DNA of 64,000 bases from an uncultured Litoreibacter sp. (GTDB taxonomy: Bacteria > Pseudomonadota > Alphaproteobacteria > Rhodobacterales > Rhodobacteraceae): positions 310,001 through 374,000 of the forward strand of contig CANNGL010000002.1 in assembly GCA_947504205.1 (NCBI GenBank), read 5' to 3'. The notes beneath the pieces were generated by a model. That model worked only from the letters and a program-made list of their open reading frames with translations. It did no database searches and was not told the DNA's origin. Positions 1 through 64,000 of this stretch are shown in pieces; the stretch's first letter is position 1, and every line of letters begins with the position of its first letter. The translations under genes and the position numbers were made by a program.

Positions 1-476
1 TTGGCGAACCAAGTGGCAGCAATACGCTTGGCGGTGGCGGGCAAACCCTCGGTCCGCACCCTCTGGCGCGACGTCTCAAGAGTTTCAAACCGATCCGGCA
101 TTACGCCTTGGGGACCAGTGCCATAGCACACGAGTCGGTCAATCCGATCCGGTGCTTGCGACGCCATTTCTTGCGCGATCATGCCGCCCATTGAATGTCC
201 GACCAAATGGAACCGGTCGACCCCGATATGGCTGAGGAAGGCCAACACCTGCTGAGCGTGGCCTTCGATGCTCTCGGAGGACTGTTGTTTGGTGTTGCCG
301 CCGTAGCCTGCCAGCTCCGGGACGATCACATCGAATTTCTTGCTGAACGTCGCGAGCTGCTCATCCCAAAGCGCAGCACCGCCCAAATACCCATGCAGCA
401 GAACCAGTGGAAACCCCTTGCCCTGTCGCTTGTAGGTCAGGCCGTGATCGGCTGAGAGATCGGTTGGAATGTTCAA
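1..476 (-). CDS. alpha/beta hydrolase, N-terminal part (gene runs off the window)
   Basis: The minus-strand frame reads as the N-terminal half of an alpha/beta hydrolase: an oxyanion-hole segment (LVLLHGYLGG) followed by the nucleophile elbow GHSMGG, whose serine would be the catalytic nucleophile. The remainder, including the catalytic Asp and His, lies left of position 1. The likely start is a TTG at 476-474 that overlaps the TGA of the preceding PLP lyase gene, so the two are probably translationally coupled. The substrate cannot be told. Linkage to the lyase suggests a small-molecule catabolic role, which is inference only. Confidence 0.8.
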   Translation of the reverse strand, partial: MNIPTDLSADHGLTYKRQGKGFPLVLLHGYLGGAALWDEQLATFSKKFDVIVPELAGYGGNTKQQSSESIEGHAQQVLAFLSHIGVDRFHLVGHSMGGMIAQEMASQAPDRIDRLVCYGTGPQGVMPDRFETLETSRQRVRTEGLPATAKRIAATWFA

Positions 477-1489
477 GCGCGCTGCTGCTTGGTGAACAGA
501 TGCTCATAGGCTGGAAGCGCCGCGGCACCGCCCGTGTGCACAAACACCACGTTCTCGCCCTTCTTGAGGACACCCTGGTTTATCAGCCCGATCATGCCCG
601 CCATGCCTTTGCCGGAATAGACGGGATCAAGAAATATGCCCTCTTCGGCGGCCAGCATCGAAATTGCATCAACCATGCTATCGGTCGGCTGGCCATAACC
701 CGGCCCGACATACTCGTCATAGGCCTCAACCGTCTCAACGGGCAGTTCGCCTCGTGCGCCAATCATGTCTGCTGTCGCAACAGCCAGCTTGTGAACATTG
801 GCGATCTGCGCATCGCGTTTGGCGCGGACGGAAATGCCGATCACATCAATTGGCGTGCTCATCGCGAAAAGGCCGGCCAAAATACCCGCCTGCGTCCCGG
901 CACTCCCCGTTGCGTGGACGATCTTGTCGATTTTCAGACCAGAGGTATCCGCCTGATAGACCAACTCTTGCGCGGCGTGCACATAGCCCAACGCACCAAT
1001 CGTGTTCGAGCCACCTCCGGGAATGAAATAGGGATTACGACCCTTTTCCCGCAAAGCCTCGGTCAACGCCAACGCCTCTGCGTTCATGTCCACGCCATCG
1101 GGGCGAAACTCATAATGGCATTTCAACAGGTCATCGAAGAGGACGTTTCCGCCTGTTTCATAGCCATCGCCCATATTACCGACGCGACGCTCAAGCAGCG
1201 CATGACACGTCATACCCACCTTGCGCGCCGCCGCTGCTGTTTGGCGCACATGGTTGGACTGGGTCGCACCTTGCGTGACCAAGGTGTCAGCGCCCTGCGC
1301 AATTGCCTCGGCCACCAAAAATTCCAGCTTGCGGGTTTTGTTGCCGCCTGTTGCCAAACCCGTGCAATCATCGCGTTTGATATAGATATTCGGCCCGCCC
1401 AAGGCGCGCGTCAGATTTTCAAGCTTTTCAAGCGGTGTCGGAAAGTGCCCAAGAGCGATGCGAGGGAAGCGGGCAAGGTGCATGGGCAA
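473..1489 (-). CDS. PLP-dependent D-cysteine desulfhydrase / L-cysteate sulfo-lyase family protein
   Basis: A 338-residue fold-type II PLP enzyme of the ACC deaminase/D-cysteine desulfhydrase group. The motif GGNKTRKLEF holds the presumed PLP lysine (about K51), TQGATQSNH (about 73-81) is the substrate loop, and GSAGTQAG in the C-terminal half is the phosphate-binding loop. Known members release pyruvate and ammonia plus sulfide from D-cysteine, or plus sulfite from L-cysteate (CuyA of Ruegeria). The length and the N-terminal MHLARFPR-type start fit both. The gene diverges from a LysR regulator and overlaps a downstream hydrolase. I cannot decide between the two reactions from sequence alone. 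Confidence 0.85.
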   Translation of the reverse strand: MPMHLARFPRIALGHFPTPLEKLENLTRALGGPNIYIKRDDCTGLATGGNKTRKLEFLVAEAIAQGADTLVTQGATQSNHVRQTAAAARKVGMTCHALLERRVGNMGDGYETGGNVLFDDLLKCHYEFRPDGVDMNAEALALTEALREKGRNPYFIPGGGSNTIGALGYVHAAQELVYQADTSGLKIDKIVHATGSAGTQAGILAGLFAMSTPIDVIGISVRAKRDAQIANVHKLAVATADMIGARGELPVETVEAYDEYVGPGYGQPTDSMVDAISMLAAEEGIFLDPVYSGKGMAGMIGLINQGVLKKGENVVFVHTGGAAALPAYEHLFTKQQRA

Positions 1490-1639
1490 ATCTCCGGGAG
1501 CGTTCAGGCGACATGCCCGACTCGTTGCTCAAGGCTAGGCGTGAAACCCGCTACGGCGCCAATTCAAACATTTCATTGCGTTATTCCGATTTTGCATAAG
1601 CTTATTTTTTCACCTATCTTCAATGGGAAAGGCGCTTGT
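1490..1639. promoter_or_regulatory. divergent control region between the PLP lyase and LysR gene
   Basis: This 150-bp gap separates two divergent genes and is AT-rich toward the LysR gene. It contains the perfect 10-bp palindrome ATAAGCTTAT at 1596-1605, about 35 bp before the LysR start. This is a plausible operator for the LysR protein on its own gene and the lyase gene. Binding is inferred from position and symmetry only. Confidence 0.45.
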
Positions 1640-2551
1640 ATGGATCTAAATTGGCTCAGAGATTTCGTCTGTCTGGGGCGCACGCTTAGTTTCACGCGTG
1701 CGGCAGAAGAGCGAAACATCACCCAGTCGGCCTTCAGTCGCCGGATCAAGTCCCTGGAAAACTGGATTGGTGTCGCGCTCATTGATCGGGCGACATTCCC
1801 GGTTCAGTTGTCCCCCGCCGGAAAGCAATTCCTGCCTGTCGCCAAGGATACCATTGCCAACCTGATCGATACGCGCGAGGCAATTCGCGATCAGGATCAG
1901 GGTGACAAAACCTTTCAGCGCTTTGCCGTTCTTCACACGATCTCGGTCAATTACCTCACCGCACGGTTGGAAAAGCTGGAAGCCGAAATAGACGACCTGA
2001 AGGCCCGCGTGATCTCTGACAGCTTGAGCACCTGCTGTCAGCTTCTGGCCGAAGGCGGCTGCGATTTCTTGTTGTGTTACCGACACGCCGGGGTCGCCCT
2101 GATTTTGGATGAAAGCCAGTTCGATCGAAAAGACATCGGATCAGAAAAGCTGATCCCGGTGGCTGAATGCGACGCAGTGCACCGTAATAGCTGGTCACTT
2201 CCGGGCACATCTGACGCCCCCCTTCCCTATCTCGCTTATGAAAGAACATCGTTCCTTGGCGCTGTGGTCGATCAAACCTTGAGCAAGCAACCCGTTCATC
2301 TGAGCACGCGTTATGTCGATGGTCTGGTGGAAGCGATCAAGCGCAGGGTTCTCTCCGGCAGCGGTATCGCCTGGCTGCCGCAATCCGCAATCAGATTTGA
2401 ACTGGAAAACGGTAAGCTGGTACGCTTGGGCGGCCCAGAATTCGAAACTTCGATGGATTTGTCCGTGTTCTGCTCTCCTGCCAGACTGGATGCACAGGGT
2501 CTGAAGGTCTGGAACAGCTTCGATCTTCAGGCCGGCCCGCTGAGCCACTAG
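1640..2551 (+). CDS. LysR family transcriptional regulator
   Basis: A 303-residue LysR-type regulator. The N-terminal winged helix-turn-helix is at about residues 4-62, with the recognition region AAEERNITQSAFSRRIKSLE. A LysR substrate-binding domain fills the rest. The open frame extends far upstream, but that stretch lies over the divergent lyase gene. The ATG at 1640 gives the usual LysR N-terminus (MDLNWLRDFV). Being divergent from the lyase gene, it most likely controls it in response to the lyase substrate or a related sulfur compound. In Ruegeria the cysteate lyase also has a linked LysR regulator, so that reading deserves a test. Confidence 0.9.
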   Translation: MDLNWLRDFVCLGRTLSFTRAAEERNITQSAFSRRIKSLENWIGVALIDRATFPVQLSPAGKQFLPVAKDTIANLIDTREAIRDQDQGDKTFQRFAVLHTISVNYLTARLEKLEAEIDDLKARVISDSLSTCCQLLAEGGCDFLLCYRHAGVALILDESQFDRKDIGSEKLIPVAECDAVHRNSWSLPGTSDAPLPYLAYERTSFLGAVVDQTLSKQPVHLSTRYVDGLVEAIKRRVLSGSGIAWLPQSAIRFELENGKLVRLGGPEFETSMDLSVFCSPARLDAQGLKVWNSFDLQAGPLSH

Positions 2552-2569
2552 AAGCTATAGCCCAAATAC

Positions 2570-2604
2570 AAAACGGCCCCCCGCCAAAGCGGGAGGCCGT
2601 TTCA
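2570..2604. terminator. bidirectional rho-independent terminator
   Basis: Inverted repeat with long GC-rich arms: AAACGGCC...CCGC is mirrored by GCGGGAGGCCGTTT around a short CAAA loop. It lies between the convergent LysR and rpsA genes. T-rich sequence follows the minus-strand reading (TTTTGTATTT), so it should terminate rpsA and probably also the LysR transcript. Confidence 0.8.
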
Positions 2605-2622
2605 AATTCATTTCGACAGGTT

Positions 2623-4302
2623 TTAGTCGTCGTCGCTTTTCAGAGCTGCGCCGAGGATATCGCCCAAGGATGCACCTGAGTCAGAGGAGCCATACTGTTC
2701 GACGGCCTCTTTCTCTTCCGCAATCTCGCGCGCCTTGATCGACAGACCCAGACGACGTGTCTTCGCGTCCACGTTGGTCACGCGTACGTCAACCTTGTCG
2801 CCGACGCCGAAACGCTCAGGGCGTTGCTCGGCACGGTCACGGCTCAGGTCGGAGCGGCGGATGAAGGATTTCGCACCTTCATACTCAACCTCGATACCGC
2901 CATCTTCGATCGCCGTAACTTCCACGGTTATGATCGAGCCGCGCTTAACGCCTTCGGTTGCCGTGTCAAACGAGCCGTCCAGTGCTTTGATTGAAAGCGA
3001 GATACGCTCTTTTTCAACATCAACTTCGGTGACCACGGCTTTGACCATGTCGCCTTTGCGGAAGTCGCCCAGCGCATCTTCGCCGCGACCGTCCCACGTG
3101 ATGTCGGACAAGTGCACCATGCCGTCGATGTCGTTGTCGAGGCCAACAAACAGACCGAATTCGGTGATGTTCTTGACTTCGCCTTCGATCTCTTGCCCGA
3201 CCGGGTTGTTCTCGGCAAACACTTCCCATGGATTGCGCTGTGTCTGTTTCAGACCCAGAGAAACGCGGCGCTTGGCGCTGTCGATTTCCAGAACCATGAC
3301 GTCGACTTCCTGAGAGGTCGAAACGATCTTGCCAGGGTGCACGTTTTTCTTGGTCCAGGACATCTCGGAGACGTGGACCAGACCTTCAACACCGGCTTCC
3401 AGCTCAACGAATGCACCGTAATCGGTGATGTTGGTGACTGTACCCTTGTGCACCGAATCCAGTGTGTACTTGGCTTCAACAGCATCCCAAGGATCATCTT
3501 GCAGTTGCTTCATGCCAAGGGAGATGCGGTGGGTTTCTTTGTTGATCTTGATAACCTGAACCTTGACGGTCTCGCCAATGGACAGGATCTCACGCGGATC
3601 GTTAACACGACGCCACGCCATATCGGTGACGTGCAGCAGCCCGTCTACACCGCCAAGGTCAACGAAGGCACCGTATTCGGTGATGTTCTTGACCACACCA
3701 TCAACCGCATCGCCTTCGGCCAGATTGCCGATAACTTCTGCGCGCTGTTCGGCGCGGGATTCTTCGAGAATGGCGCGACGCGATACAACGATGTTGCCCC
3801 GGCGACGGTCCATTTTCAAAATCTGGAAGGGTTGCTTCATGCCCATCAGCGGACCTGCGTCACGCACTGGGCGAACATCAACCTGCGAGCCGGGAAGGAA
3901 CGCAACCGCGCCGCCCAGATCAACAGTAAAGCCGCCTTTGACGCGACCAAAGATTGCGCCTTCAACGCGCTCTTCGTCAGCATAGGCTTTTTCGAGACGA
4001 TCCCAGGCTTCCTCGCGGCGCGCTTTGTCGCGGCTGATGGAAGCTTCACCGCGGGCGTTTTCGACGCGGTCCAGATAGACCTCGACTTCATCACCGACGT
4101 TGATTTCAGGGGCTTCACCTGGATTTGCGAATTCTTTGAGTTCGACACGGCCTTCCATCTTGTAGCCGATGTCGATGATGGCTTGGCCCGCTTCCACAGC
4201 GATGACCTTGCCTTTGACGACAGACCCTTCATCGGGTGTGTCCATTTCGAAGCTTTCGTTCAGGAGGGCTTCGAATTCCTCCATAGATGCGTTTTGAGCC
4301 AT
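2623..4302 (-). CDS. rpsA: 30S ribosomal protein S1
   Basis: The 559-residue product consists of six S1 (OB-fold RNA-binding) repeats, at about residues 20-88, 106-171, 192-260, 277-347, 364-434 and 451-520. Each later repeat has the ITEYGAFVDL/ITDYGAFVEL-type strand and the GLVHVSEMSW-type motif. This is the normal length for alphaproteobacterial S1, which recruits mRNA to the 30S subunit. It stands alone between a terminator and a TetR gene. In many alphaproteobacteria rpsA follows cmk directly, but here cmk lies about 3.6 kb away. Confidence 0.98.
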   Translation of the reverse strand: MAQNASMEEFEALLNESFEMDTPDEGSVVKGKVIAVEAGQAIIDIGYKMEGRVELKEFANPGEAPEINVGDEVEVYLDRVENARGEASISRDKARREEAWDRLEKAYADEERVEGAIFGRVKGGFTVDLGGAVAFLPGSQVDVRPVRDAGPLMGMKQPFQILKMDRRRGNIVVSRRAILEESRAEQRAEVIGNLAEGDAVDGVVKNITEYGAFVDLGGVDGLLHVTDMAWRRVNDPREILSIGETVKVQVIKINKETHRISLGMKQLQDDPWDAVEAKYTLDSVHKGTVTNITDYGAFVELEAGVEGLVHVSEMSWTKKNVHPGKIVSTSQEVDVMVLEIDSAKRRVSLGLKQTQRNPWEVFAENNPVGQEIEGEVKNITEFGLFVGLDNDIDGMVHLSDITWDGRGEDALGDFRKGDMVKAVVTEVDVEKERISLSIKALDGSFDTATEGVKRGSIITVEVTAIEDGGIEVEYEGAKSFIRRSDLSRDRAEQRPERFGVGDKVDVRVTNVDAKTRRLGLSIKAREIAEEKEAVEQYGSSDSGASLGDILGAALKSDDD

Positions 4303-4399
4303 GTGGTCTCAGTTTCCTTTACAAGTCATTTTTTCGGGCCGTGCGGTTGTCTCCGCCGGTCTTGGTGTGAATTGGTCTGACAAGCCATTTCCAAAACAA

Positions 4400-4422
4400 A
4401 GAGGGCCGGAAGTTCCGACCCT
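4400..4422 (-). promoter_or_regulatory. hairpin plus U-rich tract in the rpsA leader
   Basis: On the minus strand the arms AGGGTCGGAA and TTCCGGCCCT pair with one G-U wobble and are followed by CTTTGTTTTGG, the layout of an intrinsic terminator. It lies about 100 nt before the rpsA ATG with no minus-strand gene just upstream. It could be an attenuator for rpsA or could stop stray antisense transcription from the TetR side. Function is inferred. Confidence 0.45.
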
Positions 4423-4544
4423 GCTCGCCTTGCAACTGTTCTCGTCGCTTAGACAGGCGCGCGTATAGCGCGATGGACCAAGCTGCGCAAGCCTTTGCAG
4501 ATCGTCAGTTGATTTTGAAGGCCGCCCTTGAAATTCTGCCTCAA

Positions 4545-4564
4545 ATGAGACACATATGTCTCAT
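4545..4564. promoter_or_regulatory. palindromic operator overlapping the TetR start codon
   Basis: Perfect 8-bp arms ATGAGACA and TGTCTCAT around the spacer CATA. The right arm overlaps the proposed ATG (4563) of the TetR gene. Symmetry, size and position are those of a TetR autoregulatory operator. No clear Shine-Dalgarno precedes the ATG, so the message may be leaderless. Confidence 0.6.
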
Positions 4565-5126
4565 GATTCGTATTCGACCCACAACTTACGACGCCATTCT
4601 TGAAGCAGGCTTCCACGTCCTTGGCGGCAATCCCGGTGCATCAATGGCCGATGTCGCCAATGCCGCTGGCGTTGGCCGGGCCACGCTGCATCGCCACTTC
4701 CGAACCCGCGAAGATCTGATGTCCGTCTTGGCCATCGCCGCCATGAAAGACCTCTCAGAGGCCGCGGACGCTGCCACAGCAGAAGCTGAAAGCTATACCG
4801 AAGCGCTACGCCTCGCGCTGGAAGCCGTTATTCCACTGGCCAACCGACAGGTCTTTCTGACCCTTGAGGCCGCTGCGCGCGATCCTGCTGTGGCCGCGGC
4901 TTACGAAAAAGACCGCACCGAAACATTCAACGCCTTTGAGCAGGCAAAGGCCGAGGGAAGTTTCGCCAAAGACATCCCGACGGAATGGCTGTTCCAAAGC
5001 TACGACGCCCTGACCTACGCCGCCTGGGAGATGGTCTCTTCCGGCGAAGCCACCCCGAAACAAGCCGCCGCATTTGCTTGGCGCACACTGACATCTGGAC
5101 TTTCTGGAGCCACAAATGACACCTGA
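4563..5126 (+). CDS. TetR/AcrR family transcriptional regulator
   Basis: A 187-residue regulator whose N-terminal helix-turn-helix (about residues 27-46, MADVANAAGVGRATLHRHF) is typical TetR. The C-terminal helical ligand domain has no recognisable specificity. The frame stays open to 4473, but starting at 4563 places the TetR domain at the usual distance from the N-terminus. The last codons overlap the next gene by 11 bp, so the two are co-expressed. The regulator probably represses this two-gene unit through the palindrome at its own start codon. Confidence 0.88.
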   Translation: MIRIRPTTYDAILEAGFHVLGGNPGASMADVANAAGVGRATLHRHFRTREDLMSVLAIAAMKDLSEAADAATAEAESYTEALRLALEAVIPLANRQVFLTLEAAARDPAVAAAYEKDRTETFNAFEQAKAEGSFAKDIPTEWLFQSYDALTYAAWEMVSSGEATPKQAAAFAWRTLTSGLSGATNDT

Positions 5127-5967
5127 ACTCATTGAATCCCTGACCGAACAGGTCGACATCGTCTTTTTTCTGATCGGTATCGCAATTTTCGCAATCGAAC
5201 TTCTGGAAGCCTTCTTCAAAGGCAATCTGAAGGGTCGCAAGATCGGAGAGATGCTCGCCAGCGCCTCAACCCAGATCCCCTATCTTTTGCTCCAGGCAAC
5301 ACTGATGACGGGCGCATACTCGATCTTCTATATCATCTCCTACGCCGTGATCCCGTGGCAGATACCGATCACATGGTGGAGCATGATCCTTGTCGTCGTG
5401 ATTGCTGATCTGACCTACTACTGGGAACATCGGATCGCACATCAGGTGCGCCTTTTGTGGACCCAGCACGCGGTCCACCATTCCTCCCGCGACTACAACA
5501 TCATTACCGGCATCCGCTTCGGACCGCTGGAGGGCGTCTGGTCGCTCATCGCCCATATTCCCATGGCGCTGATGGGCTTTCCCCCGGAGCTTGTTTTCTT
5601 CGGCATTATCTCGGTCCTCGCCTACCAAACCTGGATACATACCGAGACCATCGGCAAGCTGGGCCCGCTCGAAGCCGTCCTCAACACGCCGTCGCATCAT
5701 CGCGTCCATCACGGCTCCGATGAAAAATATCTCGATAAGAATTATGGCGGCATCCTCATTATCTGGGACCGGATGTTCGGCACTTATCAGGTCGAGGAAG
5801 AAACCCCGCGTTACGGCCTGAAACGCGACTTCGACAGCCGCAATCCAATCAAGGTCTGGTTCTCGGAACTGCCGCAACTGGCCCGCGATCTCGCCTCAGC
5901 CAAATCTCTGTCAGAAATCTGGGGGTTTCTGTTCAAGCACCCGGGCTGGACGCCACCAAACCGCTAG
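5116..5967 (+). CDS. sterol desaturase / fatty acid hydroxylase superfamily membrane protein
   Basis: A 283-residue membrane protein with the three histidine clusters of the diiron hydroxylase/desaturase superfamily: HRIAH (about 105-109), HAVHH (118-122) and HHRVHH (194-199). Several hydrophobic segments surround them (about 15-32, 55-78, 85-102, 150-172). Members insert oxygen or a double bond into lipids such as sterols, carotenoids or fatty acids. The TetR partner suggests an inducible membrane-lipid change. The exact lipid is unknown. Confidence 0.88.
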   Translation: MTPELIESLTEQVDIVFFLIGIAIFAIELLEAFFKGNLKGRKIGEMLASASTQIPYLLLQATLMTGAYSIFYIISYAVIPWQIPITWWSMILVVVIADLTYYWEHRIAHQVRLLWTQHAVHHSSRDYNIITGIRFGPLEGVWSLIAHIPMALMGFPPELVFFGIISVLAYQTWIHTETIGKLGPLEAVLNTPSHHRVHHGSDEKYLDKNYGGILIIWDRMFGTYQVEEETPRYGLKRDFDSRNPIKVWFSELPQLARDLASAKSLSEIWGFLFKHPGWTPPNR

Positions 5968-5993
5968 CTTCCCATGTTTAAAAATATCCTCGA

Positions 5994-6021
5994 GGAGGGC
6001 TGGAGGGGCAGACAGCCCTCC
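5994..6021. terminator. hairpin between convergent genes
   Basis: The arms GGAGGGCTG (5994-6002) and CAGCCCTCC (6013-6021) form a GC-rich stem between the convergent desaturase-family and membrane-protein genes. On the minus strand a T-rich stretch (ATATTTTT) follows a few bases later. There is no clean U tract on the plus strand, so termination there is less sure. Confidence 0.45.
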
Positions 6022-6062
6022 AGCCGGGTCGCTCATGGCGCAGCCATGGCGACACCCCTGCT

Positions 6063-6605
6063 CTAACCCAACTCCGAGATTGGATAAACATGCACCAGAT
6101 AGAGGTAGAAAAACGCAAGGCTCAAAACCAGTATGATCACTCCCAGAACAGGAGAAGACAGCTTTAAGCCCTCTTTGGAGGCTTCGATAGAGGTGATCCC
6201 AACCTCCCCGCCACGGCTTGCATGAAACTGCATCCACGAGAAATAGAGGCCGATGGCGACAATTCCGATAACAACGTAAAAGATGATGATCGACGAGACA
6301 TATTGCCATTGAAAAACCTTCTTGCGATGGGCCAGCCCCGTGGTCAGGTTTTCGTAATACCCTAGCGCATAGGCATCGATTGCGGCCTGCGTTTTCTCTG
6401 AGGCTTGATATCCCGCTGGCAAAGCGGGCGCTCCGCCGGGCGGGTTACTGCTGGGCGAGGCTGCAGATGCGTCCGCTTCGGCATCATCCCCAAAGAGCGT
6501 CCGGATCTCCCCCAGGCGAGAGCTCTCTGGTTCTACCTGAACCTGTGCATGGGCCAACCCGACCGCCAGACACAGCGCCCATACCGACATAACAAGAGCG
6601 CGCAT
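6063..6605 (-). CDS. hypothetical exported protein with two membrane segments
   Basis: A 180-residue protein that I do not recognise. It has a signal peptide (about 1-20, ending AHA), a low-complexity Asp/Ala/Ser/Pro stretch (about 40-65), a short helical part, and two strong membrane helices (about 104-126 and 150-172). It starts 3 bp after the upstream LprI-like gene, so the two form an operon and may act together in the envelope. No catalytic motif is visible. Confidence 0.75.
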   Translation of the reverse strand: MRALVMSVWALCLAVGLAHAQVQVEPESSRLGEIRTLFGDDAEADASAASPSSNPPGGAPALPAGYQASEKTQAAIDAYALGYYENLTTGLAHRKKVFQWQYVSSIIIFYVVIGIVAIGLYFSWMQFHASRGGEVGITSIEASKEGLKLSSPVLGVIILVLSLAFFYLYLVHVYPISELG

Positions 6606-6608
6606 CGT

Positions 6609-7298
6609 CTATTCTCCCGTCAGGTGTTGAATGACGCTGAGATGGGACAGCATGCGCTCTGGATAAGGCTCATGACTGAACAAGTCGCGATAAGGCAAAC
6701 GATCTGGTGGCGGTAAAAGCTGGTCGATGATCGTCAACAGATCGTTTTCGACGGTGCCGCCCCACTCGGACATATTGGCAGGCAAGGGCGGCACGGGCGC
6801 CCCCGGAATCTGGATCGCCGTCGCCATGTCGACAGTGCCATTCGGGTAGTCCGTTCCAAAACTACCGCCGGATATGCTTTGCCAGACAATCCGGCCATCA
6901 CCATAAACCGTCTCCATTCGACCATTGCGCACGCGGCGCTCCACCACGTCATCGGGACCGGGCGGCGGAGTGCCAATTGGCACAGGCACCAGTCCCGGCA
7001 TGAAATCCGCAATGCGTTGCTGGTAGCGGGTTTGCAGGCAGCGCTCGCTGCGCCCACAGGTGTTCCGCCAATCCAACCACGTCAGTTGTTCAGCCCGCAG
7101 CCTGCGCTGGCGTGGCGCGTTCAGACTGGCAAATCGCTCCCGAAACAGCGCCGCCATGCGCCGGTCCAGTGCAGAAACGGTCGGACTGTCACAGATCGCG
7201 CGTTCCGTCGCATTGAGTTGACCCGAACATCGAAAACTTGGCTGAGCCACAGCCGGGATCGCAAATAGCAGAAATAAAATCGAAACAAGGAGCTTCAT
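6609..7298 (-). CDS. exported protein with LprI-like (DUF1311) domain
   Basis: A 229-residue product with signal peptide (MKLLVSILFLLFAIPAVAQ). The domain after it has the paired-cysteine LprI pattern: C...ERAIC early, then WLDWRNTCG and RCLQTRYQQRI. LprI-domain proteins include a mycobacterial lysozyme inhibitor, but most are uncharacterised. The C-terminal half has no domain I know. Start chosen at 7298 because GGAGAG lies just upstream; an in-frame ATG 21 bp earlier overlaps that site. Confidence 0.8.
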   Translation of the reverse strand: MKLLVSILFLLFAIPAVAQPSFRCSGQLNATERAICDSPTVSALDRRMAALFRERFASLNAPRQRRLRAEQLTWLDWRNTCGRSERCLQTRYQQRIADFMPGLVPVPIGTPPPGPDDVVERRVRNGRMETVYGDGRIVWQSISGGSFGTDYPNGTVDMATAIQIPGAPVPPLPANMSEWGGTVENDLLTIIDQLLPPPDRLPYRDLFSHEPYPERMLSHLSVIQHLTGE

Positions 7299-7721
7299 AA
7301 CACTCTCCATCTTTAACAAAACAGCCGCAAAACCGGCTCACTTCAAACAATGGTTCAAGCCTATCACAGGGCGTTGCATTGACCAAACACCAACGAACGC
7401 AACCATCAGACTTGCTTAACCTCTGGCGGGTATTCCCCGTCGGCGGATCCGCTTGCGGGGGGACGATCAAACGCCCCTGCATCTCAAGGCACATGGTTTC
7501 CCCTGTTGGGGATGGCACCACGCAGCACTTTTGGAGGGTAACGTCTCCGCCAAGGCTCAGGGCACTCCTGGGCTAAACCGCTTGCCGTTCAGCGGCGCCG
7601 CTTTCTTAACACCAATTTCCTTTGCGAACCCCAAGACACCCGCAAACTTGAAACAGAGCAACTCACAAACGGATCGCCAGTCGGCGGAGCGTGCGTTTTG
7701 GTGCGCACAGCAGGGCGGACA
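7299..7721. other. 423-bp gene-free region with GC-rich inverted repeats
   Basis: No credible reading frame is present. Local repeats include CCCC-TGTT-GGGG at 7500-7511, a GCGGGG/CCCCTGC pair around 7455-7480, GGCGGA (7442-7447) matching TCCGCC (7544-7549) about 100 bp away, and AGCGGCGCCGCT at 7591-7602. Such nesting could be a structured RNA. I tested by eye for tmRNA, SRP RNA, RNase P RNA and common riboswitch cores and saw none. Confidence 0.35.
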
Positions 7722-7862
7722 CTAGCGTTTGAGTGCGGCAAACATCATTTTCAGGCGTGCAATGAAGCCTCTGAAAGACTGTTCAGCCTCAATGGTTGGT
7801 TTTTCCGCAGGTTTCCTGCTCCAGTCCAGTGAGGGTTCATCGGGTTCTTCTGGCGTATTCAT
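7722..7862 (-). CDS. 46-aa protein translationally coupled to cmk
   Basis: A short frame starting ATG at 7862-7860, inside the last codons of cmk (ATGA overlap), and ending at a TAG at 7722. The product starts [14 protein letters not shown]. It is acidic and Pro/Glu-rich at the front (residues 3-10) and basic and amphipathic at the end ([14 protein letters not shown]), which could contact a membrane or partner. The overlap with cmk, like the other joins of this operon, argues that it is translated. I do not recognise the family. Confidence 0.6.
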
Positions 7863-8470
7863 CTGGCCAGGGCCTCACGCACGTGACCAATCGCTTTCGC
7901 AACTGCTGTGCCGATATCCATTTCACTGGTATCGATGGTAATCGCATCCGACGCGGCTTTCATTGGCGCCGTCTCGCGCTGCGCGTCACGTGTGTCGCGG
8001 GCCACGACATCGTCGAGCACACCGGCGCGCGTGACATCCATTCCCTTTCCCGACAGCTCAAGGAACCGCCGCTCGGCGCGCACTTCAGGCGACGCTGTGA
8101 CGAACAATTTGACCTCTGCCAGAGGGCAAATCACGGTACCAATATCGCGCCCATCCAGAACAGCACCCCCGTCCCGACGCGCGAAGTCTTTTTGAAATTC
8201 AGTGAGCGCTGCTCTAACCTCGCTCTGCGCCGCAATCTGAGAGGCCATTTGAGCAACCTCGGGCGTGCGCAGATCGTCACGTCGCAAATCGGCAGGTCGC
8301 AGATCTCGCGCCGCTTCAATTGCATCTTCTCCCTCAAGAACCCGCGCCGCCGTTGCCCGGTAGATCAAGCCGGTATCAAGATGTGCAAAACCAAAGGCCT
8401 CTGCCACCTGTTCGGAGATCGTCCCTTTCCCAGCCGCAGCAGGGCCGTCGATGGCAACCGTAAAGTTCAT
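7859..8470 (-). CDS. cmk: cytidylate kinase
   Basis: The 203-residue product begins [17 protein letters not shown], the P-loop start of CMP/dCMP kinase. It also has the DTGLIYRA and DGRDIGTV motifs that bind the nucleoside monophosphate. It phosphorylates CMP and dCMP with ATP. The frame extends upstream through the GFA gene, but the ATG at 8470 overlaps that gene's TGA (ATGA) and gives the canonical N-terminus. It belongs to the aroA-(membrane protein)-GFA-cmk-(46 aa) unit. aroA-cmk linkage is common in bacteria. Confidence 0.96.
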
Positions 8471-8871
8471 GACACTTGCGTTGTCAGGGCAGGATCGTCC
8501 TGCGCCGCGCATGGCAGCCCGTCGGTCAGCTCGTAATAGTCGCCTTTGTCTGCGCAGAAGATATGACCGATGATTTCCAGATTGGTCGCCCCATCCAGTG
8601 TGCCGGCGAAAATCGACAGATGCGTTCCGGGTCCATCCCAAAACAGGTTCGAGCCGCATGTGCCACAAAACCCACGACGCGCTGAGGGGGATGACGCATA
8701 CCACGCAACTTCACCCGAGATCGTTACATCCTCGCGCGCAGCCGAGGTTGCGGCCACATGATGGCCACTGGTCTTGCGGCACTGTGTGCAATGGCAGGCG
8801 ACGACAGGGCGCAAGTCGCCAGAGACTGAATATGTGACCTGCCCGCACAGGCAACCGCCGCTGTGTTTCAT
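8467..8871 (-). CDS. GFA (glutathione-dependent formaldehyde-activating) family protein
   Basis: A 134-residue zinc protein of the GFA/CENP-V fold. The cysteine pattern is C7-x-C9, C26-x-C28-x2-C31 and C69-x2-C72, the usual structural and catalytic zinc ligands ([22 protein letters not shown]). The name-giving member binds S-hydroxymethylglutathione, but most homologues have no proven activity. It overlaps both neighbours by 4 bp, so it is expressed with aroA and cmk. Confidence 0.9.
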
Positions 8872-9368
8872 CGCAAACCTCCTCGTCGCCAGCCAGTGAA
8901 CAGGGCCAGAGCGGCGATAGCAAGGGCCGCGAATTTGACTTGGGTATACAATGCTGCCTGATCGGCCTGCATACTATCAAGCGCCTCGGGATGGGCGGAC
9001 AGAAGCGATAGAAGCTTCGTGTTTTCGGCAATATCAAACCCGAAATAAGCGAGCCCCGCCAATCCTGCGATCCAGCCAAACCACCTCGTATTCAACAACC
9101 AGGCAAGTCTGCAGATCAGCGCGGTCAGGGCGGTCAAAAACGTATAATCCAATATCAGATAGGTCTCGCGATATAGCTCAAGACCCGCAACACCCAACGC
9201 TCTGCTATATGTCTGGACGGCGTCGAGGTCGTAGCCTTCGAACCGCAAATCCATCAGCTTCAGCCCGCCGGTGATCCCGCCCAACCGAATGAAAGCCACG
9301 TAGGCAACTGCGAGATAGAGCACGCCCACCACAATCGCGAGGCGCTTGAGCAATGCAGGCGCGGTCAC
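8868..9368 (-). CDS. hypothetical four-helix membrane protein
   Basis: A 166-residue protein with about four membrane helices (roughly 8-26, 72-90, 95-113 and 142-160). A polar loop after the first helix ([17 protein letters not shown]) may face the periplasm. I do not recognise the family. The start is a GTG (9368-9366) overlapping the aroA stop codon, and the end overlaps the GFA gene start, so it is an integral member of the operon. Confidence 0.75.
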
Positions 9369-10717
9369 TCGGCGTCCCGCGTGAGTGTCGCGCCAAGCCC
9401 GCCCATCAGATCCTCGAAGATCGGGAACGACGTCGCAATAGGGCCGCCATCGTCAACCGAAACGGGTTTTTGCGCTGCCATTCCGAGGCACAGGAAGGAC
9501 ATCGCGATCCGATGGTCGAGATGGCTTGCGCAAGTGGCGCCGCCGGGCACCTGACCGGCGCCCAAGCCATGAACAATAAAGGTATCTTCGTCTTCCTCGA
9601 TGGTCACGCCGCAGGCTTCAAGCCCCCGCGCCATCGCATCGATCCGATCACTTTCCTTCACGCGTAACTCTTTCACCCCGCGCATCACCGTCTTTCCGCT
9701 CGAACAGGCGGCCACCACCGAAAGGATCGGGTACTCATCAATCATGCTCGCCGCACGCTCAGGCGGAACCTCGATGCCTTGCATATTGTCAGAGAAGCGC
9801 GCTCTGAGGTCCGCAACCGGTTCTCCTCCCTCGATACGCTCATTTTCGAATGTCAGATCGGCACCCATTTCCTGCAACGTGATGAACAAACCTGCACGGG
9901 TCGGGTTCAGACCAATCCCCGGCACCAGAACGTCAGACCCTTCAACAATCAGTCCGGCACAAACCGGAAAGGCGGCAGAGGATGGATCGCGCGGGACAGT
10001 GATCTCCTGAGGGGTCAGTTCAGGTTGTCCGGTCAGTGTGATGACCCGCCCGTCCCCAGTCTCTTCAATCGAAAGCTCCGCGCCAAACCCGCGCAACATA
10101 CGCTCCGTATGGTCCCGCGTCGCCTCAGCTTCGATGACCACGGTCTGCCCCGGCGCGTTCAGTCCAGCCAGCAGAACCGCAGATTTCACCTGGGCCGACG
10201 GCATGGGCACGGTGTAACGCACTGGTATTGGATCGGCGGCACCCACGATAGTCATGGGCAAACGCCCCCCCTGCCGACCATAGGATTGCGCCCCGAACAG
10301 AGCCAACGGCTCAGTCACGCGGCCCATCGGGCGCCCATTGAGCGAGGCATCCCCGGTAAATGTCGCGGTAATTGGAGAGGTCGCCATAGCGCCCATGATC
10401 AGACGCACACCGGTACCTGAGTTGCCGCAATCAATGACCTGTTGAGGTTCCGCAAAGCCACCGACCCCAACACCATGCACCGACCAAGAGCCACCACCAT
10501 GACCAATCACTTCGGCGCCGAACGCCTGCATCGCTCGCCCGGTATCAAGCACGTCCTGCCCTTCAAGCAAGCCGGTGACACGGGTCTCCCCGACGCTCAA
10601 TGCCCCAAGTATCAGGGAACGATGAGAGATCGACTTGTCACCCGGGACATTCGCATCACCGGTTAATGCGCCACCCTTGCGCGCGGTCATCGGAATTTTT
10701 GGACCATGGCTCGACAT
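9365..10717 (-). CDS. aroA: 3-phosphoshikimate 1-carboxyvinyltransferase (EPSP synthase)
   Basis: A 450-residue EPSP synthase that joins shikimate-3-phosphate and PEP in the shikimate pathway. Visible motifs are [21 protein letters not shown], the SAQVKSA segment, ATRDHTE and the C-terminal [10 protein letters not shown]. The phrasing is that of the class II (CP4-like) group. The GNSGTG loop carries Gly where CP4 has the Ala of GNAATG. The start at 10717 is preceded by GGGAG, and the ATG 15 bp upstream overlaps that site. First gene of the aroA-cmk unit. Confidence 0.96.
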
Positions 10718-10818
10718 AGCGCTCTCCCTCATCTGCGCGACCCTCTAAGCACAGGTGTCAGGAAGGGTCCATATCTCCGGCCATTGTTCCCGAAATACTG
10801 TGGGTGTGCCTCGAAGGA

Positions 10819-11526
10819 CTAGAGCCGGCGAAAGGTCAGGTAATGCGGGGTCCGACCTTCTCGCAGTGCCTTTTGTTCATACCGTGTGGAAAACCAGTCA
10901 TCCCAAGGGGTGTGCCAGTCTTCGGGATCCGGCGTCAGACACTCAAAACCTGCTGGCGGGACCTCTTCCATGGTTTGGCGCACATAATCTTCGATATCTG
11001 TTGCGACCCGAAACTCTGCGCCTTCCTGCAGGGTCTGATGAAGCGGTCCCAAATGTTCAGGTGTGACGAAGCGCCTGCGATGATGTCGCGCCTTTGGCCA
11101 TGGATCCGGATAAAGAAGGAAAGCTTTTGCGATCGAGCTATCCGGAAGCACATCAAACAAGTCGCGCGCGTCACCGGCATGGATCGCAATGTTTTGCACA
11201 TTCTCCCGCCGGATTTTTCCCAAAAGAGCTGCGACACCGTTGATATAAGGCTCGCACCCAATGAACGCCTTGTCAGGGTTTGCCAACGCCTGATGCACCA
11301 GATGTTCACCGGAGCCAAACCCAACTTCGAGCCAGACGGGCTTTGCTCCAAAGTGTTCTTGCAGGTCGAGCAAGTGTCGATCGGGGTTTTCTTCATGAGT
11401 AACCCCGGCCAGACGCGTGACAGGCAAGAGTTCGTCGATATCACGCTGCTGCGCCGGATGAAGCGCCTTGCCCTTCATTCGTCCATAGAAATTCCGCCAT
11501 GGGCGTTTTGTTGATGTCTCGGTCAT
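10819..11526 (-). CDS. trmB: tRNA (guanine-N7-)-methyltransferase
   Basis: A 235-residue SAM-dependent methyltransferase. It has the TrmB start (RNFYGRMKGK), the SAM-binding EVGFGSGEH and the conserved LYPDPWPKARHHRRR motif that contacts tRNA. It methylates G46 of the tRNA variable loop. The ATG at 11526 gives the family N-terminus; an upstream in-frame extension is not family-like. The LysR gene ends 32 bp upstream on the same strand. Confidence 0.96.
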   Translation of the reverse strand: MTETSTKRPWRNFYGRMKGKALHPAQQRDIDELLPVTRLAGVTHEENPDRHLLDLQEHFGAKPVWLEVGFGSGEHLVHQALANPDKAFIGCEPYINGVAALLGKIRRENVQNIAIHAGDARDLFDVLPDSSIAKAFLLYPDPWPKARHHRRRFVTPEHLGPLHQTLQEGAEFRVATDIEDYVRQTMEEVPPAGFECLTPDPEDWHTPWDDWFSTRYEQKALREGRTPHYLTFRRL

Positions 11527-11558
11527 AGCACGCCATCTATCGGTCACGGCGCGGCCGC

Positions 11559-12431
11559 TCAAGCCACAAACAGGTCTCGATGTGCCCGGCAATGGGCGAC
11601 CAGAATTTCCCGAAAGACTTTCAGTTTCCCGGACGGCCAGACGTCCGCATGCCCAACCACCCAGATATCAGGATAAGGCTGCGGCGGCAGGACCGGAACC
11701 TGAACCAGACCCGGCGTGGACCGACCGAGAAACATCGGCATACGAACGATGCCAAGACCTGCCTGAGCCGCGCCGATCATCGCCACCATGTCATCGAAAC
11801 GCAGACGCACGCGCATGTTCGTGTATTCGGGATCGCAGCCCACCGGAACATCCGGATAGGACTCGTAGACAATCCAGTCGATGCGCTCTTGCGGTGCGTT
11901 CTTGATCCGCTCAGCCCAGCTCGGCGTCGCAAAGCTTGCGCTGTCCTGACGGCACAATCGAAGTCCAGTCAGGGTATCACCCGGGTTGCGACTGATACGG
12001 ATTGCCAGATCAGCCTCGCGTCGAGACAGGTCCAGAAGTTCGTTAGTGGCACGGATATGCAAATTGATCTTGGGATACGCCAAATTGAACTGATCCAGCA
12101 CAGGTGCCAGAAAAGAGGCAATCAAAAGCTGCGGCGCAGTGATTGTGATCTCACCACCCAAATCAGTATCCGCACCCTGAACCTTGCGCATGAGCGCATG
12201 TTCCTGTTGCTCCATTTCCGCGGCATGTTCTGCAATCAAACGAGCGGTCTCAGTCGGCACATAGCCATCGGCCAAACGTTCGAACAACGTCTGGCCCAAT
12301 GCTGTTTCCGCCCGCTTTAAGCGACGCGAGACCGTGGTGTAGTTGAGACCCAGTTCGTTGCCCGCTCCGGCAAGTGAGCCTTGCCGTACCATCGCTAAAA
12401 CCGTTCGCAAATCGTCCCAAGCTACGTCCAT
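11559..12431 (-). CDS. LysR family transcriptional regulator
   Basis: A 290-residue LysR regulator. The helix-turn-helix lies at about residues 18-42 (GSLAGAGNELGLNYTTVSRRLKRAE region) and the ligand domain follows (about 90-290). This subgroup, with conserved LNYTTVSRRL, is common in roseobacters. It diverges from a DUF1330 gene, with a symmetric LysR-type site between the two, so it probably controls that gene and itself. Confidence 0.9.
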   Translation of the reverse strand: MDVAWDDLRTVLAMVRQGSLAGAGNELGLNYTTVSRRLKRAETALGQTLFERLADGYVPTETARLIAEHAAEMEQQEHALMRKVQGADTDLGGEITITAPQLLIASFLAPVLDQFNLAYPKINLHIRATNELLDLSRREADLAIRISRNPGDTLTGLRLCRQDSASFATPSWAERIKNAPQERIDWIVYESYPDVPVGCDPEYTNMRVRLRFDDMVAMIGAAQAGLGIVRMPMFLGRSTPGLVQVPVLPPQPYPDIWVVGHADVWPSGKLKVFREILVAHCRAHRDLFVA

Positions 12432-12435
12432 GCAT

Positions 12436-12464
12436 GCGTTTTTGCATATGAAAAGTGCAAACGC
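12436..12464. promoter_or_regulatory. LysR-type operator between divergent genes
   Basis: The inverted repeat TTTGCA (12441-12446) and TGCAAA (12456-12461) has a 9-bp AT-rich spacer and is extended by GCG/CGC flanks. It fits the T-N11-A form of LysR sites. It starts 5 bp upstream of the LysR ATG and lies about 65 bp before the DUF1330 gene. Regulation is inferred from symmetry and position. Confidence 0.5.
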
Positions 12465-12526
12465 ACGCGTTTTTGCCTGAAAGCGGCGTCCCTAACTTTC
12501 CAGAAGACACCATTAGGAGACGTCAG

Positions 12527-12808
12527 ATGATCTACGCTTACGCAAAAATAACCGTCACCAATCCAGAGGCTATGGCCCAATACAGGGAAGTCGCAGGCGA
12601 AGCCTTGGCCCGCCATGGAGGCAAGGTCGAAACAGCGACTGCTGAGTTCACCGTCCTTGATGGTACTCCAGAGCGACCCGACGTATCGGCACTGCTGAGC
12701 TTTCCGGACAAAGATGCGGCCTTGGCCTGGGCCAACGATCCCGAATTGAGCGACATCCACGCGCTGCGCCGCAGCTCCGGGCAATCTGACATCCTGTTGC
12801 TGGGTTAG
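12527..12808 (+). CDS. DUF1330 family protein
   Basis: A 93-residue dimeric alpha-beta barrel type protein. The start YAYAKITVTNPEAMAQYREVAGEALARHGG and the later LSFPDKDAALAWANDPE are typical of DUF1330, whose biochemical role is unknown. AGGAGA lies just upstream of the ATG. It is alone behind the divergent LysR gene, so that regulator's signal may tell what it does. Confidence 0.85.
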   Translation: MIYAYAKITVTNPEAMAQYREVAGEALARHGGKVETATAEFTVLDGTPERPDVSALLSFPDKDAALAWANDPELSDIHALRRSSGQSDILLLG

Positions 12809-12893
12809 CGCCATTGTCGAAAAACGAGGTGGGTCGAGATTTTGGTTGAAGTCGCAAGACCAATTCCGTATCGCAGCTCTCATGTCTTGCCTG

Positions 12894-12974
12894 ATGAGCA
12901 CTAAACACACGACCACGAAGACCACCGCCCGCGCGGGGGTTTTTGAGGCATGTGCGTTCAGACGACAAGATTAA
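12894..12974 (+). CDS. threonine-rich leader peptide upstream of asd
   Basis: A 26-codon frame starting MSTKHTTTKTTARAG with six threonines in its first eleven residues, ending at TAA 12972-12974. It is followed within 8 bp by a terminator-like hairpin and then asd, an enzyme on the route to threonine, methionine and lysine. This is the layout of ribosome-mediated attenuation: with charged tRNA-Thr short, the ribosome stalls in the Thr codons and transcription reads through. A weak promoter (TTGAAG, 17 bp, TATCGC) fits at 12846-12874. No good ribosome-binding site is visible, the main weakness of this call. Confidence 0.65.
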   Translation: MSTKHTTTKTTARAGVFEACAFRRQD

Positions 12975-12981
12975 CCTCAAA

Positions 12982-13014
12982 AAGCCCTGCCGGAGACGCG
13001 CAGGGCTTGTTTGA
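12982..13014 (+). terminator. attenuator terminator in the asd leader
   Basis: Perfect 9-bp arms AAGCCCTGC (12982-12990) and GCAGGGCTT (13000-13008) are followed by GTTTG, right after the threonine-rich leader peptide and 40 bp before asd. The earlier palindrome CCCGCGCGGG plus GGTTTTT at 12928-12944 lies inside the leader frame and could be part of the competing fold. The T tract after the second hairpin is short. Confidence 0.6.
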
Positions 13015-13055
13015 AACAACGGCCTGTGTGCTCCGACATATAAACGGAGACAAAC

Positions 13056-14132
13056 ATGGCCTACCAATCTTTCCCTTCCCAACCTCACCCCGTCATTGCG
13101 GTGGTCGGCGCGACTGGTGTTGTCGGACTGGAACTTCTCAAATGTCTTGAGACACGTGGCTTTCCGACGGCGCGTTTGAAGCTGTTGGCCTCGGCGCGCT
13201 CTGCAGGCAAAGAGATCAGCGTTGGTGCAAAAAGCTATCCGGTTGACGCACTCTCCGTGAGTAGCTTTGACGATGTCGATATCGCTTTCTTCGCAACAGG
13301 CTCCGACATCTCTCGGCAATACGTGCCGCATGCGGTCGACGCCGGGGCTTTGGTCATAGACGCTTCATCAGCATTTCGAAGGGACCTTGATGTACCTCTG
13401 ATCGTGCCAGAGGTGAATGCAGACCAGCTTGCGTCACCTAGTCGGCTCATCGCCAATCCAAACTGTGTTGCAGCCATCACGACTGTCGCCCTCTCCCCGC
13501 TGGAGCAAGCCTACCCGATCAGACGCCTGAGCATGGCGACCTATCAAGCTGCCAGTGGTGCCGGTGCTGCTGCGGTTGAAGAATTGGAACAAGCAACTCT
13601 GGCCAGCATTCATGGCGAGGAGTTTGCGCCGAAGGTGCTGCCCCATCCCTATGCGTTCAACTTCTTTAGCCATAATGCGGAGATGGACGAAGTCTCCGGC
13701 TATAACGGCGAGGAAGGCAAGGTAATTGCGGAGACGCGGCGCATCCTGTCGCGCCCTGATCTACCGATCGGCATCACCTGCATTCGGGTGCCAATTCTGC
13801 GGGCGCATGGTGCGGCGATCACCATTGAGTTCGATGAGGAGGTAAGCCCGGAACAGGTCCGTTCTTTGCTGGAAGACGCCCCGGGCATCAAAGTCGTGGA
13901 TGACAGAGCACGCAATCATTTCCCTATGCCGTCCGAGGCCAGTGGTCAGGACGAGGTCTTTGTTGGTCGCATTCGCCGTGATCTGGGCGATCCATCCGGC
14001 CGCTCCATCGCGATGTTTGTCGTAGGTGATCAACTGCTGAAAGGGGCCGCCCTCAACGCTGTGCAGATCGCGGAGCTTATGCTGCGTCGCGATGGCGTGG
14101 AAACAGATGTCGAACTGAATGCAGCGGTGTAA
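13056..14132 (+). CDS. asd: aspartate-semialdehyde dehydrogenase
   Basis: A 358-residue NADP enzyme that reduces aspartyl phosphate to aspartate semialdehyde, the branch point to lysine, methionine and threonine. It has the nucleotide loop GATGVVG (18-24), the active-site cysteine in ANPNC (about C136), and the ATYQAASGAGA segment. The length is typical. It is a single-gene unit with its own leader (threonine-rich peptide and hairpin) and a strong terminator behind it. Confidence 0.96.
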   Translation: MAYQSFPSQPHPVIAVVGATGVVGLELLKCLETRGFPTARLKLLASARSAGKEISVGAKSYPVDALSVSSFDDVDIAFFATGSDISRQYVPHAVDAGALVIDASSAFRRDLDVPLIVPEVNADQLASPSRLIANPNCVAAITTVALSPLEQAYPIRRLSMATYQAASGAGAAAVEELEQATLASIHGEEFAPKVLPHPYAFNFFSHNAEMDEVSGYNGEEGKVIAETRRILSRPDLPIGITCIRVPILRAHGAAITIEFDEEVSPEQVRSLLEDAPGIKVVDDRARNHFPMPSEASGQDEVFVGRIRRDLGDPSGRSIAMFVVGDQLLKGAALNAVQIAELMLRRDGVETDVELNAAV

Positions 14133-14136
14133 ACTG

Positions 14137-14163
14137 AAAAGGGCGCCCGCGAGGCGCCCTTTT
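14137..14163. terminator. bidirectional terminator between asd and metK
   Basis: Arms AAAAGGGCGCC (14137-14147) and GGCGCCCTTTT (14153-14163) around CGCGA, with A and T runs on both sides, lie between the convergent asd and metK genes. It should stop both transcripts. Confidence 0.88.
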
Positions 14164-14183
14164 CTTGTGCAAAAGCCTGTCGT

Positions 14184-15350
14184 TTACACGGCCTTCTTGA
14201 GGCCTTCGACAAGATCGGTTTTTTCCCAGGAGAAACCACCATCGGCGGCAGGTGCGCGACCGAAGTGCCCGTAAGCAGCGGTGCGCTGGTAGATCGGCTT
14301 ACGCAGGCCTAGATGCTCAATGATCCCGCGCGGTGTCAGGTCCATGCAGCTTGCAACAGCTTCCTCAATCTTGGTCTCGTGAACCTTGCCGGTGCCATAG
14401 GTGTCGCAATAGATCGACAGCGGTTTTGCCACACCAATGGCATAGCTCAACTGGATCGTGCAGCGGTCAGCCATTCCGGCAGCGACGACATTCTTGGCCA
14501 GATAACGCGCGGCATAGGCAGCCGAGCGGTCAACTTTGGTCGGGTCTTTCCCGGAAAAGGCACCCCCACCATGAGGGGCCGCGCCGCCATAGGTATCCAC
14601 GATGATCTTGCGACCGGTCAGACCGGCATCGCCATCCGGACCGCCGATGACAAATGCACCGGTCGGGTTGACGTGCCATTCGGTTTCGTTGGTGATCCAA
14701 CCTTCGGGCAGCGTCTTGCGGATATAGGGTTCGACCACGGCGCGCACATCTTCTGAGGACATTGCTTCATCGAGGTGTTGGGTCGACAAGACGATGGAGC
14801 TGACGCCGACCGGCTTGCCGTCACGATAGTTGACTGAAAGCTGCGACTTGGCATCTGGACCCAGCTGGGGCACCTCGCCCGCGTGACGGGCTTCGGCCAG
14901 AGTGCGCAGGATGGCATGCGAGTATTGCACAGGCGCGGGCATCAATTCAGGCGTCTCGGTGCACGCATAACCGAACATGATCCCCTGATCACCGGCACCG
15001 TCTTTGTCGACGCCTTGCGCGATGTGAGCGGATTGCGGGTGCAGGTGGTTTTCAAAGCTCAGCGTTTTCCAGTGAAAGCCGTCCTGTTCGTAACCGATCG
15101 CTTTCACGCAATCACGGGCGATGTCTTCAACGCCGTTCATGAAAGTGTCGAGCTTTTCGCGGGTCGAGAGGCCAACCTCGCCCCCAACAACAACCCGGTT
15201 GGTTGTTGCGAAGGTTTCACATGCGACGCGGGCCATAGCTTCTTCAGCCAGAAACGCATCAAGGATTGCATCCGAGATGCGGTCACAGATTTTATCGGGG
15301 TGTCCTTCGGAAACGGATTCCGAGGTAAACATGTAGTTCTGGCGTGCCAT
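14184..15350 (-). CDS. metK: S-adenosylmethionine synthetase
   Basis: The 388-residue product makes S-adenosylmethionine from methionine and ATP. Motifs: [13 protein letters not shown] (ATP and metal), [12 protein letters not shown] (signature 1) and [16 protein letters not shown] (signature 2). The ATG at 15350 ([20 protein letters not shown]) is chosen because the SAM/SAH riboswitch and its GGAG element lie immediately upstream. It is the last gene of the lnt side of the block but has its own RNA switch. Confidence 0.98.
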
Positions 15351-15353
15351 GAA

Positions 15354-15402
15354 GAGTGCTCCGGTCAAAGGGTAGTCCATCCCGTCAGGAAGCCGTTGGG
15401 AT
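15354..15402 (-). promoter_or_regulatory. SAM/SAH riboswitch in front of metK
   Basis: On the minus strand the conserved core CAACGGCTTCCTGACG (15398-15383) is closed by a P1 stem ATCCC (15402-15398) with GGGAT (15383-15379). Downstream is the GGAGCA element (15362-15357) that contains the Shine-Dalgarno and forms the pseudoknot with GGCTTCC. This is the known SAM/SAH riboswitch of Rhodobacterales: the ligand stabilises the pseudoknot and hides the ribosome-binding site. Identification rests on recognising the core and its place before metK. Confidence 0.85.
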
Positions 15403-15439
15403 AGAGGTTGAGGCGGGTTATCCGGTGCGGAGCGAAAGG

Positions 15440-16921
15440 TCAATCTTTTGCGGCACGCCCGCGCGCCAAAGTGCCCAAAAAGGCAACGGCGAGGAGCAGG
15501 CCCAAAGGCCAGTCCCCGATGCGTGGATAGCGCGGTTGCGCCAAAGGTGCGGGAAGCGTGTAATCGACATAACCTTCTGCACCCAAAGGCAGCTCGGCCA
15601 GAATGCGCCCCATCGGGTCGATCACTGCCGAGACGCCGGTATTGGCGGCGCGCAGCAGTGGCAACCCCTGCTCGGTTGCCCGGAGACGCGCCTGCGCCAG
15701 ATGCTGGTAAGGTCCAGAAACCTCGCCGAACCACGCATCATTGGTGATGTGCAATATCACCTGCGGGCGTTCTTCACTGCGCAGATGGCGTGGAAAGATC
15801 ATCTCATAGCAAATCAGCGGCATCGCCTTGCCGATGCCGGGAAGATCGATCAGTTCCGGTCCTGGTCCGGTCGCAAACCCGCCGCCATCACGCGCCGCGA
15901 GGCCACGAATGCCAAGATCGCCCGCCAATTCGCCCAAAGGAATGTACTCTCCAAAGGGCGTCAGATGATGCTTGTGGTAAGGCTCTCCTAGCGTGCCATC
16001 CGGACCCATTACAACGAGCGCATTGCGATATGCGCCATCCACAAGGTCATTCACCCCAAAGACCAATGTCTTGCCGCGTGCCTGGGCTGCCATGATCTCC
16101 AAAGGTCGCTCTGCACGATCCAGGCGCCACGCCAGAGCGGATTCCGGCCAGAGGATCAAATCCGGATCCCCATCCGCGCCCGTGGCTTCAACAAGGCGAG
16201 AGAAGAAAGTCGGGATCATCTCGGGATCCCATTTCTGGTGCTGCACTGCGTTCGGCTGCACCAGCCTGACGATCTTGTCGGTCGGCACAACTTGAGCACT
16301 GCCCAAAGACAGGGCTCCGTAGCCGAACGCCATAACCCCCAGACCCAACGAGACCGAGCCGCCGATCCAGCCGCGATGCCAGACAAAGGGCAAACCTGCT
16401 ATGAGGAAGGTCAATAAGGTCAGCCCCGGCGCGCCCGCCCATGTGGCCAACAAGCGTACGGGCGTGTCGATCCAGATATGTCCGGGCATCGCCCAGGGGA
16501 AACCAGTGAACACGACCCCCCGCAGCATTTCTGTCAGTGTCCAGACGGCGATCAACGACACTGCGATGTTACGGGGTGAAAACCGCGCAGCAAGCCAAAA
16601 CGCGAGACCCCAGAACAGGGCCAGCCCTCCGGCAAGCAATGCTATTGCAAAGGGGGCCATCCAGCCGTGGCGGATGATATCCACGAGAAACGGCTCGATG
16701 ATCCAACTCAACGCCAAGGTGAAATGACCTGCACCGAAGACCCAACCAGTCCAAGCCGCGTATCGCGCCGTGGGGGCGGCGCTCGCGCGCCAGAAGGCAA
16801 AGCTGAAGGCAGGCAGACTGAGATACCAAGCGTCCCAAGGCGCCTGCCCTAACCCGGCGACAGCCCCCACCACGAAAATCAGCGCCAATGCGCGCCAAGA
16901 GGGACGCGCGGACGCTGGCAT
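15440..16921 (-). CDS. lnt: apolipoprotein N-acyltransferase
   Basis: A 493-residue inner-membrane enzyme that adds the third acyl chain to lipoproteins. About six N-terminal membrane helices (1-190) precede a nitrilase-like domain (about 220-470). The Glu-Lys-Cys triad is seen in [11 protein letters not shown] (E), [12 protein letters not shown] (K) and [10 protein letters not shown] (C). It directly follows the corC-type gene with no gap. The corC-lnt pair is conserved in Proteobacteria. Confidence 0.96.
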
Positions 16922-17812
16922 TCAGGTCTCTTTCGTGGTGTTCAACCGGACGCGCAGGCGCTTGATGCGTCTCGGATCGGCATCAACGATCTCGAATTGT
17001 GCGCCGGACGGGTGTTTGACCACTTCGCCACGCGCAGGAACACGACCGGATAGCATAAACACCAAACCACCGAGCGTATCGATTTCTTCGTCCATCTCAT
17101 CGTCAGACAGGCGCTGCCCGATCTCGGCCTCGAAATCCTCAAGCGGAGCGCGGGACTGAACGAGATAACATCCCGGCTTTTCGAGCTTCCACAAATCGGC
17201 TTCATCCACGTCATGTTCGTCTTCAATGTCGCCGATAACCTGTTCAATCAGATCCTCGATCGTCACAAGCCCGTCCACGCCACCATATTCGTCGATCACA
17301 AGCGCCATGTGTTTCCGCTCAGTCTGCATCTTGGTCAGAAGCACGCCAAGTGGCATCGAGGGCGGGACAAACAGAACCGGTCGCACCATCCGCTTGATCG
17401 AGAAGCGGCCCCCTTTGTTGCCGCCGCCTGTGCCGTTGAAGCCGTGTTTCAGCGCCAAATCCTTGAGGTGAATGAGGCCCACTGGCGTATCGAGCGTGTC
17501 ACGGTAGACCGGCAGACGCGTCAGACCGCTTTCGCGGAACACAGCAACCAGATCGGCCAGATTGGTACTTTCCGGTACCGACACAATCTCTGCCCGTGGG
17601 ACGGAGACGTCTTCCACCCGTTTGACACGTAGATTGCCAAGCCCAAGCCGCGGCATAGCGATGCCGTTGGCTGTGGTCTCAGCAGTTTCTGGCTCTGAGG
17701 TGAATGCCGCAGCCAGCCGTGCAAACAGGCCTGGTGCGGCGGTGGTCTCCGGAGGGTCCGGTTCTGGCGCGCGTTGCGCTGCGTCAGACGATCCGTCTTG
17801 AGTGTCGCCCAT
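16922..17812 (-). CDS. CorC/HlyC-type CBS-domain protein
   Basis: A 296-residue soluble protein with two CBS motifs (about 66-190, including VPRAEIVSVP and LVIDEYGGVDGLVTIEDL) and a C-terminal CorC_HlyC transporter-associated domain (about 205-292). It has no membrane part. Homologues are linked to magnesium/cobalt homeostasis or simply called hemolysin-like. It lies between ybeY and lnt, the usual order, and ends right at the lnt start. Confidence 0.92.
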   Translation of the reverse strand: MGDTQDGSSDAAQRAPEPDPPETTAAPGLFARLAAAFTSEPETAETTANGIAMPRLGLGNLRVKRVEDVSVPRAEIVSVPESTNLADLVAVFRESGLTRLPVYRDTLDTPVGLIHLKDLALKHGFNGTGGGNKGGRFSIKRMVRPVLFVPPSMPLGVLLTKMQTERKHMALVIDEYGGVDGLVTIEDLIEQVIGDIEDEHDVDEADLWKLEKPGCYLVQSRAPLEDFEAEIGQRLSDDEMDEEIDTLGGLVFMLSGRVPARGEVVKHPSGAQFEIVDADPRRIKRLRVRLNTTKET

Positions 17813-17841
17813 GGGGTGGCTTCAGGTCCTTTTTCAATTTC

Positions 17842-18354
17842 TCAAACCTGATATGGGTCCGAGATACCAAGTTTTGCAAGTATGCGGGACTCGAGCGCTT
17901 CCATCAAGGCGGCATCTTGATCATTTATGTGATCAAATCCCAACAAATGCAGAACACCGTGCACAAGTAAGTGGCTTATGTGATCCTCAAATCGCTTGCC
18001 TTGCTCGGCGGCTTCCTGCGCACAGGTCTCGTAAGCCAGCGCGATATCTCCCAATTCCGGCTCAGCCGCAGCCAAATTCGGACCTGCGCCCGGGTCTTTC
18101 GGCGCCAAATCAACAGAGGGCCAACTGAGCACATTGGTAGCATCTGGTTTGCCGCGAAACTCCGAGTTCAGGGCAGCTATCCGCGCATCATCGGCGGCCA
18201 ACAGGCTGACTTCAAAATCGCCCTCCAAGGCCAGTGCCTCGACAATTTCAATGCCTGCGCGGGCGCACAAATCGTCAAGCGCGCAGTCGGCCCACCGGTC
18301 GTCTTCGATGATCAGATCAAATTCCATGGTTTCGGGCGCTACAATGCTTGTCAT
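17842..18354 (-). CDS. ybeY: rRNA maturation endoribonuclease YbeY
   Basis: A 170-residue metalloprotein with the zinc motif HGVLHLLGFDH (H-x3-H-x5-H), the hallmark of YbeY, and the conserved LNSEFRGKPDATNVLSWP segment. It takes part in 16S rRNA 3' end processing and ribosome quality control. A second ATG at 18327 (MEFDLIIEDDRW) is an alternative start. Adjacent to phoH, as in most bacteria. Confidence 0.95.
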   Translation of the reverse strand: MTSIVAPETMEFDLIIEDDRWADCALDDLCARAGIEIVEALALEGDFEVSLLAADDARIAALNSEFRGKPDATNVLSWPSVDLAPKDPGAGPNLAAAEPELGDIALAYETCAQEAAEQGKRFEDHISHLLVHGVLHLLGFDHINDQDAALMEALESRILAKLGISDPYQV

Positions 18355-18384
18355 GCAAGGTCAACGACGGCTCAAGCGCCGCGC

Positions 18385-19395
18385 CTAGCCCGCGTTCTCG
18401 GCTTTCTCATACGCATCGATGATGCGCGCGACCAGCGGGTGCCGGACGACATCCTTAGATGTGAAATAGCTGAATGAAACGCCGGATACATTACTCAGCA
18501 GATCTTCGGCTTCGCGCAAACCCGATTTGACGCCGCGTGGCAGGTCCACCTGACTGCGATCTCCGGTGATCACCATGCGCGAGCCCTCACCCAGCCGGGT
18601 CAGGAACATTTTCATCTGCATGGTGGTGGCATTTTGTGCCTCATCAAGCACAACAAAGGCATTTGCCAGGGTGCGGCCCCGCATGAAGGCCAGTGGAGCG
18701 ATCTCTATGCGTTTGTCTTCGATCAGCTTTGCCACCTGCTTGCCGGGCAGGAAATCATTCAGAGCGTCATAGAGCGGCTGCATGTATGGATCGACCTTGT
18801 CTTTCATGTCTCCCGGCAGGAAACCGAGGCGCTCACCCGCTTCAACCGCGGGGCGCGACAGGATGATCTTGTCGACCTCACCCGTGAGAAACTTGGAGAC
18901 GCCGACCGCGACAGCCAGATAGGTTTTGCCGGTGCCTGCTGGCCCGATGCCGAAGCTCAGCTCATTCTTGAACAGCGCAGTCACATAGTCCTTTTGGGCG
19001 GGTGTGCGAGGTTCTACCGTCTTCTTGCGGGTTTTGATCTCGACCGTGCCACCGCGAAACATCTCGATCTGATCGCCGTCGCGCGTTCCTGTTCCCTTGT
19101 CCGAGCCGCCCATCCGAATTTCCGCATCGATGTCTGCTGCGCTGACCTCTTTGCCAGCCTCCAAGCGTACATAGAGAGCATTGAGCACGCGGGCGGCCTC
19201 AGGGCGCGCTTCGCCAAGGACGGCAAGCTGATTGCCGCGTCTGAGTATTTGGACGCCGAGCCGCTCTTCGATCTGGGCCAGATTGCGATCAAACTCACCG
19301 CAGAGGTCGATCAGCACCCTGTTATCCGGAAACTCCAGCAAAAGCTCGTGTTCGGGGTCCTCCGCGTTGGGCGGGGTCAGGGCACTGAATGTCAA
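18385..19395 (-). CDS. PhoH-like ATPase (YbeZ)
   Basis: A 336-residue PhoH-family ATPase. An N-terminal KH-like part (about 15-90) leads into the ATPase with Walker A GPAGTGKTYLA and Walker B FVVLDEAQNAT. It is genetically tied to YbeY and probably acts in rRNA processing. The frame opens further upstream, but the best start is a TTG at 19395-19393 with AGGAGA 6 nt before it. This would be an uncommon start codon. Confidence 0.93.
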   Translation of the reverse strand: MTFSALTPPNAEDPEHELLLEFPDNRVLIDLCGEFDRNLAQIEERLGVQILRRGNQLAVLGEARPEAARVLNALYVRLEAGKEVSAADIDAEIRMGGSDKGTGTRDGDQIEMFRGGTVEIKTRKKTVEPRTPAQKDYVTALFKNELSFGIGPAGTGKTYLAVAVGVSKFLTGEVDKIILSRPAVEAGERLGFLPGDMKDKVDPYMQPLYDALNDFLPGKQVAKLIEDKRIEIAPLAFMRGRTLANAFVVLDEAQNATTMQMKMFLTRLGEGSRMVITGDRSQVDLPRGVKSGLREAEDLLSNVSGVSFSYFTSKDVVRHPLVARIIDAYEKAENAG

Positions 19396-19507
19396 ATGTC
19401 TCTCCTGTCTGCGAGTCGGGTTTGATGGTGCCAAGCCCCACGGCCCAGCGCAAGCGCCCACTGGAAAAACTTCACGAATTCGTCACGAAAGAGCGCCCAG
19501 AACGAAC

Positions 19508-19540
19508 AAAGCCGTGGGACAATCCCACGGCTTTGTTTTT
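19508..19540. terminator. terminator between the small-protein pair and phoH
   Basis: Perfect 12-bp arms AAAGCCGTGGGA and TCCCACGGCTTT around a 3-nt loop, with GTTTTT on the plus side and GTTCGTT on the minus side. It lies downstream of the minus-strand lipoprotein gene and just before phoH, so phoH probably has its own promoter. Confidence 0.85.
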
Positions 19541-19561
19541 CGTATGAACCTGCCAAGGTTT

Positions 19562-19876
19562 CTAAACCGGATCAGCGATGCCAGAGCCGCCCTTGAATTC
19601 CCCTGTGGCATATCCGGGAGGTGCCGCGCCGGAACAAACCGGTTTGCCGGTTTTGGGGTGAAGCCGTGCTGACAGATATCCTTCGACACCGTCATCGATA
19701 ATCCAGTGGTCACATCCGCGGGGATCAACCCAGATACCGGCTTTCAGCTCGCTGAGGTTCTTCTTGTCATCGCCGCGGTCAAATGTCTTGTCGCCGCCGG
19801 CACCAGAGCCGAGGCCTTCGCATCCGGCCAGTGCCAGAGCGACCGCGCCAAATGTCACAAATTTCGAAATACTCAT
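19562..19876 (-). CDS. small lipoprotein, paralogue of the next gene
   Basis: A 104-residue product with a lipoprotein signal (MSISKFVTFGAVALALAGC; lipid-modified C19). It then has a short domain with WVDPRGCDHWIIDDGVEGY and GKPVC. The same pattern recurs in the neighbour at 19893-20216, so the pair arose by duplication. The two cysteines could form a disulfide in the periplasm. Family function unknown to me. An ATG 12 bp upstream is less suited to the signal peptide. Confidence 0.8.
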   Translation of the reverse strand: MSISKFVTFGAVALALAGCEGLGSGAGGDKTFDRGDDKKNLSELKAGIWVDPRGCDHWIIDDGVEGYLSARLHPKTGKPVCSGAAPPGYATGEFKGGSGIADPV

Positions 19877-19892
19877 CCTATCCCCCACTCGC

Positions 19893-20216
19893 TCAACGTT
19901 TCTTGATGCGATGGCAGACCGGTTTGCCGTCGCGTGTCACATGCGGGGTCATGTAGCCTTCCCAGCCGTCATCCATTACCCAGTGCTCACACCCATCTGG
20001 ATCGATCCAAATGGTCGGCTCGTAGCGTTCGGCGAGAAGCGTTGTCCGCCGTTTCACCTTGCTGTCGGGAAGATCGCCCTGCGTGTAGCCGTTTTTCGGC
20101 GTGAAAATATATGTTTGCTGTGCGGACGCAGTATCGGCTGATACAAACATTCCGGCCGCTATGACCGCAAATGCCTGAACCGCGCCGCAAACTGACGTCG
20201 TGATGTTAACTGACAC
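19893..20216 (-). CDS. small exported protein, paralogue of the adjacent lipoprotein
   Basis: A 107-residue product with a signal peptide (about 1-32, ending ASA) but no lipobox, followed by the domain shared with the neighbour: WIDPDGCEHWVMDDGWEGY and GKPVC, ending in a basic tail (HRIKKR). It starts about 210 bp downstream of miaB on the same strand and lies 16 bp before the lipoprotein gene. Function unknown. The WxDPxGCxHWxxDDGxEGY signature is clear enough to search for. Confidence 0.78.
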   Translation of the reverse strand: MSVNITTSVCGAVQAFAVIAAGMFVSADTASAQQTYIFTPKNGYTQGDLPDSKVKRRTTLLAERYEPTIWIDPDGCEHWVMDDGWEGYMTPHVTRDGKPVCHRIKKR

Positions 20217-20292
20217 CGCCCTGATCCTTTGCCTGTTGCGCTTTGTTTATGTCGCGTGGCCCAAATACCCTTCAGGACACACCTACGCATTG

Positions 20293-20425
20293 TGTGGATA
20301 ACTCTAACAAGTTTGCGAGTTATTGAAAGGCTTTTCTGCCATATATAGTAGTAAAACACCAGATATCGGCCGATGGATCAATTCGTTCGCGGTATGTGGA
20401 TAAGCTGTTAATAACCTGTGGATCG
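20293..20425. promoter_or_regulatory. AT-rich intergenic region with DnaA-box-like 9-mers
   Basis: Two exact copies of TGTGGATAA (20293-20301 and 20395-20403), the complement of the DnaA box TTATCCACA, and a weaker third copy (TGTGGATCG, 20417-20425) all face the same way and flank an AT-rich stretch (ATATATAGTAGTAAAA). The region lies between miaB and the small exported gene. It may be a DnaA-controlled promoter or, less likely, part of an origin. Confidence 0.5.
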
Positions 20426-20427
20426 AC

Positions 20428-21747
20428 TTAGGCTGTGACTGCCGCCAGTTCGCCTGCAAGCGAGTTCGTCACGCTCTCGGTGATGCGCACCGGCTGAATT
20501 GTTCCGATCATCTGATCTGGCGCAGTTACATGAACCGCGTGCAGATAGTCGGACTTGCCGATGAGCTGGCCGTCTTTTCGACCCTGCTTTTCAAACAAGA
20601 CATTCACCTGACGCCCAACCATAGCGTCCTGCGTGTCGCGTTGCTGCCGTGTCAGTAATGCCTGAAGCTCATGCAGGCGGGCTTGTGCCAACGCGGGGTC
20701 CACTTCTGCCTTTTCGGCGGCGGGGGTTCCGGGCCGCGCCGAATAGCGGAACGAATAGGCCTGCCCGTAGCCGACACGCTCGACGAGATCCAATGTGTCG
20801 GCAAAGTCCTGATCGGTCTCGCCCGGAAAGCCGACGATGAAGTCTCCTGATAGCATCAGGTCGGGCCGCGCGGCGCGAATGCGGTCAATCAGGCGGAAAT
20901 AGTCATCGCGGGTGTGCTTCCTGTTCATCGCCTTGAGGATCCGGTCGCTGCCAGACTGCACCGGCAGGTGCAGATAAGGCATCAGTTTTTCGCATGTGCC
21001 ATGGGCGTCGATCAGTGCGTCATCCATATCGTTGGGATGCGATGTGGTGAACCGAATACGATCCAGCCCATCAATCTCTGACAAATCCCAAATCAGACCA
21101 GCCAACCCTTTGTCATGGCCATGATAGGCGTTCACGTTCTGCCCCAACAGGGTCACTTCGCGCACCCCCCGCTCAACCAGATCGCGTGCTTCGCGCAACA
21201 AACGCTCTGCCGGGCGCGACACCTCGGCGCCACGCGTATAAGGCACCACGCAAAAAGCACAGAACTTGTCGCACCCCTCCTGCACGGTCAAAAACGCGGT
21301 TGGTCCGCGTTTCGGCAAGGGGCGCTTCGGCAGATGCTCGAACTTGTCTTCCTCCGGGAAATCAGTGTCGAGCGCTGGCACACCCTGATCAACCTTTGCC
21401 ATCAAATCAGGCAAACGGTGATAGGTTTGTGGCCCGACGACCAAATCGACCAGAGGCTGACGGCGCATGATCTCTTCGCCTTCGGCTTGGGCCACACAGC
21501 CCGCGACCCCAATCTTAAGGTCTGGTTTGTCGTCTTTCAGTGGGCGCAGTCGGCCCAATTCAGAATAGACTTTCTCGGCGGCCTTCTCACGGATGTGACA
21601 GGTGTTGAGCAAGATCATATCGGCTTCGGTCATATCGCCGGTTTCTTCATAACCCGATGCGCCCAAAGCCTCGGCCATGCGCTCACTGTCATAGACATTC
21701 ATCTGGCACCCATAGGTCTTGATGAACAGCTTCTTGGGGGCGGACAT
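20428..21747 (-). CDS. miaB: tRNA-2-methylthio-N6-dimethylallyladenosine synthase
   Basis: A 439-residue radical-SAM methylthiotransferase that modifies A37 of tRNAs reading UNN codons. The N-terminal domain has the three cluster cysteines ([25 protein letters not shown]). The radical SAM motif is [12 protein letters not shown], and a C-terminal TRAM domain covers about 370-435. It heads the miaB-phoH-ybeY-corC-lnt series, here interrupted by two small exported proteins. Confidence 0.97.
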
Positions 21748-21899
21748 GCCGGTTCCTCGCGCGGGTTAAAGATCACGGGCTGCAATAGACCATGGTCGGA
21801 GGCCATGCAACGGAGCTGAGGCTTGCAAATTGGCCTTGGGTAGAGGAATTTAAACCAAACCGTGATGTAAGCGGACCCCAGATCGGCACATGAGGCCCC

Positions 21900-22757
21900 A
21901 TGCAGTATTCATCGCTGTCGCAATTTGCCGGACAGGCGCGCCAGAAGCTGACGCCAAAGGGGCCATACGCGATCGTTCTGCTTGAGGATGATGTCGAAGT
22001 CAGCAGTACAATCTCTCACGTGCAAGATCTTGGCTTTGCGGACATCATCGTTGCCGGAAACCCGGAACTGCACCCGGACCACGATGGCCTGCATTGCATA
22101 GCCCATGATATGCACAGTACACAGGCGTGTGCTGAAGTGGTGAATACAGTGATTGCCGCCTGCCCCGATGTGTGGCTGCATTACTGCTATAACGCGGAAT
22201 ATCTGTATTTTCCTTTCTGTGAAACCCGCACCGTCAAGGAGATGGTCGCCTTCAACACAGAAGAACGGCGCTACAGTATTCTGACCTTTGTGGTCGACCT
22301 CTATTCCAACGATCTGGGACAGTTCCCCAATGCGGTTTCGCGAGAGACGGCACATCTTGATAAGTCAGGGTATTACGCGCTGGCGCGCAAATCCGAGGAC
22401 GGGCATTTGCTGGAGCGGCAGTTGGATTTCTTTGGTGGGTTGCGCTGGCGGTTCGAGGAACACGTGCCTTGGCAAAGACGCCGCATTGATCGGGTCAGTC
22501 TGTTTAGGGCGGTGCCCGGACTTACACTGCGCGACGATCACACGTTCAGCATCGAGGAATACAACACTTATGCTTGCGCCTGGCATCACAACATAACGGC
22601 TACGCTGTGCTCTTTCCGAACCGCAAAAGCGCTGATGACAAACCCCGGATCAATGTATGCCATTCCCCATTTCTGGTGGAATAACTCGCAGAAATTCGAG
22701 TGGAATTCGAGCCAGCTCCTGGAATTGGGCCTTATGGAGCCCGGCCAATGGTTTTGA
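21900..22757 (+). CDS. hypothetical protein, possibly glycosyltransferase-like
   Basis: A 285-residue soluble protein. The start (YAIVLLEDDVEVSSTISHVQDLGFADIIVAGNPEL) resembles the nucleotide-binding beginning of GT-A family 2 glycosyltransferases, with LEDD as a possible acidic motif. The rest is rich in aromatic residues and contains ETRTVKEMVAFN and YACAWHHNITATLC. I cannot place it firmly. It is a single gene with no signal peptide or membrane segment. Confidence 0.7.
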   Translation: MQYSSLSQFAGQARQKLTPKGPYAIVLLEDDVEVSSTISHVQDLGFADIIVAGNPELHPDHDGLHCIAHDMHSTQACAEVVNTVIAACPDVWLHYCYNAEYLYFPFCETRTVKEMVAFNTEERRYSILTFVVDLYSNDLGQFPNAVSRETAHLDKSGYYALARKSEDGHLLERQLDFFGGLRWRFEEHVPWQRRRIDRVSLFRAVPGLTLRDDHTFSIEEYNTYACAWHHNITATLCSFRTAKALMTNPGSMYAIPHFWWNNSQKFEWNSSQLLELGLMEPGQWF

Positions 22758-23043
22758 GCGTTAGCCGAGAGTAGCGCTTTAGCGTATCGTGCAAATTCTA
22801 CCGCTCGCAGTTCGCGCGGATCGAGCCTTTTCGCTGAGGCTTTGTCGAAAATGCCACCCTCCCAAATTTTTCCCCGCAGCAGACAACTTTCTGTCTATAT
22901 TCTTCGCCATTTTTAGATCACAGTTTCGTGAGAAGTCGTGATATGCGGCGTCTCTGAAAAGCGACATTGCTCCCGAATTTTCGTGAGCGTACGAAAGATA
23001 AAGTAAATTAAATTAGCGTGTTAAACGGTATCTGGAGTTAACC

Positions 23044-24282
23044 ATGACCTTACGAAAGAAGATCACAAATCTTGCACTTGCTACCTGTTTCGCCGGGATT
23101 ACAGCACCTGCACAGGCTGACGAAGCCACCTCGCAAGGGTTTGTGTCGACATCGTTGAGCTATTCGCAAGACATGTTCGACCGGCAGGAGAATGTTACCA
23201 ACAAGATTGCAGTCGCGCTGCGAGCACGCCAATCGGGTGCTCTTGCCACCAACCGGCTTTACTTTGGCGGCCGCTTCATCGGAACCGGCATTGCTGAACG
23301 GACAAATACACCCGGAAAATTCCCGATCATCTCGCGGCTTCCGCCATCTCATACATCGGGCACATCCGATACCTATTTTGTGGTTAACGATCTGTCGGTC
23401 AATGCCACGCTGGCATTGCCGTATCTCACAGCTTTCGTTCAAGGCGAATACACAGAGGTGGAATATCCCGGGCAGGATGACAAACAAATCCGCAAGTTCT
23501 GGGCTGTTCTGGGCGACCTGAACGTGGCGCCATATTATCTTGCTGTCGGGCGCAAGACCGTCAATTTCGGTAATTTCGACACCTATGCGCCCTTTACCCA
23601 TAGCTATAACAGCCACTATTTCTGGGCGCAGTCGCGCAATGTTCTGGTGGAGTTCGGGTACGTCACCGACAACACAGAGTTGGCCTTCACATTGCTTCCG
23701 GCACATAGGGGGCTTCGCGTGTTGAGCAGCCCCAACAATGACGGCGAGTTCAACAACTTTGCCTTCAACGCCTCACACAAGTTCAAGCTGCAGAACGATA
23801 TGACGCTGAAGCTGGGAGGCGGGTATCTGCGTGGCACGATCTATGACAGTCTTATTGCGCATCACCCGCCTGGCATGGGTTCTACGCGCGATTGGAATGG
23901 GGCCTACGATATCAACGCAACGCTGAGTGGGCGCAATTTCGACCTGATGGCCGAGTTCACCAAGACCGAGGAAACCTGGCCTGCCACAGGGCACAAGGTG
24001 AGCGCCCTGACCGTACAGGGGCGGTATCGCACCGAACTGATCGGACGCCCTGTGACATATTCCCTGACGCTTGGACGCGGCAAACAAGGTGCTTCGGGGA
24101 CGGAGTGGGAAAAGATGGATCAGGCCATCTTGGGTCTGGAGATGGATGTCTCCAAGAACATGACTTTTGGGCTGGAATACATGTATAACGATGGCTTCGT
24201 GCCGCTGATCCTGCCCAGAATTACCGCAGATGCCGGCGTCAAGTCACACAGTTTGATTGCCGGTGTGCAGCTGACGTTTTGA
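23044..24282 (+). CDS. LbtU-type outer membrane siderophore porin
   Basis: A 412-residue product with a signal peptide (about 1-25, ending AQADE) and alternating beta strands, ending in a C-terminal Phe (GVQLTF) as expected for an outer-membrane barrel. The pattern (NRLYFGGRFIG, AVLGDLNVAPYYLAVGRKTVNFGNFDTY) fits the LbtU family, whose Legionella member takes up legiobactin without TonB. TGGAG precedes the ATG. The 286 bp upstream hold no gene. The transported substrate here is unknown. Confidence 0.75.
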   Translation: MTLRKKITNLALATCFAGITAPAQADEATSQGFVSTSLSYSQDMFDRQENVTNKIAVALRARQSGALATNRLYFGGRFIGTGIAERTNTPGKFPIISRLPPSHTSGTSDTYFVVNDLSVNATLALPYLTAFVQGEYTEVEYPGQDDKQIRKFWAVLGDLNVAPYYLAVGRKTVNFGNFDTYAPFTHSYNSHYFWAQSRNVLVEFGYVTDNTELAFTLLPAHRGLRVLSSPNNDGEFNNFAFNASHKFKLQNDMTLKLGGGYLRGTIYDSLIAHHPPGMGSTRDWNGAYDINATLSGRNFDLMAEFTKTEETWPATGHKVSALTVQGRYRTELIGRPVTYSLTLGRGKQGASGTEWEKMDQAILGLEMDVSKNMTFGLEYMYNDGFVPLILPRITADAGVKSHSLIAGVQLTF

Positions 24283-24295
24283 TCAGGCTATGAAA

Positions 24296-24329
24296 AACGC
24301 GGCCCCGATCCAGGGCCGCGTTCTCTTTT
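24296..24329 (+). terminator. terminator after the LbtU-type gene
   Basis: Perfect 10-bp arms AACGCGGCCC (24296-24305) and GGGCCGCGTT (24313-24322) followed by CTCTTTT. It sits 14 bp after the stop codon and also faces the end of hsp20 on the other strand. Confidence 0.88.
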
Positions 24330-24347
24330 GTCTAGCTCTCAGTGAAT

Positions 24348-24803
24348 TCAGGCTTCAATAGCCTTGGCTTCCAGAGTTTTGGCGCCAGCAATTTCGATCG
24401 TGCGTGGTTTCAGCGCCTCAGGCACCTCTCGCAGCAGATCGATATGGAGCATTCCGTCGGCATGGGACGCGCCGGATACGCGCACGTGATCTGCCAAATG
24501 GAAGCTCTTCTGGAAGGCGCGGGTCGCGATGCCGCGATGCAGATAGGTTTTGTCGTCGTCAGCTTCCGCTTTCTTGGCTGAAATGACCAAGGCATTTTCG
24601 CGCTGCTCGACTGTCAAATCGCCTTCCGAAAAGCCTGCGACAGCCACCGAGATCCGGTAAGCGTCGTCATCGGTCTTTTCGATATTGTAAGGTGGGTAGG
24701 TTGAGCTGCTGACATCATTGGTCATAACCCGATCCATCAGATCAGCGACGCGGTCAAAGCCAACGGTTGCACGATAAAGTGGTGAAAAATCATAAGCACG
24801 CAT
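24348..24803 (-). CDS. small heat-shock protein (Hsp20/IbpA type)
   Basis: A 151-residue alpha-crystallin chaperone. The start MRAYDFSPLYRATVGFDRV and the NIEKTDDDAYRISVAVAGF strand are typical of class A bacterial IbpA-like proteins. The alpha-crystallin domain covers about 35-125, and the C-terminal tail carries the I-x-I type motif (RTIEIAG). It holds unfolded proteins during heat stress. Start at 24803 rather than the ATG 15 bp upstream, because that ATG overlaps the GAGGA ribosome-binding site held in the thermometer hairpin. Confidence 0.93.
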   Translation of the reverse strand: MRAYDFSPLYRATVGFDRVADLMDRVMTNDVSSSTYPPYNIEKTDDDAYRISVAVAGFSEGDLTVEQRENALVISAKKAEADDDKTYLHRGIATRAFQKSFHLADHVRVSGASHADGMLHIDLLREVPEALKPRTIEIAGAKTLEAKAIEA

Positions 24804-24902
24804 AGGTATCATCCTCATTCAAGCAATGGTTGCGTTTGTGTATCGGCCTTCCATCTGGACAGGCCTGTTGTTAAGCATTCAGACCCATGTTTGGCGTCTG
24901 AA
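24804..24902 (-). promoter_or_regulatory. ROSE-like RNA thermometer in the hsp20 leader
   Basis: On the minus strand the leader folds into three hairpins. The first has perfect 7-bp arms (TTCAGAC/GTCTGAA, 24902-24878), the second has GGCCT/AGGCC arms (24865-24845), and the last pairs TTGCT (24826-24822) with the AGGAT of the ribosome-binding site (24815-24811). The TTGCT...AGGA pairing with a G-G mismatch is the signature of ROSE elements of alphaproteobacterial small heat-shock genes. Opening at high temperature would expose the site. Confidence 0.6.
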
Positions 24903-24939
24903 CACAGCAGATGTGGGATGACATTCAGAACATTTCAAG

Positions 24940-24960
24940 ACCTGAAACTTCAGGTTTTTC
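24940..24960. terminator. short hairpin with T run between protease and hsp20
   Basis: Arms ACCTGAA (24940-24946) and TTCAGGT (24949-24955) are followed by TTTTC on the plus strand. The neighbouring genes are on the minus strand, where it could still end the protease transcript, though without a T tract on that side. Confidence 0.4.
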
Positions 24961-25057
24961 GGGTGGTTCTGACGCAGTTCGTTTGAGGCTATGTACCTGA
25001 AACGCGGCTGCCGGAGGCAGGCGCAAATATCGTGGGTGCCGCAGGAACTCCGGTCTG

Positions 25058-25879
25058 TCAGGGCTTGATAAAGCGCGCGCCGGAGACCGACTTCTTCCCC
25101 AGCTCAAGCCGCCTTATCTGTGGCTTGGCACGTCTGAACACGCCGTCACTGCGTTCACGGATATCCAGAAGCTCGCTCAACCGATGGTGGAGGCCCGCGG
25201 TCAGAGACACCTTTCGGGTCTCCAGATGAGCTTTGGCTGAAACGACGGCCATCACCTTTGGCACCCCATCTTCCATCAGGAAAACCGGCGCTCCGGACGA
25301 GCCGAAATCAACATCGCAACTTGTAACATAGACGCTGGCGCTGCGATCGAGCACATGACAGACGCGTTGAATTGACGGTGCGTCCGATCTGTCGCGCGCA
25401 TAGGAAACCACGCGCACTTCATCGGAGTAGACGGGCTTGATGATCGTCTTGAATGGTCGAATACGAGGGTGACGGATCGGGCTGTCCAGTTCGATCAAGG
25501 CAAGATCGCTGGCAACACGGGATTCGTCCTTGGGTGCGCCAAAGTTGTAGTCCGGATGGATAATTGACCGTCTGATGCGGCGCTGCGCTTCGGCGCGCCC
25601 GCCTGAAAAGCCTGCGAGAAACTCGATCTTGGCGTCGTCTTCACGCACACCAGTTCGGGGATTGAACAGGCAATGAGCGGCAGTCAGTACCAGATCAGGC
25701 GCGATCAGCGTTCCAGTGCAAAACGAACCACGCCCTATGTTCAGCTTGCCGACACCTTGCCAGCCACGCGTGCCGTTGAGGGAATTGAGCTTCTTCAGCC
25801 CCGTGGCCTCTGCCGAAAAGGTAGCAGATGGCGCGATTAGGAAAACAGCCGCCAAAAGGGCGGCGAGAACGGGCCGCAT
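25058..25879 (-). CDS. secreted trypsin-like serine protease
   Basis: A 273-residue S1-family protein with a signal peptide (about 1-24, ending FSAEA). The catalytic His is in VLTAAHC, Asp in SDLALIEL and Ser in FGSSGAPVF (a GSSGAP variant of the usual GDSGGP). Two cysteines in CHVLDRSASVYVTSC probably pair. It acts in the periplasm or outside the cell. Start at 25879 is preceded by GGAGA; the ATG 15 bp upstream is poorer. A single gene between hsp20 and glcF. Confidence 0.88.
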   Translation of the reverse strand: MRPVLAALLAAVFLIAPSATFSAEATGLKKLNSLNGTRGWQGVGKLNIGRGSFCTGTLIAPDLVLTAAHCLFNPRTGVREDDAKIEFLAGFSGGRAEAQRRIRRSIIHPDYNFGAPKDESRVASDLALIELDSPIRHPRIRPFKTIIKPVYSDEVRVVSYARDRSDAPSIQRVCHVLDRSASVYVTSCDVDFGSSGAPVFLMEDGVPKVMAVVSAKAHLETRKVSLTAGLHHRLSELLDIRERSDGVFRRAKPQIRRLELGKKSVSGARFIKP

Positions 25880-25940
25880 AAAGGTCTCCAACACAGTTAA
25901 TTCAAATCGCTAGAGCGGTTTTGCGGCGAAAATGCGGCGT

Positions 25941-27263
25941 TCAGCGTAGAATCGGAATGTCGCCTGCCGGTGTGGCATCAGGATCAAGCGCCGGGGGCTT
26001 TGGCCCACCGGTCGCCCAATCAAGCAACTCCACCGTGTGTACGATGGGTGTTTCGGTTCCCGATCCGATCTGCATCATGCAACCGATATTGCCCGCAGCA
26101 ATTACATCAGGCGATTTCGCCTCAAGCGTTCGGATTTTGCGGGTCTTCAACTGTGTTGAAATCTCTGGCTGCATCAGATTGTAGGTGCCCGCGGAGCCGC
26201 AACAAAGGTGCGGGTCAGCAGGCTCTACCACGGTGAACCCGGCTTTCTTCAACAGGTCTTTCGGATAGGTCTTGATTTGCTGTCCATGCTGCAAGGAGCA
26301 CGCGGCGTGATAGGCCACAGTCAGCTCTTTTGGGCCGCTTTCAGGCAGATCGAGTTTCATCAGAACTTCGGAGATATCCATTGCAATATTCGAGACGGCC
26401 TTGGCATCCTGGGCAAGGTCTGCGTTGCGAAACATGTGGCCGTAATCTTTAACTGTGGTTCCGCACCCGGACGTGTTGATGACAATCGCATCCAGGCCCT
26501 GGCCTTTCATTTCTCTCGACCAAGCGCGAATGTTCTTTGCTGCGGTTGCGTGGCTTTCCTGTGTCTTGCCCATGTGATGGGTTAGCGCTCCACAACAGCC
26601 TGCGCCCTCAGCGACGACAACTTCGCAACCCAGACGCGTCAAAAGCCGGATTGTTGCGTCATTGATGTCGGTGTTCAGAGCTTTCTGGGCGCACCCTGTC
26701 ATCAGCGCTACACGCATCTTTTTCTCTCGGGCTGGGGCAAAGCTCTGAGGATCATCGTTGCGCGAGACGGGTGGGATCGCCCTTGGCGCCATCTCAAGCA
26801 TTGCTTTCAGTCTTGGATCCGGCATGAACCGTGCGAAAGGCCGGCCAATCTTTGCCCCCAGAAGCGCCAGACGAAACCGTCCGGGATAAGGCAGGATCCG
26901 CGCCAAAATCCAGCGCAGGGCCCTATCCGAGAAAGGTCGCTTGTAACGCTCTTCGATATATTCCCGAGCGTGATCAACGAGATGCATGTAATGCACGCCC
27001 GACGGGCAGGTTGTCATGCAAGCCAGGCAACTCAGGCAGCGGTCGATGTGTTTGACCGTTTTGGCATCCGGATCGCGGTCGTTTTCCAGCATGTCCTTAA
27101 TCAGGTAAATGCGTCCCCGAGGGCTGTCGAGCTCGTCGCCCAATACCTGATAAGTTGGACAGGTCGCGGTGCAAAACCCGCAATGCACGCAAGTGCGAAG
27201 CACCTCATTCGAGCGCTGTATCGCAGGGTCTTTAAGCTGTTGGGGCGTGAAAGTGGTTTGCAT
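25941..27263 (-). CDS. glcF: glycolate oxidase iron-sulfur subunit
   Basis: A 440-residue protein with two 4Fe-4S ferredoxin motifs near the N-terminus (CVHCGFCTATCPTY and CLSCLACMTTCPSG). Two CCG-type cysteine domains follow (AGCCGALTHHMG, CCGSAGTYNL). It passes electrons from the GlcD/GlcE flavoproteins, which oxidise glycolate to glyoxylate, to the respiratory chain. Last gene of glcD-glcE-glcF with a 4-bp gap to glcE. Glycolate is a common phytoplankton exudate, which fits a marine habitat. Confidence 0.96.
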   Translation of the reverse strand: MQTTFTPQQLKDPAIQRSNEVLRTCVHCGFCTATCPTYQVLGDELDSPRGRIYLIKDMLENDRDPDAKTVKHIDRCLSCLACMTTCPSGVHYMHLVDHAREYIEERYKRPFSDRALRWILARILPYPGRFRLALLGAKIGRPFARFMPDPRLKAMLEMAPRAIPPVSRNDDPQSFAPAREKKMRVALMTGCAQKALNTDINDATIRLLTRLGCEVVVAEGAGCCGALTHHMGKTQESHATAAKNIRAWSREMKGQGLDAIVINTSGCGTTVKDYGHMFRNADLAQDAKAVSNIAMDISEVLMKLDLPESGPKELTVAYHAACSLQHGQQIKTYPKDLLKKAGFTVVEPADPHLCCGSAGTYNLMQPEISTQLKTRKIRTLEAKSPDVIAAGNIGCMMQIGSGTETPIVHTVELLDWATGGPKPPALDPDATPAGDIPILR

Positions 27264-27267
27264 CTTT

Positions 27268-28377
27268 TTATCCCATCAGCCCGGGGTTCAGGAGACCGCG
27301 CGGGTCGAATTGCTGGCGCAATCCCGCAGAGATCACGGCGAGCGGCGCAGGGTCCGGATGAAAGGTCGCGAGTGCGCCATCGCCCCGGATCAGTGTCGCG
27401 TGACCGGAGATGGCGGCCATCGCGGCGCGTACATCGGTCCCCTTTGGCGTAGCGGCCCAAATCAGGCCCCCGCCCCAATCAAGTTGGATTTCGGTATTAT
27501 CCGGCAAAGACGAGATGACGGCGCTGGCGTCACTTGGTTTGACCGAAATTCGCCAGATGTCTCCGTTATGAGCACTGAAACCTTTTACAGAACTGATTGT
27601 ATTCCATTCGGCTTCGGCCTGATCCTTTTGGGTGATTTCGCTCATCCCGCCATATTCTGCCAAGAGGGTTTTCAGTTCCCCCAGACGGTAGAGGACCGAG
27701 CTTTCGAACCCTTCAAGGCGCAGAACCGTGCGTGCTTTATTCACAAGATGCGCAGCGCCGGACACCTCGTAAGGTGAGCCCAAGGCTTTTGACATGGCTG
27801 CGACGGCACGGGTTGGATCGAGATCATGCAGTATAAGGCACGCTGTGGTGTCCGGGCGCGGCAAAAGCTTGAAGGCAACTTCAGTGATCACCCCCAATGT
27901 CCCGTAGCTGCCCGCCATCAGCTTTACCAAGTCATAGCCGGTAACGTTTTTCATCACCCGGCCACCATTTTTCAAAGCGGTGCCGGTGCCATCTACGAAG
28001 CGGACACCAATCAGGCTGTCACGACATGCACCGGCCTGAATGCGGCGTGGACCGGAGACATTTGCAGCGACAACACCGCCGATGGTGGCGTCCCCCTTGG
28101 TGCCAAGGAGCGATTGGTGGTCCATCGGCTCGAAGGGCAGAATTTGGTTCTCGAAGGTCAGGGCCTTGTTGATCTCGGCCATGGGCGTTCCGGCCTTTGC
28201 CACGATGGTCAGCGCACCGGGTTCGTAGAGTTCAATGCCCGAAAGCCCTGCGGTAGAGAGCGTTTGCGTAGCCTCACATCGGCCGATCGGGCGCGTGCCT
28301 CCACCTTTGATCTTCATGGGCTCCGAGGCGCCCTTGATCATTTCGGAGACGTCTTTTTCGGTCTGGGGGGTCAGCAC
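27268..28377 (-). CDS. glcE: glycolate oxidase FAD-binding subunit
   Basis: A 369-residue FAD_binding_4-type flavoprotein: FEPMDHQSLLGTKGDATIGGVVAANVSG carries the FAD contacts. It lacks the C-terminal catalytic part seen in GlcD, as usual for GlcE. The start is probably a GTG at 28377. It lies between glcD (58 bp upstream) and glcF. Confidence 0.95.
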   Translation of the reverse strand: MLTPQTEKDVSEMIKGASEPMKIKGGGTRPIGRCEATQTLSTAGLSGIELYEPGALTIVAKAGTPMAEINKALTFENQILPFEPMDHQSLLGTKGDATIGGVVAANVSGPRRIQAGACRDSLIGVRFVDGTGTALKNGGRVMKNVTGYDLVKLMAGSYGTLGVITEVAFKLLPRPDTTACLILHDLDPTRAVAAMSKALGSPYEVSGAAHLVNKARTVLRLEGFESSVLYRLGELKTLLAEYGGMSEITQKDQAEAEWNTISSVKGFSAHNGDIWRISVKPSDASAVISSLPDNTEIQLDWGGGLIWAATPKGTDVRAAMAAISGHATLIRGDGALATFHPDPAPLAVISAGLRQQFDPRGLLNPGLMG

Positions 28378-28435
28378 GGCGCCCGCTCCTTCATGAATTT
28401 GGCCCTTAGGCCATTAGAGTATTCGAGGGTCGGGA

Positions 28436-29869
28436 TTACCCAGCACGACGGCTTTCGGAGGCGGCCAATGGAAAAACCTTAGATGGATTGAGAAGCCATT
28501 TCGGATCGAAGACGTCTTTGATCTTCATCTGCACGTTGAGGTCTTCCGGGGCGAATTGGTCAACCATCAAGTCGCGTTTTTCGATCCCAACACCGTGTTC
28601 TCCGGTCAGGCAGCCCCCCACCTCGACGCAAAGCCGCAGGATATCGGCACCGAACGCTTCGCAGAGTTCCAGATCGCCCTCTTTATTTGCGTCAAACAGA
28701 ATGAGCGGGTGCATGTTGCCATCGCCAGCGTGGAAGACGTTGCCGACATCGAGGCCGTATTCCTTTGACATTTCACCTATCCGCTTGAGAACAAATGGAA
28801 GTTCGGAGACTGGGATTGTTCCATCAAGGCACATGTAATCATTGATCTGACCCATCGCGCCAAACGCAGATTTACGGCCGAGCCAGATCGCAGCACTCTC
28901 TTCCGGGCTGGTAGATTGACGCAATTCGACGGGATTATGCTTGCGCGCAATTTGCATAATCAGGCCAAGCTGCTCATCAATCTCCGCCTCCGAACCCTCG
29001 ACTTCGACAATCAGCAGCGCCTCGCAATCCGGGTAGCCAGCTTTTGCGAAAGCTTCCGTGGCGCGGATGACCGGGCGATCCATGAATTCGATAGCGACGG
29101 GCAGCACGCCTGCTTTGATGATGTCGGAAACGCAGGCGCCCGCGACTTCATTGCTGTCAAAGCCCATTAGCACAGGTCTTGCCCCTTCCGGTTTAGGCAA
29201 AATCCGTAATGTGGCTTCGGTGACCACCCCAAGTTGACCTTCGGAGCCACAAATCAGGCCGAGCAGGTCATACCCCGCACTGTCGAGATAAGCACCGCCG
29301 ATCTCTGTAATGGTGCCGTCCATCATAACAAGCGTGACGCCCATCAGATTGTTGGTCGTTACGCCGTATTTGAGGCAATGGGCACCGCCGGAATTCATCG
29401 CGATGTTGCCGGCAATTGCACAGGCCAGTTGCGACGAGGGATCAGGTGCATAGAAAAAGCCATCTGTTTCTACAGCGCCCGTCACAGACAAGTTCGTGCG
29501 CCCTGTCTGGACCCGGATGAAGCGATTGTCATAATCAGTTTCCAGCACCTCGTTCATGCGCGCGACGCCAAGGATTACGCTATCAGCAGTGGGTAAAGCG
29601 CCCCCTGCCAGAGAAGTTCCCGAGCCGCGCGGCACGACCGGAACACCCTCGTCATGGCAGATTTTCAAAACCTCGGAGACCTCTTCGGTGCTGGACGGCA
29701 ACACCGCACAGAGCGGCGGGCATTTATAAGCGGTCAGAGCATCGCACTCATAAGCGCGGGTTTCACGCTCGTCGTGGATGACAGAATCAAGCGGCAATAC
29801 CGTTTGCAAACGCGCCACGATACGGGCTTTGCGATCCAGAATGCTGGCATCCGGGGCTGGCATTTCCAT
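28436..29869 (-). CDS. glcD: glycolate oxidase catalytic flavoprotein subunit
   Basis: A 477-residue FAD-linked oxidase. The FAD domain is at about 50-230 (VVPRGSGTSLAGGALP, CAIAGNIAMNSGGAHCLKYG) and the C-terminal cap holds the metal/FAD segment NVFHAGDGNMHPLI and the GEHGVGIEK motif. It oxidises glycolate (and possibly D-lactate). First gene of the operon, with a symmetric operator-like repeat just upstream. Confidence 0.96.
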   Translation of the reverse strand: MEMPAPDASILDRKARIVARLQTVLPLDSVIHDERETRAYECDALTAYKCPPLCAVLPSSTEEVSEVLKICHDEGVPVVPRGSGTSLAGGALPTADSVILGVARMNEVLETDYDNRFIRVQTGRTNLSVTGAVETDGFFYAPDPSSQLACAIAGNIAMNSGGAHCLKYGVTTNNLMGVTLVMMDGTITEIGGAYLDSAGYDLLGLICGSEGQLGVVTEATLRILPKPEGARPVLMGFDSNEVAGACVSDIIKAGVLPVAIEFMDRPVIRATEAFAKAGYPDCEALLIVEVEGSEAEIDEQLGLIMQIARKHNPVELRQSTSPEESAAIWLGRKSAFGAMGQINDYMCLDGTIPVSELPFVLKRIGEMSKEYGLDVGNVFHAGDGNMHPLILFDANKEGDLELCEAFGADILRLCVEVGGCLTGEHGVGIEKRDLMVDQFAPEDLNVQMKIKDVFDPKWLLNPSKVFPLAASESRRAG

Positions 29870-29892
29870 GGCGGGACTCCCTGCTTGGCAAT

Positions 29893-29917
29893 AATTGGTA
29901 AAATAATATAACCAATT
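29893..29917. promoter_or_regulatory. operator-like inverted repeat upstream of glcD
   Basis: Perfect 7-bp arms AATTGGT (29893-29899) and ACCAATT (29911-29917) with an 11-bp AT-only spacer, about 25 bp before the glcD ATG on the minus strand. TGGT/ACCA cores are common in sites of GntR (FadR/GlcC-type) regulators, so it may bind a GlcC-like protein encoded elsewhere. No such regulator is in the window. Confidence 0.5.
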
Positions 29918-29959
29918 TTGAACTATGGCAAGCGCTCTGATGTCGCGCTACTTAAGGGT

Positions 29960-30685
29960 ATGGGACTTGTTGATCGCCTCAGCCTTTTTTCGACCCTTGA
30001 TGGAATTGCCGTGGCTTTGATCTGTCTGGCCTCGATCCTGTTGGGCTGGCATATCGAGCATCCGACGACCAAACGCCCATCGGTCACGGTCCTAATGGCG
30101 GAGTACCGGCGCGCGTGGATGCGGGAGATGGTGACGCGTGACCCGCGCATTTTCGATGCGCAAGTGCTGTCGAACCTCAGGCAAGGGACTTCGTTTTTTG
30201 CCTCGGCCTGTATGATCGCTATTGGTGGCGCCTTTGCTCTGTTGGGCAATGCAGACCAGATTCAGCTGGCAGCCCGCGATCTGACTGCGGCAGATGCCCC
30301 TGCCCTGATCTGGCAGGCAAAACTTTTGCTGGTTGTGTTATTTCTGACCCACGGCTTTCTGAAGTTCGTCTGGGCCAATCGATTGTTTGGCTATTGCGCG
30401 GTTCTGATGGCTGCCGTGCCCAATGATATAAGCGCATCCGACACGTATCCTCGTGCGGCACAAGCGGCTGAAATGAACATACGCGCTGCGTGGAACTTCA
30501 ATCGCGGGCTTCGTGCAATCTACTTTGCGCTCGGTGCTTTGGCTTGGCTTATGGGGGCCTTGGCTTTGATCATTGTCACAGCGATTGTCTGTTATATGAT
30601 CTGGAGCAGGGAATTTCATTCCATACCCCGTGATATTTTGTTGGAGCGCAGCCATATGTCTACTGCGTCGGATCAGGAGATTTAA
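29960..30685 (+). CDS. DUF599 family membrane protein
   Basis: A 241-residue protein with about four membrane helices (roughly 10-30, 75-92, 112-132 and 190-215). It has the DUF599 features TRDPRIFDAQVLSNLRQGTSFFAS and HGFLKFVWANRLFGYCAVLMAAVP. Function unknown. Start taken at the ATG 29960; the frame is open to a TTG at 29918 that lies within the operator region. The next gene starts 1 bp after its stop, so they are co-transcribed. Confidence 0.82.
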   Translation: MGLVDRLSLFSTLDGIAVALICLASILLGWHIEHPTTKRPSVTVLMAEYRRAWMREMVTRDPRIFDAQVLSNLRQGTSFFASACMIAIGGAFALLGNADQIQLAARDLTAADAPALIWQAKLLLVVLFLTHGFLKFVWANRLFGYCAVLMAAVPNDISASDTYPRAAQAAEMNIRAAWNFNRGLRAIYFALGALAWLMGALALIIVTAIVCYMIWSREFHSIPRDILLERSHMSTASDQEI

Positions 30686-30686
30686 G

Positions 30687-31040
30687 ATGTTCAGGTTTTT
30701 AGTGAGTGCCATAGTACTGATGGCGGCCCCCGCATTTGCAGATCAAGCTCAGGTTGAGGGCGCGACTGCCCGAAAATCAGGGGGGACCTGGACGTTTGAG
30801 GTCACGATCCGTCACCCCGATACTGGCTGGGACCATTATGCAGATGGCTGGTCGGTACAAACCCCGGATGGGACCGAGTTGGGTTATCGCAAACTGCACC
30901 ATCCTCATGAGACCGAACAGCCATTCACCCGCTCTCTGGCTGGTGTGGTGGTTCCCGATGGACTGAACCAAGTCATCATCCGTGCTCATGACTCAGTGCA
31001 CGGCTGGTCTGATCAAAGATTTCCGCTGAGATTGAAATAG
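30687..31040 (+). CDS. small exported protein
   Basis: A 117-residue product with a signal peptide (about 1-18, ending AFA). The rest looks like a compact beta-sandwich (WTFEVTIRHPDTGWDHYADGW, IIRAHDSVHGWSDQRFPL). There are no cysteines and no catalytic motif. The His/Trp/Asp-rich loops might bind a metal, which is speculation. It follows the DUF599 gene directly, so both probably work at the envelope. Confidence 0.78.
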   Translation: MFRFLVSAIVLMAAPAFADQAQVEGATARKSGGTWTFEVTIRHPDTGWDHYADGWSVQTPDGTELGYRKLHHPHETEQPFTRSLAGVVVPDGLNQVIIRAHDSVHGWSDQRFPLRLK

Positions 31041-31073
31041 CAAGCGCAACCGCGCGCGCAATCGCGCTTTCCA
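31041..31073 (+). terminator. possible terminator before mipZ
   Basis: AAGCGC (31041-31046) and GCGCTT (31066-31071) flank a GC-alternating stretch and are followed by TCC. The stem is interrupted and there is only a short T run, so termination is uncertain. Confidence 0.35.
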
Positions 31074-31145
31074 AGGCCATGTGTGGGCCGTATAGTCCGA
31101 CCGTGCCCCGCCAGAGGGCAGTTGGGACTTGAACAGGTATCTTAC

Positions 31146-31958
31146 ATGGCAGCGCATATTATCGTCTTTGGGAACGAAAAAGGCGGATCAGGCAAATCAA
31201 CCAACTGCATGCATGTGACGACGGCGCTTGTGCGCATGGGACATTCGGTCGGGACACTGGATTTGGACCTTCGTCAGAAGAGTTTCACCCGATATTTTGA
31301 AAACCGCGCGCGCTACGCCAAGCATCACAAGCTTGACCTCGCCTTGCCTGAGGTTGTGGAGCTGCCACAGATCGCACCGTCAGACCTCGCGCCGGGCGAG
31401 AATATCTATGACCGGCGCCTGAGTGAGGCCGTCGCCGAGATGGAAGGACGGTTCGAGTTTATCGTTATCGATTGCCCCGGCTCCCATACACGGTTGAGCC
31501 AAGTTGCGCATTCGCTGGCAGACACGCTGGTCACACCCCTCAATGACAGTTTCATTGATTTTGACCTTTTGGCGAAGATCGACCCGGAGACGCGGGAAAT
31601 TCTCGGACCCTCGGTTTATGCCGAGATGGTCTGGAACGCACGGCAATTGCGCGCGCAGGCTGGTTTGGACCCCATCGACTGGGTGGTTGTGCGCAATCGC
31701 GTCGGCACACAGCGTATGCACAACAAGAAAAAGATCACCGATGCCGTGGATGCGCTTGCGACGCGGATTGGTTTTCGGGTGGCGCCAGGCTTTTCCGAAC
31801 GTGTGATCTTTCGGGAGTTGTTTCCCAACGGGCTGACCTTGCTGGATCTGGCCGATGTCGGGGTGAAAAACCTCAACATTTCGAACGTCGCCGCCCGACA
31901 GGAACTCAGGGAGTTACTGAAGGCCTTAAAACTTCCCGGCGTTGAGATCGCATTCTAG
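31146..31958 (+). CDS. mipZ: MipZ-type ParA ATPase, division site regulator
   Basis: A 270-residue ParA-family ATPase. The deviant Walker A is GNEKGGSGKST (9-19). The segment LDLDLRQKSFTRYFENR is the MipZ-specific stretch, and IDCPGSHTRLSQ is the Walker B region. In Caulobacter, MipZ forms a gradient from the ParB-bound origins and blocks FtsZ away from midcell. The ATG at 31146 is chosen because the Walker motif then sits at the usual distance. The last about 50 bp overlap the convergent gene at 31906-32316. Confidence 0.92.
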   Translation: MAAHIIVFGNEKGGSGKSTNCMHVTTALVRMGHSVGTLDLDLRQKSFTRYFENRARYAKHHKLDLALPEVVELPQIAPSDLAPGENIYDRRLSEAVAEMEGRFEFIVIDCPGSHTRLSQVAHSLADTLVTPLNDSFIDFDLLAKIDPETREILGPSVYAEMVWNARQLRAQAGLDPIDWVVVRNRVGTQRMHNKKKITDAVDALATRIGFRVAPGFSERVIFRELFPNGLTLLDLADVGVKNLNISNVAARQELRELLKALKLPGVEIAF

Positions 31959-32316
31959 TGTCAGCATCCTGAGACATGCGGTCGACCTGAATCTGACGAT
32001 TGTCCCTGTTTGCCCGAAGTACATCCAGCTTTTGGCGTTGTTTCAAGGCCTGCAAAGAGCTGGTCTTCGGATCGTTCTGCATTTCATACCGTTCTGACAG
32101 TGTCCGCTCATATCTGGCGATAGCTTCCTTGTAGAGCACGTTTGACACCGGCGCGTGTTTCATCACGCCGAGCGCGCGCGATTCAATCCATGCGAAAACG
32201 GCGTTGCGATCAATATCGCCGGCCATGACGCCCGCTCCGATCCCTGCGAAAATCGCCAGACAAAACGCATAAACCAGATAGCGCAGCTTCTCGAAAATCG
32301 ACCAGAAAACCTTCAT
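31906..32316 (-). CDS. hypothetical single-helix membrane protein
   Basis: A 136-residue protein with one N-terminal membrane helix (about 10-32) and a long polar, probably helical tail rich in Arg, Gln and Asp (about 60-136). Its start overlaps the end of the upstream gene by 4 bp. Its 3' end overlaps mipZ tail to tail by 53 bp. Function unknown. The coupling implies it works with its partner membrane protein. Confidence 0.65.
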   Translation of the reverse strand: MKVFWSIFEKLRYLVYAFCLAIFAGIGAGVMAGDIDRNAVFAWIESRALGVMKHAPVSNVLYKEAIARYERTLSERYEMQNDPKTSSLQALKQRQKLDVLRANRDNRQIQVDRMSQDADTRMRSQRREVLRPSVTP

Positions 32317-32837
32317 GGCGCACCCCTTCGACTCAACCGATCAATCGCGTCATAACTTGGTTCGGTGCGCCGTTGTTCATTGATATACGGATCAAACATG
32401 GTGGGGCCGGTTGCAACGCCATGCTGCTGCGCCATGCCCAAAGCATTTCTGGCAAGACTGACCATGCTGGTGAAAGTCGGCGTTTCCGGCTCAGGATTTC
32501 GTCGATCTTGCAGCTTGTCCAGTTCCGACAAGGCGGCGCGTTCCTTTTCCTTTGCCGCTTCCGATCGTCCGACCCCGATATCGTAAGCGATCTCCATAAT
32601 TCCTTTTGGACGGGTATAACGCTGCGGCTCTTTCGGCTTGACGGATACGAACTTACCAACCTGCGGTGTTTTGTGTTCGACATATGTCGTCGGGCCGTAT
32701 CCTTTCACATACAAGAAAGTCGCGACCATCAACGCAAATCCAATGATGACATTTAGGCTCAGCAATTTCGTCACCGGGTCGTTCCCAACATAAACACTTG
32801 GGACAGAAAGCCTGAAATCCGGGCAATTTTTGGGCAT
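32313..32837 (-). CDS. hypothetical membrane-anchored protein
   Basis: A 174-residue protein with one membrane helix (about 25-45, VIIGFALMVATFLYVKGYGP) and a cytoplasmic or periplasmic charged tail that includes a Lys/Glu-rich helical stretch (EAAKEKERAALSELDKLQDRRN). Start at 32837 gives a compact N-terminus; the frame stays open to 33074 only by crossing the divergent MarR gene. It pairs with the next gene by an ATGA overlap. No family recognised. Confidence 0.7.
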   Translation of the reverse strand: MPKNCPDFRLSVPSVYVGNDPVTKLLSLNVIIGFALMVATFLYVKGYGPTTYVEHKTPQVGKFVSVKPKEPQRYTRPKGIMEIAYDIGVGRSEAAKEKERAALSELDKLQDRRNPEPETPTFTSMVSLARNALGMAQQHGVATGPTMFDPYINEQRRTEPSYDAIDRLSRRGAP

Positions 32838-32909
32838 AGAACTGTTTTCAGAGGGAAATTCGATGAATGCAGACTTCCCGTTCACAGGCGAACATGGGAC
32901 ACTTGCCGA

Positions 32910-33359
32910 ATGGAACATGACCAAACCCATGACGAGACTTTTGATGTCAGTCATTTCCTGCCGTACCTGCTGAACCAGACTGCTGAGCAAACCAGCCGCG
33001 CGTTTCAGGATGTTTACCGGAGCCGCTATGGAATGCTGCGTACGGAATGGCGCGTGTTGTTTCATTTGGGCCAATATGGTGCGTTGCGCGCCACAGAAAT
33101 CTCCACGCGGGCGATGATTGATAAGGTGAAAATCAGCCGCGCCGTGAAAGCGTTAGAAGAAAAGAGGTTTTTGGTTCGAAAGCCTCATGACAGTGACGGT
33201 CGGGTTGAATTGCTGGTACTCACCCGCGAGGGCGAGACGGCGTTCAAAGACCTCTGGCAGGAGGCGGCGCGCTATGAGCAGCACCTGTCTGAGACGCTGT
33301 CAAAAGCGGAGCTGAAACAGCTTAAAGGGTTGTTATTGAAGCTGTTAAGTCAGTCCTGA
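32910..33359 (+). CDS. MarR family regulator next to the homogentisate cluster
   Basis: A 149-residue MarR-type winged-helix protein. The DNA-binding part is at about 58-105 (LRATEISTRAMIDKVKISRAVKALEEK, then the wing with DSDGRVELLVLTREG). It converges on the aromatic-degradation operon and overlaps its last gene by 10 bp. The operator-like palindrome before hmgA is a natural target for it. The ligand would be homogentisate or a hydroxyphenyl compound (inference). Confidence 0.9.
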   Translation: MEHDQTHDETFDVSHFLPYLLNQTAEQTSRAFQDVYRSRYGMLRTEWRVLFHLGQYGALRATEISTRAMIDKVKISRAVKALEEKRFLVRKPHDSDGRVELLVLTREGETAFKDLWQEAARYEQHLSETLSKAELKQLKGLLLKLLSQS

Positions 33360-33529
33360 CCTGCGCACGACAGGATTTGAGTCAGCACGTCGAGATTTCC
33401 GACCTCATTTGCCAAAAGCAGAACCAAGCGGGCGTTGAGGGCATGGCTTTCGGCCTCGCTCAAGCCGCTATGAGCCTCCATCAATGCGTTGTAGAAGGCG
33501 TCACCATCAAGGGGCTGTTTCTCAGTCAT
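33350..33529 (-). CDS. DUF2783-type small protein
   Basis: A 59-residue frame: start ATG at 33529, overlapping the flavin monooxygenase stop (ATGA), stop at 33350. It begins MTEKQPLDGDAFYNALMEAH and is helical and acidic, like DUF2783 proteins commonly found beside FAD-dependent monooxygenases in roseobacters. It may stabilise or couple to the monooxygenase. The 3' end overlaps the MarR gene tail to tail. Confidence 0.78.
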   Translation of the reverse strand: MTEKQPLDGDAFYNALMEAHSGLSEAESHALNARLVLLLANEVGNLDVLTQILSCAGQD

Positions 33530-35142
33530 GCTGCTGCTTCTTTTTCCGGGCTCAGACCTTGCGCGCGACGAAGGGCTCTTGTGACCATCTCAGTCGAGGG
33601 GTGAGAAAAACTGGCGGCGACGTGACCGTCCGGTCGGAACAGATAGGCGATACCCTCGCCATAGCGTTGCAGCGCGAGGCCTGTTGGATCCTCTATGCAG
33701 GTGTAGTCTGAATGCTGCTGAGCTATTCCAAGCCGTGCGCAATCGACGACAGGAAGCGCAACGTCGCCAAAGCCAATGAGGGTGAACTGGCCCTGCACTT
33801 TTTCCAACAGCCACCCATCTGCAAGCGGGGCATCCACCGCGGCTGTTCCCGATGTCACGGGCCCCGCCCCGGGGGTTTGCAGGGCCATTCCTTCCAGAAC
33901 GCAGGGTACTGACAGTCTACCCGAGTTAATCAGTCGTCTGGCGAAGGCATCCTGTCGCGCCAAGCGCAAAACCTCATTGCGAAACAGTGCTTCAATCGGG
34001 CTCTTTGGCGTCATGAAATTGGTTGCCCGAGATGAATTCAGGATATTCTCATTTGCGCCGTGGAGGCGTTCGGCGTCGTAGCTCTCCAGAAGCGTCGAGG
34101 ACGCCTTGCCCGACAGGACTGATGCGAGTTTCCAGCACAAGTTGTCGACGTCTTGAATCCCGCCATTGCCACCACGCGCGCCAAAGGGCGACACAACGTG
34201 AGCGCTGTCGCCCACAAAAATCACGCGGCCATGGACAAACCGATCGAGCTTAGCGCAACGAAATTTGTAAACGCTCATCCAATCGATGGTGAAAGGTTTG
34301 TCACCGACGATTGCCTTGAGACGCGGCACGACTTTTTCTTCCGTCGCTTCCACTTTCGGATCGGCGCCCGGGCCCAATTGCAAATCAATTCGGTAAATAT
34401 CGTCGGGTTGCTTGTGCAAAAGGGCCGATTGGCCGGGGTGAAAACTGGGTTCGAACCAAAACCAACGTTCTGGCGTTTCTGTTTCAAAGGGACTTTCGGG
34501 CATCTCGACATCTATGATGAGGAAGTGCTCTTCAAAAGTTTGGCCCTCAAAGGACAGACCCATTCGCCTGCGCGTTGGGGATCCAGCCCCGTCGCAGGCC
34601 AAAACGTATTTGGTATCAAGCTGATACGCGCCATCATCGGCTTGCACCTTCAGAGTGACATGCTCACCGTGATCGGTATGGTCGGCCACCTTGTTTCGAA
34701 AGCGCAAATCAATGAGGTCAGGAAACTGCTGTGCGCGTTCGACCAGATATTGTTCGACGTAGTACTGCTGAAGGTTGATGAAAGCGGGATATTTGTGTCC
34801 ATCTTCGGGAAGCAGGTCGAAACTGTAGACCGCATCATCCCCGTGGAACAGTCGACCGACTTTCCAAGTAACACCCTTGTCGAGCATGCGCTGTCCTACA
34901 CCGAGGCGGTCGAAAATTTCGAGGGTGCGCTTTGACCAGCAGATCGCCCGAGAGCCAACTGAGACCACATTGTTGTCGTCGAGCACGACCGACGCAATTC
35001 CGTGGCTGGCCAGATCGATCGCCGCCGCCAGACCAACCGGTCCAGCACCGATGATCGCAACATCATAGCAATCCTGCGCCTGCCCCGGCCCGCCGAGTTC
35101 GGGCGGAGTTCTGGTTTCAAACTGATGATAGTCGTATCTCAT
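33526..35142 (-). CDS. FAD-dependent aromatic monooxygenase (MhpA-like)
   Basis: A 538-residue class A flavoprotein hydroxylase. It has the dinucleotide loop IIGAGPVGLAAAIDLASHG (about 30-48), the DG motif CDGAGSPTRRRMG and the GD motif GRVIFVGDSAHVVSPFGARGGNGG. A C-terminal thioredoxin-like part follows, as in 3-(3-hydroxyphenyl)propionate and phenol hydroxylases. Within this operon it may hydroxylate a hydroxyphenylacetate to homogentisate; no hpd gene is present. It overlaps the DinB and DUF2783 genes by 4 bp each. Confidence 0.88.
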   Translation of the reverse strand: MRYDYHQFETRTPPELGGPGQAQDCYDVAIIGAGPVGLAAAIDLASHGIASVVLDDNNVVSVGSRAICWSKRTLEIFDRLGVGQRMLDKGVTWKVGRLFHGDDAVYSFDLLPEDGHKYPAFINLQQYYVEQYLVERAQQFPDLIDLRFRNKVADHTDHGEHVTLKVQADDGAYQLDTKYVLACDGAGSPTRRRMGLSFEGQTFEEHFLIIDVEMPESPFETETPERWFWFEPSFHPGQSALLHKQPDDIYRIDLQLGPGADPKVEATEEKVVPRLKAIVGDKPFTIDWMSVYKFRCAKLDRFVHGRVIFVGDSAHVVSPFGARGGNGGIQDVDNLCWKLASVLSGKASSTLLESYDAERLHGANENILNSSRATNFMTPKSPIEALFRNEVLRLARQDAFARRLINSGRLSVPCVLEGMALQTPGAGPVTSGTAAVDAPLADGWLLEKVQGQFTLIGFGDVALPVVDCARLGIAQQHSDYTCIEDPTGLALQRYGEGIAYLFRPDGHVAASFSHPSTEMVTRALRRAQGLSPEKEAAA

Positions 35143-35663
35143 GACCAGTACGCTGCAGCGGAGGGCACGCGCCCGTATTCGAGATAAAAATCGTCCAGTT
35201 GTGGCGGGGCTACCCCGGCATCTTGCAGTTGAACATGCGCCTGTCCGCGATGATGGATTTGATGCTGTGTCAGATGCAGAAGAACTGCTGCGACCTGTTC
35301 TTCGGTCGTCCCGTCCTGACGCTCTGTCATACAGATTGCACTCAGTTTTTCCTCATCAAGGTCAGAGCAGAAGGTCGCAAGGCGCATATCGGCATCGGCC
35401 TGCGCGCTGGCAAGCGCGGCGGGGTCAGTGATCTCCGCTCGGTTGTAGACCGAACGGCCTTTCCCGCCCCCTTCGAGAGCATCGATGTAATAAAGATCAA
35501 CCTCGTAGATGTGATTCAACGTACTTTGCAACGATGGGAAGAACCCGGGGCGCGGAGCACTGAAAGCGCCATCAGGCAAGTCTTTTACAGCCCTGAACAA
35601 AGTGGCATTGGCCCAAGCGTTGTTAAGGGCCATGCGTTGCCAAGGGTTCTGCGCGGTTGTCAT
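35139..35663 (-). CDS. DinB-fold protein, candidate maleylacetoacetate isomerase
   Basis: A 174-residue four-helix protein of the DinB superfamily. The metal triad is visible as H51 (STLNHIYEVD) and H134/H138 in the TQHQIHHRGQAH motif. Some DinB-fold enzymes are thiol-dependent isomerases, for example mycothiol-dependent maleylpyruvate isomerase. The operon has homogentisate dioxygenase and a FAH-family hydrolase but no GST-zeta isomerase, so this protein may fill that step (inference). It overlaps both neighbours by 4 bp. Confidence 0.82.
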   Translation of the reverse strand: MTTAQNPWQRMALNNAWANATLFRAVKDLPDGAFSAPRPGFFPSLQSTLNHIYEVDLYYIDALEGGGKGRSVYNRAEITDPAALASAQADADMRLATFCSDLDEEKLSAICMTERQDGTTEEQVAAVLLHLTQHQIHHRGQAHVQLQDAGVAPPQLDDFYLEYGRVPSAAAYWS

Positions 35664-36610
35664 CCTTGCAACGCCTCCCACATCTCCAGATCGCGCGCAG
35701 CGGTCCAAATGCGAGGATGCCAAATACCTCGCGCTTCATCATAAGCACGGGCGACATTGAAGGGCAGGCAGTGTTCATAAATGGCGTAATCGCCGAACTT
35801 TGCATCGCAGGCCGCACGGCACGCCGCCATCGCCTCTTTCAGCGAGCCGCCGGAGACGGCCACCTTAGCGACGGACTTGTAGGTCGAATTCACGAAATCG
35901 GCGGTGTTAGCCAACGCGGCGGCGACCATCTTGTCGCCAACAAGTGCGTCACCACGACCCGGCGCGATGGCGTCGACATTGAAGCGGCGCACGGCATCGA
36001 GCGTGCCTTCCCAATCGGCGTAATGGGCATCGCCGCAATAGCAGGCGGAGTGATACTCCACGATATCCCCCGTAAACATGACGTTCTCGTCGGGCACATG
36101 GGCAACGATGTCACCAGCGGTATGGGCGCGGCCCAGATGCATAAGGTCGACACGCCGGGACCCGAGATAGACGGTCATGCGCCCCTTAAAGGTCGTCGTG
36201 GGCCAAGTCAGGCCGGGGATGCTCTCGTGCCCCTCGAAGAGACGCGGGAATCGCTGGAATTCGCTGTCCCAATCTTCTTGTCCCCGTTCCGCGACCATGC
36301 CACGTGCGGCCTCGGACATGATGATTTGCGAGGCGCCATAGGCCGAGGCACCCAACACGCGCACAGCGTGATAGTGGGTGAGGACAACATGGCTGATGGG
36401 CTTGTCGGTGACGGTCCGGATTTTCTCGACGACCATGTCGGCCAGCCGTGGGGTAGCCTGTGCATCGACAATCATGACGCTGTTATCGCCAATGATCACA
36501 CCGGTGTTGGGATCACCCTCGGCGGTGAACGCCCAGAGATCCTTGCCCACTTCCGTAAACGAGATCGTCTTTTCCGACAGGTCCCCTTGCGAGGCGAATG
36601 CTTTGCTCAT
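35660..36610 (-). CDS. MBL-fold hydrolase with a degenerate metal motif
   Basis: A 316-residue metallo-beta-lactamase-fold protein. The usual HxHxDH motif reads HYHAVR (H79, H81, then V83 and R84 in place of Asp and His), so the second metal site should be lost or changed. Later elements remain (HLGRAHTAGDIVAHVP, FTGDIVEYHS, APGRGDAL). It lies between the DinB and VOC genes with 4-bp overlaps. Its role in homogentisate breakdown is unclear; lactone or thioester cleavage is possible. Confidence 0.85.
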   Translation of the reverse strand: MSKAFASQGDLSEKTISFTEVGKDLWAFTAEGDPNTGVIIGDNSVMIVDAQATPRLADMVVEKIRTVTDKPISHVVLTHYHAVRVLGASAYGASQIIMSEAARGMVAERGQEDWDSEFQRFPRLFEGHESIPGLTWPTTTFKGRMTVYLGSRRVDLMHLGRAHTAGDIVAHVPDENVMFTGDIVEYHSACYCGDAHYADWEGTLDAVRRFNVDAIAPGRGDALVGDKMVAAALANTADFVNSTYKSVAKVAVSGGSLKEAMAACRAACDAKFGDYAIYEHCLPFNVARAYDEARGIWHPRIWTAARDLEMWEALQG

Positions 36611-36960
36611 GTGTCTTCCATTATTTCTATGCGGTTGCCCGCGGGATCAGATACGAAAAACCGGCGCACCGTTGGTAAGGACGTATCCCATTGCAGTGGG
36701 TGCTTCAGGGCCTGCAGGCGCTTAGCGATCAGATCGAGATCAGGGGTCAAGAATGCAGGATGGGCTTTCAGTGCCGGTTGGTGATCCTTCTCAACACCCA
36801 AATGCACATTGGTGGATCCGTGGGTCAGCCAAAGGCCACCCCTGCCCTGCAGTTCCTGGGGTTTTTCGACTTCGTCAAACCCTAGACCTTCGATCCAGAA
36901 TGGCCGTTGCGCCTCCTCGCTTTCGGGAGGGATAGCGAGTTGCACGTGATCGATCTTCAT
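36607..36960 (-). CDS. VOC family (glyoxalase-like) protein
   Basis: A 117-residue single-module VOC protein (MKIDHVQLAIPPESEEAQRPFW start; WLTHGSTNVHLGVE and FFVSDPAGNRIEIME at the expected places). The His and Glu positions of a metal site are present (H5, about H58, about E113). It is co-translated with the FAH-family gene (ATGA). It may be a dioxygenase, an isomerase or a binding protein; the sequence does not decide. Confidence 0.85.
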   Translation of the reverse strand: MKIDHVQLAIPPESEEAQRPFWIEGLGFDEVEKPQELQGRGGLWLTHGSTNVHLGVEKDHQPALKAHPAFLTPDLDLIAKRLQALKHPLQWDTSLPTVRRFFVSDPAGNRIEIMEDT

Positions 36961-37910
36961 CTTGCTTCCACCTTTTGGGAAATCTTCCCGAAAATATCCT
37001 GGCCGTCGGCATCTTCCATCCAGATTTTCACAAAATCACCATCCTGGAGGAACGGCGTTTTCGGGCTGCCCAGGGTAATCGTCTCGACCATGCGCTGCTC
37101 TGCGATACAGGAATAGCCGACGCCGCCCTGTTCTACCGGTTTGCCGGGCCCGCCTTCGAGCTTGTTGGAGATCGTTCCAGAGCCGATCACAGTGCCGGCA
37201 GGCAGATCACGGGTTTTGGCCGCGTGCGAAATCAGATCCCCAAAGTCGAAGGTCATATCAATGCCTGCATCTGCCCGACCAAACGGCGCACCGTTCAAGT
37301 CGACATTCAACTGGCCCTTCAATCTGCGCCCGTTCCATCCCGGCAGGCCATCAGGAGTCACGGCCACGGGAGAACAGGAGGATATAGGTTTGGAATTGAC
37401 GAAGCCGAACCCTTTGGACAATTCCGGTGGAATAAGGTTCCTCAGCGATATGTCATTCAGAAGCATGACATATCTGATGTGAGATGCCGCCTCTTTGGGG
37501 GCACAACCTTGTGGCACCGCGCCGGTTATCACCGCAATCTCGGCCTCGAAATCAATACCCCAGCTTTCCTCCCCACGAATGGGCGTTTGCGAGCCCGCAA
37601 AGACGGAGAGGCCCTGATACATCAGGGGGTCTGTCCAGAAGCTTTGCGGCATCTCTGCACCGCGGGCTTTGCGCACCAGTTCGACATGATTCACGTAGGC
37701 TGAGCCGTCCAGAAACTGATAACTGCGTGGCAATGGCGCGGCGCAATTCATCGGCTCGAACGGCAGTTCCATCCCTGTCGCGCTCAGCCGGTCGCGATCC
37801 AAGGCGATTTGCAAGGTCGTGTCGGTGCCAAGACGATAAGTCTTGAGATCATCGGAGACGGTAACAAGCCGCCCATCGGGACCACCTTGTTCAAGCGTTG
37901 CTATCTTCAT
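36957..37910 (-). CDS. fumarylacetoacetate hydrolase family protein
   Basis: A 317-residue FAH-superfamily enzyme. Metal ligands appear in the IDFEAEIAVITG segment and DISLRN; the C-terminal GTVIGSGTISNK is typical. It is shorter than classic FAH (about 420 residues) but close to the FAH-family proteins used in bacterial tyrosine breakdown. In this operon it most likely cleaves fumarylacetoacetate (or the maleyl isomer) to fumarate and acetoacetate. Overlaps both neighbours by 4 bp. Confidence 0.88.
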   Translation of the reverse strand: MKIATLEQGGPDGRLVTVSDDLKTYRLGTDTTLQIALDRDRLSATGMELPFEPMNCAAPLPRSYQFLDGSAYVNHVELVRKARGAEMPQSFWTDPLMYQGLSVFAGSQTPIRGEESWGIDFEAEIAVITGAVPQGCAPKEAASHIRYVMLLNDISLRNLIPPELSKGFGFVNSKPISSCSPVAVTPDGLPGWNGRRLKGQLNVDLNGAPFGRADAGIDMTFDFGDLISHAAKTRDLPAGTVIGSGTISNKLEGGPGKPVEQGGVGYSCIAEQRMVETITLGSPKTPFLQDGDFVKIWMEDADGQDIFGKISQKVEAR

Positions 37911-38764
37911 TTATCTCGCTCAACTGAAAGGCCATCCATGCCCAGCGTGACAGGCACCGATGACGTGAGTTTCGAAACTGCATTTTTCCATTCTGCCGGG
38001 CCGTGGCCAGGTATGTCGATGGGCACCAGATGATTGAGCAAAAGCTGGCCGACATTTGCGCTTTCAGCCAGTTGAACAGCTTGTTCCAGAGGGGTGTGAC
38101 TGTTGAGAAGATGCGTCTTCAAGCGCTCCGCGTTGCCGGTCCGCGCGCAAAGGGCATCGACGCCTTCCATCAGCATGGCCTCGTGGATCAAAATGTCAGC
38201 TCCCCGAGCAAAGTCAGCTAGCGGCGAGAAGTAGGCCGTGTCCGAACCAAAGACCACCGACCATCCCGGGGTATCGAAACGCAGCGCGAAACAATCCGTC
38301 ACGGGGGGATGCTCGACCCGTAACGCAGAGACGGAAACCCCGCTGACGTCGAGTGTTCCTGGGCCAAACTCATGGCACGTGACCAGCTTCCGCAGATCGG
38401 GGCGGCCTTCATCTGCGACACGCAAATTGATGTCGAATTCCATCGCTTTGACGAAGGACGCCCAATAGCTTGCGATGCCTTCTGGCCCCCAGATTTGCAC
38501 TGGCGTGGCCAGCCCGGAGGTCCACGCTGTGTGCAACAACGGGCCGAGTTCCAAGTAATGGTCGGAATGCAGGTGGGTGATGAAGATCAGGTCCAACTGG
38601 TTCAGCGCAAGATCGGCTTCGACCAAGGCCCGTGTCACGCCGATACCGCAGTCCACAACGATTGGACGACCTTCCATGATCAGCAGGTGCGAGGTCGGGT
38701 TGGGGCCACCTTTGCGTATGGCAGGCCCGCCTTTCGTGCCCAGCAGAACAACACGGTCAGTCAT
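37907..38764 (-). CDS. MBL-fold metal-dependent hydrolase
   Basis: A 285-residue metallo-beta-lactamase-fold protein close to the RNase Z-like/arylsulfatase group. The intact zinc motif is HLHSDH (H64, H66, D68, H69), with FGSDTAYF and LLLNHLVP later. Start at 38764 (MTDRVVLLGTKGGPAIRKGG) follows hmgA by 32 bp. The substrate is unknown. Its presence in a homogentisate operon suggests hydrolysis of an ester or lactone feeding the pathway. Confidence 0.88.
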   Translation of the reverse strand: MTDRVVLLGTKGGPAIRKGGPNPTSHLLIMEGRPIVVDCGIGVTRALVEADLALNQLDLIFITHLHSDHYLELGPLLHTAWTSGLATPVQIWGPEGIASYWASFVKAMEFDINLRVADEGRPDLRKLVTCHEFGPGTLDVSGVSVSALRVEHPPVTDCFALRFDTPGWSVVFGSDTAYFSPLADFARGADILIHEAMLMEGVDALCARTGNAERLKTHLLNSHTPLEQAVQLAESANVGQLLLNHLVPIDIPGHGPAEWKNAVSKLTSSVPVTLGMDGLSVERDK

Positions 38765-38796
38765 GTTTGGCCCTCCCCGCCATTGCTGGGACACTC

Positions 38797-40155
38797 TTAT
38801 TTTGTTCCGGGAGTGCCGTCGAATTTCTTCTCCAGCCCATCCCAGCAGTCAATGTAGTCATCTTGCAAGGGAGCTTCCTTGGCGGCGAATTCGGTCAGGT
38901 GTTGCGGAAAACGTGTCTCGAACATGAAGGACATCGTGTTGTCCAGCTTATCAGCGCCGAGATTTGCGTTTGAGGCCCCCTCAAACGCAGGACCATCGGG
39001 GCCGTGGGGCAGCATCATGTTATGCAGCGACATGCCGCCCGGGATGAAGCCTTTGGGTTTGGCGTCGTAGATGCCGTAAATGTTGCCCATAAGCTCGGAC
39101 ATGATGTTCTTGTGATACCACGGCGGGCGGAAGGTGTTCTCTGCAACCATCCAGCGTTCCCGGAACAGCACAAAATCGATATTGGCGGTGCCTTCCACGC
39201 CCGACGGCGCTGTCAGCACGGTAAAGATCGATGGGTCCGGGTGATCAAACAAGACAGCGCCGACAGGTGAGAACGTGCGCAGGTCATATTTCACTGGCGC
39301 GTAGTTTCCATGCCAGGCGACCACATCGAGGGGCGAATGCCCGATGAAGGTTTCGTGGAACTGGCCGCACCATTTGATCACGACCCGAGATTTGGCATCA
39401 TGATCTTCAAACGCAGCAACCGGTGTTTTGAAATCGCGCGGGTTGGCCAGACAATTCGCCCCGATAGGCCCGCGTGAGGGCATGTCGAATTTCTGACCGT
39501 AGTTCTCGCAGACAAAACCGCGTGCAGGGCCCTCAAGCACCTCGACACGGTAGACAAGACCGCGGGGCAGAATAGCAATTTCCTTGGGTTCCAGATCAAT
39601 GATACCCAGTTCGGTGGCGAAACGAAGTCGTCCTTCCTGAGGCACAACCAGAAGCTCGCTATCTGCAGAGAAGAAATACTCGTCTTCCATGGATGCAGTG
39701 ATCAGATAGATGTGCGCGGCCATCCCCACTTGGGTGTTCACGTCCCCGGCGGTGGTCATCGTGCGCATCCCGGTGAGCCACGTTGTCTCTTCCTGCGCGT
39801 GAGGGACGGGATTCCAGCGATATTGCCCAAGGCTGATCACGTCATCCTTCACGTGGGGGGCCGATTTCCAATAGGGCACGTCGATCTTCTGGAAGCGTCC
39901 CGTATGATGCACAGACGGACGGATGCGGTAACACCAGGTACGCTCGTTCTGGCCACGTGGCGCCGTAAAAGCCGTGCCGGACAATTGCTCAGCATAAAGG
40001 CCATAGTTGCATTTCTGCGGGCTGTTCATGCCCTGCGGCAAGGCGTCCGGCAGGGCCTCTGTTTCAAAATCATTGCCGAAGCCCGGCATATAGCGAAGCT
40101 GCTCGTCGGCGGGGCGGGTGCTGGACATCCCGGGGGCCATTTGCGTGTGCTTCAT
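38797..40155 (-). CDS. hmgA: homogentisate 1,2-dioxygenase
   Basis: A 452-residue non-heme iron dioxygenase that opens homogentisate to maleylacetoacetate. Recognisable parts are [26 protein letters not shown] at the N-terminus, the active-site stretch [16 protein letters not shown], and the iron-ligand region [18 protein letters not shown]. Length is as expected. Start at 40155 is supported by GGAG about 10 nt upstream. First gene of the eight-gene operon, directly behind a palindromic operator. Confidence 0.97.
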
Positions 40156-40170
40156 CTCTGCGACTCCTTT

Positions 40171-40194
40171 ATTTAGTTTCATATGTAACTAAAT
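40171..40194. promoter_or_regulatory. palindromic operator in front of hmgA
   Basis: Perfect 8-bp arms ATTTAGTT (40171-40178) and AACTAAAT (40187-40194) around a central CATATG flanked by T. It lies 16 bp before the hmgA ATG. Size and symmetry suit a dimeric MarR regulator, most simply the one encoded at 32910-33359. A repressor here would block the promoter or the ribosome-binding site. Confidence 0.6.
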
Positions 40195-40234
40195 TTACAC
40201 TCGCTGGCAACATGACGCGGCATATCCTGCCCCG

Positions 40235-42154
40235 TCAGGTGGGTTTCAGAATCTCGCTGATCCTCTCGTTCAACTCCGCTTCCCACTCGACGGCCATTTC
40301 GCGGACTTTCGCGACGTAGACCTCGTTTTCGAGTGTCGGAATGTCCGGGTCGTAGTGCTCTGCGAGGCTCACGATTGAGCGGCGGTCCACTTCATCGAAA
40401 GCCGCCTTGATCTGTTCGGCCTGACCGCGCGTGGCCCCCAGCGCTTCGAAGGCCGAACGTCCCATGCGCAGCGAGCTGTCATAGTTTTCACGAATGATAT
40501 CGCGGCAGCCCGTTGCGTAGAGGTCATAGACATGGTTCCGGTCAATGGCGCGGGCCACGACATGCACATCCGGATGGGTGTGCTGCACGTATCGGACCAA
40601 TTCGGTGATCTGTTCCTTGTCGTCGATAGCAACGACGAGGAGCTTCGCTTCGCCGATCCCTGCGGAGTGCAGAAGATCTGGCCGGGTTGCGTCGCCATAA
40701 TACGCCTGAATGCCAAACTTACCGAGCATATCGAGCTGCTTTGCGCTGTAGTCGATGACCGTTGGCTTATGTCCTGCGGATCGCAACATCCGGCTGACAA
40801 TCCCACCGACGCGCCCGTGACCAGCGATAATGATCGCGCTCTGCTCCGAAATTTCGTCATCCTCGCGCGCTTGCTCGACGTTGTAGCGTGGCGTGATCAC
40901 CCGGTCGTAGAGAATGAACAAGGCCGGCGTCAAAAGCATGGAGAGTGCAACAACCAGCAACAGCAGATCAGCAATCGGTGCAGGAATGACTGCGTTGGCG
41001 ACCGTAAAGGAAAGAAGCACGAAGCCAAATTCACCGGCTTGCGCCAAGCCCAACGCGAAGAGCCATTTATCAGAGCCCTCCACTTTGAAGAGCTTTGCCA
41101 ACAGCAAAAGCACAAGCGTTTTTATCAACATCAGGCCGATGGTCAGGCCGACGATCATCGCCAGATTGTCAAACAAAAGGCCGAAATTGATCCCCGCGCC
41201 CACTGTCATAAAGAACAGTCCCAGCAGCAAGCCTTTGAAAGGATCGATGTCGGACTCCAGCTCGTGCCGGTATTCGCTATTGGCCAGAACGACCCCGGCC
41301 AGGAATGTTCCCAAAGCCGGTGAAAGCCCGACAAGTGACATCAGGAGAGCAATACCAACCACCATCATGAGTGCTGTTGCGGTGAACAGTTCGCGAAGCT
41401 CGGCGGCTGCGATGAAGCGGAATATCGGACCTGTCAGAAAGTTGCCGCCAAGCACCACCGCAGCTATCGCGCCAATTGTGACCACTGTGGTTTGCCAGCC
41501 GTTCAGGCCATCCACCAAGCTCATTTGTGGTCCGTGATCCGCCCCTTCCGCGCTGTGCTCGTCAGCATGTCCCGTCGCCGCTTCGGAATGGGAAGCCGCT
41601 TCACCGTGGGATGCGACATCGCTGGCGACATCGGCCAATTCGGGGATGGCCAGCAGCGGAATAAGCGCTAACATCGGGATCACTGCAATGTCCTGAAACA
41701 ACAGGACCGAGAAACTCGATTGCCCGCCATCACATTTCATCAGACCCTTTTCGTTAAGGGTTTGCAGTACGATCGCTGTTGAAGACAGTGCAAGGACCAG
41801 ACCGATTGCCAAAGCGATGGTCCAGGGTTGTCCGAACAGCATGGCGGCCGCCATTGCCAACAGCGTTGTCAGCGCAACTTGCCCTCCACCCAGTCCGAGC
41901 AAGCGCGCGCGCATGGACCACAGCATGCGGGGTTCAAGTTCCAACCCCACCAGAAACAACATCATTACGACGCCGAATTCTGCAAAATGCTGAATGGAGA
42001 TCACGTCCACTTGCAACAGAGCGAGAACAGGGCTGATCACGATCCCGGCGATCAGGTAGCCCAGAACAGAACCCAGCCCCAAGCGCGAAGCAATCGGAAC
42101 TGAGACCACGCCTGCGATCAGAAAAATGAAAGCAAGCAACAAGAAATCGGTCAT
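40235..42154 (-). CDS. CPA2-type cation:proton antiporter with RCK domain (KefB-like)
   Basis: A 639-residue protein: about 12 membrane helices (1-415) form a Na/H-exchanger-like transporter, followed by a TrkA-N/RCK nucleotide-binding domain (about 430-555; IIAGHGRVGGIVSRML). This is the KefB/KefC/YbaL architecture for K+/H+ exchange. Odd: a hydrophilic insert at about 175-212 with five histidines and many Glu/Asp lies between two membrane helices. It is transcribed alone and ends close to the hmgA promoter. Confidence 0.9.
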   Translation of the reverse strand: MTDFLLLAFIFLIAGVVSVPIASRLGLGSVLGYLIAGIVISPVLALLQVDVISIQHFAEFGVVMMLFLVGLELEPRMLWSMRARLLGLGGGQVALTTLLAMAAAMLFGQPWTIALAIGLVLALSSTAIVLQTLNEKGLMKCDGGQSSFSVLLFQDIAVIPMLALIPLLAIPELADVASDVASHGEAASHSEAATGHADEHSAEGADHGPQMSLVDGLNGWQTTVVTIGAIAAVVLGGNFLTGPIFRFIAAAELRELFTATALMMVVGIALLMSLVGLSPALGTFLAGVVLANSEYRHELESDIDPFKGLLLGLFFMTVGAGINFGLLFDNLAMIVGLTIGLMLIKTLVLLLLAKLFKVEGSDKWLFALGLAQAGEFGFVLLSFTVANAVIPAPIADLLLLVVALSMLLTPALFILYDRVITPRYNVEQAREDDEISEQSAIIIAGHGRVGGIVSRMLRSAGHKPTVIDYSAKQLDMLGKFGIQAYYGDATRPDLLHSAGIGEAKLLVVAIDDKEQITELVRYVQHTHPDVHVVARAIDRNHVYDLYATGCRDIIRENYDSSLRMGRSAFEALGATRGQAEQIKAAFDEVDRRSIVSLAEHYDPDIPTLENEVYVAKVREMAVEWEAELNERISEILKPT

Positions 42155-42312
42155 ACATGGCCCCCCGGTCCAGTCAGTCGTGTATGCCTTTGGACAGGCT
42201 AACTTAAGATGGTCAGTCTAATCGGTGTGCTGGTTTTGGCCAGCATGATAATTTCGCAGTTCAATTCCGCTGCCACAGGAACTCGTTGACAAATCATGGA
42301 GCCCCTCCATAA

Positions 42313-42329
42313 CATTTGCATACTAATGA
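42313..42329. promoter_or_regulatory. operator-like 17-mer before the molybdenum hydroxylase operon
   Basis: The complement reads TCATTAGTATGCAAATG. The same word with one change (TCATTAGTATGCACATG) occurs at 51099-51115, before the enamidase-like gene. Here it lies 24 bp before the first ATG of the operon that includes the MarR gene. A shared word at both control regions points to one regulator. Confidence 0.6.
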
Positions 42330-42353
42330 ATTTTGCAGCGAGGAATCGCCGTG

Positions 42354-43190
42354 ATGGCGGATTATTTCCAGCCCGGAAATCTCGATGAGGCCTTGACCGT
42401 TATGCAGTCTCGCCCAGTGACGATTGTCGCCGGGGGCACTGATTATTTTCCGGCACGCGGCCATAGCCCGGTGCAACAGGACATCCTTGATGTGACCCGG
42501 ATTCAGGGCTTGCGTGACATATCACTGACCGCAGACGGAGATGTGCGTATTGGTGCGGCGGCGACATGGTCTGACGTCGTGAATGCTGATCTTCCGCCGT
42601 GCTTTGATGGGCTGAAGGCTGCGGGGCGAGAAGTTGGTAGCATTCAAATCCAGAACGCCGGAACCATTGCCGGTAATATGTGCAACGCGTCACCTGCGGC
42701 AGATGGTGTGCCACCTTTACTGACGCTGGATGCCGAAATTGAGCTTGCAGGACCGAATGGGCGACGGATGCTGCCTTTGTCGCAATTCATTCTTGGCCCA
42801 CGTCAAACCGCCCTTACGGAGGAAGAGTTGGTCGTCGCATTTCACATCCCGGCCCTCCGTCGCGATGTGCGAGGCGCATTTACCAAAATCGGCGCCCGCA
42901 AGTATCTGGTGATTTCCATTACCATGACGGCTGTTTGCATTGGTCTTGGACCAGATAAGCGGATCGATTTCGCCCGCGTCGCCGTTGGAGCGTGTTCGCC
43001 TGTGGCACTGCGGCTGACGGAGCTTGAGCATGCGCTTATCGGGCAGCGTCCAGACGCAGTTGAGATATCTGAGGCGCATTTGTCGTCCTTAGCTCCGATC
43101 TCGGACATTCGTGCAGATGCGGTCTATCGGCGCGAAGCCGTGGCCCATCAAATAAAACGCGCTATCGCGGCGGCTTCTGACAATGGATAA
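42354..43190 (+). CDS. molybdenum hydroxylase FAD-binding subunit
   Basis: A 278-residue CoxM/XdhB-type flavoprotein. The FAD pyrophosphate loops are VAGGTDYFPARG (about 30-41) and QNAGTIAGNMCNASPAAD (about 100-117), and a CO-dehydrogenase flavoprotein C-terminal domain covers about 175-275. It passes electrons from the 2Fe-2S centres of the partner subunit to an acceptor. The start at 42354 has GAGGA about 9 nt upstream. It overlaps the next gene by 8 bp. Confidence 0.93.
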   Translation: MADYFQPGNLDEALTVMQSRPVTIVAGGTDYFPARGHSPVQQDILDVTRIQGLRDISLTADGDVRIGAAATWSDVVNADLPPCFDGLKAAGREVGSIQIQNAGTIAGNMCNASPAADGVPPLLTLDAEIELAGPNGRRMLPLSQFILGPRQTALTEEELVVAFHIPALRRDVRGAFTKIGARKYLVISITMTAVCIGLGPDKRIDFARVAVGACSPVALRLTELEHALIGQRPDAVEISEAHLSSLAPISDIRADAVYRREAVAHQIKRAIAAASDNG

Positions 43191-45930
43191 GCGCGTGCCA
43201 TCCGATATGATCTCCTTCGCTTTGAATGGGCGCACGGTCGATTTGCGACCTCGTGCTGGCGAGAGACTGTCGGGGGCATTGCGCGAAAGCTGCGGGGCGC
43301 GTGATGTAAAAGTGGGTTGCGATGCGGGTGACTGCGGAGCCTGCACCGTTCTGGTCGACGGCGCGCCCGTTTGCGCCTGTCTGATGCCGGTCCATCAGGC
43401 ACAGGGACGCCGTGTCGAAACATTGCAGGGCTTGGTTAAGGCGGCCCCCGAGGCAAAGGCACTCAGCGAGAGTTTTCAGGATCATGGTGCTGCTCAATGC
43501 GGCATCTGCACTCCGGGCATGATGGTCTCGGCCGTTGCCCTGTTGCGTGACATCCCTAGCCCAAGCGTGGCGCAGGTGCAGGACGCGCTCGGTGGCGTTT
43601 TGTGCCGCTGCACGGGGTATCGCAAGATTATCGATGCGGTGGTGGGTGCGGGACAAATCCGCAGCACAACCAAGGACACAGGTCACACAGGTCAAGCCAT
43701 CCGCAGGCTGGATGGCGCAGGCAAGCTGGCCGGTACGGAAAAGTTCGGAGATGACGTTGCTCCGCCCGACACATTGGCGGTGCGTGTCATTCGATCTCCG
43801 TTCCACCGTGCCGCTTTCCGGTTCGATGACCTGGAGGACTGGGCGCAGAAAACACCGGGCATTGTTGCGGTGCTGAGTAGCGCAGACATCAACGGGCGAA
43901 ACTGTTTTGGCGTGATCCCGGATTTTGCTGATCAACCGGTATTTGCAGAACAGGAAACCAGATTTCGCGGGGAAGCCGTCGCCGCTGTGGTTGGAACTCC
44001 GGACGCAATCGCGGATTTTGACCCTGAGACCTTCCCAGTTGCGTGGGAAGAGCTTCCATCGGCCCTTGAAACTGAAGATGCGATGTCGGGCCGTGCTGCC
44101 CAGCTTCACAGCACACGCGATGACAATATCATGTGCAGCGGGTTTGTGACTTGTGGCGATCCGGATGCAGCATTGCACGCGGCGGATGTGAGTGTCGAAG
44201 GCCAGTTCACGACCCCCTTTGTCGAACATGCCTATATCGAACCGGAAGCCGGGTTTGCCAAAGTCGTCGATGGACGACTGGAAATTCATGCCTGCACTCA
44301 AGCTGCGGTCATGGATCTGGAGGCGCTTGAGGATATCTTGGCGTTGCCGCGTGGGGACATCCGAGTGGTGCCGACCGGTGTTGGCGGAGGCTTTGGCGCG
44401 AAGATAGATCTTTCGCTGCAGCCCTATCTGGCGCTGGCTGCTCTCAAGACCGGTAAGCCGGTGCGGATGGCTTATTCACGTACGGAGTCCATGCAGTCGA
44501 CGACCAAACGGCATCCTTCCGAAATCTCGATGAAGATCGGGGCCAAGCGAGATGGGACGATCAGCGGGATAGAGTTTTCAGGTCGTTTCAATACGGGCGC
44601 CTATGCAAGCTGGGGCCCGACTGTGGCGACGCGCGTGCCAATTCATGCTTCGGGGCCCTATCGTGTGGCGGACTACCGGGCCAAGGCGACGGGTGTTCAT
44701 ACGCATTGCGTGCCGGCCGGCGCTTTCCGAGGGTTTGGCGTACCTCAATCAGCCATTGCGCAGGAAAGCCTGTTTGATGAAGTGGCCGACAAGCTGGGGA
44801 TGGACCAGCTTGAGTTTCGCCTTCGCAACGCGCTGGACAATATGACACCCACCGTTTGCGGTCAGGTCTTTGGAAGCGGTGTCGGGATCAAAGCCTGTCT
44901 GACCGCTTTGCGTTCGAGTTGGGAGACCGAGAAAACGGCAGCTGCCACCTATAACGCTAGCCACACTGTGCTCAAGCGGGGCGTTGGGCTGGCAAGTGCG
45001 TGGTATGGCTGTGGAAATACATCCCTACCCAATCCGTCGGTGATCAAGGCTGGTATCCGGGCCGATGGCACGATTGTGCTGCATCAGGGCGCGATTGATA
45101 TCGGGCAAGGCTCTAACACGGTGATCGCCCAAATTTTCGCCACTGCACTGGGTATTGCCGTTCATAAGCTAACACTGGTTGGGGCCGACACCGATGTTAC
45201 ACCTGATGCGGGCAAGACCTCAGCCTCGCGGCAGACCTTCATCAGCGGTAATGCCGCGCGATTGGCTGGCGAGGCTCTGCGCGCGCGCATACTGAAACTG
45301 GTGAACGCGGACAAAACCTCCCGGATCGAATGTGGAGACGGCCATATCAAAGTGACTGACGGCGCGACGGCGCATCGGATCGACCTGGCCTCGCTAGAAA
45401 CAGATCGGGACGGCTATGTCCTGCAGGCTGAAGAGGCCTACGATCCCCCGACCAAACCCTTGGATAAAAACGGGCAAGGTGCGCCGTACGCACAGTTTGG
45501 ATATGCCGCACATCTGGCCGTTGTAGAGGTCGACATGCAGCTTGGTGCGGTTCGCCCCGTTCGTTTCGTGGCGGCCCATGATGTTGGCCATGCGATCAAC
45601 CCAATGCTGGTTGAGGGACAGGTTCACGGAGGGATTGCGCAGGGCTTGGGGATGGCTTTGATGGAAGAATACATCCCCGGGCGCACCGATAATTTGCACG
45701 ATTACCTGATCCCTACGATTGGTGATATTCCTGAGATTGAAACCGTGATCGTGGAGGAAGCGGACGCGCACGGGCCTTATGGGGCGAAAGGTTTGGGCGA
45801 GCATGTGTTGATCCCGACGGCCCCTGCTCTCTTGAATGCAATCAAGGATGCGACGGGCGTGCGGATCACTCAGGTTCCGGCGACGCCTGCGCGCGTCCGG
45901 GCCGCATTGCGGGAGCTTGGCGATGACTGA
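43183..45930 (+). CDS. fused 2Fe-2S and molybdopterin-binding hydroxylase subunit
   Basis: A 915-residue fusion. The first 165 residues are the 2Fe-2S subunit: plant-type cluster C46, C51, C54 and a following Cys near 64-66; second cluster C106, C109, C141, C143. The rest is the xanthine-dehydrogenase-type Mo domain with GVGGGFGAK, GAFRGFGVPQ and the catalytic Glu in GAKGLGEH. Usually these are separate subunits. Such enzymes hydroxylate N-heterocycles next to the ring nitrogen with water as oxygen source. The context points to a pyridine carboxylate as substrate (inference). Confidence 0.93.
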   Translation: MDKRVPSDMISFALNGRTVDLRPRAGERLSGALRESCGARDVKVGCDAGDCGACTVLVDGAPVCACLMPVHQAQGRRVETLQGLVKAAPEAKALSESFQDHGAAQCGICTPGMMVSAVALLRDIPSPSVAQVQDALGGVLCRCTGYRKIIDAVVGAGQIRSTTKDTGHTGQAIRRLDGAGKLAGTEKFGDDVAPPDTLAVRVIRSPFHRAAFRFDDLEDWAQKTPGIVAVLSSADINGRNCFGVIPDFADQPVFAEQETRFRGEAVAAVVGTPDAIADFDPETFPVAWEELPSALETEDAMSGRAAQLHSTRDDNIMCSGFVTCGDPDAALHAADVSVEGQFTTPFVEHAYIEPEAGFAKVVDGRLEIHACTQAAVMDLEALEDILALPRGDIRVVPTGVGGGFGAKIDLSLQPYLALAALKTGKPVRMAYSRTESMQSTTKRHPSEISMKIGAKRDGTISGIEFSGRFNTGAYASWGPTVATRVPIHASGPYRVADYRAKATGVHTHCVPAGAFRGFGVPQSAIAQESLFDEVADKLGMDQLEFRLRNALDNMTPTVCGQVFGSGVGIKACLTALRSSWETEKTAAATYNASHTVLKRGVGLASAWYGCGNTSLPNPSVIKAGIRADGTIVLHQGAIDIGQGSNTVIAQIFATALGIAVHKLTLVGADTDVTPDAGKTSASRQTFISGNAARLAGEALRARILKLVNADKTSRIECGDGHIKVTDGATAHRIDLASLETDRDGYVLQAEEAYDPPTKPLDKNGQGAPYAQFGYAAHLAVVEVDMQLGAVRPVRFVAAHDVGHAINPMLVEGQVHGGIAQGLGMALMEEYIPGRTDNLHDYLIPTIGDIPEIETVIVEEADAHGPYGAKGLGEHVLIPTAPALLNAIKDATGVRITQVPATPARVRAALRELGDD

Positions 45931-47413
45931 GAAACGAGAAAAGCCAGAGAAGATCCGCTGCGACGCCTGTCCGGTCATGTGCTATATCGCTGACGGCAAG
46001 TCGGGCGCCTGTGACCGCTATGCCAATCACGGCGGCGAGTTGGTCCGGTTGGATGCCTTAACGATCCTCGAGAGCACTGACCAAAAACTGGTCCCCTTTA
46101 TGAAGAACGGCGGGCCGGACGATTGGGACGGCAACATCGTGCAAGGTAACCGCCCTTTTGTCACTGCGGTTGGCGCAGGCACGACCTATCCCGATTACAA
46201 ACCCGCACCTTTTATCGTCAGCCAAGAAGTCGAAGGCGTCGATATGGTCACGGTCGTGACGGAAGGAATATTCTCCTACTGCGGCGTGAAGGTGAAAATC
46301 GATACCGACCGCCATATCGGTCACGAGCGCGATATCGTGCGTGTGGAGGGTGAGCCGATTGGACATGTGATGACCTCGGAATATGGCTCAAAGATGCTGT
46401 CGCTGGGGGGTGTTGAACATCTCACGGGCGGGTCGAAAGCCGAAGGCCGGGTGACCTGTGACGCTTTGCTGAAATTGTGCAACCGTGAAGCGGTGAACAT
46501 GGTGATCGGCGAAGATGACCATCAGACCGAGATAGTCGTTCAGGCAGGCCGCGCACCGGTAATCAACGGTGTGGAAGAACAGCTGATGCGGGTTGGCTGT
46601 GGGTCTGCAGCGATCGGCATGTTTGCCAAGCAATGGCTGGGGCATGTCGATGAGGTCGTTGTGGTGGACGATCATATCACGGGTGTGTTGTCCGAGCATG
46701 AAGCCGGAAAGCAGCTGGATGTCCCGCGCACTGGGATCAAGATCAAGGGTCGTCGCTCGACACCGGGTCGCTATTTTCAGGTCGCCGATCCCGGCACCGG
46801 CTGGGGCGGGACGAATATCGAAGACCCGCTGACAATATTGGGGCCGTTTAACCCGAAGATCGCCTGGGCCGGATTGCGCTTGCTGATGGTTTCGACCACG
46901 GGAGAGCAGTTCGCGTATTTCGAACTTGATGACGATCTTGTACCGCAACCTGCAGAGATACCTCAGAGGTTGAAAGCGTCTGCCGACTTGATCGCCGAAA
47001 ATTGCGAACCTTCCGTATGCTCTGTTCTATTCATGGGTGGCGCTGGTGGAAGCCTGCGGGCAGGTGTGACCGAAAACCCGGTGCGACTGACCCGATCCGT
47101 CAAGGACTCTCTGACCTATGTCTCCTGCGGTGGTGCTGAGGCATTCGTCTGGCCCGGTGGCGGTATCACCGTGATGGTCGACATCCTGAATATGCCACAA
47201 GGCTCGTTCGGGTATGTGCCCACACCCGCGCTGGTCGCACCGATCGAATTCACAATGCGTGTGGAGGATTACGGGACGTTGGGTGGGTACACCGGCGAAA
47301 TCAAGACCATTGAGACCATCGAGACCGCCCGCACACGCAAGGTCGCTCAGTTTGATGGACAGCCGGACCCGACGGATCACGCAAACTACCGCTGGGCAAA
47401 GGGGCGCCAATGA
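45923..47413 (+). CDS. 6-hydroxynicotinate reductase-like protein
   Basis: A 496-residue protein of the family annotated as 6-hydroxynicotinate reductase after Eubacterium barkeri Hnr. An N-terminal cysteine group (C13, C16, C20, C30) can bind an iron-sulfur cluster. Glycine-rich loops VGCGSAAIGMFA and MGGAGGSLRAGVTENP are conserved-looking features further on. Hnr reduces the ring of 6-hydroxynicotinate to tetrahydro-6-oxonicotinate. It follows the Mo hydroxylase with an 8-bp overlap, the right order for hydroxylation then ring reduction. Identity of the substrate is inferred. Confidence 0.8.
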   Translation: MTEKREKPEKIRCDACPVMCYIADGKSGACDRYANHGGELVRLDALTILESTDQKLVPFMKNGGPDDWDGNIVQGNRPFVTAVGAGTTYPDYKPAPFIVSQEVEGVDMVTVVTEGIFSYCGVKVKIDTDRHIGHERDIVRVEGEPIGHVMTSEYGSKMLSLGGVEHLTGGSKAEGRVTCDALLKLCNREAVNMVIGEDDHQTEIVVQAGRAPVINGVEEQLMRVGCGSAAIGMFAKQWLGHVDEVVVVDDHITGVLSEHEAGKQLDVPRTGIKIKGRRSTPGRYFQVADPGTGWGGTNIEDPLTILGPFNPKIAWAGLRLLMVSTTGEQFAYFELDDDLVPQPAEIPQRLKASADLIAENCEPSVCSVLFMGGAGGSLRAGVTENPVRLTRSVKDSLTYVSCGGAEAFVWPGGGITVMVDILNMPQGSFGYVPTPALVAPIEFTMRVEDYGTLGGYTGEIKTIETIETARTRKVAQFDGQPDPTDHANYRWAKGRQ

Positions 47414-48270
47414 CCGCTCAGGCTTCCCTTCTGACCGGCAATCGGTTGCATTTGCAGCATGGTCCGATCGATCTGATTATCGGAGCGACGGCATCGGACG
47501 AGGCCCGCGAGAAAGCGTTTTCGGCAGCGCAAATTCGCTTCGAAACCGTGCTGGATGAATTGGTTGCGGAGCTGCCGTTGCTGCGTCGGCCGATGACGTC
47601 CTCCTCCCCCGCTCCCGACGGGGCAATTGCGCAGCGGATGGATCGTGCCACACGGCCCTTTGCAGGTGAGTTCATCACGCGTATGGCAGCAGTGGCCGGG
47701 TCGGTGGCCGATACAATATTGGCCGCAATGCTGCATGCGGCACCTTTGCGCCGGGCCTACGTCAACAATGGCGGGGATATCGCGCTGCATCTGTCGAAAA
47801 ACAAGAGCTTTGTCACAGAGATGTCTGACCATTCAGGACGACCGCTGGGCCGCATCACGATCAGCTCTGATCAGGGCATCGGGGGGATGGCGACGTCAGG
47901 TCGGCATGGACGCAGCCATTCGTTTGGGATCGCCGATAGCGTCACCGTATTGGCTGGATCAGCGGCCTCTGCCGACGCTGCCGCCACTTTGATTGCAAAT
48001 GCAGTGGATTTACCTGGGCATCCGGCAATACGCCGCACCGCCGCGAATGCGCTCGATCCGAACACTGATCTTGGCGAGCGTCTGGTGGTGACTGACTGTG
48101 CAGCCTTGTCCGAACAAGAGGTTGGCGCAGCCCTGACGGTTGGGCTTCGTCGCGCCAAAGCCATACGGTCTAACGGTCAAATCGCTGCGGCAGCTTTATT
48201 TCTGGATGGGCAAGTCCAACTGCTCGGATCCTCATTTACTCACCCTCAACGGAGCCTGACTGATGCCTGA
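47410..48270 (+). CDS. UPF0280 family protein
   Basis: A 286-residue protein of the ApbE-like UPF0280 family: VNNGGDIALHLS, GGMATSGRHGRSHSFG and a Thr/Ala-rich DAAATLIANAVD segment. The fold is related to FMN transferases, but no activity is known for UPF0280. The gene is locked between the Hnr-like gene (4-bp overlap) and the first DUF1185 gene (8-bp overlap). An attractive guess is flavin attachment to, or maturation of, a pathway protein. Confidence 0.85.
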   Translation: MTAQASLLTGNRLHLQHGPIDLIIGATASDEAREKAFSAAQIRFETVLDELVAELPLLRRPMTSSSPAPDGAIAQRMDRATRPFAGEFITRMAAVAGSVADTILAAMLHAAPLRRAYVNNGGDIALHLSKNKSFVTEMSDHSGRPLGRITISSDQGIGGMATSGRHGRSHSFGIADSVTVLAGSAASADAAATLIANAVDLPGHPAIRRTAANALDPNTDLGERLVVTDCAALSEQEVGAALTVGLRRAKAIRSNGQIAAAALFLDGQVQLLGSSFTHPQRSLTDA

Positions 48271-48844
48271 TATTATTCTGCGAAAGACCGTTTTGACGCG
48301 GGAGGATGTCTTTCACGAAGGCGGACCTGCGACAGGTAAACCGCTTTTGAGAGGCTCCATTATGGCTGTGATCAAGAATCCTTTCGCGGGTCGTTACGAG
48401 CCGGAAATTCAGCACTTCATGGAGGATCTGAAACCGCTCGGGCTGGACATGGCGCGCAAACTGGCCGAGGCGTTGGGTGGCGCGGACCTGATCGAGGGAT
48501 ATGGCAAGGGCGCTATTGTCGGAGAAGCTGGCGAAATTGAGCACGGGGCTTTGTGGCACGTGCCGGGCGGCTATGCGATGCGCGAACTTCTGGGAGATGC
48601 CAAGGCGATCGTTCCCTCCACCAAGAAGGTTGGTGGTGTTGGCGCACGGCTGGATGTGCCCGTCACGCATATCAACGCCTCTTATGTGCGAGGTCATTTT
48701 GATGCGATGGAAGTTGGCGTCAATGACGCGCCGCGCGCGGACGAAATGGCGGTTGTTCTGGTGATGACAACCGGTGGACGGATCCATGACCGCGTAGGTG
48801 GGTTGGCTGCGGCTGATATCGAGGGAAAGGACGGATTGAGATGA
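48263..48844 (+). CDS. DUF1185 ('amino acid synthesis') protein, first copy
   Basis: A 193-residue DUF1185 protein. Typical strings are VIKNPFAGRYEPEIQ, LGVADLIEGYGK-like (GGADLIEGYGKGAIVGEAGEIEHGA), VPSTKKVGG and DAPRADEMAVVLVMTTGGR. The family name in databases refers to amino acid synthesis, without firm biochemistry. A second copy follows directly with a 4-bp overlap. In this island it may act on the ring-opened, amino-acid-like product. Confidence 0.85.
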   Translation: MPDIILRKTVLTREDVFHEGGPATGKPLLRGSIMAVIKNPFAGRYEPEIQHFMEDLKPLGLDMARKLAEALGGADLIEGYGKGAIVGEAGEIEHGALWHVPGGYAMRELLGDAKAIVPSTKKVGGVGARLDVPVTHINASYVRGHFDAMEVGVNDAPRADEMAVVLVMTTGGRIHDRVGGLAAADIEGKDGLR

Positions 48845-49425
48845 GCGCCAAGATTCGCAAAATTGCCGTTACGGTCGAGGAAACGCATCTCGAAATCGGG
48901 CGTACGATTTCGCCACCCACCCGTAAGGCGGTTGCGATCGCCGTGATCGAAAATCCGTTTGCGGGCAGTTATCAAGAAGACCTGTCGGACTTGATGGAGA
49001 TCGGGGCTGAGATGGGCGCATTGCTTGGCGACAAATGCGTCGCGGCGCTAGGCATTCAGCCTGCGGAGGCTGAAAGCTACGGTAAATCCGCAATGGTCGG
49101 TGAAAATGGAGAACTGGAGCACGCCGCCGCGATTTTGCATCCTCAACTGGGCGCGCCTTTACGAAAAGCCGTCGAAAAAGGGGCCGCGCTTGTGCCATCA
49201 TCCAAGAAGATGGGCAGCCCCGGGCAAGTGCTGGATGTGCCTTTGGGGCACAAAGATGCAGCCTATGTGCGTAGCCATTTCGACGGTATCGAGGTTCGTT
49301 TGAATGATGCACCGCGCGCCAACGAGATCATGGTAGCGGTCGCAGTGACGGATAGCGGGCGTCCCTTGCCTCGTGTTGGCGGGCTGAAGTCGGATGAGGC
49401 CGAGGGCAAAGACGGTCTGCGATAA
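48841..49425 (+). CDS. DUF1185 ('amino acid synthesis') protein, second copy
   Basis: A 194-residue paralogue of the preceding gene. Shared motifs: VIENPFAGSYQED, AESYGKSAMVGENGELEHAA, VPSSKKMGSPG and NDAPRANEIMVAVAVTDSGR. The copies differ enough to be old, so they may form a heteromer or act on successive intermediates. It starts inside the stop of the first copy (ATGA) and precedes the MarR gene by 32 bp. Confidence 0.85.
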   Translation: MSAKIRKIAVTVEETHLEIGRTISPPTRKAVAIAVIENPFAGSYQEDLSDLMEIGAEMGALLGDKCVAALGIQPAEAESYGKSAMVGENGELEHAAAILHPQLGAPLRKAVEKGAALVPSSKKMGSPGQVLDVPLGHKDAAYVRSHFDGIEVRLNDAPRANEIMVAVAVTDSGRPLPRVGGLKSDEAEGKDGLR

Positions 49426-49457
49426 CTACGCGTGTCAGGTTGGCGAAAGGTCATGGA

Positions 49458-49895
49458 ATGACTGAAACAGAGACCACAATAGAAGAGACCTATCAGCTTG
49501 ATCAGCAAGTGGGTTTCTTGTTGCGGTTGGCCAATCAACGACACGCCGCGATTTTTCAGGACCATGCTGTGGGCGATCTGACACGCACACAATTTGCCGC
49601 CATCGCGCGTCTGGCCGAGCATGGCAGATGCTCCCAGAACCAGTTGGGGCGTTATGCGGCCATGGATATCGCTACAATCAAGGGGGTCGTCGACCGCCTC
49701 AAACAAAAGGGGCTTGTCGGCACCGAGCCATCTCAGGATGACAAACGCCGCAGCCTGATCTCTCTGACGCCCAAGGGTGAGGCGTTGGTGGAAGACCTAC
49801 ATCGCGCTGGCCGTGAAATTTCGCGGGCCACACTCGCGCCTTTGACCCCTGCCGAGCAGCGCAGCCTGCTCAAGCTATTAGGGAAACTGGCGTAG
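49458..49895 (+). CDS. MarR family regulator of the heterocycle island
   Basis: A 145-residue MarR protein. The winged helix is at about 45-105 (HGRCSQNQLGRYAAMDIATIKGVVDRLKQKGLV, wing QDDKRRSLISLTPKG). It is the last gene of the Mo hydroxylase operon and converges on the enamidase-like gene. It probably represses all three transcription units through the TTAGTAT-containing sites at 42313, 51099 and 51214, and is released by the substrate or an intermediate (inference). Confidence 0.9.
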   Translation: MTETETTIEETYQLDQQVGFLLRLANQRHAAIFQDHAVGDLTRTQFAAIARLAEHGRCSQNQLGRYAAMDIATIKGVVDRLKQKGLVGTEPSQDDKRRSLISLTPKGEALVEDLHRAGREISRATLAPLTPAEQRSLLKLLGKLA

Positions 49896-49907
49896 GGCGC
49901 TGGCGCT

Positions 49908-51071
49908 TCAAACCACTTCGGGCAGCTTGTTGGCGGGGGGTGTGTTCCGGCTTCGGTGGCTTGTGATCTTTCCGTCAATGATGGTCATACCAACACCGGG
50001 CAAGTTCCCAAGTTGCACCGATTCAAGCAGGTTCTTTCCCGGGGCGTGCTGCGCCTGATCCATCAGAACAAAGTCTGCAGAATATCCGGCCTCAATCAAT
50101 CCTACGTCCAGCTCCCGCCGACGCGCCGTGTTTCCGTTGGCAAAGCAAAATGCCGTCTCTGCCGGCACGTTCCCCAACGAGGACAACATAGCGACCATCC
50201 GCATAATGCCCAACGGCTGCACGCCCGAGCCCGCAGGACCATCGGTGCCGAGGATGATCTGATCGAGCTTGTCCAATTCGCGCGCGGTGTTCAGTGTCAA
50301 AAGCGCTGCGCGTTCATTGCCGTTGTGAACAATCTCCAATGCGGCTGTGCAGTTTTCGCAAAGACAAACAATCTGGTCGTCTGGCAAGGCCGAGTGACCG
50401 CCATTGATATGACCCACAACATCCGTCCCGGTTTCAAGCACCATATCCGCATCGATCAGTCCTGATCCCGGAATAGACGGCCCGCCGGTGTGGATCGTGC
50501 TTTGAATGCCGTATTTGCGCGCCCAGTCGACCATCTGATTGGCGGTCTTACCGTCTTTGACGGTGCCCAATCCCACCTCACCCAGCAGCTTCACGCCCGC
50601 ATCGGCGAGGTCTTTGAAATCCTGCTCTTCCATCCCGTGCTCAATCACCGGAGCACCTGCATGCACCTTGACGCCCGAGGGTCGGAAATTTTCGTACCAA
50701 CGCTGTGCGGCAATCGCCATTGCCTTAAGACCCACGACGTCTTTGGGACGGCCCGGCATGTGAACCTCACCTGCGGAAATGAGGGTTGTCACCCCTCCAT
50801 GAAGCGTTGAATCGATCCAGTGGAGTTGCTGCTGACGCGGGGTGTAATCCCCCACAACAGGGTGGATATGACTGTCAATCAGGCCCGGGGCGAGCGTTGT
50901 TCCATGGGCGTCCACCACAGTTGTAGCCCCATCTGTATCGAGGTTGCTTTCCTGACCCCAAGCGGTGATTTTACCATCCTCGGCAATCATGCAGTCGCCA
51001 TCGGCAATCGGCGCTTCGATTTTGCCTGTCAAAATCATGCCGATGTTCTTGATTACGAGTTTTTCGGCCAT
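49908..51071 (-). CDS. enamidase-like amidohydrolase
   Basis: A 387-residue amidohydrolase-superfamily enzyme. Metal ligands are in DSHIHP, GEVGLGT, IHTGGPSIPGS, HINGGHSA and TDGPAGSG. The stretches GDYTPRQQ, HGGVTTLISAGEVHMPGRPKD and the C-terminal RNTPPA agree with my memory of Eubacterium barkeri enamidase, which opens the tetrahydro-6-oxonicotinate ring to 2-formylglutarate and ammonia. Divergent from the Rieske gene, it shares their control region. It is the only minus-strand gene of the island. Confidence 0.82.
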   Translation of the reverse strand: MAEKLVIKNIGMILTGKIEAPIADGDCMIAEDGKITAWGQESNLDTDGATTVVDAHGTTLAPGLIDSHIHPVVGDYTPRQQQLHWIDSTLHGGVTTLISAGEVHMPGRPKDVVGLKAMAIAAQRWYENFRPSGVKVHAGAPVIEHGMEEQDFKDLADAGVKLLGEVGLGTVKDGKTANQMVDWARKYGIQSTIHTGGPSIPGSGLIDADMVLETGTDVVGHINGGHSALPDDQIVCLCENCTAALEIVHNGNERAALLTLNTARELDKLDQIILGTDGPAGSGVQPLGIMRMVAMLSSLGNVPAETAFCFANGNTARRRELDVGLIEAGYSADFVLMDQAQHAPGKNLLESVQLGNLPGVGMTIIDGKITSHRSRNTPPANKLPEVV

Positions 51072-51098
51072 TGCGCTCTCCCAACTTGGCGGTTCAAC

Positions 51099-51227
51099 TC
51101 ATTAGTATGCACATGACTTACCACAAAGAAAGCCTTGTCCGTCGGGGCCAGTTTCAAAAATTGGCGCGCGACGGATTCGGCACCGCAAAGGCGCACTCAG
51201 TCAGGCTCATTCCGTTAGTATACTAAC
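51099..51227. promoter_or_regulatory. divergent control region with two TTAGTAT-type operators
   Basis: TCATTAGTATGCACATG (51099-51115) lies 28 bp before the enamidase-like start and repeats the 17-mer at 42313-42329 with one mismatch. The perfect palindrome GTTAGTATACTAAC (51214-51227) lies about 80 bp before the Rieske start. Both contain TTAGTAT, so one dimeric regulator could control both directions. The MarR protein at 49458-49895 is the nearest candidate. Confidence 0.62.
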
Positions 51228-51305
51228 AAAAATCATTGACTCGTCCTACATTCCACGGCTCAATTCAGAAAGTGGACCACCAGAAGGCCGGGAGGGGATG
51301 TTTCT

Positions 51306-52373
51306 GTGAGCTTTGTAAAAAACGCTTGGTACGTTGCAGGCTGGTCCAGTGCGTTCGGGGAGGATCTCAAAGCGCTTGAAATTACCGGCCAGAAGCTGGT
51401 GATGTTTCGCGACACCACCGGTAAGGTCAAAGCTCTTGAAGATCGTTGCCCGCATCGCCTCCTACCGCTGTCAAAAGGAAAGCGTATCGGCGACACGATC
51501 CAGTGCGGCTACCATGGGATGACGTTTGACGGCAGCGGGCAATGTGTGCGCGTGCCCGGTCAGGACAACACACCGGCCAGCGCCTACGTTGAAGCGTTTC
51601 AGGTTGAGGAGCGCCACGGAATTGTTTGGGTTTGGATGGGTGAGCCGGCGCGGGCCAATCCAGATGATATCTTCAATCTTCCGCAGTTTTCCGACCCCGA
51701 TTGGCATGCCCATCAAGGTGAAGCGCTACATATCACCGCAAACTATCTGAATGTCGCTGAAAATCTGGTCGACCCTGCCCATGTCAGTTTTGTGCATCCG
51801 ACGACACTTGGAAATGCGGCCAGCGAAAATGTCCCGGTGCATGTCTCGACAAGCGGCGAGGTAATATCGGCATGGCGCTGGATCAGAGATGCCCCGCCTA
51901 TCGGGTTTTTCCAGAAGTTCGGAGGCTTCGATGGCCATGTAGATCGTTGGCATTATTACGATTTGCACCTGCCCACCACGGCGGTGATCGATTTCGGAAG
52001 CGTCGACACGAAAATGAACTGTCCCGAAGATGAACGGGACCGCGGCGTGCGCATATTCGCGCTGCATTTCGTCACGCCGGTGACCGAGGACTATACGATT
52101 GATCATTGGATGCATCTGCGGAACACGGCTGTGGGCGACGACGCCGCTTCTGCGCAGATGGACACGATGTTCAATACAGCGTTCGCGGAAGACAAAGCCA
52201 TTCTCGAAGCCATCCACGAGAGCGAACAGCGTCCGCAACGGCGCAGGCCTATCCGGGTGGCTATCGACAAAGGACCAAATGTCTATCGCAAGCGCATTCG
52301 CGATATGATTGTCTCGGAATCAACCGAAGATCTTGGTGAACCGGTCAAGCCGGTCTTCATCCAACACGACTGA
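51306..52373 (+). CDS. VanA-type Rieske non-heme iron oxygenase
   Basis: A 355-residue oxygenase component. The Rieske 2Fe-2S ligands are C48-x-H50 and C67-x2-H70 (RCPHR, CGYHG), and the mononuclear iron site is D156, H159, H164 (VDPAHVSFVH). The start is a GTG at 51306 with GGGAGGGG upstream. VanA-type enzymes often remove O- or N-methyl groups. No reductase (VanB-like) gene is in the island, so an external one must serve. It leads the unit with the ABC importer. Confidence 0.9.
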   Translation: MSFVKNAWYVAGWSSAFGEDLKALEITGQKLVMFRDTTGKVKALEDRCPHRLLPLSKGKRIGDTIQCGYHGMTFDGSGQCVRVPGQDNTPASAYVEAFQVEERHGIVWVWMGEPARANPDDIFNLPQFSDPDWHAHQGEALHITANYLNVAENLVDPAHVSFVHPTTLGNAASENVPVHVSTSGEVISAWRWIRDAPPIGFFQKFGGFDGHVDRWHYYDLHLPTTAVIDFGSVDTKMNCPEDERDRGVRIFALHFVTPVTEDYTIDHWMHLRNTAVGDDAASAQMDTMFNTAFAEDKAILEAIHESEQRPQRRRPIRVAIDKGPNVYRKRIRDMIVSESTEDLGEPVKPVFIQHD

Positions 52374-52407
52374 CGAACAGTCGATCCCATCAACAGAGAG
52401 GACCACC

Positions 52408-53613
52408 ATGCAACGAAAGACATTTCTAAAGGCGCTGCTTGCTACAGCTGCTCTGGCGACCATGCCGTTGAGCGCAGTGGCGCAAGACACGATCAAAATC
52501 GGTGAAATCAACCACTACAAACGACTGGCCGCTTTCGCCGAGCCTTACAAAAAGGGGATCGAGCTTGCGCTGGAGGAAGCCAATGCCGCCGGTGGCGTTC
52601 TGGGCAAACAGCTGGAGTTCATTTTCCGAGATGATCAGGGCGAACCGGGCGAAGCTGTAAAGATCGCTGAGGAATTGATGACCCGCGAAGGGGCTGTGAT
52701 GCTGACCGGGACGATCTTGTCCAATGTGGGTTTGGCGATCTCCTCGTATGCTGGGGAGAAGGGATATGTCTATCTGGCCTCTGAACCACTGGCAGATTCA
52801 TTGGTTTGGGCAGCCGGGAACAAATACACCTTCCGTCTACGCGCCTCGACCTTCATGCAGGCCGCGATGCTGGCTGAAGCAGCCGCAAAAACAGACGCAA
52901 AGCGTTTTGCAACGATCGCGCCGAACTACGCATACGGTAAAGATGCTGTCGCGGCGTTTAAGGAAAACCTTCTGAAGCTGAAGCCTGATGCGGAGTTCGT
53001 AGCCGAGCAATGGCCAGCGCTTTTCAAGATTGATGCAGGTGCCGAAGTGCAAGCGCTGGAGCGGGCTAAGCCAGATGCGATTTACAACGTTACCTTTGGG
53101 CCTGACCTTGCCAAGTTCGTTCGTGAGGGCGGTGATCGCGGATTGTTTGAAGGACGTGGTGTCTACGGTCTGTTGTCGGGTGAGCCAGAATATATCGACC
53201 CGCTTGGTGACGAAGCGCCAGAGGGTTGGACGGTGACCGGCTACCCTTGGTACGATCTCAATGATGGGCCGGGCGGCGATTTCGTTTCCGCCTATCAGAC
53301 CCGCTGGGACGACTACCCACGGATCGGGTCGCTGGTTGGTTACATGACCGTGCAATCCATTGTCGCCGCGCTTGAGAAGGCCGGGTCCACCGAAACAGAA
53401 GCCATTCGGGATGCCTTCGAGGACCTTGGCGTCAGTACGCCAGTGGGTGACATCACGTTCCGGTCCAGCGATCACCAGTCCACCATGGGTGCCTATGTCG
53501 GCACCACGGCTCTGCGCGATGGGAGAGGGGTCATGGTCGATTGGGACTACAAAGAGGGCGCAAACTATCTGCCTTCCGCAGAAGAGGTCGCGAAACTGCG
53601 CCCCGCTGACTAA
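52408..53613 (+). CDS. branched-chain-amino-acid-type ABC substrate-binding protein
   Basis: A 401-residue periplasmic binding protein (type I fold) with a signal peptide (about 1-25, ending AVAQ). Typical parts are GKQLEFIFRDDQGEPGEAVKIAEELM and TFRLRASTFMQAAMLAEAA. Such proteins bind amino acids but also aromatic and heterocyclic acids. It lies 34 bp after the Rieske gene and before the permease and ATPase genes, so it should deliver the pathway substrate. Confidence 0.92.
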   Translation: MQRKTFLKALLATAALATMPLSAVAQDTIKIGEINHYKRLAAFAEPYKKGIELALEEANAAGGVLGKQLEFIFRDDQGEPGEAVKIAEELMTREGAVMLTGTILSNVGLAISSYAGEKGYVYLASEPLADSLVWAAGNKYTFRLRASTFMQAAMLAEAAAKTDAKRFATIAPNYAYGKDAVAAFKENLLKLKPDAEFVAEQWPALFKIDAGAEVQALERAKPDAIYNVTFGPDLAKFVREGGDRGLFEGRGVYGLLSGEPEYIDPLGDEAPEGWTVTGYPWYDLNDGPGGDFVSAYQTRWDDYPRIGSLVGYMTVQSIVAALEKAGSTETEAIRDAFEDLGVSTPVGDITFRSSDHQSTMGAYVGTTALRDGRGVMVDWDYKEGANYLPSAEEVAKLRPAD

Positions 53614-53619
53614 AGCAAT

Positions 53620-53654
53620 GGCCACTGCCCGGGGTCATCATCCGGGCAGTGGCC
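53620..53654 (+). promoter_or_regulatory. strong intergenic hairpin between binding protein and permease
   Basis: Perfect 13-bp arms GGCCACTGCCCGG (53620-53632) and CCGGGCAGTGGCC (53642-53654) with a 9-nt loop and no T run. Stem-loops in this position protect the upstream mRNA from decay, giving more binding protein than permease. The role is inferred from the position. Confidence 0.65.
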
Positions 53655-53684
53655 GATCAGACGCTTCCGACCTGACAGGCTTTC

Positions 53685-55544
53685 ATGGAACTTTTTGTAG
53701 CTCAGATCATCACTGGGCTGGCAAATGCCAGCTCTCTGTTTCTCGTGGCCTGCGGGTTATCCCTGATTTTCGGGGTTACACGCATTGTGAATTTTGCCCA
53801 TGGCAGCCTTTACATGCTGGGCGCCTATATAGGCTATTCACTGATGCAGGTACTGCCCGGGGCGTTCGGCTTTTGGGGTGCAATTCTACTTGCGGGTATT
53901 GCCGTTGGCTTGGTCGGAGTTCTTGTGGAAATGCTGGTTCTGAGACCGGTTTACCGCGCACCTGAACTCTTCCAGCTTGTTGCCACGTTCGGAGTTATTC
54001 TCGTCGTTCAGGATCTGGCACTCATCATATGGGGGCCCGAAGATCTGCTGGGACCGCGTGCGCCAGGCTTGCGCGGGGTTTACCGCATCATGGGCGAGCC
54101 CATTCCAAAATACGATATCGTCCTTCTGCTGATCACCCCATTTATCGCATTAGCGCTATGGTACCTGATCGCCCGCACGCGCCTCGGCGTTCTGGTGCGC
54201 GCGGCCACCCAGGACCGCGAGATGGTCGGCGCTCTGGGGGTCAATCAGGCCTGGTTGTTCACTGGGGTCTTCGCGCTAGGCTCTGCGTTGGCGGGTCTGG
54301 GTGGCGCGCTGCAACTGCCCAAGGGCGGTGCAGATCTTTTGATGGACTTTAATATCCTCGCGCCCGTTTTCGTTGTGGTGGTCATCGGAGGCATGGGCTC
54401 CCTGCCCGGTGCCTATCTTGCGGCCATCATAATCTCGGTTCTCAACGTCTTCGGGGTGACCTATCTGCCGCAATCCACACTCGTTTTGATGTTTGTCGTC
54501 ATGATCGTTGTCTTGATGATCCGGCCCTATGGCCTGTTTGGCCGCGAAGAGGTTGCGGGCGAACATGGGCAAGTGGGTGAGCCAGAGCTGCCGATCAAGC
54601 CGGCTTCGCCAAATGTGCGCATGATCGTGGCGGCCGGTCTCATAATCCTGGCCCTTCTTCCGCTCTATGGATCATCCTTCTCGCAAGTGCTTGCAACGGA
54701 CATTCTGATCTTCTGTCTCTTCGCAGCCAGTTTGCATTTCTTGTTGGGACTGGGCGGCTTGGTCAGTTTCGGGCACGCGGCGTATTATGGCGGCGGAGCT
54801 TATGTCGCCGCATTGCTCGTGACCCATGCCGATAGCCCGATGGAGCTTGCTTTCCTTCTTGCACCCCTGGGCGCGGGGCTGGCGGCGCTGGCCATCGGTT
54901 GGGTCTGTCTACGGCTGACCGGTGTTTACTTCGCCATGCTGACGCTGGCTTTCGCACAGCTGCTCTGGAGCCTCGTCTTTCAATGGGGAGATGTGACTGG
55001 CGGCGATGATGGTCTGGTCAATCTTTGGCCTGCTGATTGGTTGAATGACACGACCGTCTACTTCTATTTTACCCTGCTCTTTGCAGTGGGTGGCATTCTG
55101 ATGCTCAGACATGTCGCACATTCGCCCTTTGGCTATGCGCTTCGGGCTGCACGGGACAGCCAGAGACAAGCCGAGTCAACGGGGATCGACACCCGGCGTG
55201 TACAGTTGCTCGCCTTCGGGTTTGCAGGTCTGATGGGCGGTTTGGCTGGCGCGTTGTTTGTCTTCTCAAAAGGCAGTGTGTTTCCCAATGAACTTGAGAT
55301 CGCGCGTAGCTTTGACGCCTTGATCGTTGTGTTCCTCGGCGGGGTCAAAACACTGGCAGGCGGCGTGGTTGGCGGCGCCTTCTTCAAAGGCGTCGAAGAT
55401 ATCCTGACGCGCTTTGAGTATTGGCGATTGGTCATGGGCTTCCTGATTATCTTCGTCGTCATCTTGGCGCCTGAAGGCATTGCAGGATCAATGCGGAAAC
55501 TTGTCAGACGGCTGCAATCCTCCAAAACAGGAGGAAGCCAATGA
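53685..55544 (+). CDS. fused LivH-LivM ABC permease
   Basis: A 619-residue protein joining two permeases that are normally separate. Residues 1-285 are LivH-like (GLSLIFGVTRIVNFAHGSLYMLGAY) and about 315-605 are LivM-like (GLGGLVSFGHAAYYGGGAYVAA), with a charged linker at about 285-312. There are about 16 membrane helices in all. It forms the channel of the importer with the ATPases that follow. Its stop overlaps the LivG-type start (ATGA). Confidence 0.92.
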   Translation: MELFVAQIITGLANASSLFLVACGLSLIFGVTRIVNFAHGSLYMLGAYIGYSLMQVLPGAFGFWGAILLAGIAVGLVGVLVEMLVLRPVYRAPELFQLVATFGVILVVQDLALIIWGPEDLLGPRAPGLRGVYRIMGEPIPKYDIVLLLITPFIALALWYLIARTRLGVLVRAATQDREMVGALGVNQAWLFTGVFALGSALAGLGGALQLPKGGADLLMDFNILAPVFVVVVIGGMGSLPGAYLAAIIISVLNVFGVTYLPQSTLVLMFVVMIVVLMIRPYGLFGREEVAGEHGQVGEPELPIKPASPNVRMIVAAGLIILALLPLYGSSFSQVLATDILIFCLFAASLHFLLGLGGLVSFGHAAYYGGGAYVAALLVTHADSPMELAFLLAPLGAGLAALAIGWVCLRLTGVYFAMLTLAFAQLLWSLVFQWGDVTGGDDGLVNLWPADWLNDTTVYFYFTLLFAVGGILMLRHVAHSPFGYALRAARDSQRQAESTGIDTRRVQLLAFGFAGLMGGLAGALFVFSKGSVFPNELEIARSFDALIVVFLGGVKTLAGGVVGGAFFKGVEDILTRFEYWRLVMGFLIIFVVILAPEGIAGSMRKLVRRLQSSKTGGSQ

Positions 55545-56317
55545 CCGTTGTTCTCGAAACAAAGGGCCTGACAAAATCCTTTGGTGGGCTCGTAGCAGTC
55601 GATGACGTCTCGTTCCAGCTTCACAAGGGGGAGCTATTGGCGCTGATCGGACCCAATGGCGCAGGAAAAAGCACCTGCTTCAACATGCTTATGGGGCAGT
55701 TGAAACCGACCGCTGGCGAAGTGTTTCTACAAGGTGAAAACGTCACCGGTCTGACGCCCCGGCGGATTTGGCGCAAGGGTGTGGGGCGGACATTCCAGAT
55801 CACCTCGACCTATGCCTCGATGACCGTGATCGAAAACGTTCAGATGGCGCTTCTGTCGCATAATGGTGAAGTGTTTCGGTTCCTCAGCTTCGCGCACAAG
55901 CGCTACCGCGAGGAAGCGATGGCGCTTCTGGACATGGTCGGTATGGCTGAGCAGGCAGAGCGTCACTGTGCGGTGCTGGCCTATGGCGATCTCAAACGCA
56001 TGGAGTTGGCGATCGCTCTGGCCCATGATCCAGCCCTGTTGCTGATGGATGAGCCGACGGCAGGGATGGCCCCCAAGGAGCGGGTGGCGCTGATGCAACT
56101 GACCTCCGATATTGTGGCGGATCGCGGCGTCAGCGTGTTGTTTACTGAACATGACATGGATGTGGTATTTTCCCATGCGCATCGGATCATGGTGCTCAAC
56201 CGCGGCGCCTTGATTGCCGAAGGCACAGCAGCGGACATTCGCAACAGCGAACTTGTTCAGGAAGTCTATCTGGGCGGCGGCACGCTGTTCAGTGCGGAAG
56301 AGGACGCCCATGCTTGA
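55541..56317 (+). CDS. ABC transporter ATP-binding protein (LivG type)
   Basis: A 258-residue ATPase: Walker A GPNGAGKST, signature region LAYGDLKRMELAIALA (a LivG-like departure from LSGGQ), Walker B LLLMDEPTAGM, and the LivG C-terminal tail ending in YLGGGTLF. It powers the importer with the LivF-type subunit. Overlaps the permease by 4 bp and the next gene by 8 bp. Confidence 0.94.
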   Translation: MTVVLETKGLTKSFGGLVAVDDVSFQLHKGELLALIGPNGAGKSTCFNMLMGQLKPTAGEVFLQGENVTGLTPRRIWRKGVGRTFQITSTYASMTVIENVQMALLSHNGEVFRFLSFAHKRYREEAMALLDMVGMAEQAERHCAVLAYGDLKRMELAIALAHDPALLLMDEPTAGMAPKERVALMQLTSDIVADRGVSVLFTEHDMDVVFSHAHRIMVLNRGALIAEGTAADIRNSELVQEVYLGGGTLFSAEEDAHA

Positions 56318-57011
56318 GATTGACAACATCAACAGCTTTTATGGCAAAGCCCATGTGTTGCGCGACCTCAGCTTCTCTGTGCCACGTGGCAAGGTTGTTG
56401 CCTTGCTTGGCCGAAATGGTGCGGGCAAAACCACAACGATGAAGTCGATCATGCAGCTTGTGCGGCCTGAGACCGGGCGTATCCAGTTTGGCGATCATGC
56501 CATTGTCGGACTGCCCCCGCACAAAGTTGCAAAGCTGGGGATGGGATATGTTCCCGAAGAACGGCGCGTCTTTACTGATCTGACCGTTGCAGAAAACCTA
56601 TTGGTTGGGCGTCAACCGCCCAGAGAGGGCGCTGTCACATGGACAGAGGAGATGCTGTTCGAGCTATTTCCCAACCTAGCGGAACGTCGCAACAATCGTG
56701 GCAAAGCACTTTCGGGCGGGGAGCAGCAGATGCTGACCATTGCGCGTACGCTGATGGGCAACCCCTCTTTTGTTCTGCTTGATGAACCAAGCGAGGGGGT
56801 GGCACCCGTGATCGTGGAGCAGATGGCGAAGGTCATCCAGCAGCTAAAATCTGAAGGCCTGACAGTCCTTTTATCCGAACAAAATCTGCATTTTGCGCAG
56901 GCTGTGGCTGATCTGGCCGTGATCATAGAAAGCGGCGCGCAGGTGTTTTACGGGTCTTTGACTGAGTTGAATGCCAAGCCTGAAATACGCGACGCCTATC
57001 TGGCCGCTTAA
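56310..57011 (+). CDS. ABC transporter ATP-binding protein (LivF type)
   Basis: A 233-residue ATPase: Walker A GRNGAGKTT, signature LSGGEQQMLTIARTL, Walker B FVLLDEPSEGV. The start MLEIDNINSFYGKAHVLRDL is canonical; the frame extends upstream only inside the LivG-type gene. It is the last gene of the heterocycle island. The 190 bp behind it hold no gene and lead into the iron transport genes. Confidence 0.94.
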   Translation: MLEIDNINSFYGKAHVLRDLSFSVPRGKVVALLGRNGAGKTTTMKSIMQLVRPETGRIQFGDHAIVGLPPHKVAKLGMGYVPEERRVFTDLTVAENLLVGRQPPREGAVTWTEEMLFELFPNLAERRNNRGKALSGGEQQMLTIARTLMGNPSFVLLDEPSEGVAPVIVEQMAKVIQQLKSEGLTVLLSEQNLHFAQAVADLAVIIESGAQVFYGSLTELNAKPEIRDAYLAA

Positions 57012-57204
57012 TCTGCCGAAAATTACCATAGTGCCTTGAGCTTCCTCTTTTTGCGATCCGATTCACATGCCCGATCGGCGTCGACCGCATTGGCGTTTTC
57101 TGTCTCACAAATTATTTCCGACTAATTCACTCAACATTCTTGCAATCCCGATAAAATCAGGTAATTGAGTAAATCAGTAAGATTTATAAACCTAGGAGAC
57201 TTTC

Positions 57205-58233
57205 ATGTCGCTCAATTCGAAAATTTCCACCTTGGCGCTTGCTTCGGCAGCGGTATTGGGTGGCTCCTTTGCCGTCTGGGCCGAGGGCGAGCTGAACCTC
57301 TATTCCTCGCGCCACTATGATACAGATGAACGTCTTTATTCTGATTTTACCGACGCGACCGGGATCACAATCAACCGCATCGAAGGTAAGGCCGATGAAC
57401 TGATCGCGCGGATGGAGGCTGAAGGCGCCAATTCCCCCGCCGACATTCTGCTGACTGTCGATACATCACGTCTTGAGCGCGCTAAAAATGCGGGTGTCCT
57501 GCAATCCATCGACAGCGCAATTCTGGAAGAACGCATTCCCGCCAACCTGCAAGACAGCGACAATCAGTGGTTTGGCTTCTCGCAGCGCGCCCGGATCATC
57601 TTCTATGACAAAGCCGACGTGCAGGATCCCCCAATGGATTACGTCTCGCTGGCGGATCCAAAATACAAAGGTCAGGTTTGTCACCGGTCTTCGTCCAACG
57701 TCTACAGCCAGACCTTGCTGTCCGCGATCATTGAAAATCATGGCGAAGAGGCCGCCAAATCCTGGGCTCAAGGTGTGGTCGACAACTTCGCACGCGAACC
57801 AGAGGGCGGTGATACCGATCAGCTTCGTGGCCTTGTCTCGGGTGAATGCGATGTTTCCATCTCGAACACCTATTATTTTGCCCGGGCATTGCGCAAAGAC
57901 GTGAGTGGTCTTTCCTCTGACATCGACAAAATTGGAGTCGTATTCCCGGCGCAAGATGCCGAGGGCGCCCATATGAACCTGTCAGGCGGTGGTGTCGCTG
58001 CCCATGCGCCCAATAAAGAGAATGCGATCAAGTTCCTCGAATATCTGGCCTCCGATCAGGCACAACAATATTTCTCGGCGGGCAATGATGAGTTCCCGGC
58101 TGTCCCAAGTGTTCCGGTAAGCGAAAGCGTCGCGAAGCTTGGAAGTTATAAGGCCGATGATGTCAGCCTTTCGGACGTCGCCAAAAACGTGCCGGCTGCC
58201 CAAAAGATTTTCAACGAAGTTGGTTGGAAATAG
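57205..58233 (+). CDS. ferric iron ABC transporter substrate-binding protein
   Basis: A 342-residue FbpA/FutA-type binding protein with a signal peptide (about 1-26, ending VWAEG). The mature part starts LNLYSSRHYDTDERLYSDF, and a paired-tyrosine stretch SNTYYFAR near the C-terminal lobe is where FbpA proteins bind ferric iron. AGGAG lies before the ATG. The permease gene is convergent behind a shared terminator. No ATPase gene for this system is nearby. Confidence 0.92.
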   Translation: MSLNSKISTLALASAAVLGGSFAVWAEGELNLYSSRHYDTDERLYSDFTDATGITINRIEGKADELIARMEAEGANSPADILLTVDTSRLERAKNAGVLQSIDSAILEERIPANLQDSDNQWFGFSQRARIIFYDKADVQDPPMDYVSLADPKYKGQVCHRSSSNVYSQTLLSAIIENHGEEAAKSWAQGVVDNFAREPEGGDTDQLRGLVSGECDVSISNTYYFARALRKDVSGLSSDIDKIGVVFPAQDAEGAHMNLSGGGVAAHAPNKENAIKFLEYLASDQAQQYFSAGNDEFPAVPSVPVSESVAKLGSYKADDVSLSDVAKNVPAAQKIFNEVGWK

Positions 58234-58255
58234 GTCAGGCTTCTCAAACGACGAC

Positions 58256-58284
58256 AAAGGGCGCGGTTTTTGCCGCGCCTTTTT
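58256..58284. terminator. terminator between the two iron transport genes
   Basis: AAAGGGCGCGG (58256-58266) and CCGCGCCTTTTTC (from 58273) pair with a single bulge around TTTTTG, giving a T run on the plus strand and A-rich flank on the other. It serves both convergent genes. Confidence 0.8.
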
Positions 58285-58286
58285 CG

Positions 58287-59924
58287 TTAACCGCTTAAAC
58301 GAACCTTCCTACAGAGCAGGAGTACCGGGAGCAGACCTATCGCTGCGATGACGAGGCTTGGTACGGCGGCGCCTTCCAGCCGCTCATCCGACGCCAGCCT
58401 AAACGCCTGAACCGCAAGAGTATCAAAATTAAACGGCCGCATGATCAGCGTGGCAGGTAGTTCCTTCATAACATCCACAAAGACGATCAGTGCGGCTGTA
58501 AGAAGGCTCGGTGTCAGGATCGGCAGATGAACGCGCCCGACAACGCCCCAGACCCCCTTGCCCAGTACGCGAGCGGCCGAGTCCATATTCTCTGTGATCG
58601 ACGAGATCCCTCCCTCGTACGCGCCAAGCGCGGCTGCCAGAAAGCGGATCATATAAGCGCCAATGAGCAGCCAGATTGAGCCGGTGAACAGAAGGCCCGT
58701 CGAGATGTCGAAGGTTTCTCGCATCCAGGCGTCCAACGCGTTGTCAAAGGCTGCGAAAGGAACCAAAAGACCCACTGCGATCACCCCACCCGGGACTGCA
58801 TATCCCAGCCGGCCGACATAGAGCGCGGCAGATGACACGCGCCCGCCGAAGCTGCGCTTGTAGGCACCTAAAAGGACCGCAGCGAGGACCGTCAGGACTG
58901 CAGCAATCAACGCCAGCGTAATCGTGTTGCGAATGAAACCCAGATAGCGAGGGCTGAGCAAAGACTGCTCAGAGCCTGTGGCCATGACAATCAGTGCGAT
59001 GGTGGGAATGATCACACCAAACAGGATGGGGATGGCGCACAGAACCAATGCGCCCCAGGCCGAGATACCTTGCAGGGCAGTGCGTTCCATCGGAGCGTGG
59101 GCGCGTTTGGCAGCGTAGCGGGCATCGCCTCGGTTAGAGCGCTCCAGAAACGCCAGCAATAGCGCGAAGGCCAGAAGCCCCAGAGAAAGCTGAGCCGCCG
59201 CCCCGCGATCCGCCATCGAGAACCAACTGGTATAAATGCCGGTCGCAAAGGTTTGCACACTGAAATAGGAGACTGTTCCAAAGTCTGCGATGGTTTCCAT
59301 GGCAGCAAGAAGAACACCCGCAGCAATGGCAGGCCGCGCCATCGGCAAAGACACTGAGAAAAAAGCCTGCGTTGGCGTTTTGCCCAAGGAGCGTGCGGCG
59401 TAGAACATGGTCGCGCTCTGCCCCATGAAAGACGTCCGCGCCAGCAGGTAGACATAAGGGTAGAGAACAAGAATCAGCATGGCGGCAGCACCGCCTAGTG
59501 AACGGATTTCGGGAAACCAATAGTCGCGTGGCCCCCACCCCATCACATCCCGCAAAGTTGCTTGAACGATGCCGGGGTGGTCCAGAATATGGGTGTAGGC
59601 ATAAGCCAAGACATAGGCTGGAAAAGCCAAGGGAATTACCAGTGCGACCTCGATCCACTTGCGGCCCGGAAACTCCATCATCGTGACGAGCCAAGCGGCC
59701 CCCGTTCCCAGCGCGCAGGTTCCGACACCTACGATAAGCACCAACGCCAAAGTTGTGGCGGTGTATCGCCCGAGAACCGTTTCGAGCAAATGAAACAACG
59801 TGTCTGATGTACCGGTGAACGCAGCGATCAGAACGCCCAGATGTGGCAATGCACACAGCAATGCGATCAGGATCGCAGCCGCCATGAGGCTCTTGTTCGA
59901 GATATTCTGAGCGATTACTTTCAT
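58287..59924 (-). CDS. ferric iron ABC transporter permease
   Basis: A 545-residue permease with two binding-protein-dependent transport modules (about 60-270 and 330-540), around 12 membrane helices in all, as in FbpB. The EAA-type loops are ARSLGKTPTQAFFSVSLPMARPA and DSAARVLGKGVWGVVGRVHLP. It should work with the adjacent binding protein and an ATPase encoded elsewhere. Confidence 0.92.
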   Translation of the reverse strand: MKVIAQNISNKSLMAAAILIALLCALPHLGVLIAAFTGTSDTLFHLLETVLGRYTATTLALVLIVGVGTCALGTGAAWLVTMMEFPGRKWIEVALVIPLAFPAYVLAYAYTHILDHPGIVQATLRDVMGWGPRDYWFPEIRSLGGAAAMLILVLYPYVYLLARTSFMGQSATMFYAARSLGKTPTQAFFSVSLPMARPAIAAGVLLAAMETIADFGTVSYFSVQTFATGIYTSWFSMADRGAAAQLSLGLLAFALLLAFLERSNRGDARYAAKRAHAPMERTALQGISAWGALVLCAIPILFGVIIPTIALIVMATGSEQSLLSPRYLGFIRNTITLALIAAVLTVLAAVLLGAYKRSFGGRVSSAALYVGRLGYAVPGGVIAVGLLVPFAAFDNALDAWMRETFDISTGLLFTGSIWLLIGAYMIRFLAAALGAYEGGISSITENMDSAARVLGKGVWGVVGRVHLPILTPSLLTAALIVFVDVMKELPATLIMRPFNFDTLAVQAFRLASDERLEGAAVPSLVIAAIGLLPVLLLCRKVRLSG

Positions 59925-59999
59925 AGCTTAGCGGCGTCCACCTTTGGGATAGGCAATAGGTAATTCAGATTATCTTGGGGAAACAGTCGCAAAATTTAA

Positions 60000-60042
60000 T
60001 TGACTCTTTTTGTCAGATTTCTTTATCTTTGACGTATATCAA
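60000..60042. promoter_or_regulatory. Fnr-type box and TGAC repeat upstream of the hemP unit
   Basis: TTGACGTATATCAA (60029-60042) matches the Fnr/FnrL consensus TTGAT-N4-ATCAA except for one base. About 15 bp upstream, TTGAC (60000-60004) and GTCA (60012-60015) form another inverted repeat. Both lie between the permease gene and the 46-aa ORF, so oxygen and possibly iron signals may control heme uptake genes here. Inferred from motif likeness. Confidence 0.5.
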
Positions 60043-60110
60043 ACGAAAAATCCGAATCCCAGCCACCTGTTTTCAGATCAGCCCGGAGCACGCAAACTAG
60101 GAGGCCCAAG

Positions 60111-60251
60111 ATGGACGATAGATCGACGACTACGACCCAACTTGACTATGAAACTTCTTGGCGTGAGTTACTGCATAGCGCGCTGAACAATGTCTTTCCG
60201 AGCGAACGCAAGTTCGAAGAGCTGTTGGACAATTGGGAGCGCATGCCATGA
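60111..60251 (+). CDS. 46-aa protein coupled to hemP
   Basis: A short frame from ATG 60111 to TGA 60249-60251, with a very strong AGGAGG 7 nt upstream. It starts MDDRSTTTTQLDYETSW. The later part is amphipathic (SWRELLHSALNNVFPSER) and acidic near the end (FEELLDNWERMP). Its stop overlaps the hemP start (ATGA), which argues strongly for translation and a shared role in heme or iron uptake. No known family recognised. Confidence 0.72.
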   Translation: MDDRSTTTTQLDYETSWRELLHSALNNVFPSERKFEELLDNWERMP

Positions 60252-60427
60252 ACGCTTTGACGACACCGCGCCGGATCGATGCTTTTCAAACCAGCGACGT
60301 CGAAAATCTTCCGACATTTGATGCGCGGGATCTGGTGAATAACGGCGTACAAGCTCGTATTGTTCTCGATCAGCAAATCTATGTGCTGCGTATCACACGC
60401 GCAGGTAAGCTTATTCTCACGAAGTAG
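60248..60427 (+). CDS. hemP: hemin uptake protein HemP
   Basis: A 59-residue protein ending RITRAGKLILTK, the C-terminal signature of HemP/HmuP small proteins. It acts in heme uptake, in some bacteria as a co-activator of heme receptor genes. The start at 60248 overlaps the 46-aa ORF stop; an ATG 15 bp upstream is inside that ORF. No heme receptor gene lies in the window. Confidence 0.88.
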   Translation: MNALTTPRRIDAFQTSDVENLPTFDARDLVNNGVQARIVLDQQIYVLRITRAGKLILTK

Positions 60428-60528
60428 GCAGAAAACGTCCAAGCTGATCTTTGAAACGAGATCGCTGCATCCTAGCTAAGACAATGGGCGAACTCAGAGG
60501 CCCGATTGTTTCGTAAGGTCCTCATGCG

Positions 60529-60822
60529 ATGAGCAAAATCCCAAGTCCCTGCATCGACGTTTGTAAATACAAACGGCAGGGCCATTGCATCGGCTGCTCA
60601 ATGACCAAGGCACAGAAGTCGCTGTTTAAGACGTTGCGGAAAGACAAGCACCGGCAAGGTTTTGTTCATATGCTTACCGCCCAGCAAAAGCAGCTGGGCG
60701 GTTTTGATCAATGGACATCCGCCTATCTAAAGAAGCTGAAGAAAAAGGGGATGTCCGCGGAGCTCCTTGAGAAGAGCACTCAGGCCCAAAATCGGACCGG
60801 CGTCCGCCAGAATTCCCGGTAG
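60529..60822 (+). CDS. DUF1289 family protein
   Basis: A 97-residue protein with the DUF1289 cysteine pattern at the N-terminus (PCIDVCKYKRQGHCIGCSMTKAQ: four Cys). The tail is long and Lys-rich. The four cysteines may hold a metal or iron-sulfur cluster. Its place among iron genes fits, but the function is unknown. Confidence 0.85.
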   Translation: MSKIPSPCIDVCKYKRQGHCIGCSMTKAQKSLFKTLRKDKHRQGFVHMLTAQQKQLGGFDQWTSAYLKKLKKKGMSAELLEKSTQAQNRTGVRQNSR

Positions 60823-60850
60823 GCGCAGGCAGATTCTCTTTCCAAAACGC

Positions 60851-61321
60851 TCAGCTCAGGTGCGCGCGTAGGAACCACGCAAGTTTTTCGTGTTCTTGGC
60901 CGCGTGCGATACACAGGTCTTCTGTCAGGGTATCGCCATGATTTGCTGCAAGCTCTCCACAGCCCGCGAGGGTCTTTGCGAGCGTTTCCTGAGCATCAAG
61001 CATCTTTGCGATCATCTCCTTGTCTTCGGCATGGCCGTCATGCTCGATGACTTTCGAGCGCTTCAGCATACCGGCAAGATTGCCTTCGGCATGACCGCCA
61101 AGGGCTTTAATTCGCTCCGCCAGATCGTCTTGTGCAACGAAATGGTCTTCATAGATCTTCTGGAACAAATCGTGGAGCGGGCCAAACGCCATCCCTGTTA
61201 CGTTCCAGTGGAAACTTTGTGCCAGCATCGTTGTCACCGCTGTTTCAGCAACGGATTGGTTCAGAGCCTCGATGATTTCGGTCTTCGCATTGGTGGTCAG
61301 CGCGGCGGCGGTCTGTGTCAT
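60851..61321 (-). CDS. dps: Dps-family DNA-protecting ferritin
   Basis: A 156-residue Dps protein. The ferroxidase ligands have the expected spacing: H38 (SFHWNVTG), H50 (GPLHDLFQ), D65 and E69 (AQDDLAERI). Twelve subunits form a cage that oxidises and stores iron and protects DNA against peroxide. About 100 bp upstream lies a perfect Irr-type palindrome, so it is probably iron-regulated. Confidence 0.95.
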   Translation of the reverse strand: MTQTAAALTTNAKTEIIEALNQSVAETAVTTMLAQSFHWNVTGMAFGPLHDLFQKIYEDHFVAQDDLAERIKALGGHAEGNLAGMLKRSKVIEHDGHAEDKEMIAKMLDAQETLAKTLAGCGELAANHGDTLTEDLCIARGQEHEKLAWFLRAHLS

Positions 61322-61417
61322 GGCATATCTCCTAACATTAGCGATTTTGGCGGGCTGGCAAAAAAGCTGGCTGGCTTCCTATACAAATAGCAAGCCAAAC
61401 GCATAAGCCAAGTACTT

Positions 61418-61434
61418 TTTAGAATTATTCTAAA
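61418..61434. promoter_or_regulatory. Irr-type iron control box upstream of dps
   Basis: The 17-bp sequence TTTAGAATTATTCTAAA is a perfect palindrome around a central T and matches the iron control element bound by the alphaproteobacterial heme-sensing regulator Irr. It lies 97 bp before the dps ATG on the minus strand and just behind the preceding gene. Under low iron Irr would repress an iron-storage gene such as dps. Confidence 0.7.
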
Positions 61435-61435
61435 T

Positions 61436-61873
61436 TTAATCTTTGACGCGTGCAAAACCCCTTACCAAAAACCCGAAGTTTCGGCAGGCATGCTTGGGAA
61501 TACGCGACCTGATCAGAAACCGGAAGCTGTCCCAGTCGCCCCGGACAACGCGGTCGATCAATCGCATGATCCAAGCTTCATCGAATGATATTTCCGTGAC
61601 GCCAGGTCGGAAAAAAACTGGCGGCCTGTCCAGCACTTGCTCCAAATTCCGTATGAGAGTTTCAGCATAAACCTCTCGGGCAACTGACTTGGAAGTGGAG
61701 AGAATTGCACAAGCTTCAAACAAGTTTGCGCGGGCGGCTGATCTGCATCTCAGCGATATCTCTCGCAGAAGCACAAGATCCTCAGGCGGCGCCAGAGCGG
61801 TTGCGATATATTGGCCGGTTTCGCTTGCGCAACCCCCCTGATCTGCTTGGAACGTTAGTGGCATCATTTTCAT
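61436..61873 (-). CDS. hypothetical protein upstream of dps
   Basis: A 145-residue soluble protein that I do not recognise. It is mostly helical with many Arg residues (LREISLRCRSAARANLFEACAIL, WIMRLIDRVVRGDWDSFRFLIRSRI). No signal peptide. Three ATG codons lie in the first four positions (M1, M3, M4), so the exact start is open. It ends at the Irr-type box of dps and has its own symmetric element upstream, which suggests iron or oxidative-stress control. Confidence 0.7.
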   Translation of the reverse strand: MKMMPLTFQADQGGCASETGQYIATALAPPEDLVLLREISLRCRSAARANLFEACAILSTSKSVAREVYAETLIRNLEQVLDRPPVFFRPGVTEISFDEAWIMRLIDRVVRGDWDSFRFLIRSRIPKHACRNFGFLVRGFARVKD

Positions 61874-61913
61874 TCACAACGATTGTCAAAGGCGCCGAGG
61901 GACTCGCCGCACA

Positions 61914-61940
61914 TAATTCTGAGTATTATTATCAGAATTA
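61914..61940. promoter_or_regulatory. 27-bp inverted repeat upstream of the 145-aa gene
   Basis: Perfect 9-bp arms TAATTCTGA (61914-61922) and TCAGAATTA (61932-61940) with an AT-only 9-bp spacer apart from one G. It lies 40-67 bp before the minus-strand start at 61873. The AATTCT/AGAATT cores resemble the Irr-type box near dps, so an iron-responsive regulator of the Fur/Irr group is plausible. Confidence 0.5.
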
Positions 61941-61981
61941 ATGCACCGCTGCAAATTTTGATCGCGACGCGTATTCAGCTC

Positions 61982-62983
61982 TCAGGAAAATACGCGCTGA
62001 CGCTGCTCGTCGAAAACAAATGAGGCCGTATTGTCGAAATCCAACTCGATTTTCTCACCCACGCCGGTGCCATCTTGCCCGAAAAGACGAACCGTCAGGG
62101 CCTCTTTCTCATCAGTCTCGACCAGAAGATTCGTGTCTCCCCCCAAACGCTCGACATGGGTGACGGTACCTTTGATGCGGCCATTGGCAACCGGCCTCAG
62201 ATGCTCTGGACGGATGCCGAGTGTTCCGTTTTTCGGCATGTCGAGCGGCGCTTTGCTCAGGAAGTTCATGGCCGGAGAGCCAAGAAACCCCGCTACAAAT
62301 TGATTGGCTGGGTTGTTGTACAATTCCATTGGTGAACCCACCTGCTCGACCCGGCCATCGCGCAGAACAACGATTTTATCGGCAAGTGTCATCGCTTCGG
62401 TCTGATCATGGGTCACGTAGATCATTGATGCTGACAATGTACGGTGGAGATCTGCAATTTCGATCCGTGTGTTCATACGCAAAGCCGCATCAAGGTTCGA
62501 AAGAGGCTCATCGAAAAGGAAGAGTTTCGGGTCACGAACGATGGCGCGACCAATAGCGACACGCTGGCGTTGACCGCCCGACAGGTCAGATGGACGGCGG
62601 TCGACATAAGCGCCAAGATCCAGCATTTGCACTGCCTTTTCGACGCGCTCGTCGATCACGGATTTTGGTTGTTTTTCCTGCTTCAATCCCAGGGCCATGT
62701 TGTCACGTACAGAAAGGTGCGGATAGAGCGCATAGGATTGAAATACCATGGCAATACCGCGTTTGGCGGGGGGCACGGCGTTAACCACATCACCCCCGAT
62801 GCTGACGGTACCGGAGGTTGCATCTTCGAGCCCCGCGATTACCCGTAGCAATGTGGATTTGCCACAGCCCGAAGGCCCGACAAAGACCACGAATTCTCCG
62901 TCTTCCACGGTCAGGTTGATGTCCTTCAGAACCTCAACCACACCGAAAGATTTACAAACGTTTTCAAGGACGAGAGCGGTCAT
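61982..62983 (-). CDS. UgpC/MalK-type sugar ABC transporter ATP-binding protein
   Basis: A 333-residue ATPase: Walker [12 protein letters not shown], signature [14 protein letters not shown], Walker [14 protein letters not shown], then a TOBE/MalK-type C-terminal regulatory domain (about 235-330). It powers uptake of a sugar, polyol or glycerol-3-phosphate-like compound. It follows an oxidoreductase gene with overlapping stop/start; the other transporter genes must lie right of the window. Confidence 0.94.
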
Positions 62984-64000
62984 CAGATGTCTCCTAATTC
63001 GACGGGTTTGCCGGTGCGGATGCTTTCATCAGCGGCAAGACAGATACGTAGGGATTGGACGGCGTCCGACATGTTTCTACTTAGATCAATGTCTTCCTGT
63101 ATGGCGCGGATCATGTAGGCTTGTTCGGCATCGCAAAGCTCTTGGTGACCTGGTTCGCCCGGCATTTCGATTTCGCGATCGCCATCGCGGGTGTGCACCA
63201 GAATTGCTCCGACTTTTGTATGGCCATCAACATCATCGGACTGGCCCTTGTTTCCATCAGTGATCGAGACGGCCCCGTTGGGTGATATGATGTCTTTGAC
63301 GAAAAACGCGGTTTCAGAAATCATCGGGCCCCACCCAGCTTCGTACCAGCCGATGGTCCCATCATCGAAATAGACCTGGAACTGACCATAATTGTACATA
63401 TCAGGGGCGATCTCGTCAGAAAGGCGCAGCCCCATGCCATTGACCCGTACCGGCTTGGCATCTGTAATCTGGCACATCACATCAACATAATGGACGCCAC
63501 AATCGACAATGGGGCTGGTGGTTTCCATCAGCGCCTTGTGCGTTTTCCAGGTTTCTCCGTCCGATTGCTGGTTGAGGTTAAGCCGGAAGACATAGGGACC
63601 ACCCAGCGACCGAGCTTCTTTGATCAAACGCATCCAAGACGGGTGATGGCGCAGGATGTAGCCGACAACGAGTTTGCGACCGAGCCGTTTGGCGGTCTCG
63701 GTCACGCGCAGAGCATCGTCCACATTGGTTGCCAAGGGTTTTTCGATGAATACATCGGCACCTGCCTCCATAGCGGCGATCGCATAATCGGCATGGCTGT
63801 CCGAATAAGTGGCGATGCATACCAGATCGGGATTGGTGCTGAGACCCTCTTCAAAGGTCGCAAACCGTGGATACGCCTCCAACCCGTCTGGCAAAGGTAC
63901 GTCAGAGCGATTGACCAGACCAACAATCTCAGCATCGGGGTGGTTATGGTAGGCCAGCGCGTGACTGCGGCCCATATTGCCCAGACCGGCGATAAGAACC
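62983..64000 (-). CDS. Gfo/Idh/MocA family oxidoreductase (N-terminus beyond the window)
   Basis: At least 338 residues of an NAD(P)-dependent sugar dehydrogenase. The dinucleotide loop is at the very edge ([15 protein letters not shown]), so only a few N-terminal residues are missing. The family motif [11 protein letters not shown] follows the Rossmann domain, and [11 protein letters not shown] is the catalytic-region string. It likely oxidises the sugar or inositol imported by the adjacent transporter. Confidence 0.9.

Follow-up and report, generated by a model that had tools for sequence, protein, structure and literature searches.

The locus described here raises the question of whether an aerobic bacterium, kin to the marine roseobacters, breaks down a pyridine acid by reducing the ring before opening it, as in the nicotinate pathway of Eubacterium and Azorhizobium. 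It is an island at positions 42354–57011 of the window, which is the whole 64,000-nucleotide stretch of DNA that was analysed, and the host genome, that of an uncultured Litoreibacter sp., is 3.79 Mb in 10 contigs. The island is real and well conserved, and it probably is an aerobic version of this reductive pathway. The core route is known; what is new by comparison is the apparent swap of the ring opener, the fold of the UPF0280 protein, the linkage of a Rieske oxygenase to an importer, and a recurring palindrome. The first three of these are the parts worth following.

Gene content and presumed regulation of the island

Domain and PDB searches found all genes named in the original prediction, and at the right positions. 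Its gene list was incomplete in one respect, as a UPF0280 gene and two DUF1185 genes, which are part of the conserved core, were not named there. The features of the island are:

42315–42326, plus strand: candidate operator copy 5' of the hydroxylase operon, two mismatches from the palindrome at 51215
42354–43190, plus strand: Mo hydroxylase FAD subunit (Pfam PF00941, PF03450; PDB 1ffv_C at 2.1e-25, 3hrd_C at 5.5e-22)
43183–45930, plus strand: fused [2Fe-2S] and molybdopterin hydroxylase subunit (PF01799, PF02738, PF20256; PDB 1dgj, 3hrd_A, 3hrd_B; GxGE at residue 870)
45923–47413, plus strand: Hnr, 6-hydroxynicotinate reductase homologue (names in plasmid records; alignment of 140 rows and tree)
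47410–48270, plus strand: UPF0280 protein with an ApbE-superfamily fold, candidate flavin-handling or flavin-transfer partner of Hnr (NF003322; AlphaFold2, Foldseek, hhalign)
48263–48844, plus strand: AAs1, PF06684/DUF1185 protein (Pfam)
48841–49425, plus strand: AAs2, PF06684/DUF1185 protein (Pfam)
49440–49895, plus strand: MarR family regulator (domain match; an in-frame ATG at 49458 may be the true start)
49908–51071, minus strand: enamidase homologue, ring-opening amidohydrolase (match to 2vun, residues 3–384)
51215–51226, no strand: palindromic candidate operator between the divergent enamidase and Rieske genes (pattern search; relatives)
51306–52373, plus strand: Rieske oxygenase of VanA/DdmC type, candidate demethylase (PF00355 and PF19112; DdmC, 3gb4)
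52408–53613, plus strand: importer substrate-binding protein (PF13458; the listed reading frame starts at 52309, the ATG at 52408 is more likely)
53685–55544, plus strand: importer fused permease LivH-LivM (PF02653, two stretches)
55541–56317, plus strand: importer ATPase LivG (PF00005, PF12399)
56310–57011, plus strand: importer ATPase LivF (PF00005; start codon chosen)

Consecutive genes from the FAD subunit to the second DUF1185 gene are joined by overlaps of 4 or 8 bases, and the same is true of LivHM, LivG and LivF. One island encodes a Mo hydroxylase, an Hnr homologue and an enamidase homologue together, and its gene order is found again in relatives. Named genomes contain at least 592 stretches that encode Hnr relatives (the 80 best were kept), and this number and the recurring gene order imply that the island is far from a chance arrangement. 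The later fermentative genes, which the original prediction had not seen, are indeed not among the genes annotated inside it. Directly upstream lies a homogentisate catabolic set (36957–40182) with genes for a fumarylacetoacetate-hydrolase family protein, a metallo-hydrolase and homogentisate 1,2-dioxygenase. On the other side the island is adjoined by what by appearance is a separate iron-type uptake set (57205–62983), consisting of a binding protein, a two-domain permease, a TOBE-domain ATPase and a ferritin-like protein.

The palindrome is 12 bases long, and it and the copy 5' of the hydroxylase operon are the 2 matches within two mismatches in the window, as compared to a mean of 0.19 in shuffled sequences (3 of 100 shuffles reach 2). 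It recurs in the relatives. After deduplication it was found, with at most two mismatches, 5' of 39 of 111 FAD-subunit genes and 27 of 62 enamidase genes, where shuffles gave about 1%; the upstream regions of Hnr had it in 11 of 138 cases, those of AAs1 in none of 114 and those of LivG in none of 41. The pattern of enrichment was alike before deduplication. Presumably the MarR regulator controls the hydroxylase and enamidase promoters through this shared candidate operator, on the assumption that it binds the palindrome.

The reductase homologue and the UPF0280 protein

Hnr has no match in Pfam or NCBIfam, and against the PDB nothing better than E=0.27 was found; a profile of 34 rows was likewise without a match. 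Its identity comes from annotated relatives. There are 26 matching plasmid records, 17 named 6-hydroxynicotinate reductase or hnr, 3 named hypothetical protein and 6 where the gene is unannotated, and with six plasmid proteins, each recorded as 6-hydroxynicotinate reductase, Hnr shares 58–83% identity. The Hnr of two Afipia relatives is 70% identical to that of the window, and the published homologue of strain SG-6C is given as 42% identical to E. barkeri Hnr in the text of PMC3511419. A predicted fold based on 34 sequences reached a pLDDT of 70.3 and had no Foldseek match under 0.001, and was set aside.

In the alignment of 140 rows seven cysteines are invariant (140/140), while C179 is found in 139 and C186 in 134. 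Hnr reportedly contains a covalent flavin, one [2Fe-2S] cluster and two [4Fe-4S] clusters, and the number of conserved cysteines is below what ligation of these clusters by cysteine throughout would need.

Hnr is present in 60 of the 196 genomes of the order sample and in 32 of the 398 of the phylum sample, the own genome included in both. One Hnr genome (G150) is a fragment, and 59 were used in the counts at genome level. No relative was found in the viral contigs searched. The first three genes of the pathway are said, in an abstract from 2006, to be present in nine Proteobacteria. In one genome (G211, C1:2969823–2971225) Hnr appears as two adjacent matches, each in an open frame of its own, and the gene may be broken or split.

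The gene next to Hnr is conserved with it. Among 139 deduplicated relative loci, some of them on short contigs, UPF0280 is found in 134, at least one DUF1185 gene in 129 and both in 98. From the 136 Hnr-negative genomes, 80 that belong to the same family were examined as controls and none of them has UPF0280, the positives being Hnr loci that were searched separately. The AlphaFold2 model of the UPF0280 protein has a pLDDT of 95.3 and a pTM of 0.92, and with this model Foldseek gave 26 PDB matches at E<=0.001, all of them DVU1097 or flavin transferases of the ApbE/FmnB/Ftp kind, with query TM-scores of 0.35–0.59 that make it a remote match. A one-to-one hhalign comparison of the UPF0280 profile with 10 ApbE proteins of relatives gave E=2.1e-07 and a probability of 89.7%, and the alignment pairs the Ser of ATSG and the Asp of the AD...T motif. 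The conserved catalytic residues of ApbE are Ser, His and Asp, as given in the accessible part of PMC12052999, and by our own mapping the aligned Ser and Asp may correspond to two of these three. The segment that carries the His in ApbE is missing from UPF0280 in the hhalign alignment, which leaves the catalytic set incomplete, and unlike ApbE/FmnB the protein has no PF02424 match. The ApbE target D-x-x-[ST]-G-A-[ST] occurs in none of the 140 Hnr rows. Instead, 139 of them have DHITG-x-x-[ST], which exceeds the standard target by one residue. A PF02424 protein is absent from this genome, while 12 of the 26 genomes searched have one.

On these observations a role with flavin is likely for UPF0280, but for transferase activity it is a candidate only. 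In the literature searched, which covers few subscription journals, no role was found for UPF0280 or for the HyuAB clade described below, and the accessible part of the ApbE review PMC12052999 mentions neither UPF0280 nor DUF375.

Proposed ring openers and the Rieske cassette

For the enamidase homologue the PDB search gave a full-length match to E. barkeri enamidase (2vun) with E=1.8e-105, the next match being at 3.3e-05. The positions H68, H70, E165, H194, H221 and D277, which we take to be the metal ligands, are identical in all 67 enamidase sequences, the window included. When the window protein was used as query (E<=1e-30), an enamidase was found in 35 of the 59 Hnr genomes, at 75–100% identity in 32 of them and at 50–52% in 3. 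The other 24 have an orthologue of HyuA, of the hydantoinase/5-oxoprolinase family, which is 62–88% identical to the Sagittula stellata query (limit E<=1e-100), whereas the best copy in the 35 enamidase genomes reaches 45%. The two sets are exact complements and no genome has both, nor does any row at the level of the locus. None of the 80 Hnr-negative relatives has a HyuA above 44% identity (11 have a paralogue at 42–44%), and an enamidase match was found in one of them, at 43%. The window carries no HyuA orthologue, and its genome only a 34%-identical paralogue.

To the 140 rows of the Hnr tree (FastTree) openers were assigned from whole genomes in 58 cases and from neighbourhoods in 52, in addition to the window, and 29 rows are unlabelled. 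The opener switches at least five times on this tree, also with starred branches only, and we read the pattern as one hydrolase having been replaced by another. Our literature search, which reached few subscription journals, found no paper on HyuAB in nicotinate breakdown.

It is conceivable, if somewhat doubtful, that the HyuA-type genomes degrade a different substrate, and that the split between openers reflects this and not a replacement of the enzyme. ATP-dependent hydrolases of the HyuA family usually act on unactivated lactams, and one branch of the tree (support 83) unites 22 of the 34 Hyu rows. Furthermore, six of the 24 Hyu genomes have HyuA far from Hnr, at a distance of 61 kb in one case and on a separate contig in the others; three of the five opener changes depend on such genomes, among them the change at L051, the Hyu row closest to the window. 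A difference in substrate would on the other hand have to account for so many changes and for a Hyu row that shares a starred group of four rows with the window. It would also have to be reconciled with the nicotinate-dehydrogenase-type hydroxylase of the rhizobial Hyu loci, and with the lack of a HyuA orthologue in every one of the Hnr-negative relatives. We keep to the replacement of one hydrolase by another, and the comparison of loci suggests that the ring opener and the upstream part may be interchangeable modules.

One further locus, on the Pleomorphomonas plasmid pSM30-1 (L036), combines Hnr and UPF0280 with a single DUF1185 gene and with HyuAB-type genes, whose annotation is that of acetophenone carboxylase subunits; it has neither a hydroxylase nor a Liv importer within 10 kb.

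The Rieske oxygenase has its best PDB match in dicamba O-demethylase DdmC (3gb4, 6.2e-40), and caffeine N-demethylase NdmA is found at 5.1e-18. A row was counted as having the Rieske gene at 60% identity or more, and as having the importer type of the window when the binding protein was at least 66% identical; the Rieske matches of L110 (36%) and L160 (54%) fall below the line and were not counted. This importer type is present in 23 of the 24 Rieske rows, as compared to 4 of the 116 rows without the Rieske gene (140 rows; Fisher p 3e-21, not corrected for kinship). In kinship-independent pairs from starred branches the importer goes in the same direction in a mean of 5.6 of 7 and in the opposite direction in none, with a median p of 0.031 (range 0.031–0.125). 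Sixteen of the Rieske rows have the enamidase, 6 have Hyu and 2 are unlabelled, and since the cassette stands beside both openers it is best read as an upstream funnel. The enzyme would then perhaps feed the core by N-demethylation of trigonelline, a step suggested by the substrate of the core. The original prediction proposed a reductive route in spite of the linkage of this gene; we see no conflict, as it behaves like an accessory cassette with its own importer type.

It is also possible, and we lean against it, that the oxygenase has nothing to do with Hnr and is only co-located, as the ring oxygenase of a parallel oxidative route or as an O-demethylase. The top PDB chain is an O-demethylase, with NdmA far weaker, and the gene is missing in 116 of 140 rows. 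The palindrome is not enriched 5' of the Rieske genes of relatives either (2 of 24, at shuffle level on average). Co-location alone would however not lead one to expect a single importer type in nearly all Rieske rows, or the presence of the cassette beside enamidase- and Hyu-type cores alike. No ring-cleavage dioxygenase is annotated in the island, and the homogentisate dioxygenase lies outside it, about 2 kb upstream. The upstream funnel is the reading that we retain.

In two loci (L033 2737–4200 and L031 4146–5555) a protein of about 470–490 residues without a Pfam match is encoded beside another Liv-type importer, and proteins of this type recur in many Hnr loci.

Probable pathway and substrate

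The original prediction of hydroxylation, ring reduction and hydrolytic opening is supported by the homology of the Mo hydroxylase, Hnr and the enamidase. The Mo region of the hydroxylase scores 237 bits to E. barkeri NdhL and 213.8 to NdhM, which cover adjacent halves, and 302.8 bits to 4-hydroxybenzoyl-CoA reductase across the whole region; the sum of the two Ndh scores exceeds any single chain, summing being a rough comparison. Among single PDB chains, aldehyde oxidoreductase scores highest with the large subunit (366.7 bits, the [2Fe-2S] part included), and for the FAD subunit CO dehydrogenase CutM is a slightly better match than NdhF. The ranks of single PDB chains do not single out nicotinate dehydrogenase, and an identification on that ground was rejected.

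In the pathway that we infer for this organism, substrates and all chemistry included, the Liv-type importer would take up the substrate and the FAD/2Fe-2S/Mo enzyme would hydroxylate nicotinate at C6. Hnr would then reduce 6-hydroxynicotinate to 1,4,5,6-tetrahydro-6-oxonicotinate, with electrons probably from a ferredoxin system, and the enamidase would hydrolyse this compound to 2-formylglutarate and ammonia. The UPF0280 protein would probably help to provide the covalent flavin of Hnr, while the two DUF1185 proteins belong to the conserved core without an assigned step. As an upstream add-on, the Rieske enzyme and the importer that travels with it would most likely demethylate an N-methyl pyridine acid to the core substrate, with trigonelline as the first choice. 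The carbon would enter central metabolism via glutarate, as published for Azorhizobium (PMC3511419). Our best guess is nicotinate as the substrate, with trigonelline feeding in.

That the lower pathway differs from the fermentative one, as was proposed earlier, agrees with the homologies found and with the Azorhizobium route. A family III CoA-transferase, looked for in loci L031–L094 only, is encoded directly 3' of the enamidase on the same strand in 5 of the 7 loci having one. That of L048 has succinate-glutarate CoA-transferase as its best match, at 525.7 bits, below the cut-off of 750. In the window there is neither a CoA-transferase nor an island-borne ferredoxin-NADP reductase, the nearest copies being on other contigs or in other places. 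No gene of the genome passes the same cut-off, and since the best match (466 bits) lies elsewhere and below it, the glutarate route is supported for the relatives only. This gene stands beside an acetolactate-synthase-like gene and is not claimed as part of the lower pathway. A ferredoxin-NADP reductase gene is found near Hnr in 33 of the 139 relative loci, and the nearest one in the genome of the window, 57% identical, is on another contig.

Reduction of the anaerobic type in an aerobe, which had been presented as a surprise, is an established route and not a new one, as it has already been described for Azorhizobium and Bradyrhizobiaceae (PMC3511419). According to the text and legend of that paper, which cites Kitts 1989/1992 and Alhapel 2006, a nicotinate cluster with an Hnr homologue is present in Azorhizobium caulinodans, Bradyrhizobium, Rhodopseudomonas palustris HaA2 and strain SG-6C. 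As in the island, an aerobic host there combines Hnr with the genes for steps one to three, a putative ABC transporter and conserved proteins (two in the published cluster) whose function is unknown. By the same text and legend, the window differs in having an added Rieske gene, which comes with an importer type of its own. In two Afipia loci (L166, L174) Hnr is accompanied by UPF0280, MarR and the enamidase, by a single DUF1185 gene or two of them, and by importer genes in the same order. Where the window has an FAD/2Fe-2S/Mo hydroxylase these loci have a NicB-like type, which shares 50–52% identity with an annotated nicotinate dehydrogenase subunit B. With E. barkeri (ndhFSLM, hnr, ena; 3hrd, 2vun) the island shares the full-length enamidase, the Mo hydroxylase superfamily and, by annotation, Hnr. 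It differs in its Mo subunit, a single chain that includes the [2Fe-2S] part by fusion, and in lacking the fermentative lower genes.

It is unlikely that the substrate of the core is a different pyridine or lactam acid, such as 6-hydroxypicolinate from homarine or picolinate, and that the nicotinate labels are inherited annotation: homarine is a marine metabolite with a pathway in environmental bacteria (a 2026 paper, as cited in the accessible part of PMC13390433) and the Rieske/importer cassette suggests a methylated substrate, but the enamidase is strongly conserved, relatives with the same core use a nicotinate-dehydrogenase-type hydroxylase, and a picolinate-type enamide should by our reasoning yield 2-oxoadipate, which would make the CoA-transferase beside the enamidase unneeded. 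Homarine itself is less likely as the substrate, nothing in its favour having been found in the literature that was accessible.

We tentatively suggest that Hnr, UPF0280 and DUF1185 could form a portable reductive core. UPF0280 would be a hitherto unrecognised ApbE-superfamily factor that flavinylates Hnr, the opener would be either the enamidase or the ATP-dependent HyuAB, and various hydroxylases and the Rieske demethylase/importer cassette would be plugged in upstream. The replacement of the enamidase by HyuAB, and a partner with an ApbE fold for a covalent-flavin reductase, would point to functions of UPF0280 and of the HyuAB clade. If the pathway is right, genomes could be scored for it by Hnr and one of the two openers. 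It would also imply that a widespread roseobacter-like group, although it respires oxygen, can reduce the ring in order to use nicotinate-type acids and perhaps N-methyl pyridine acids as well.
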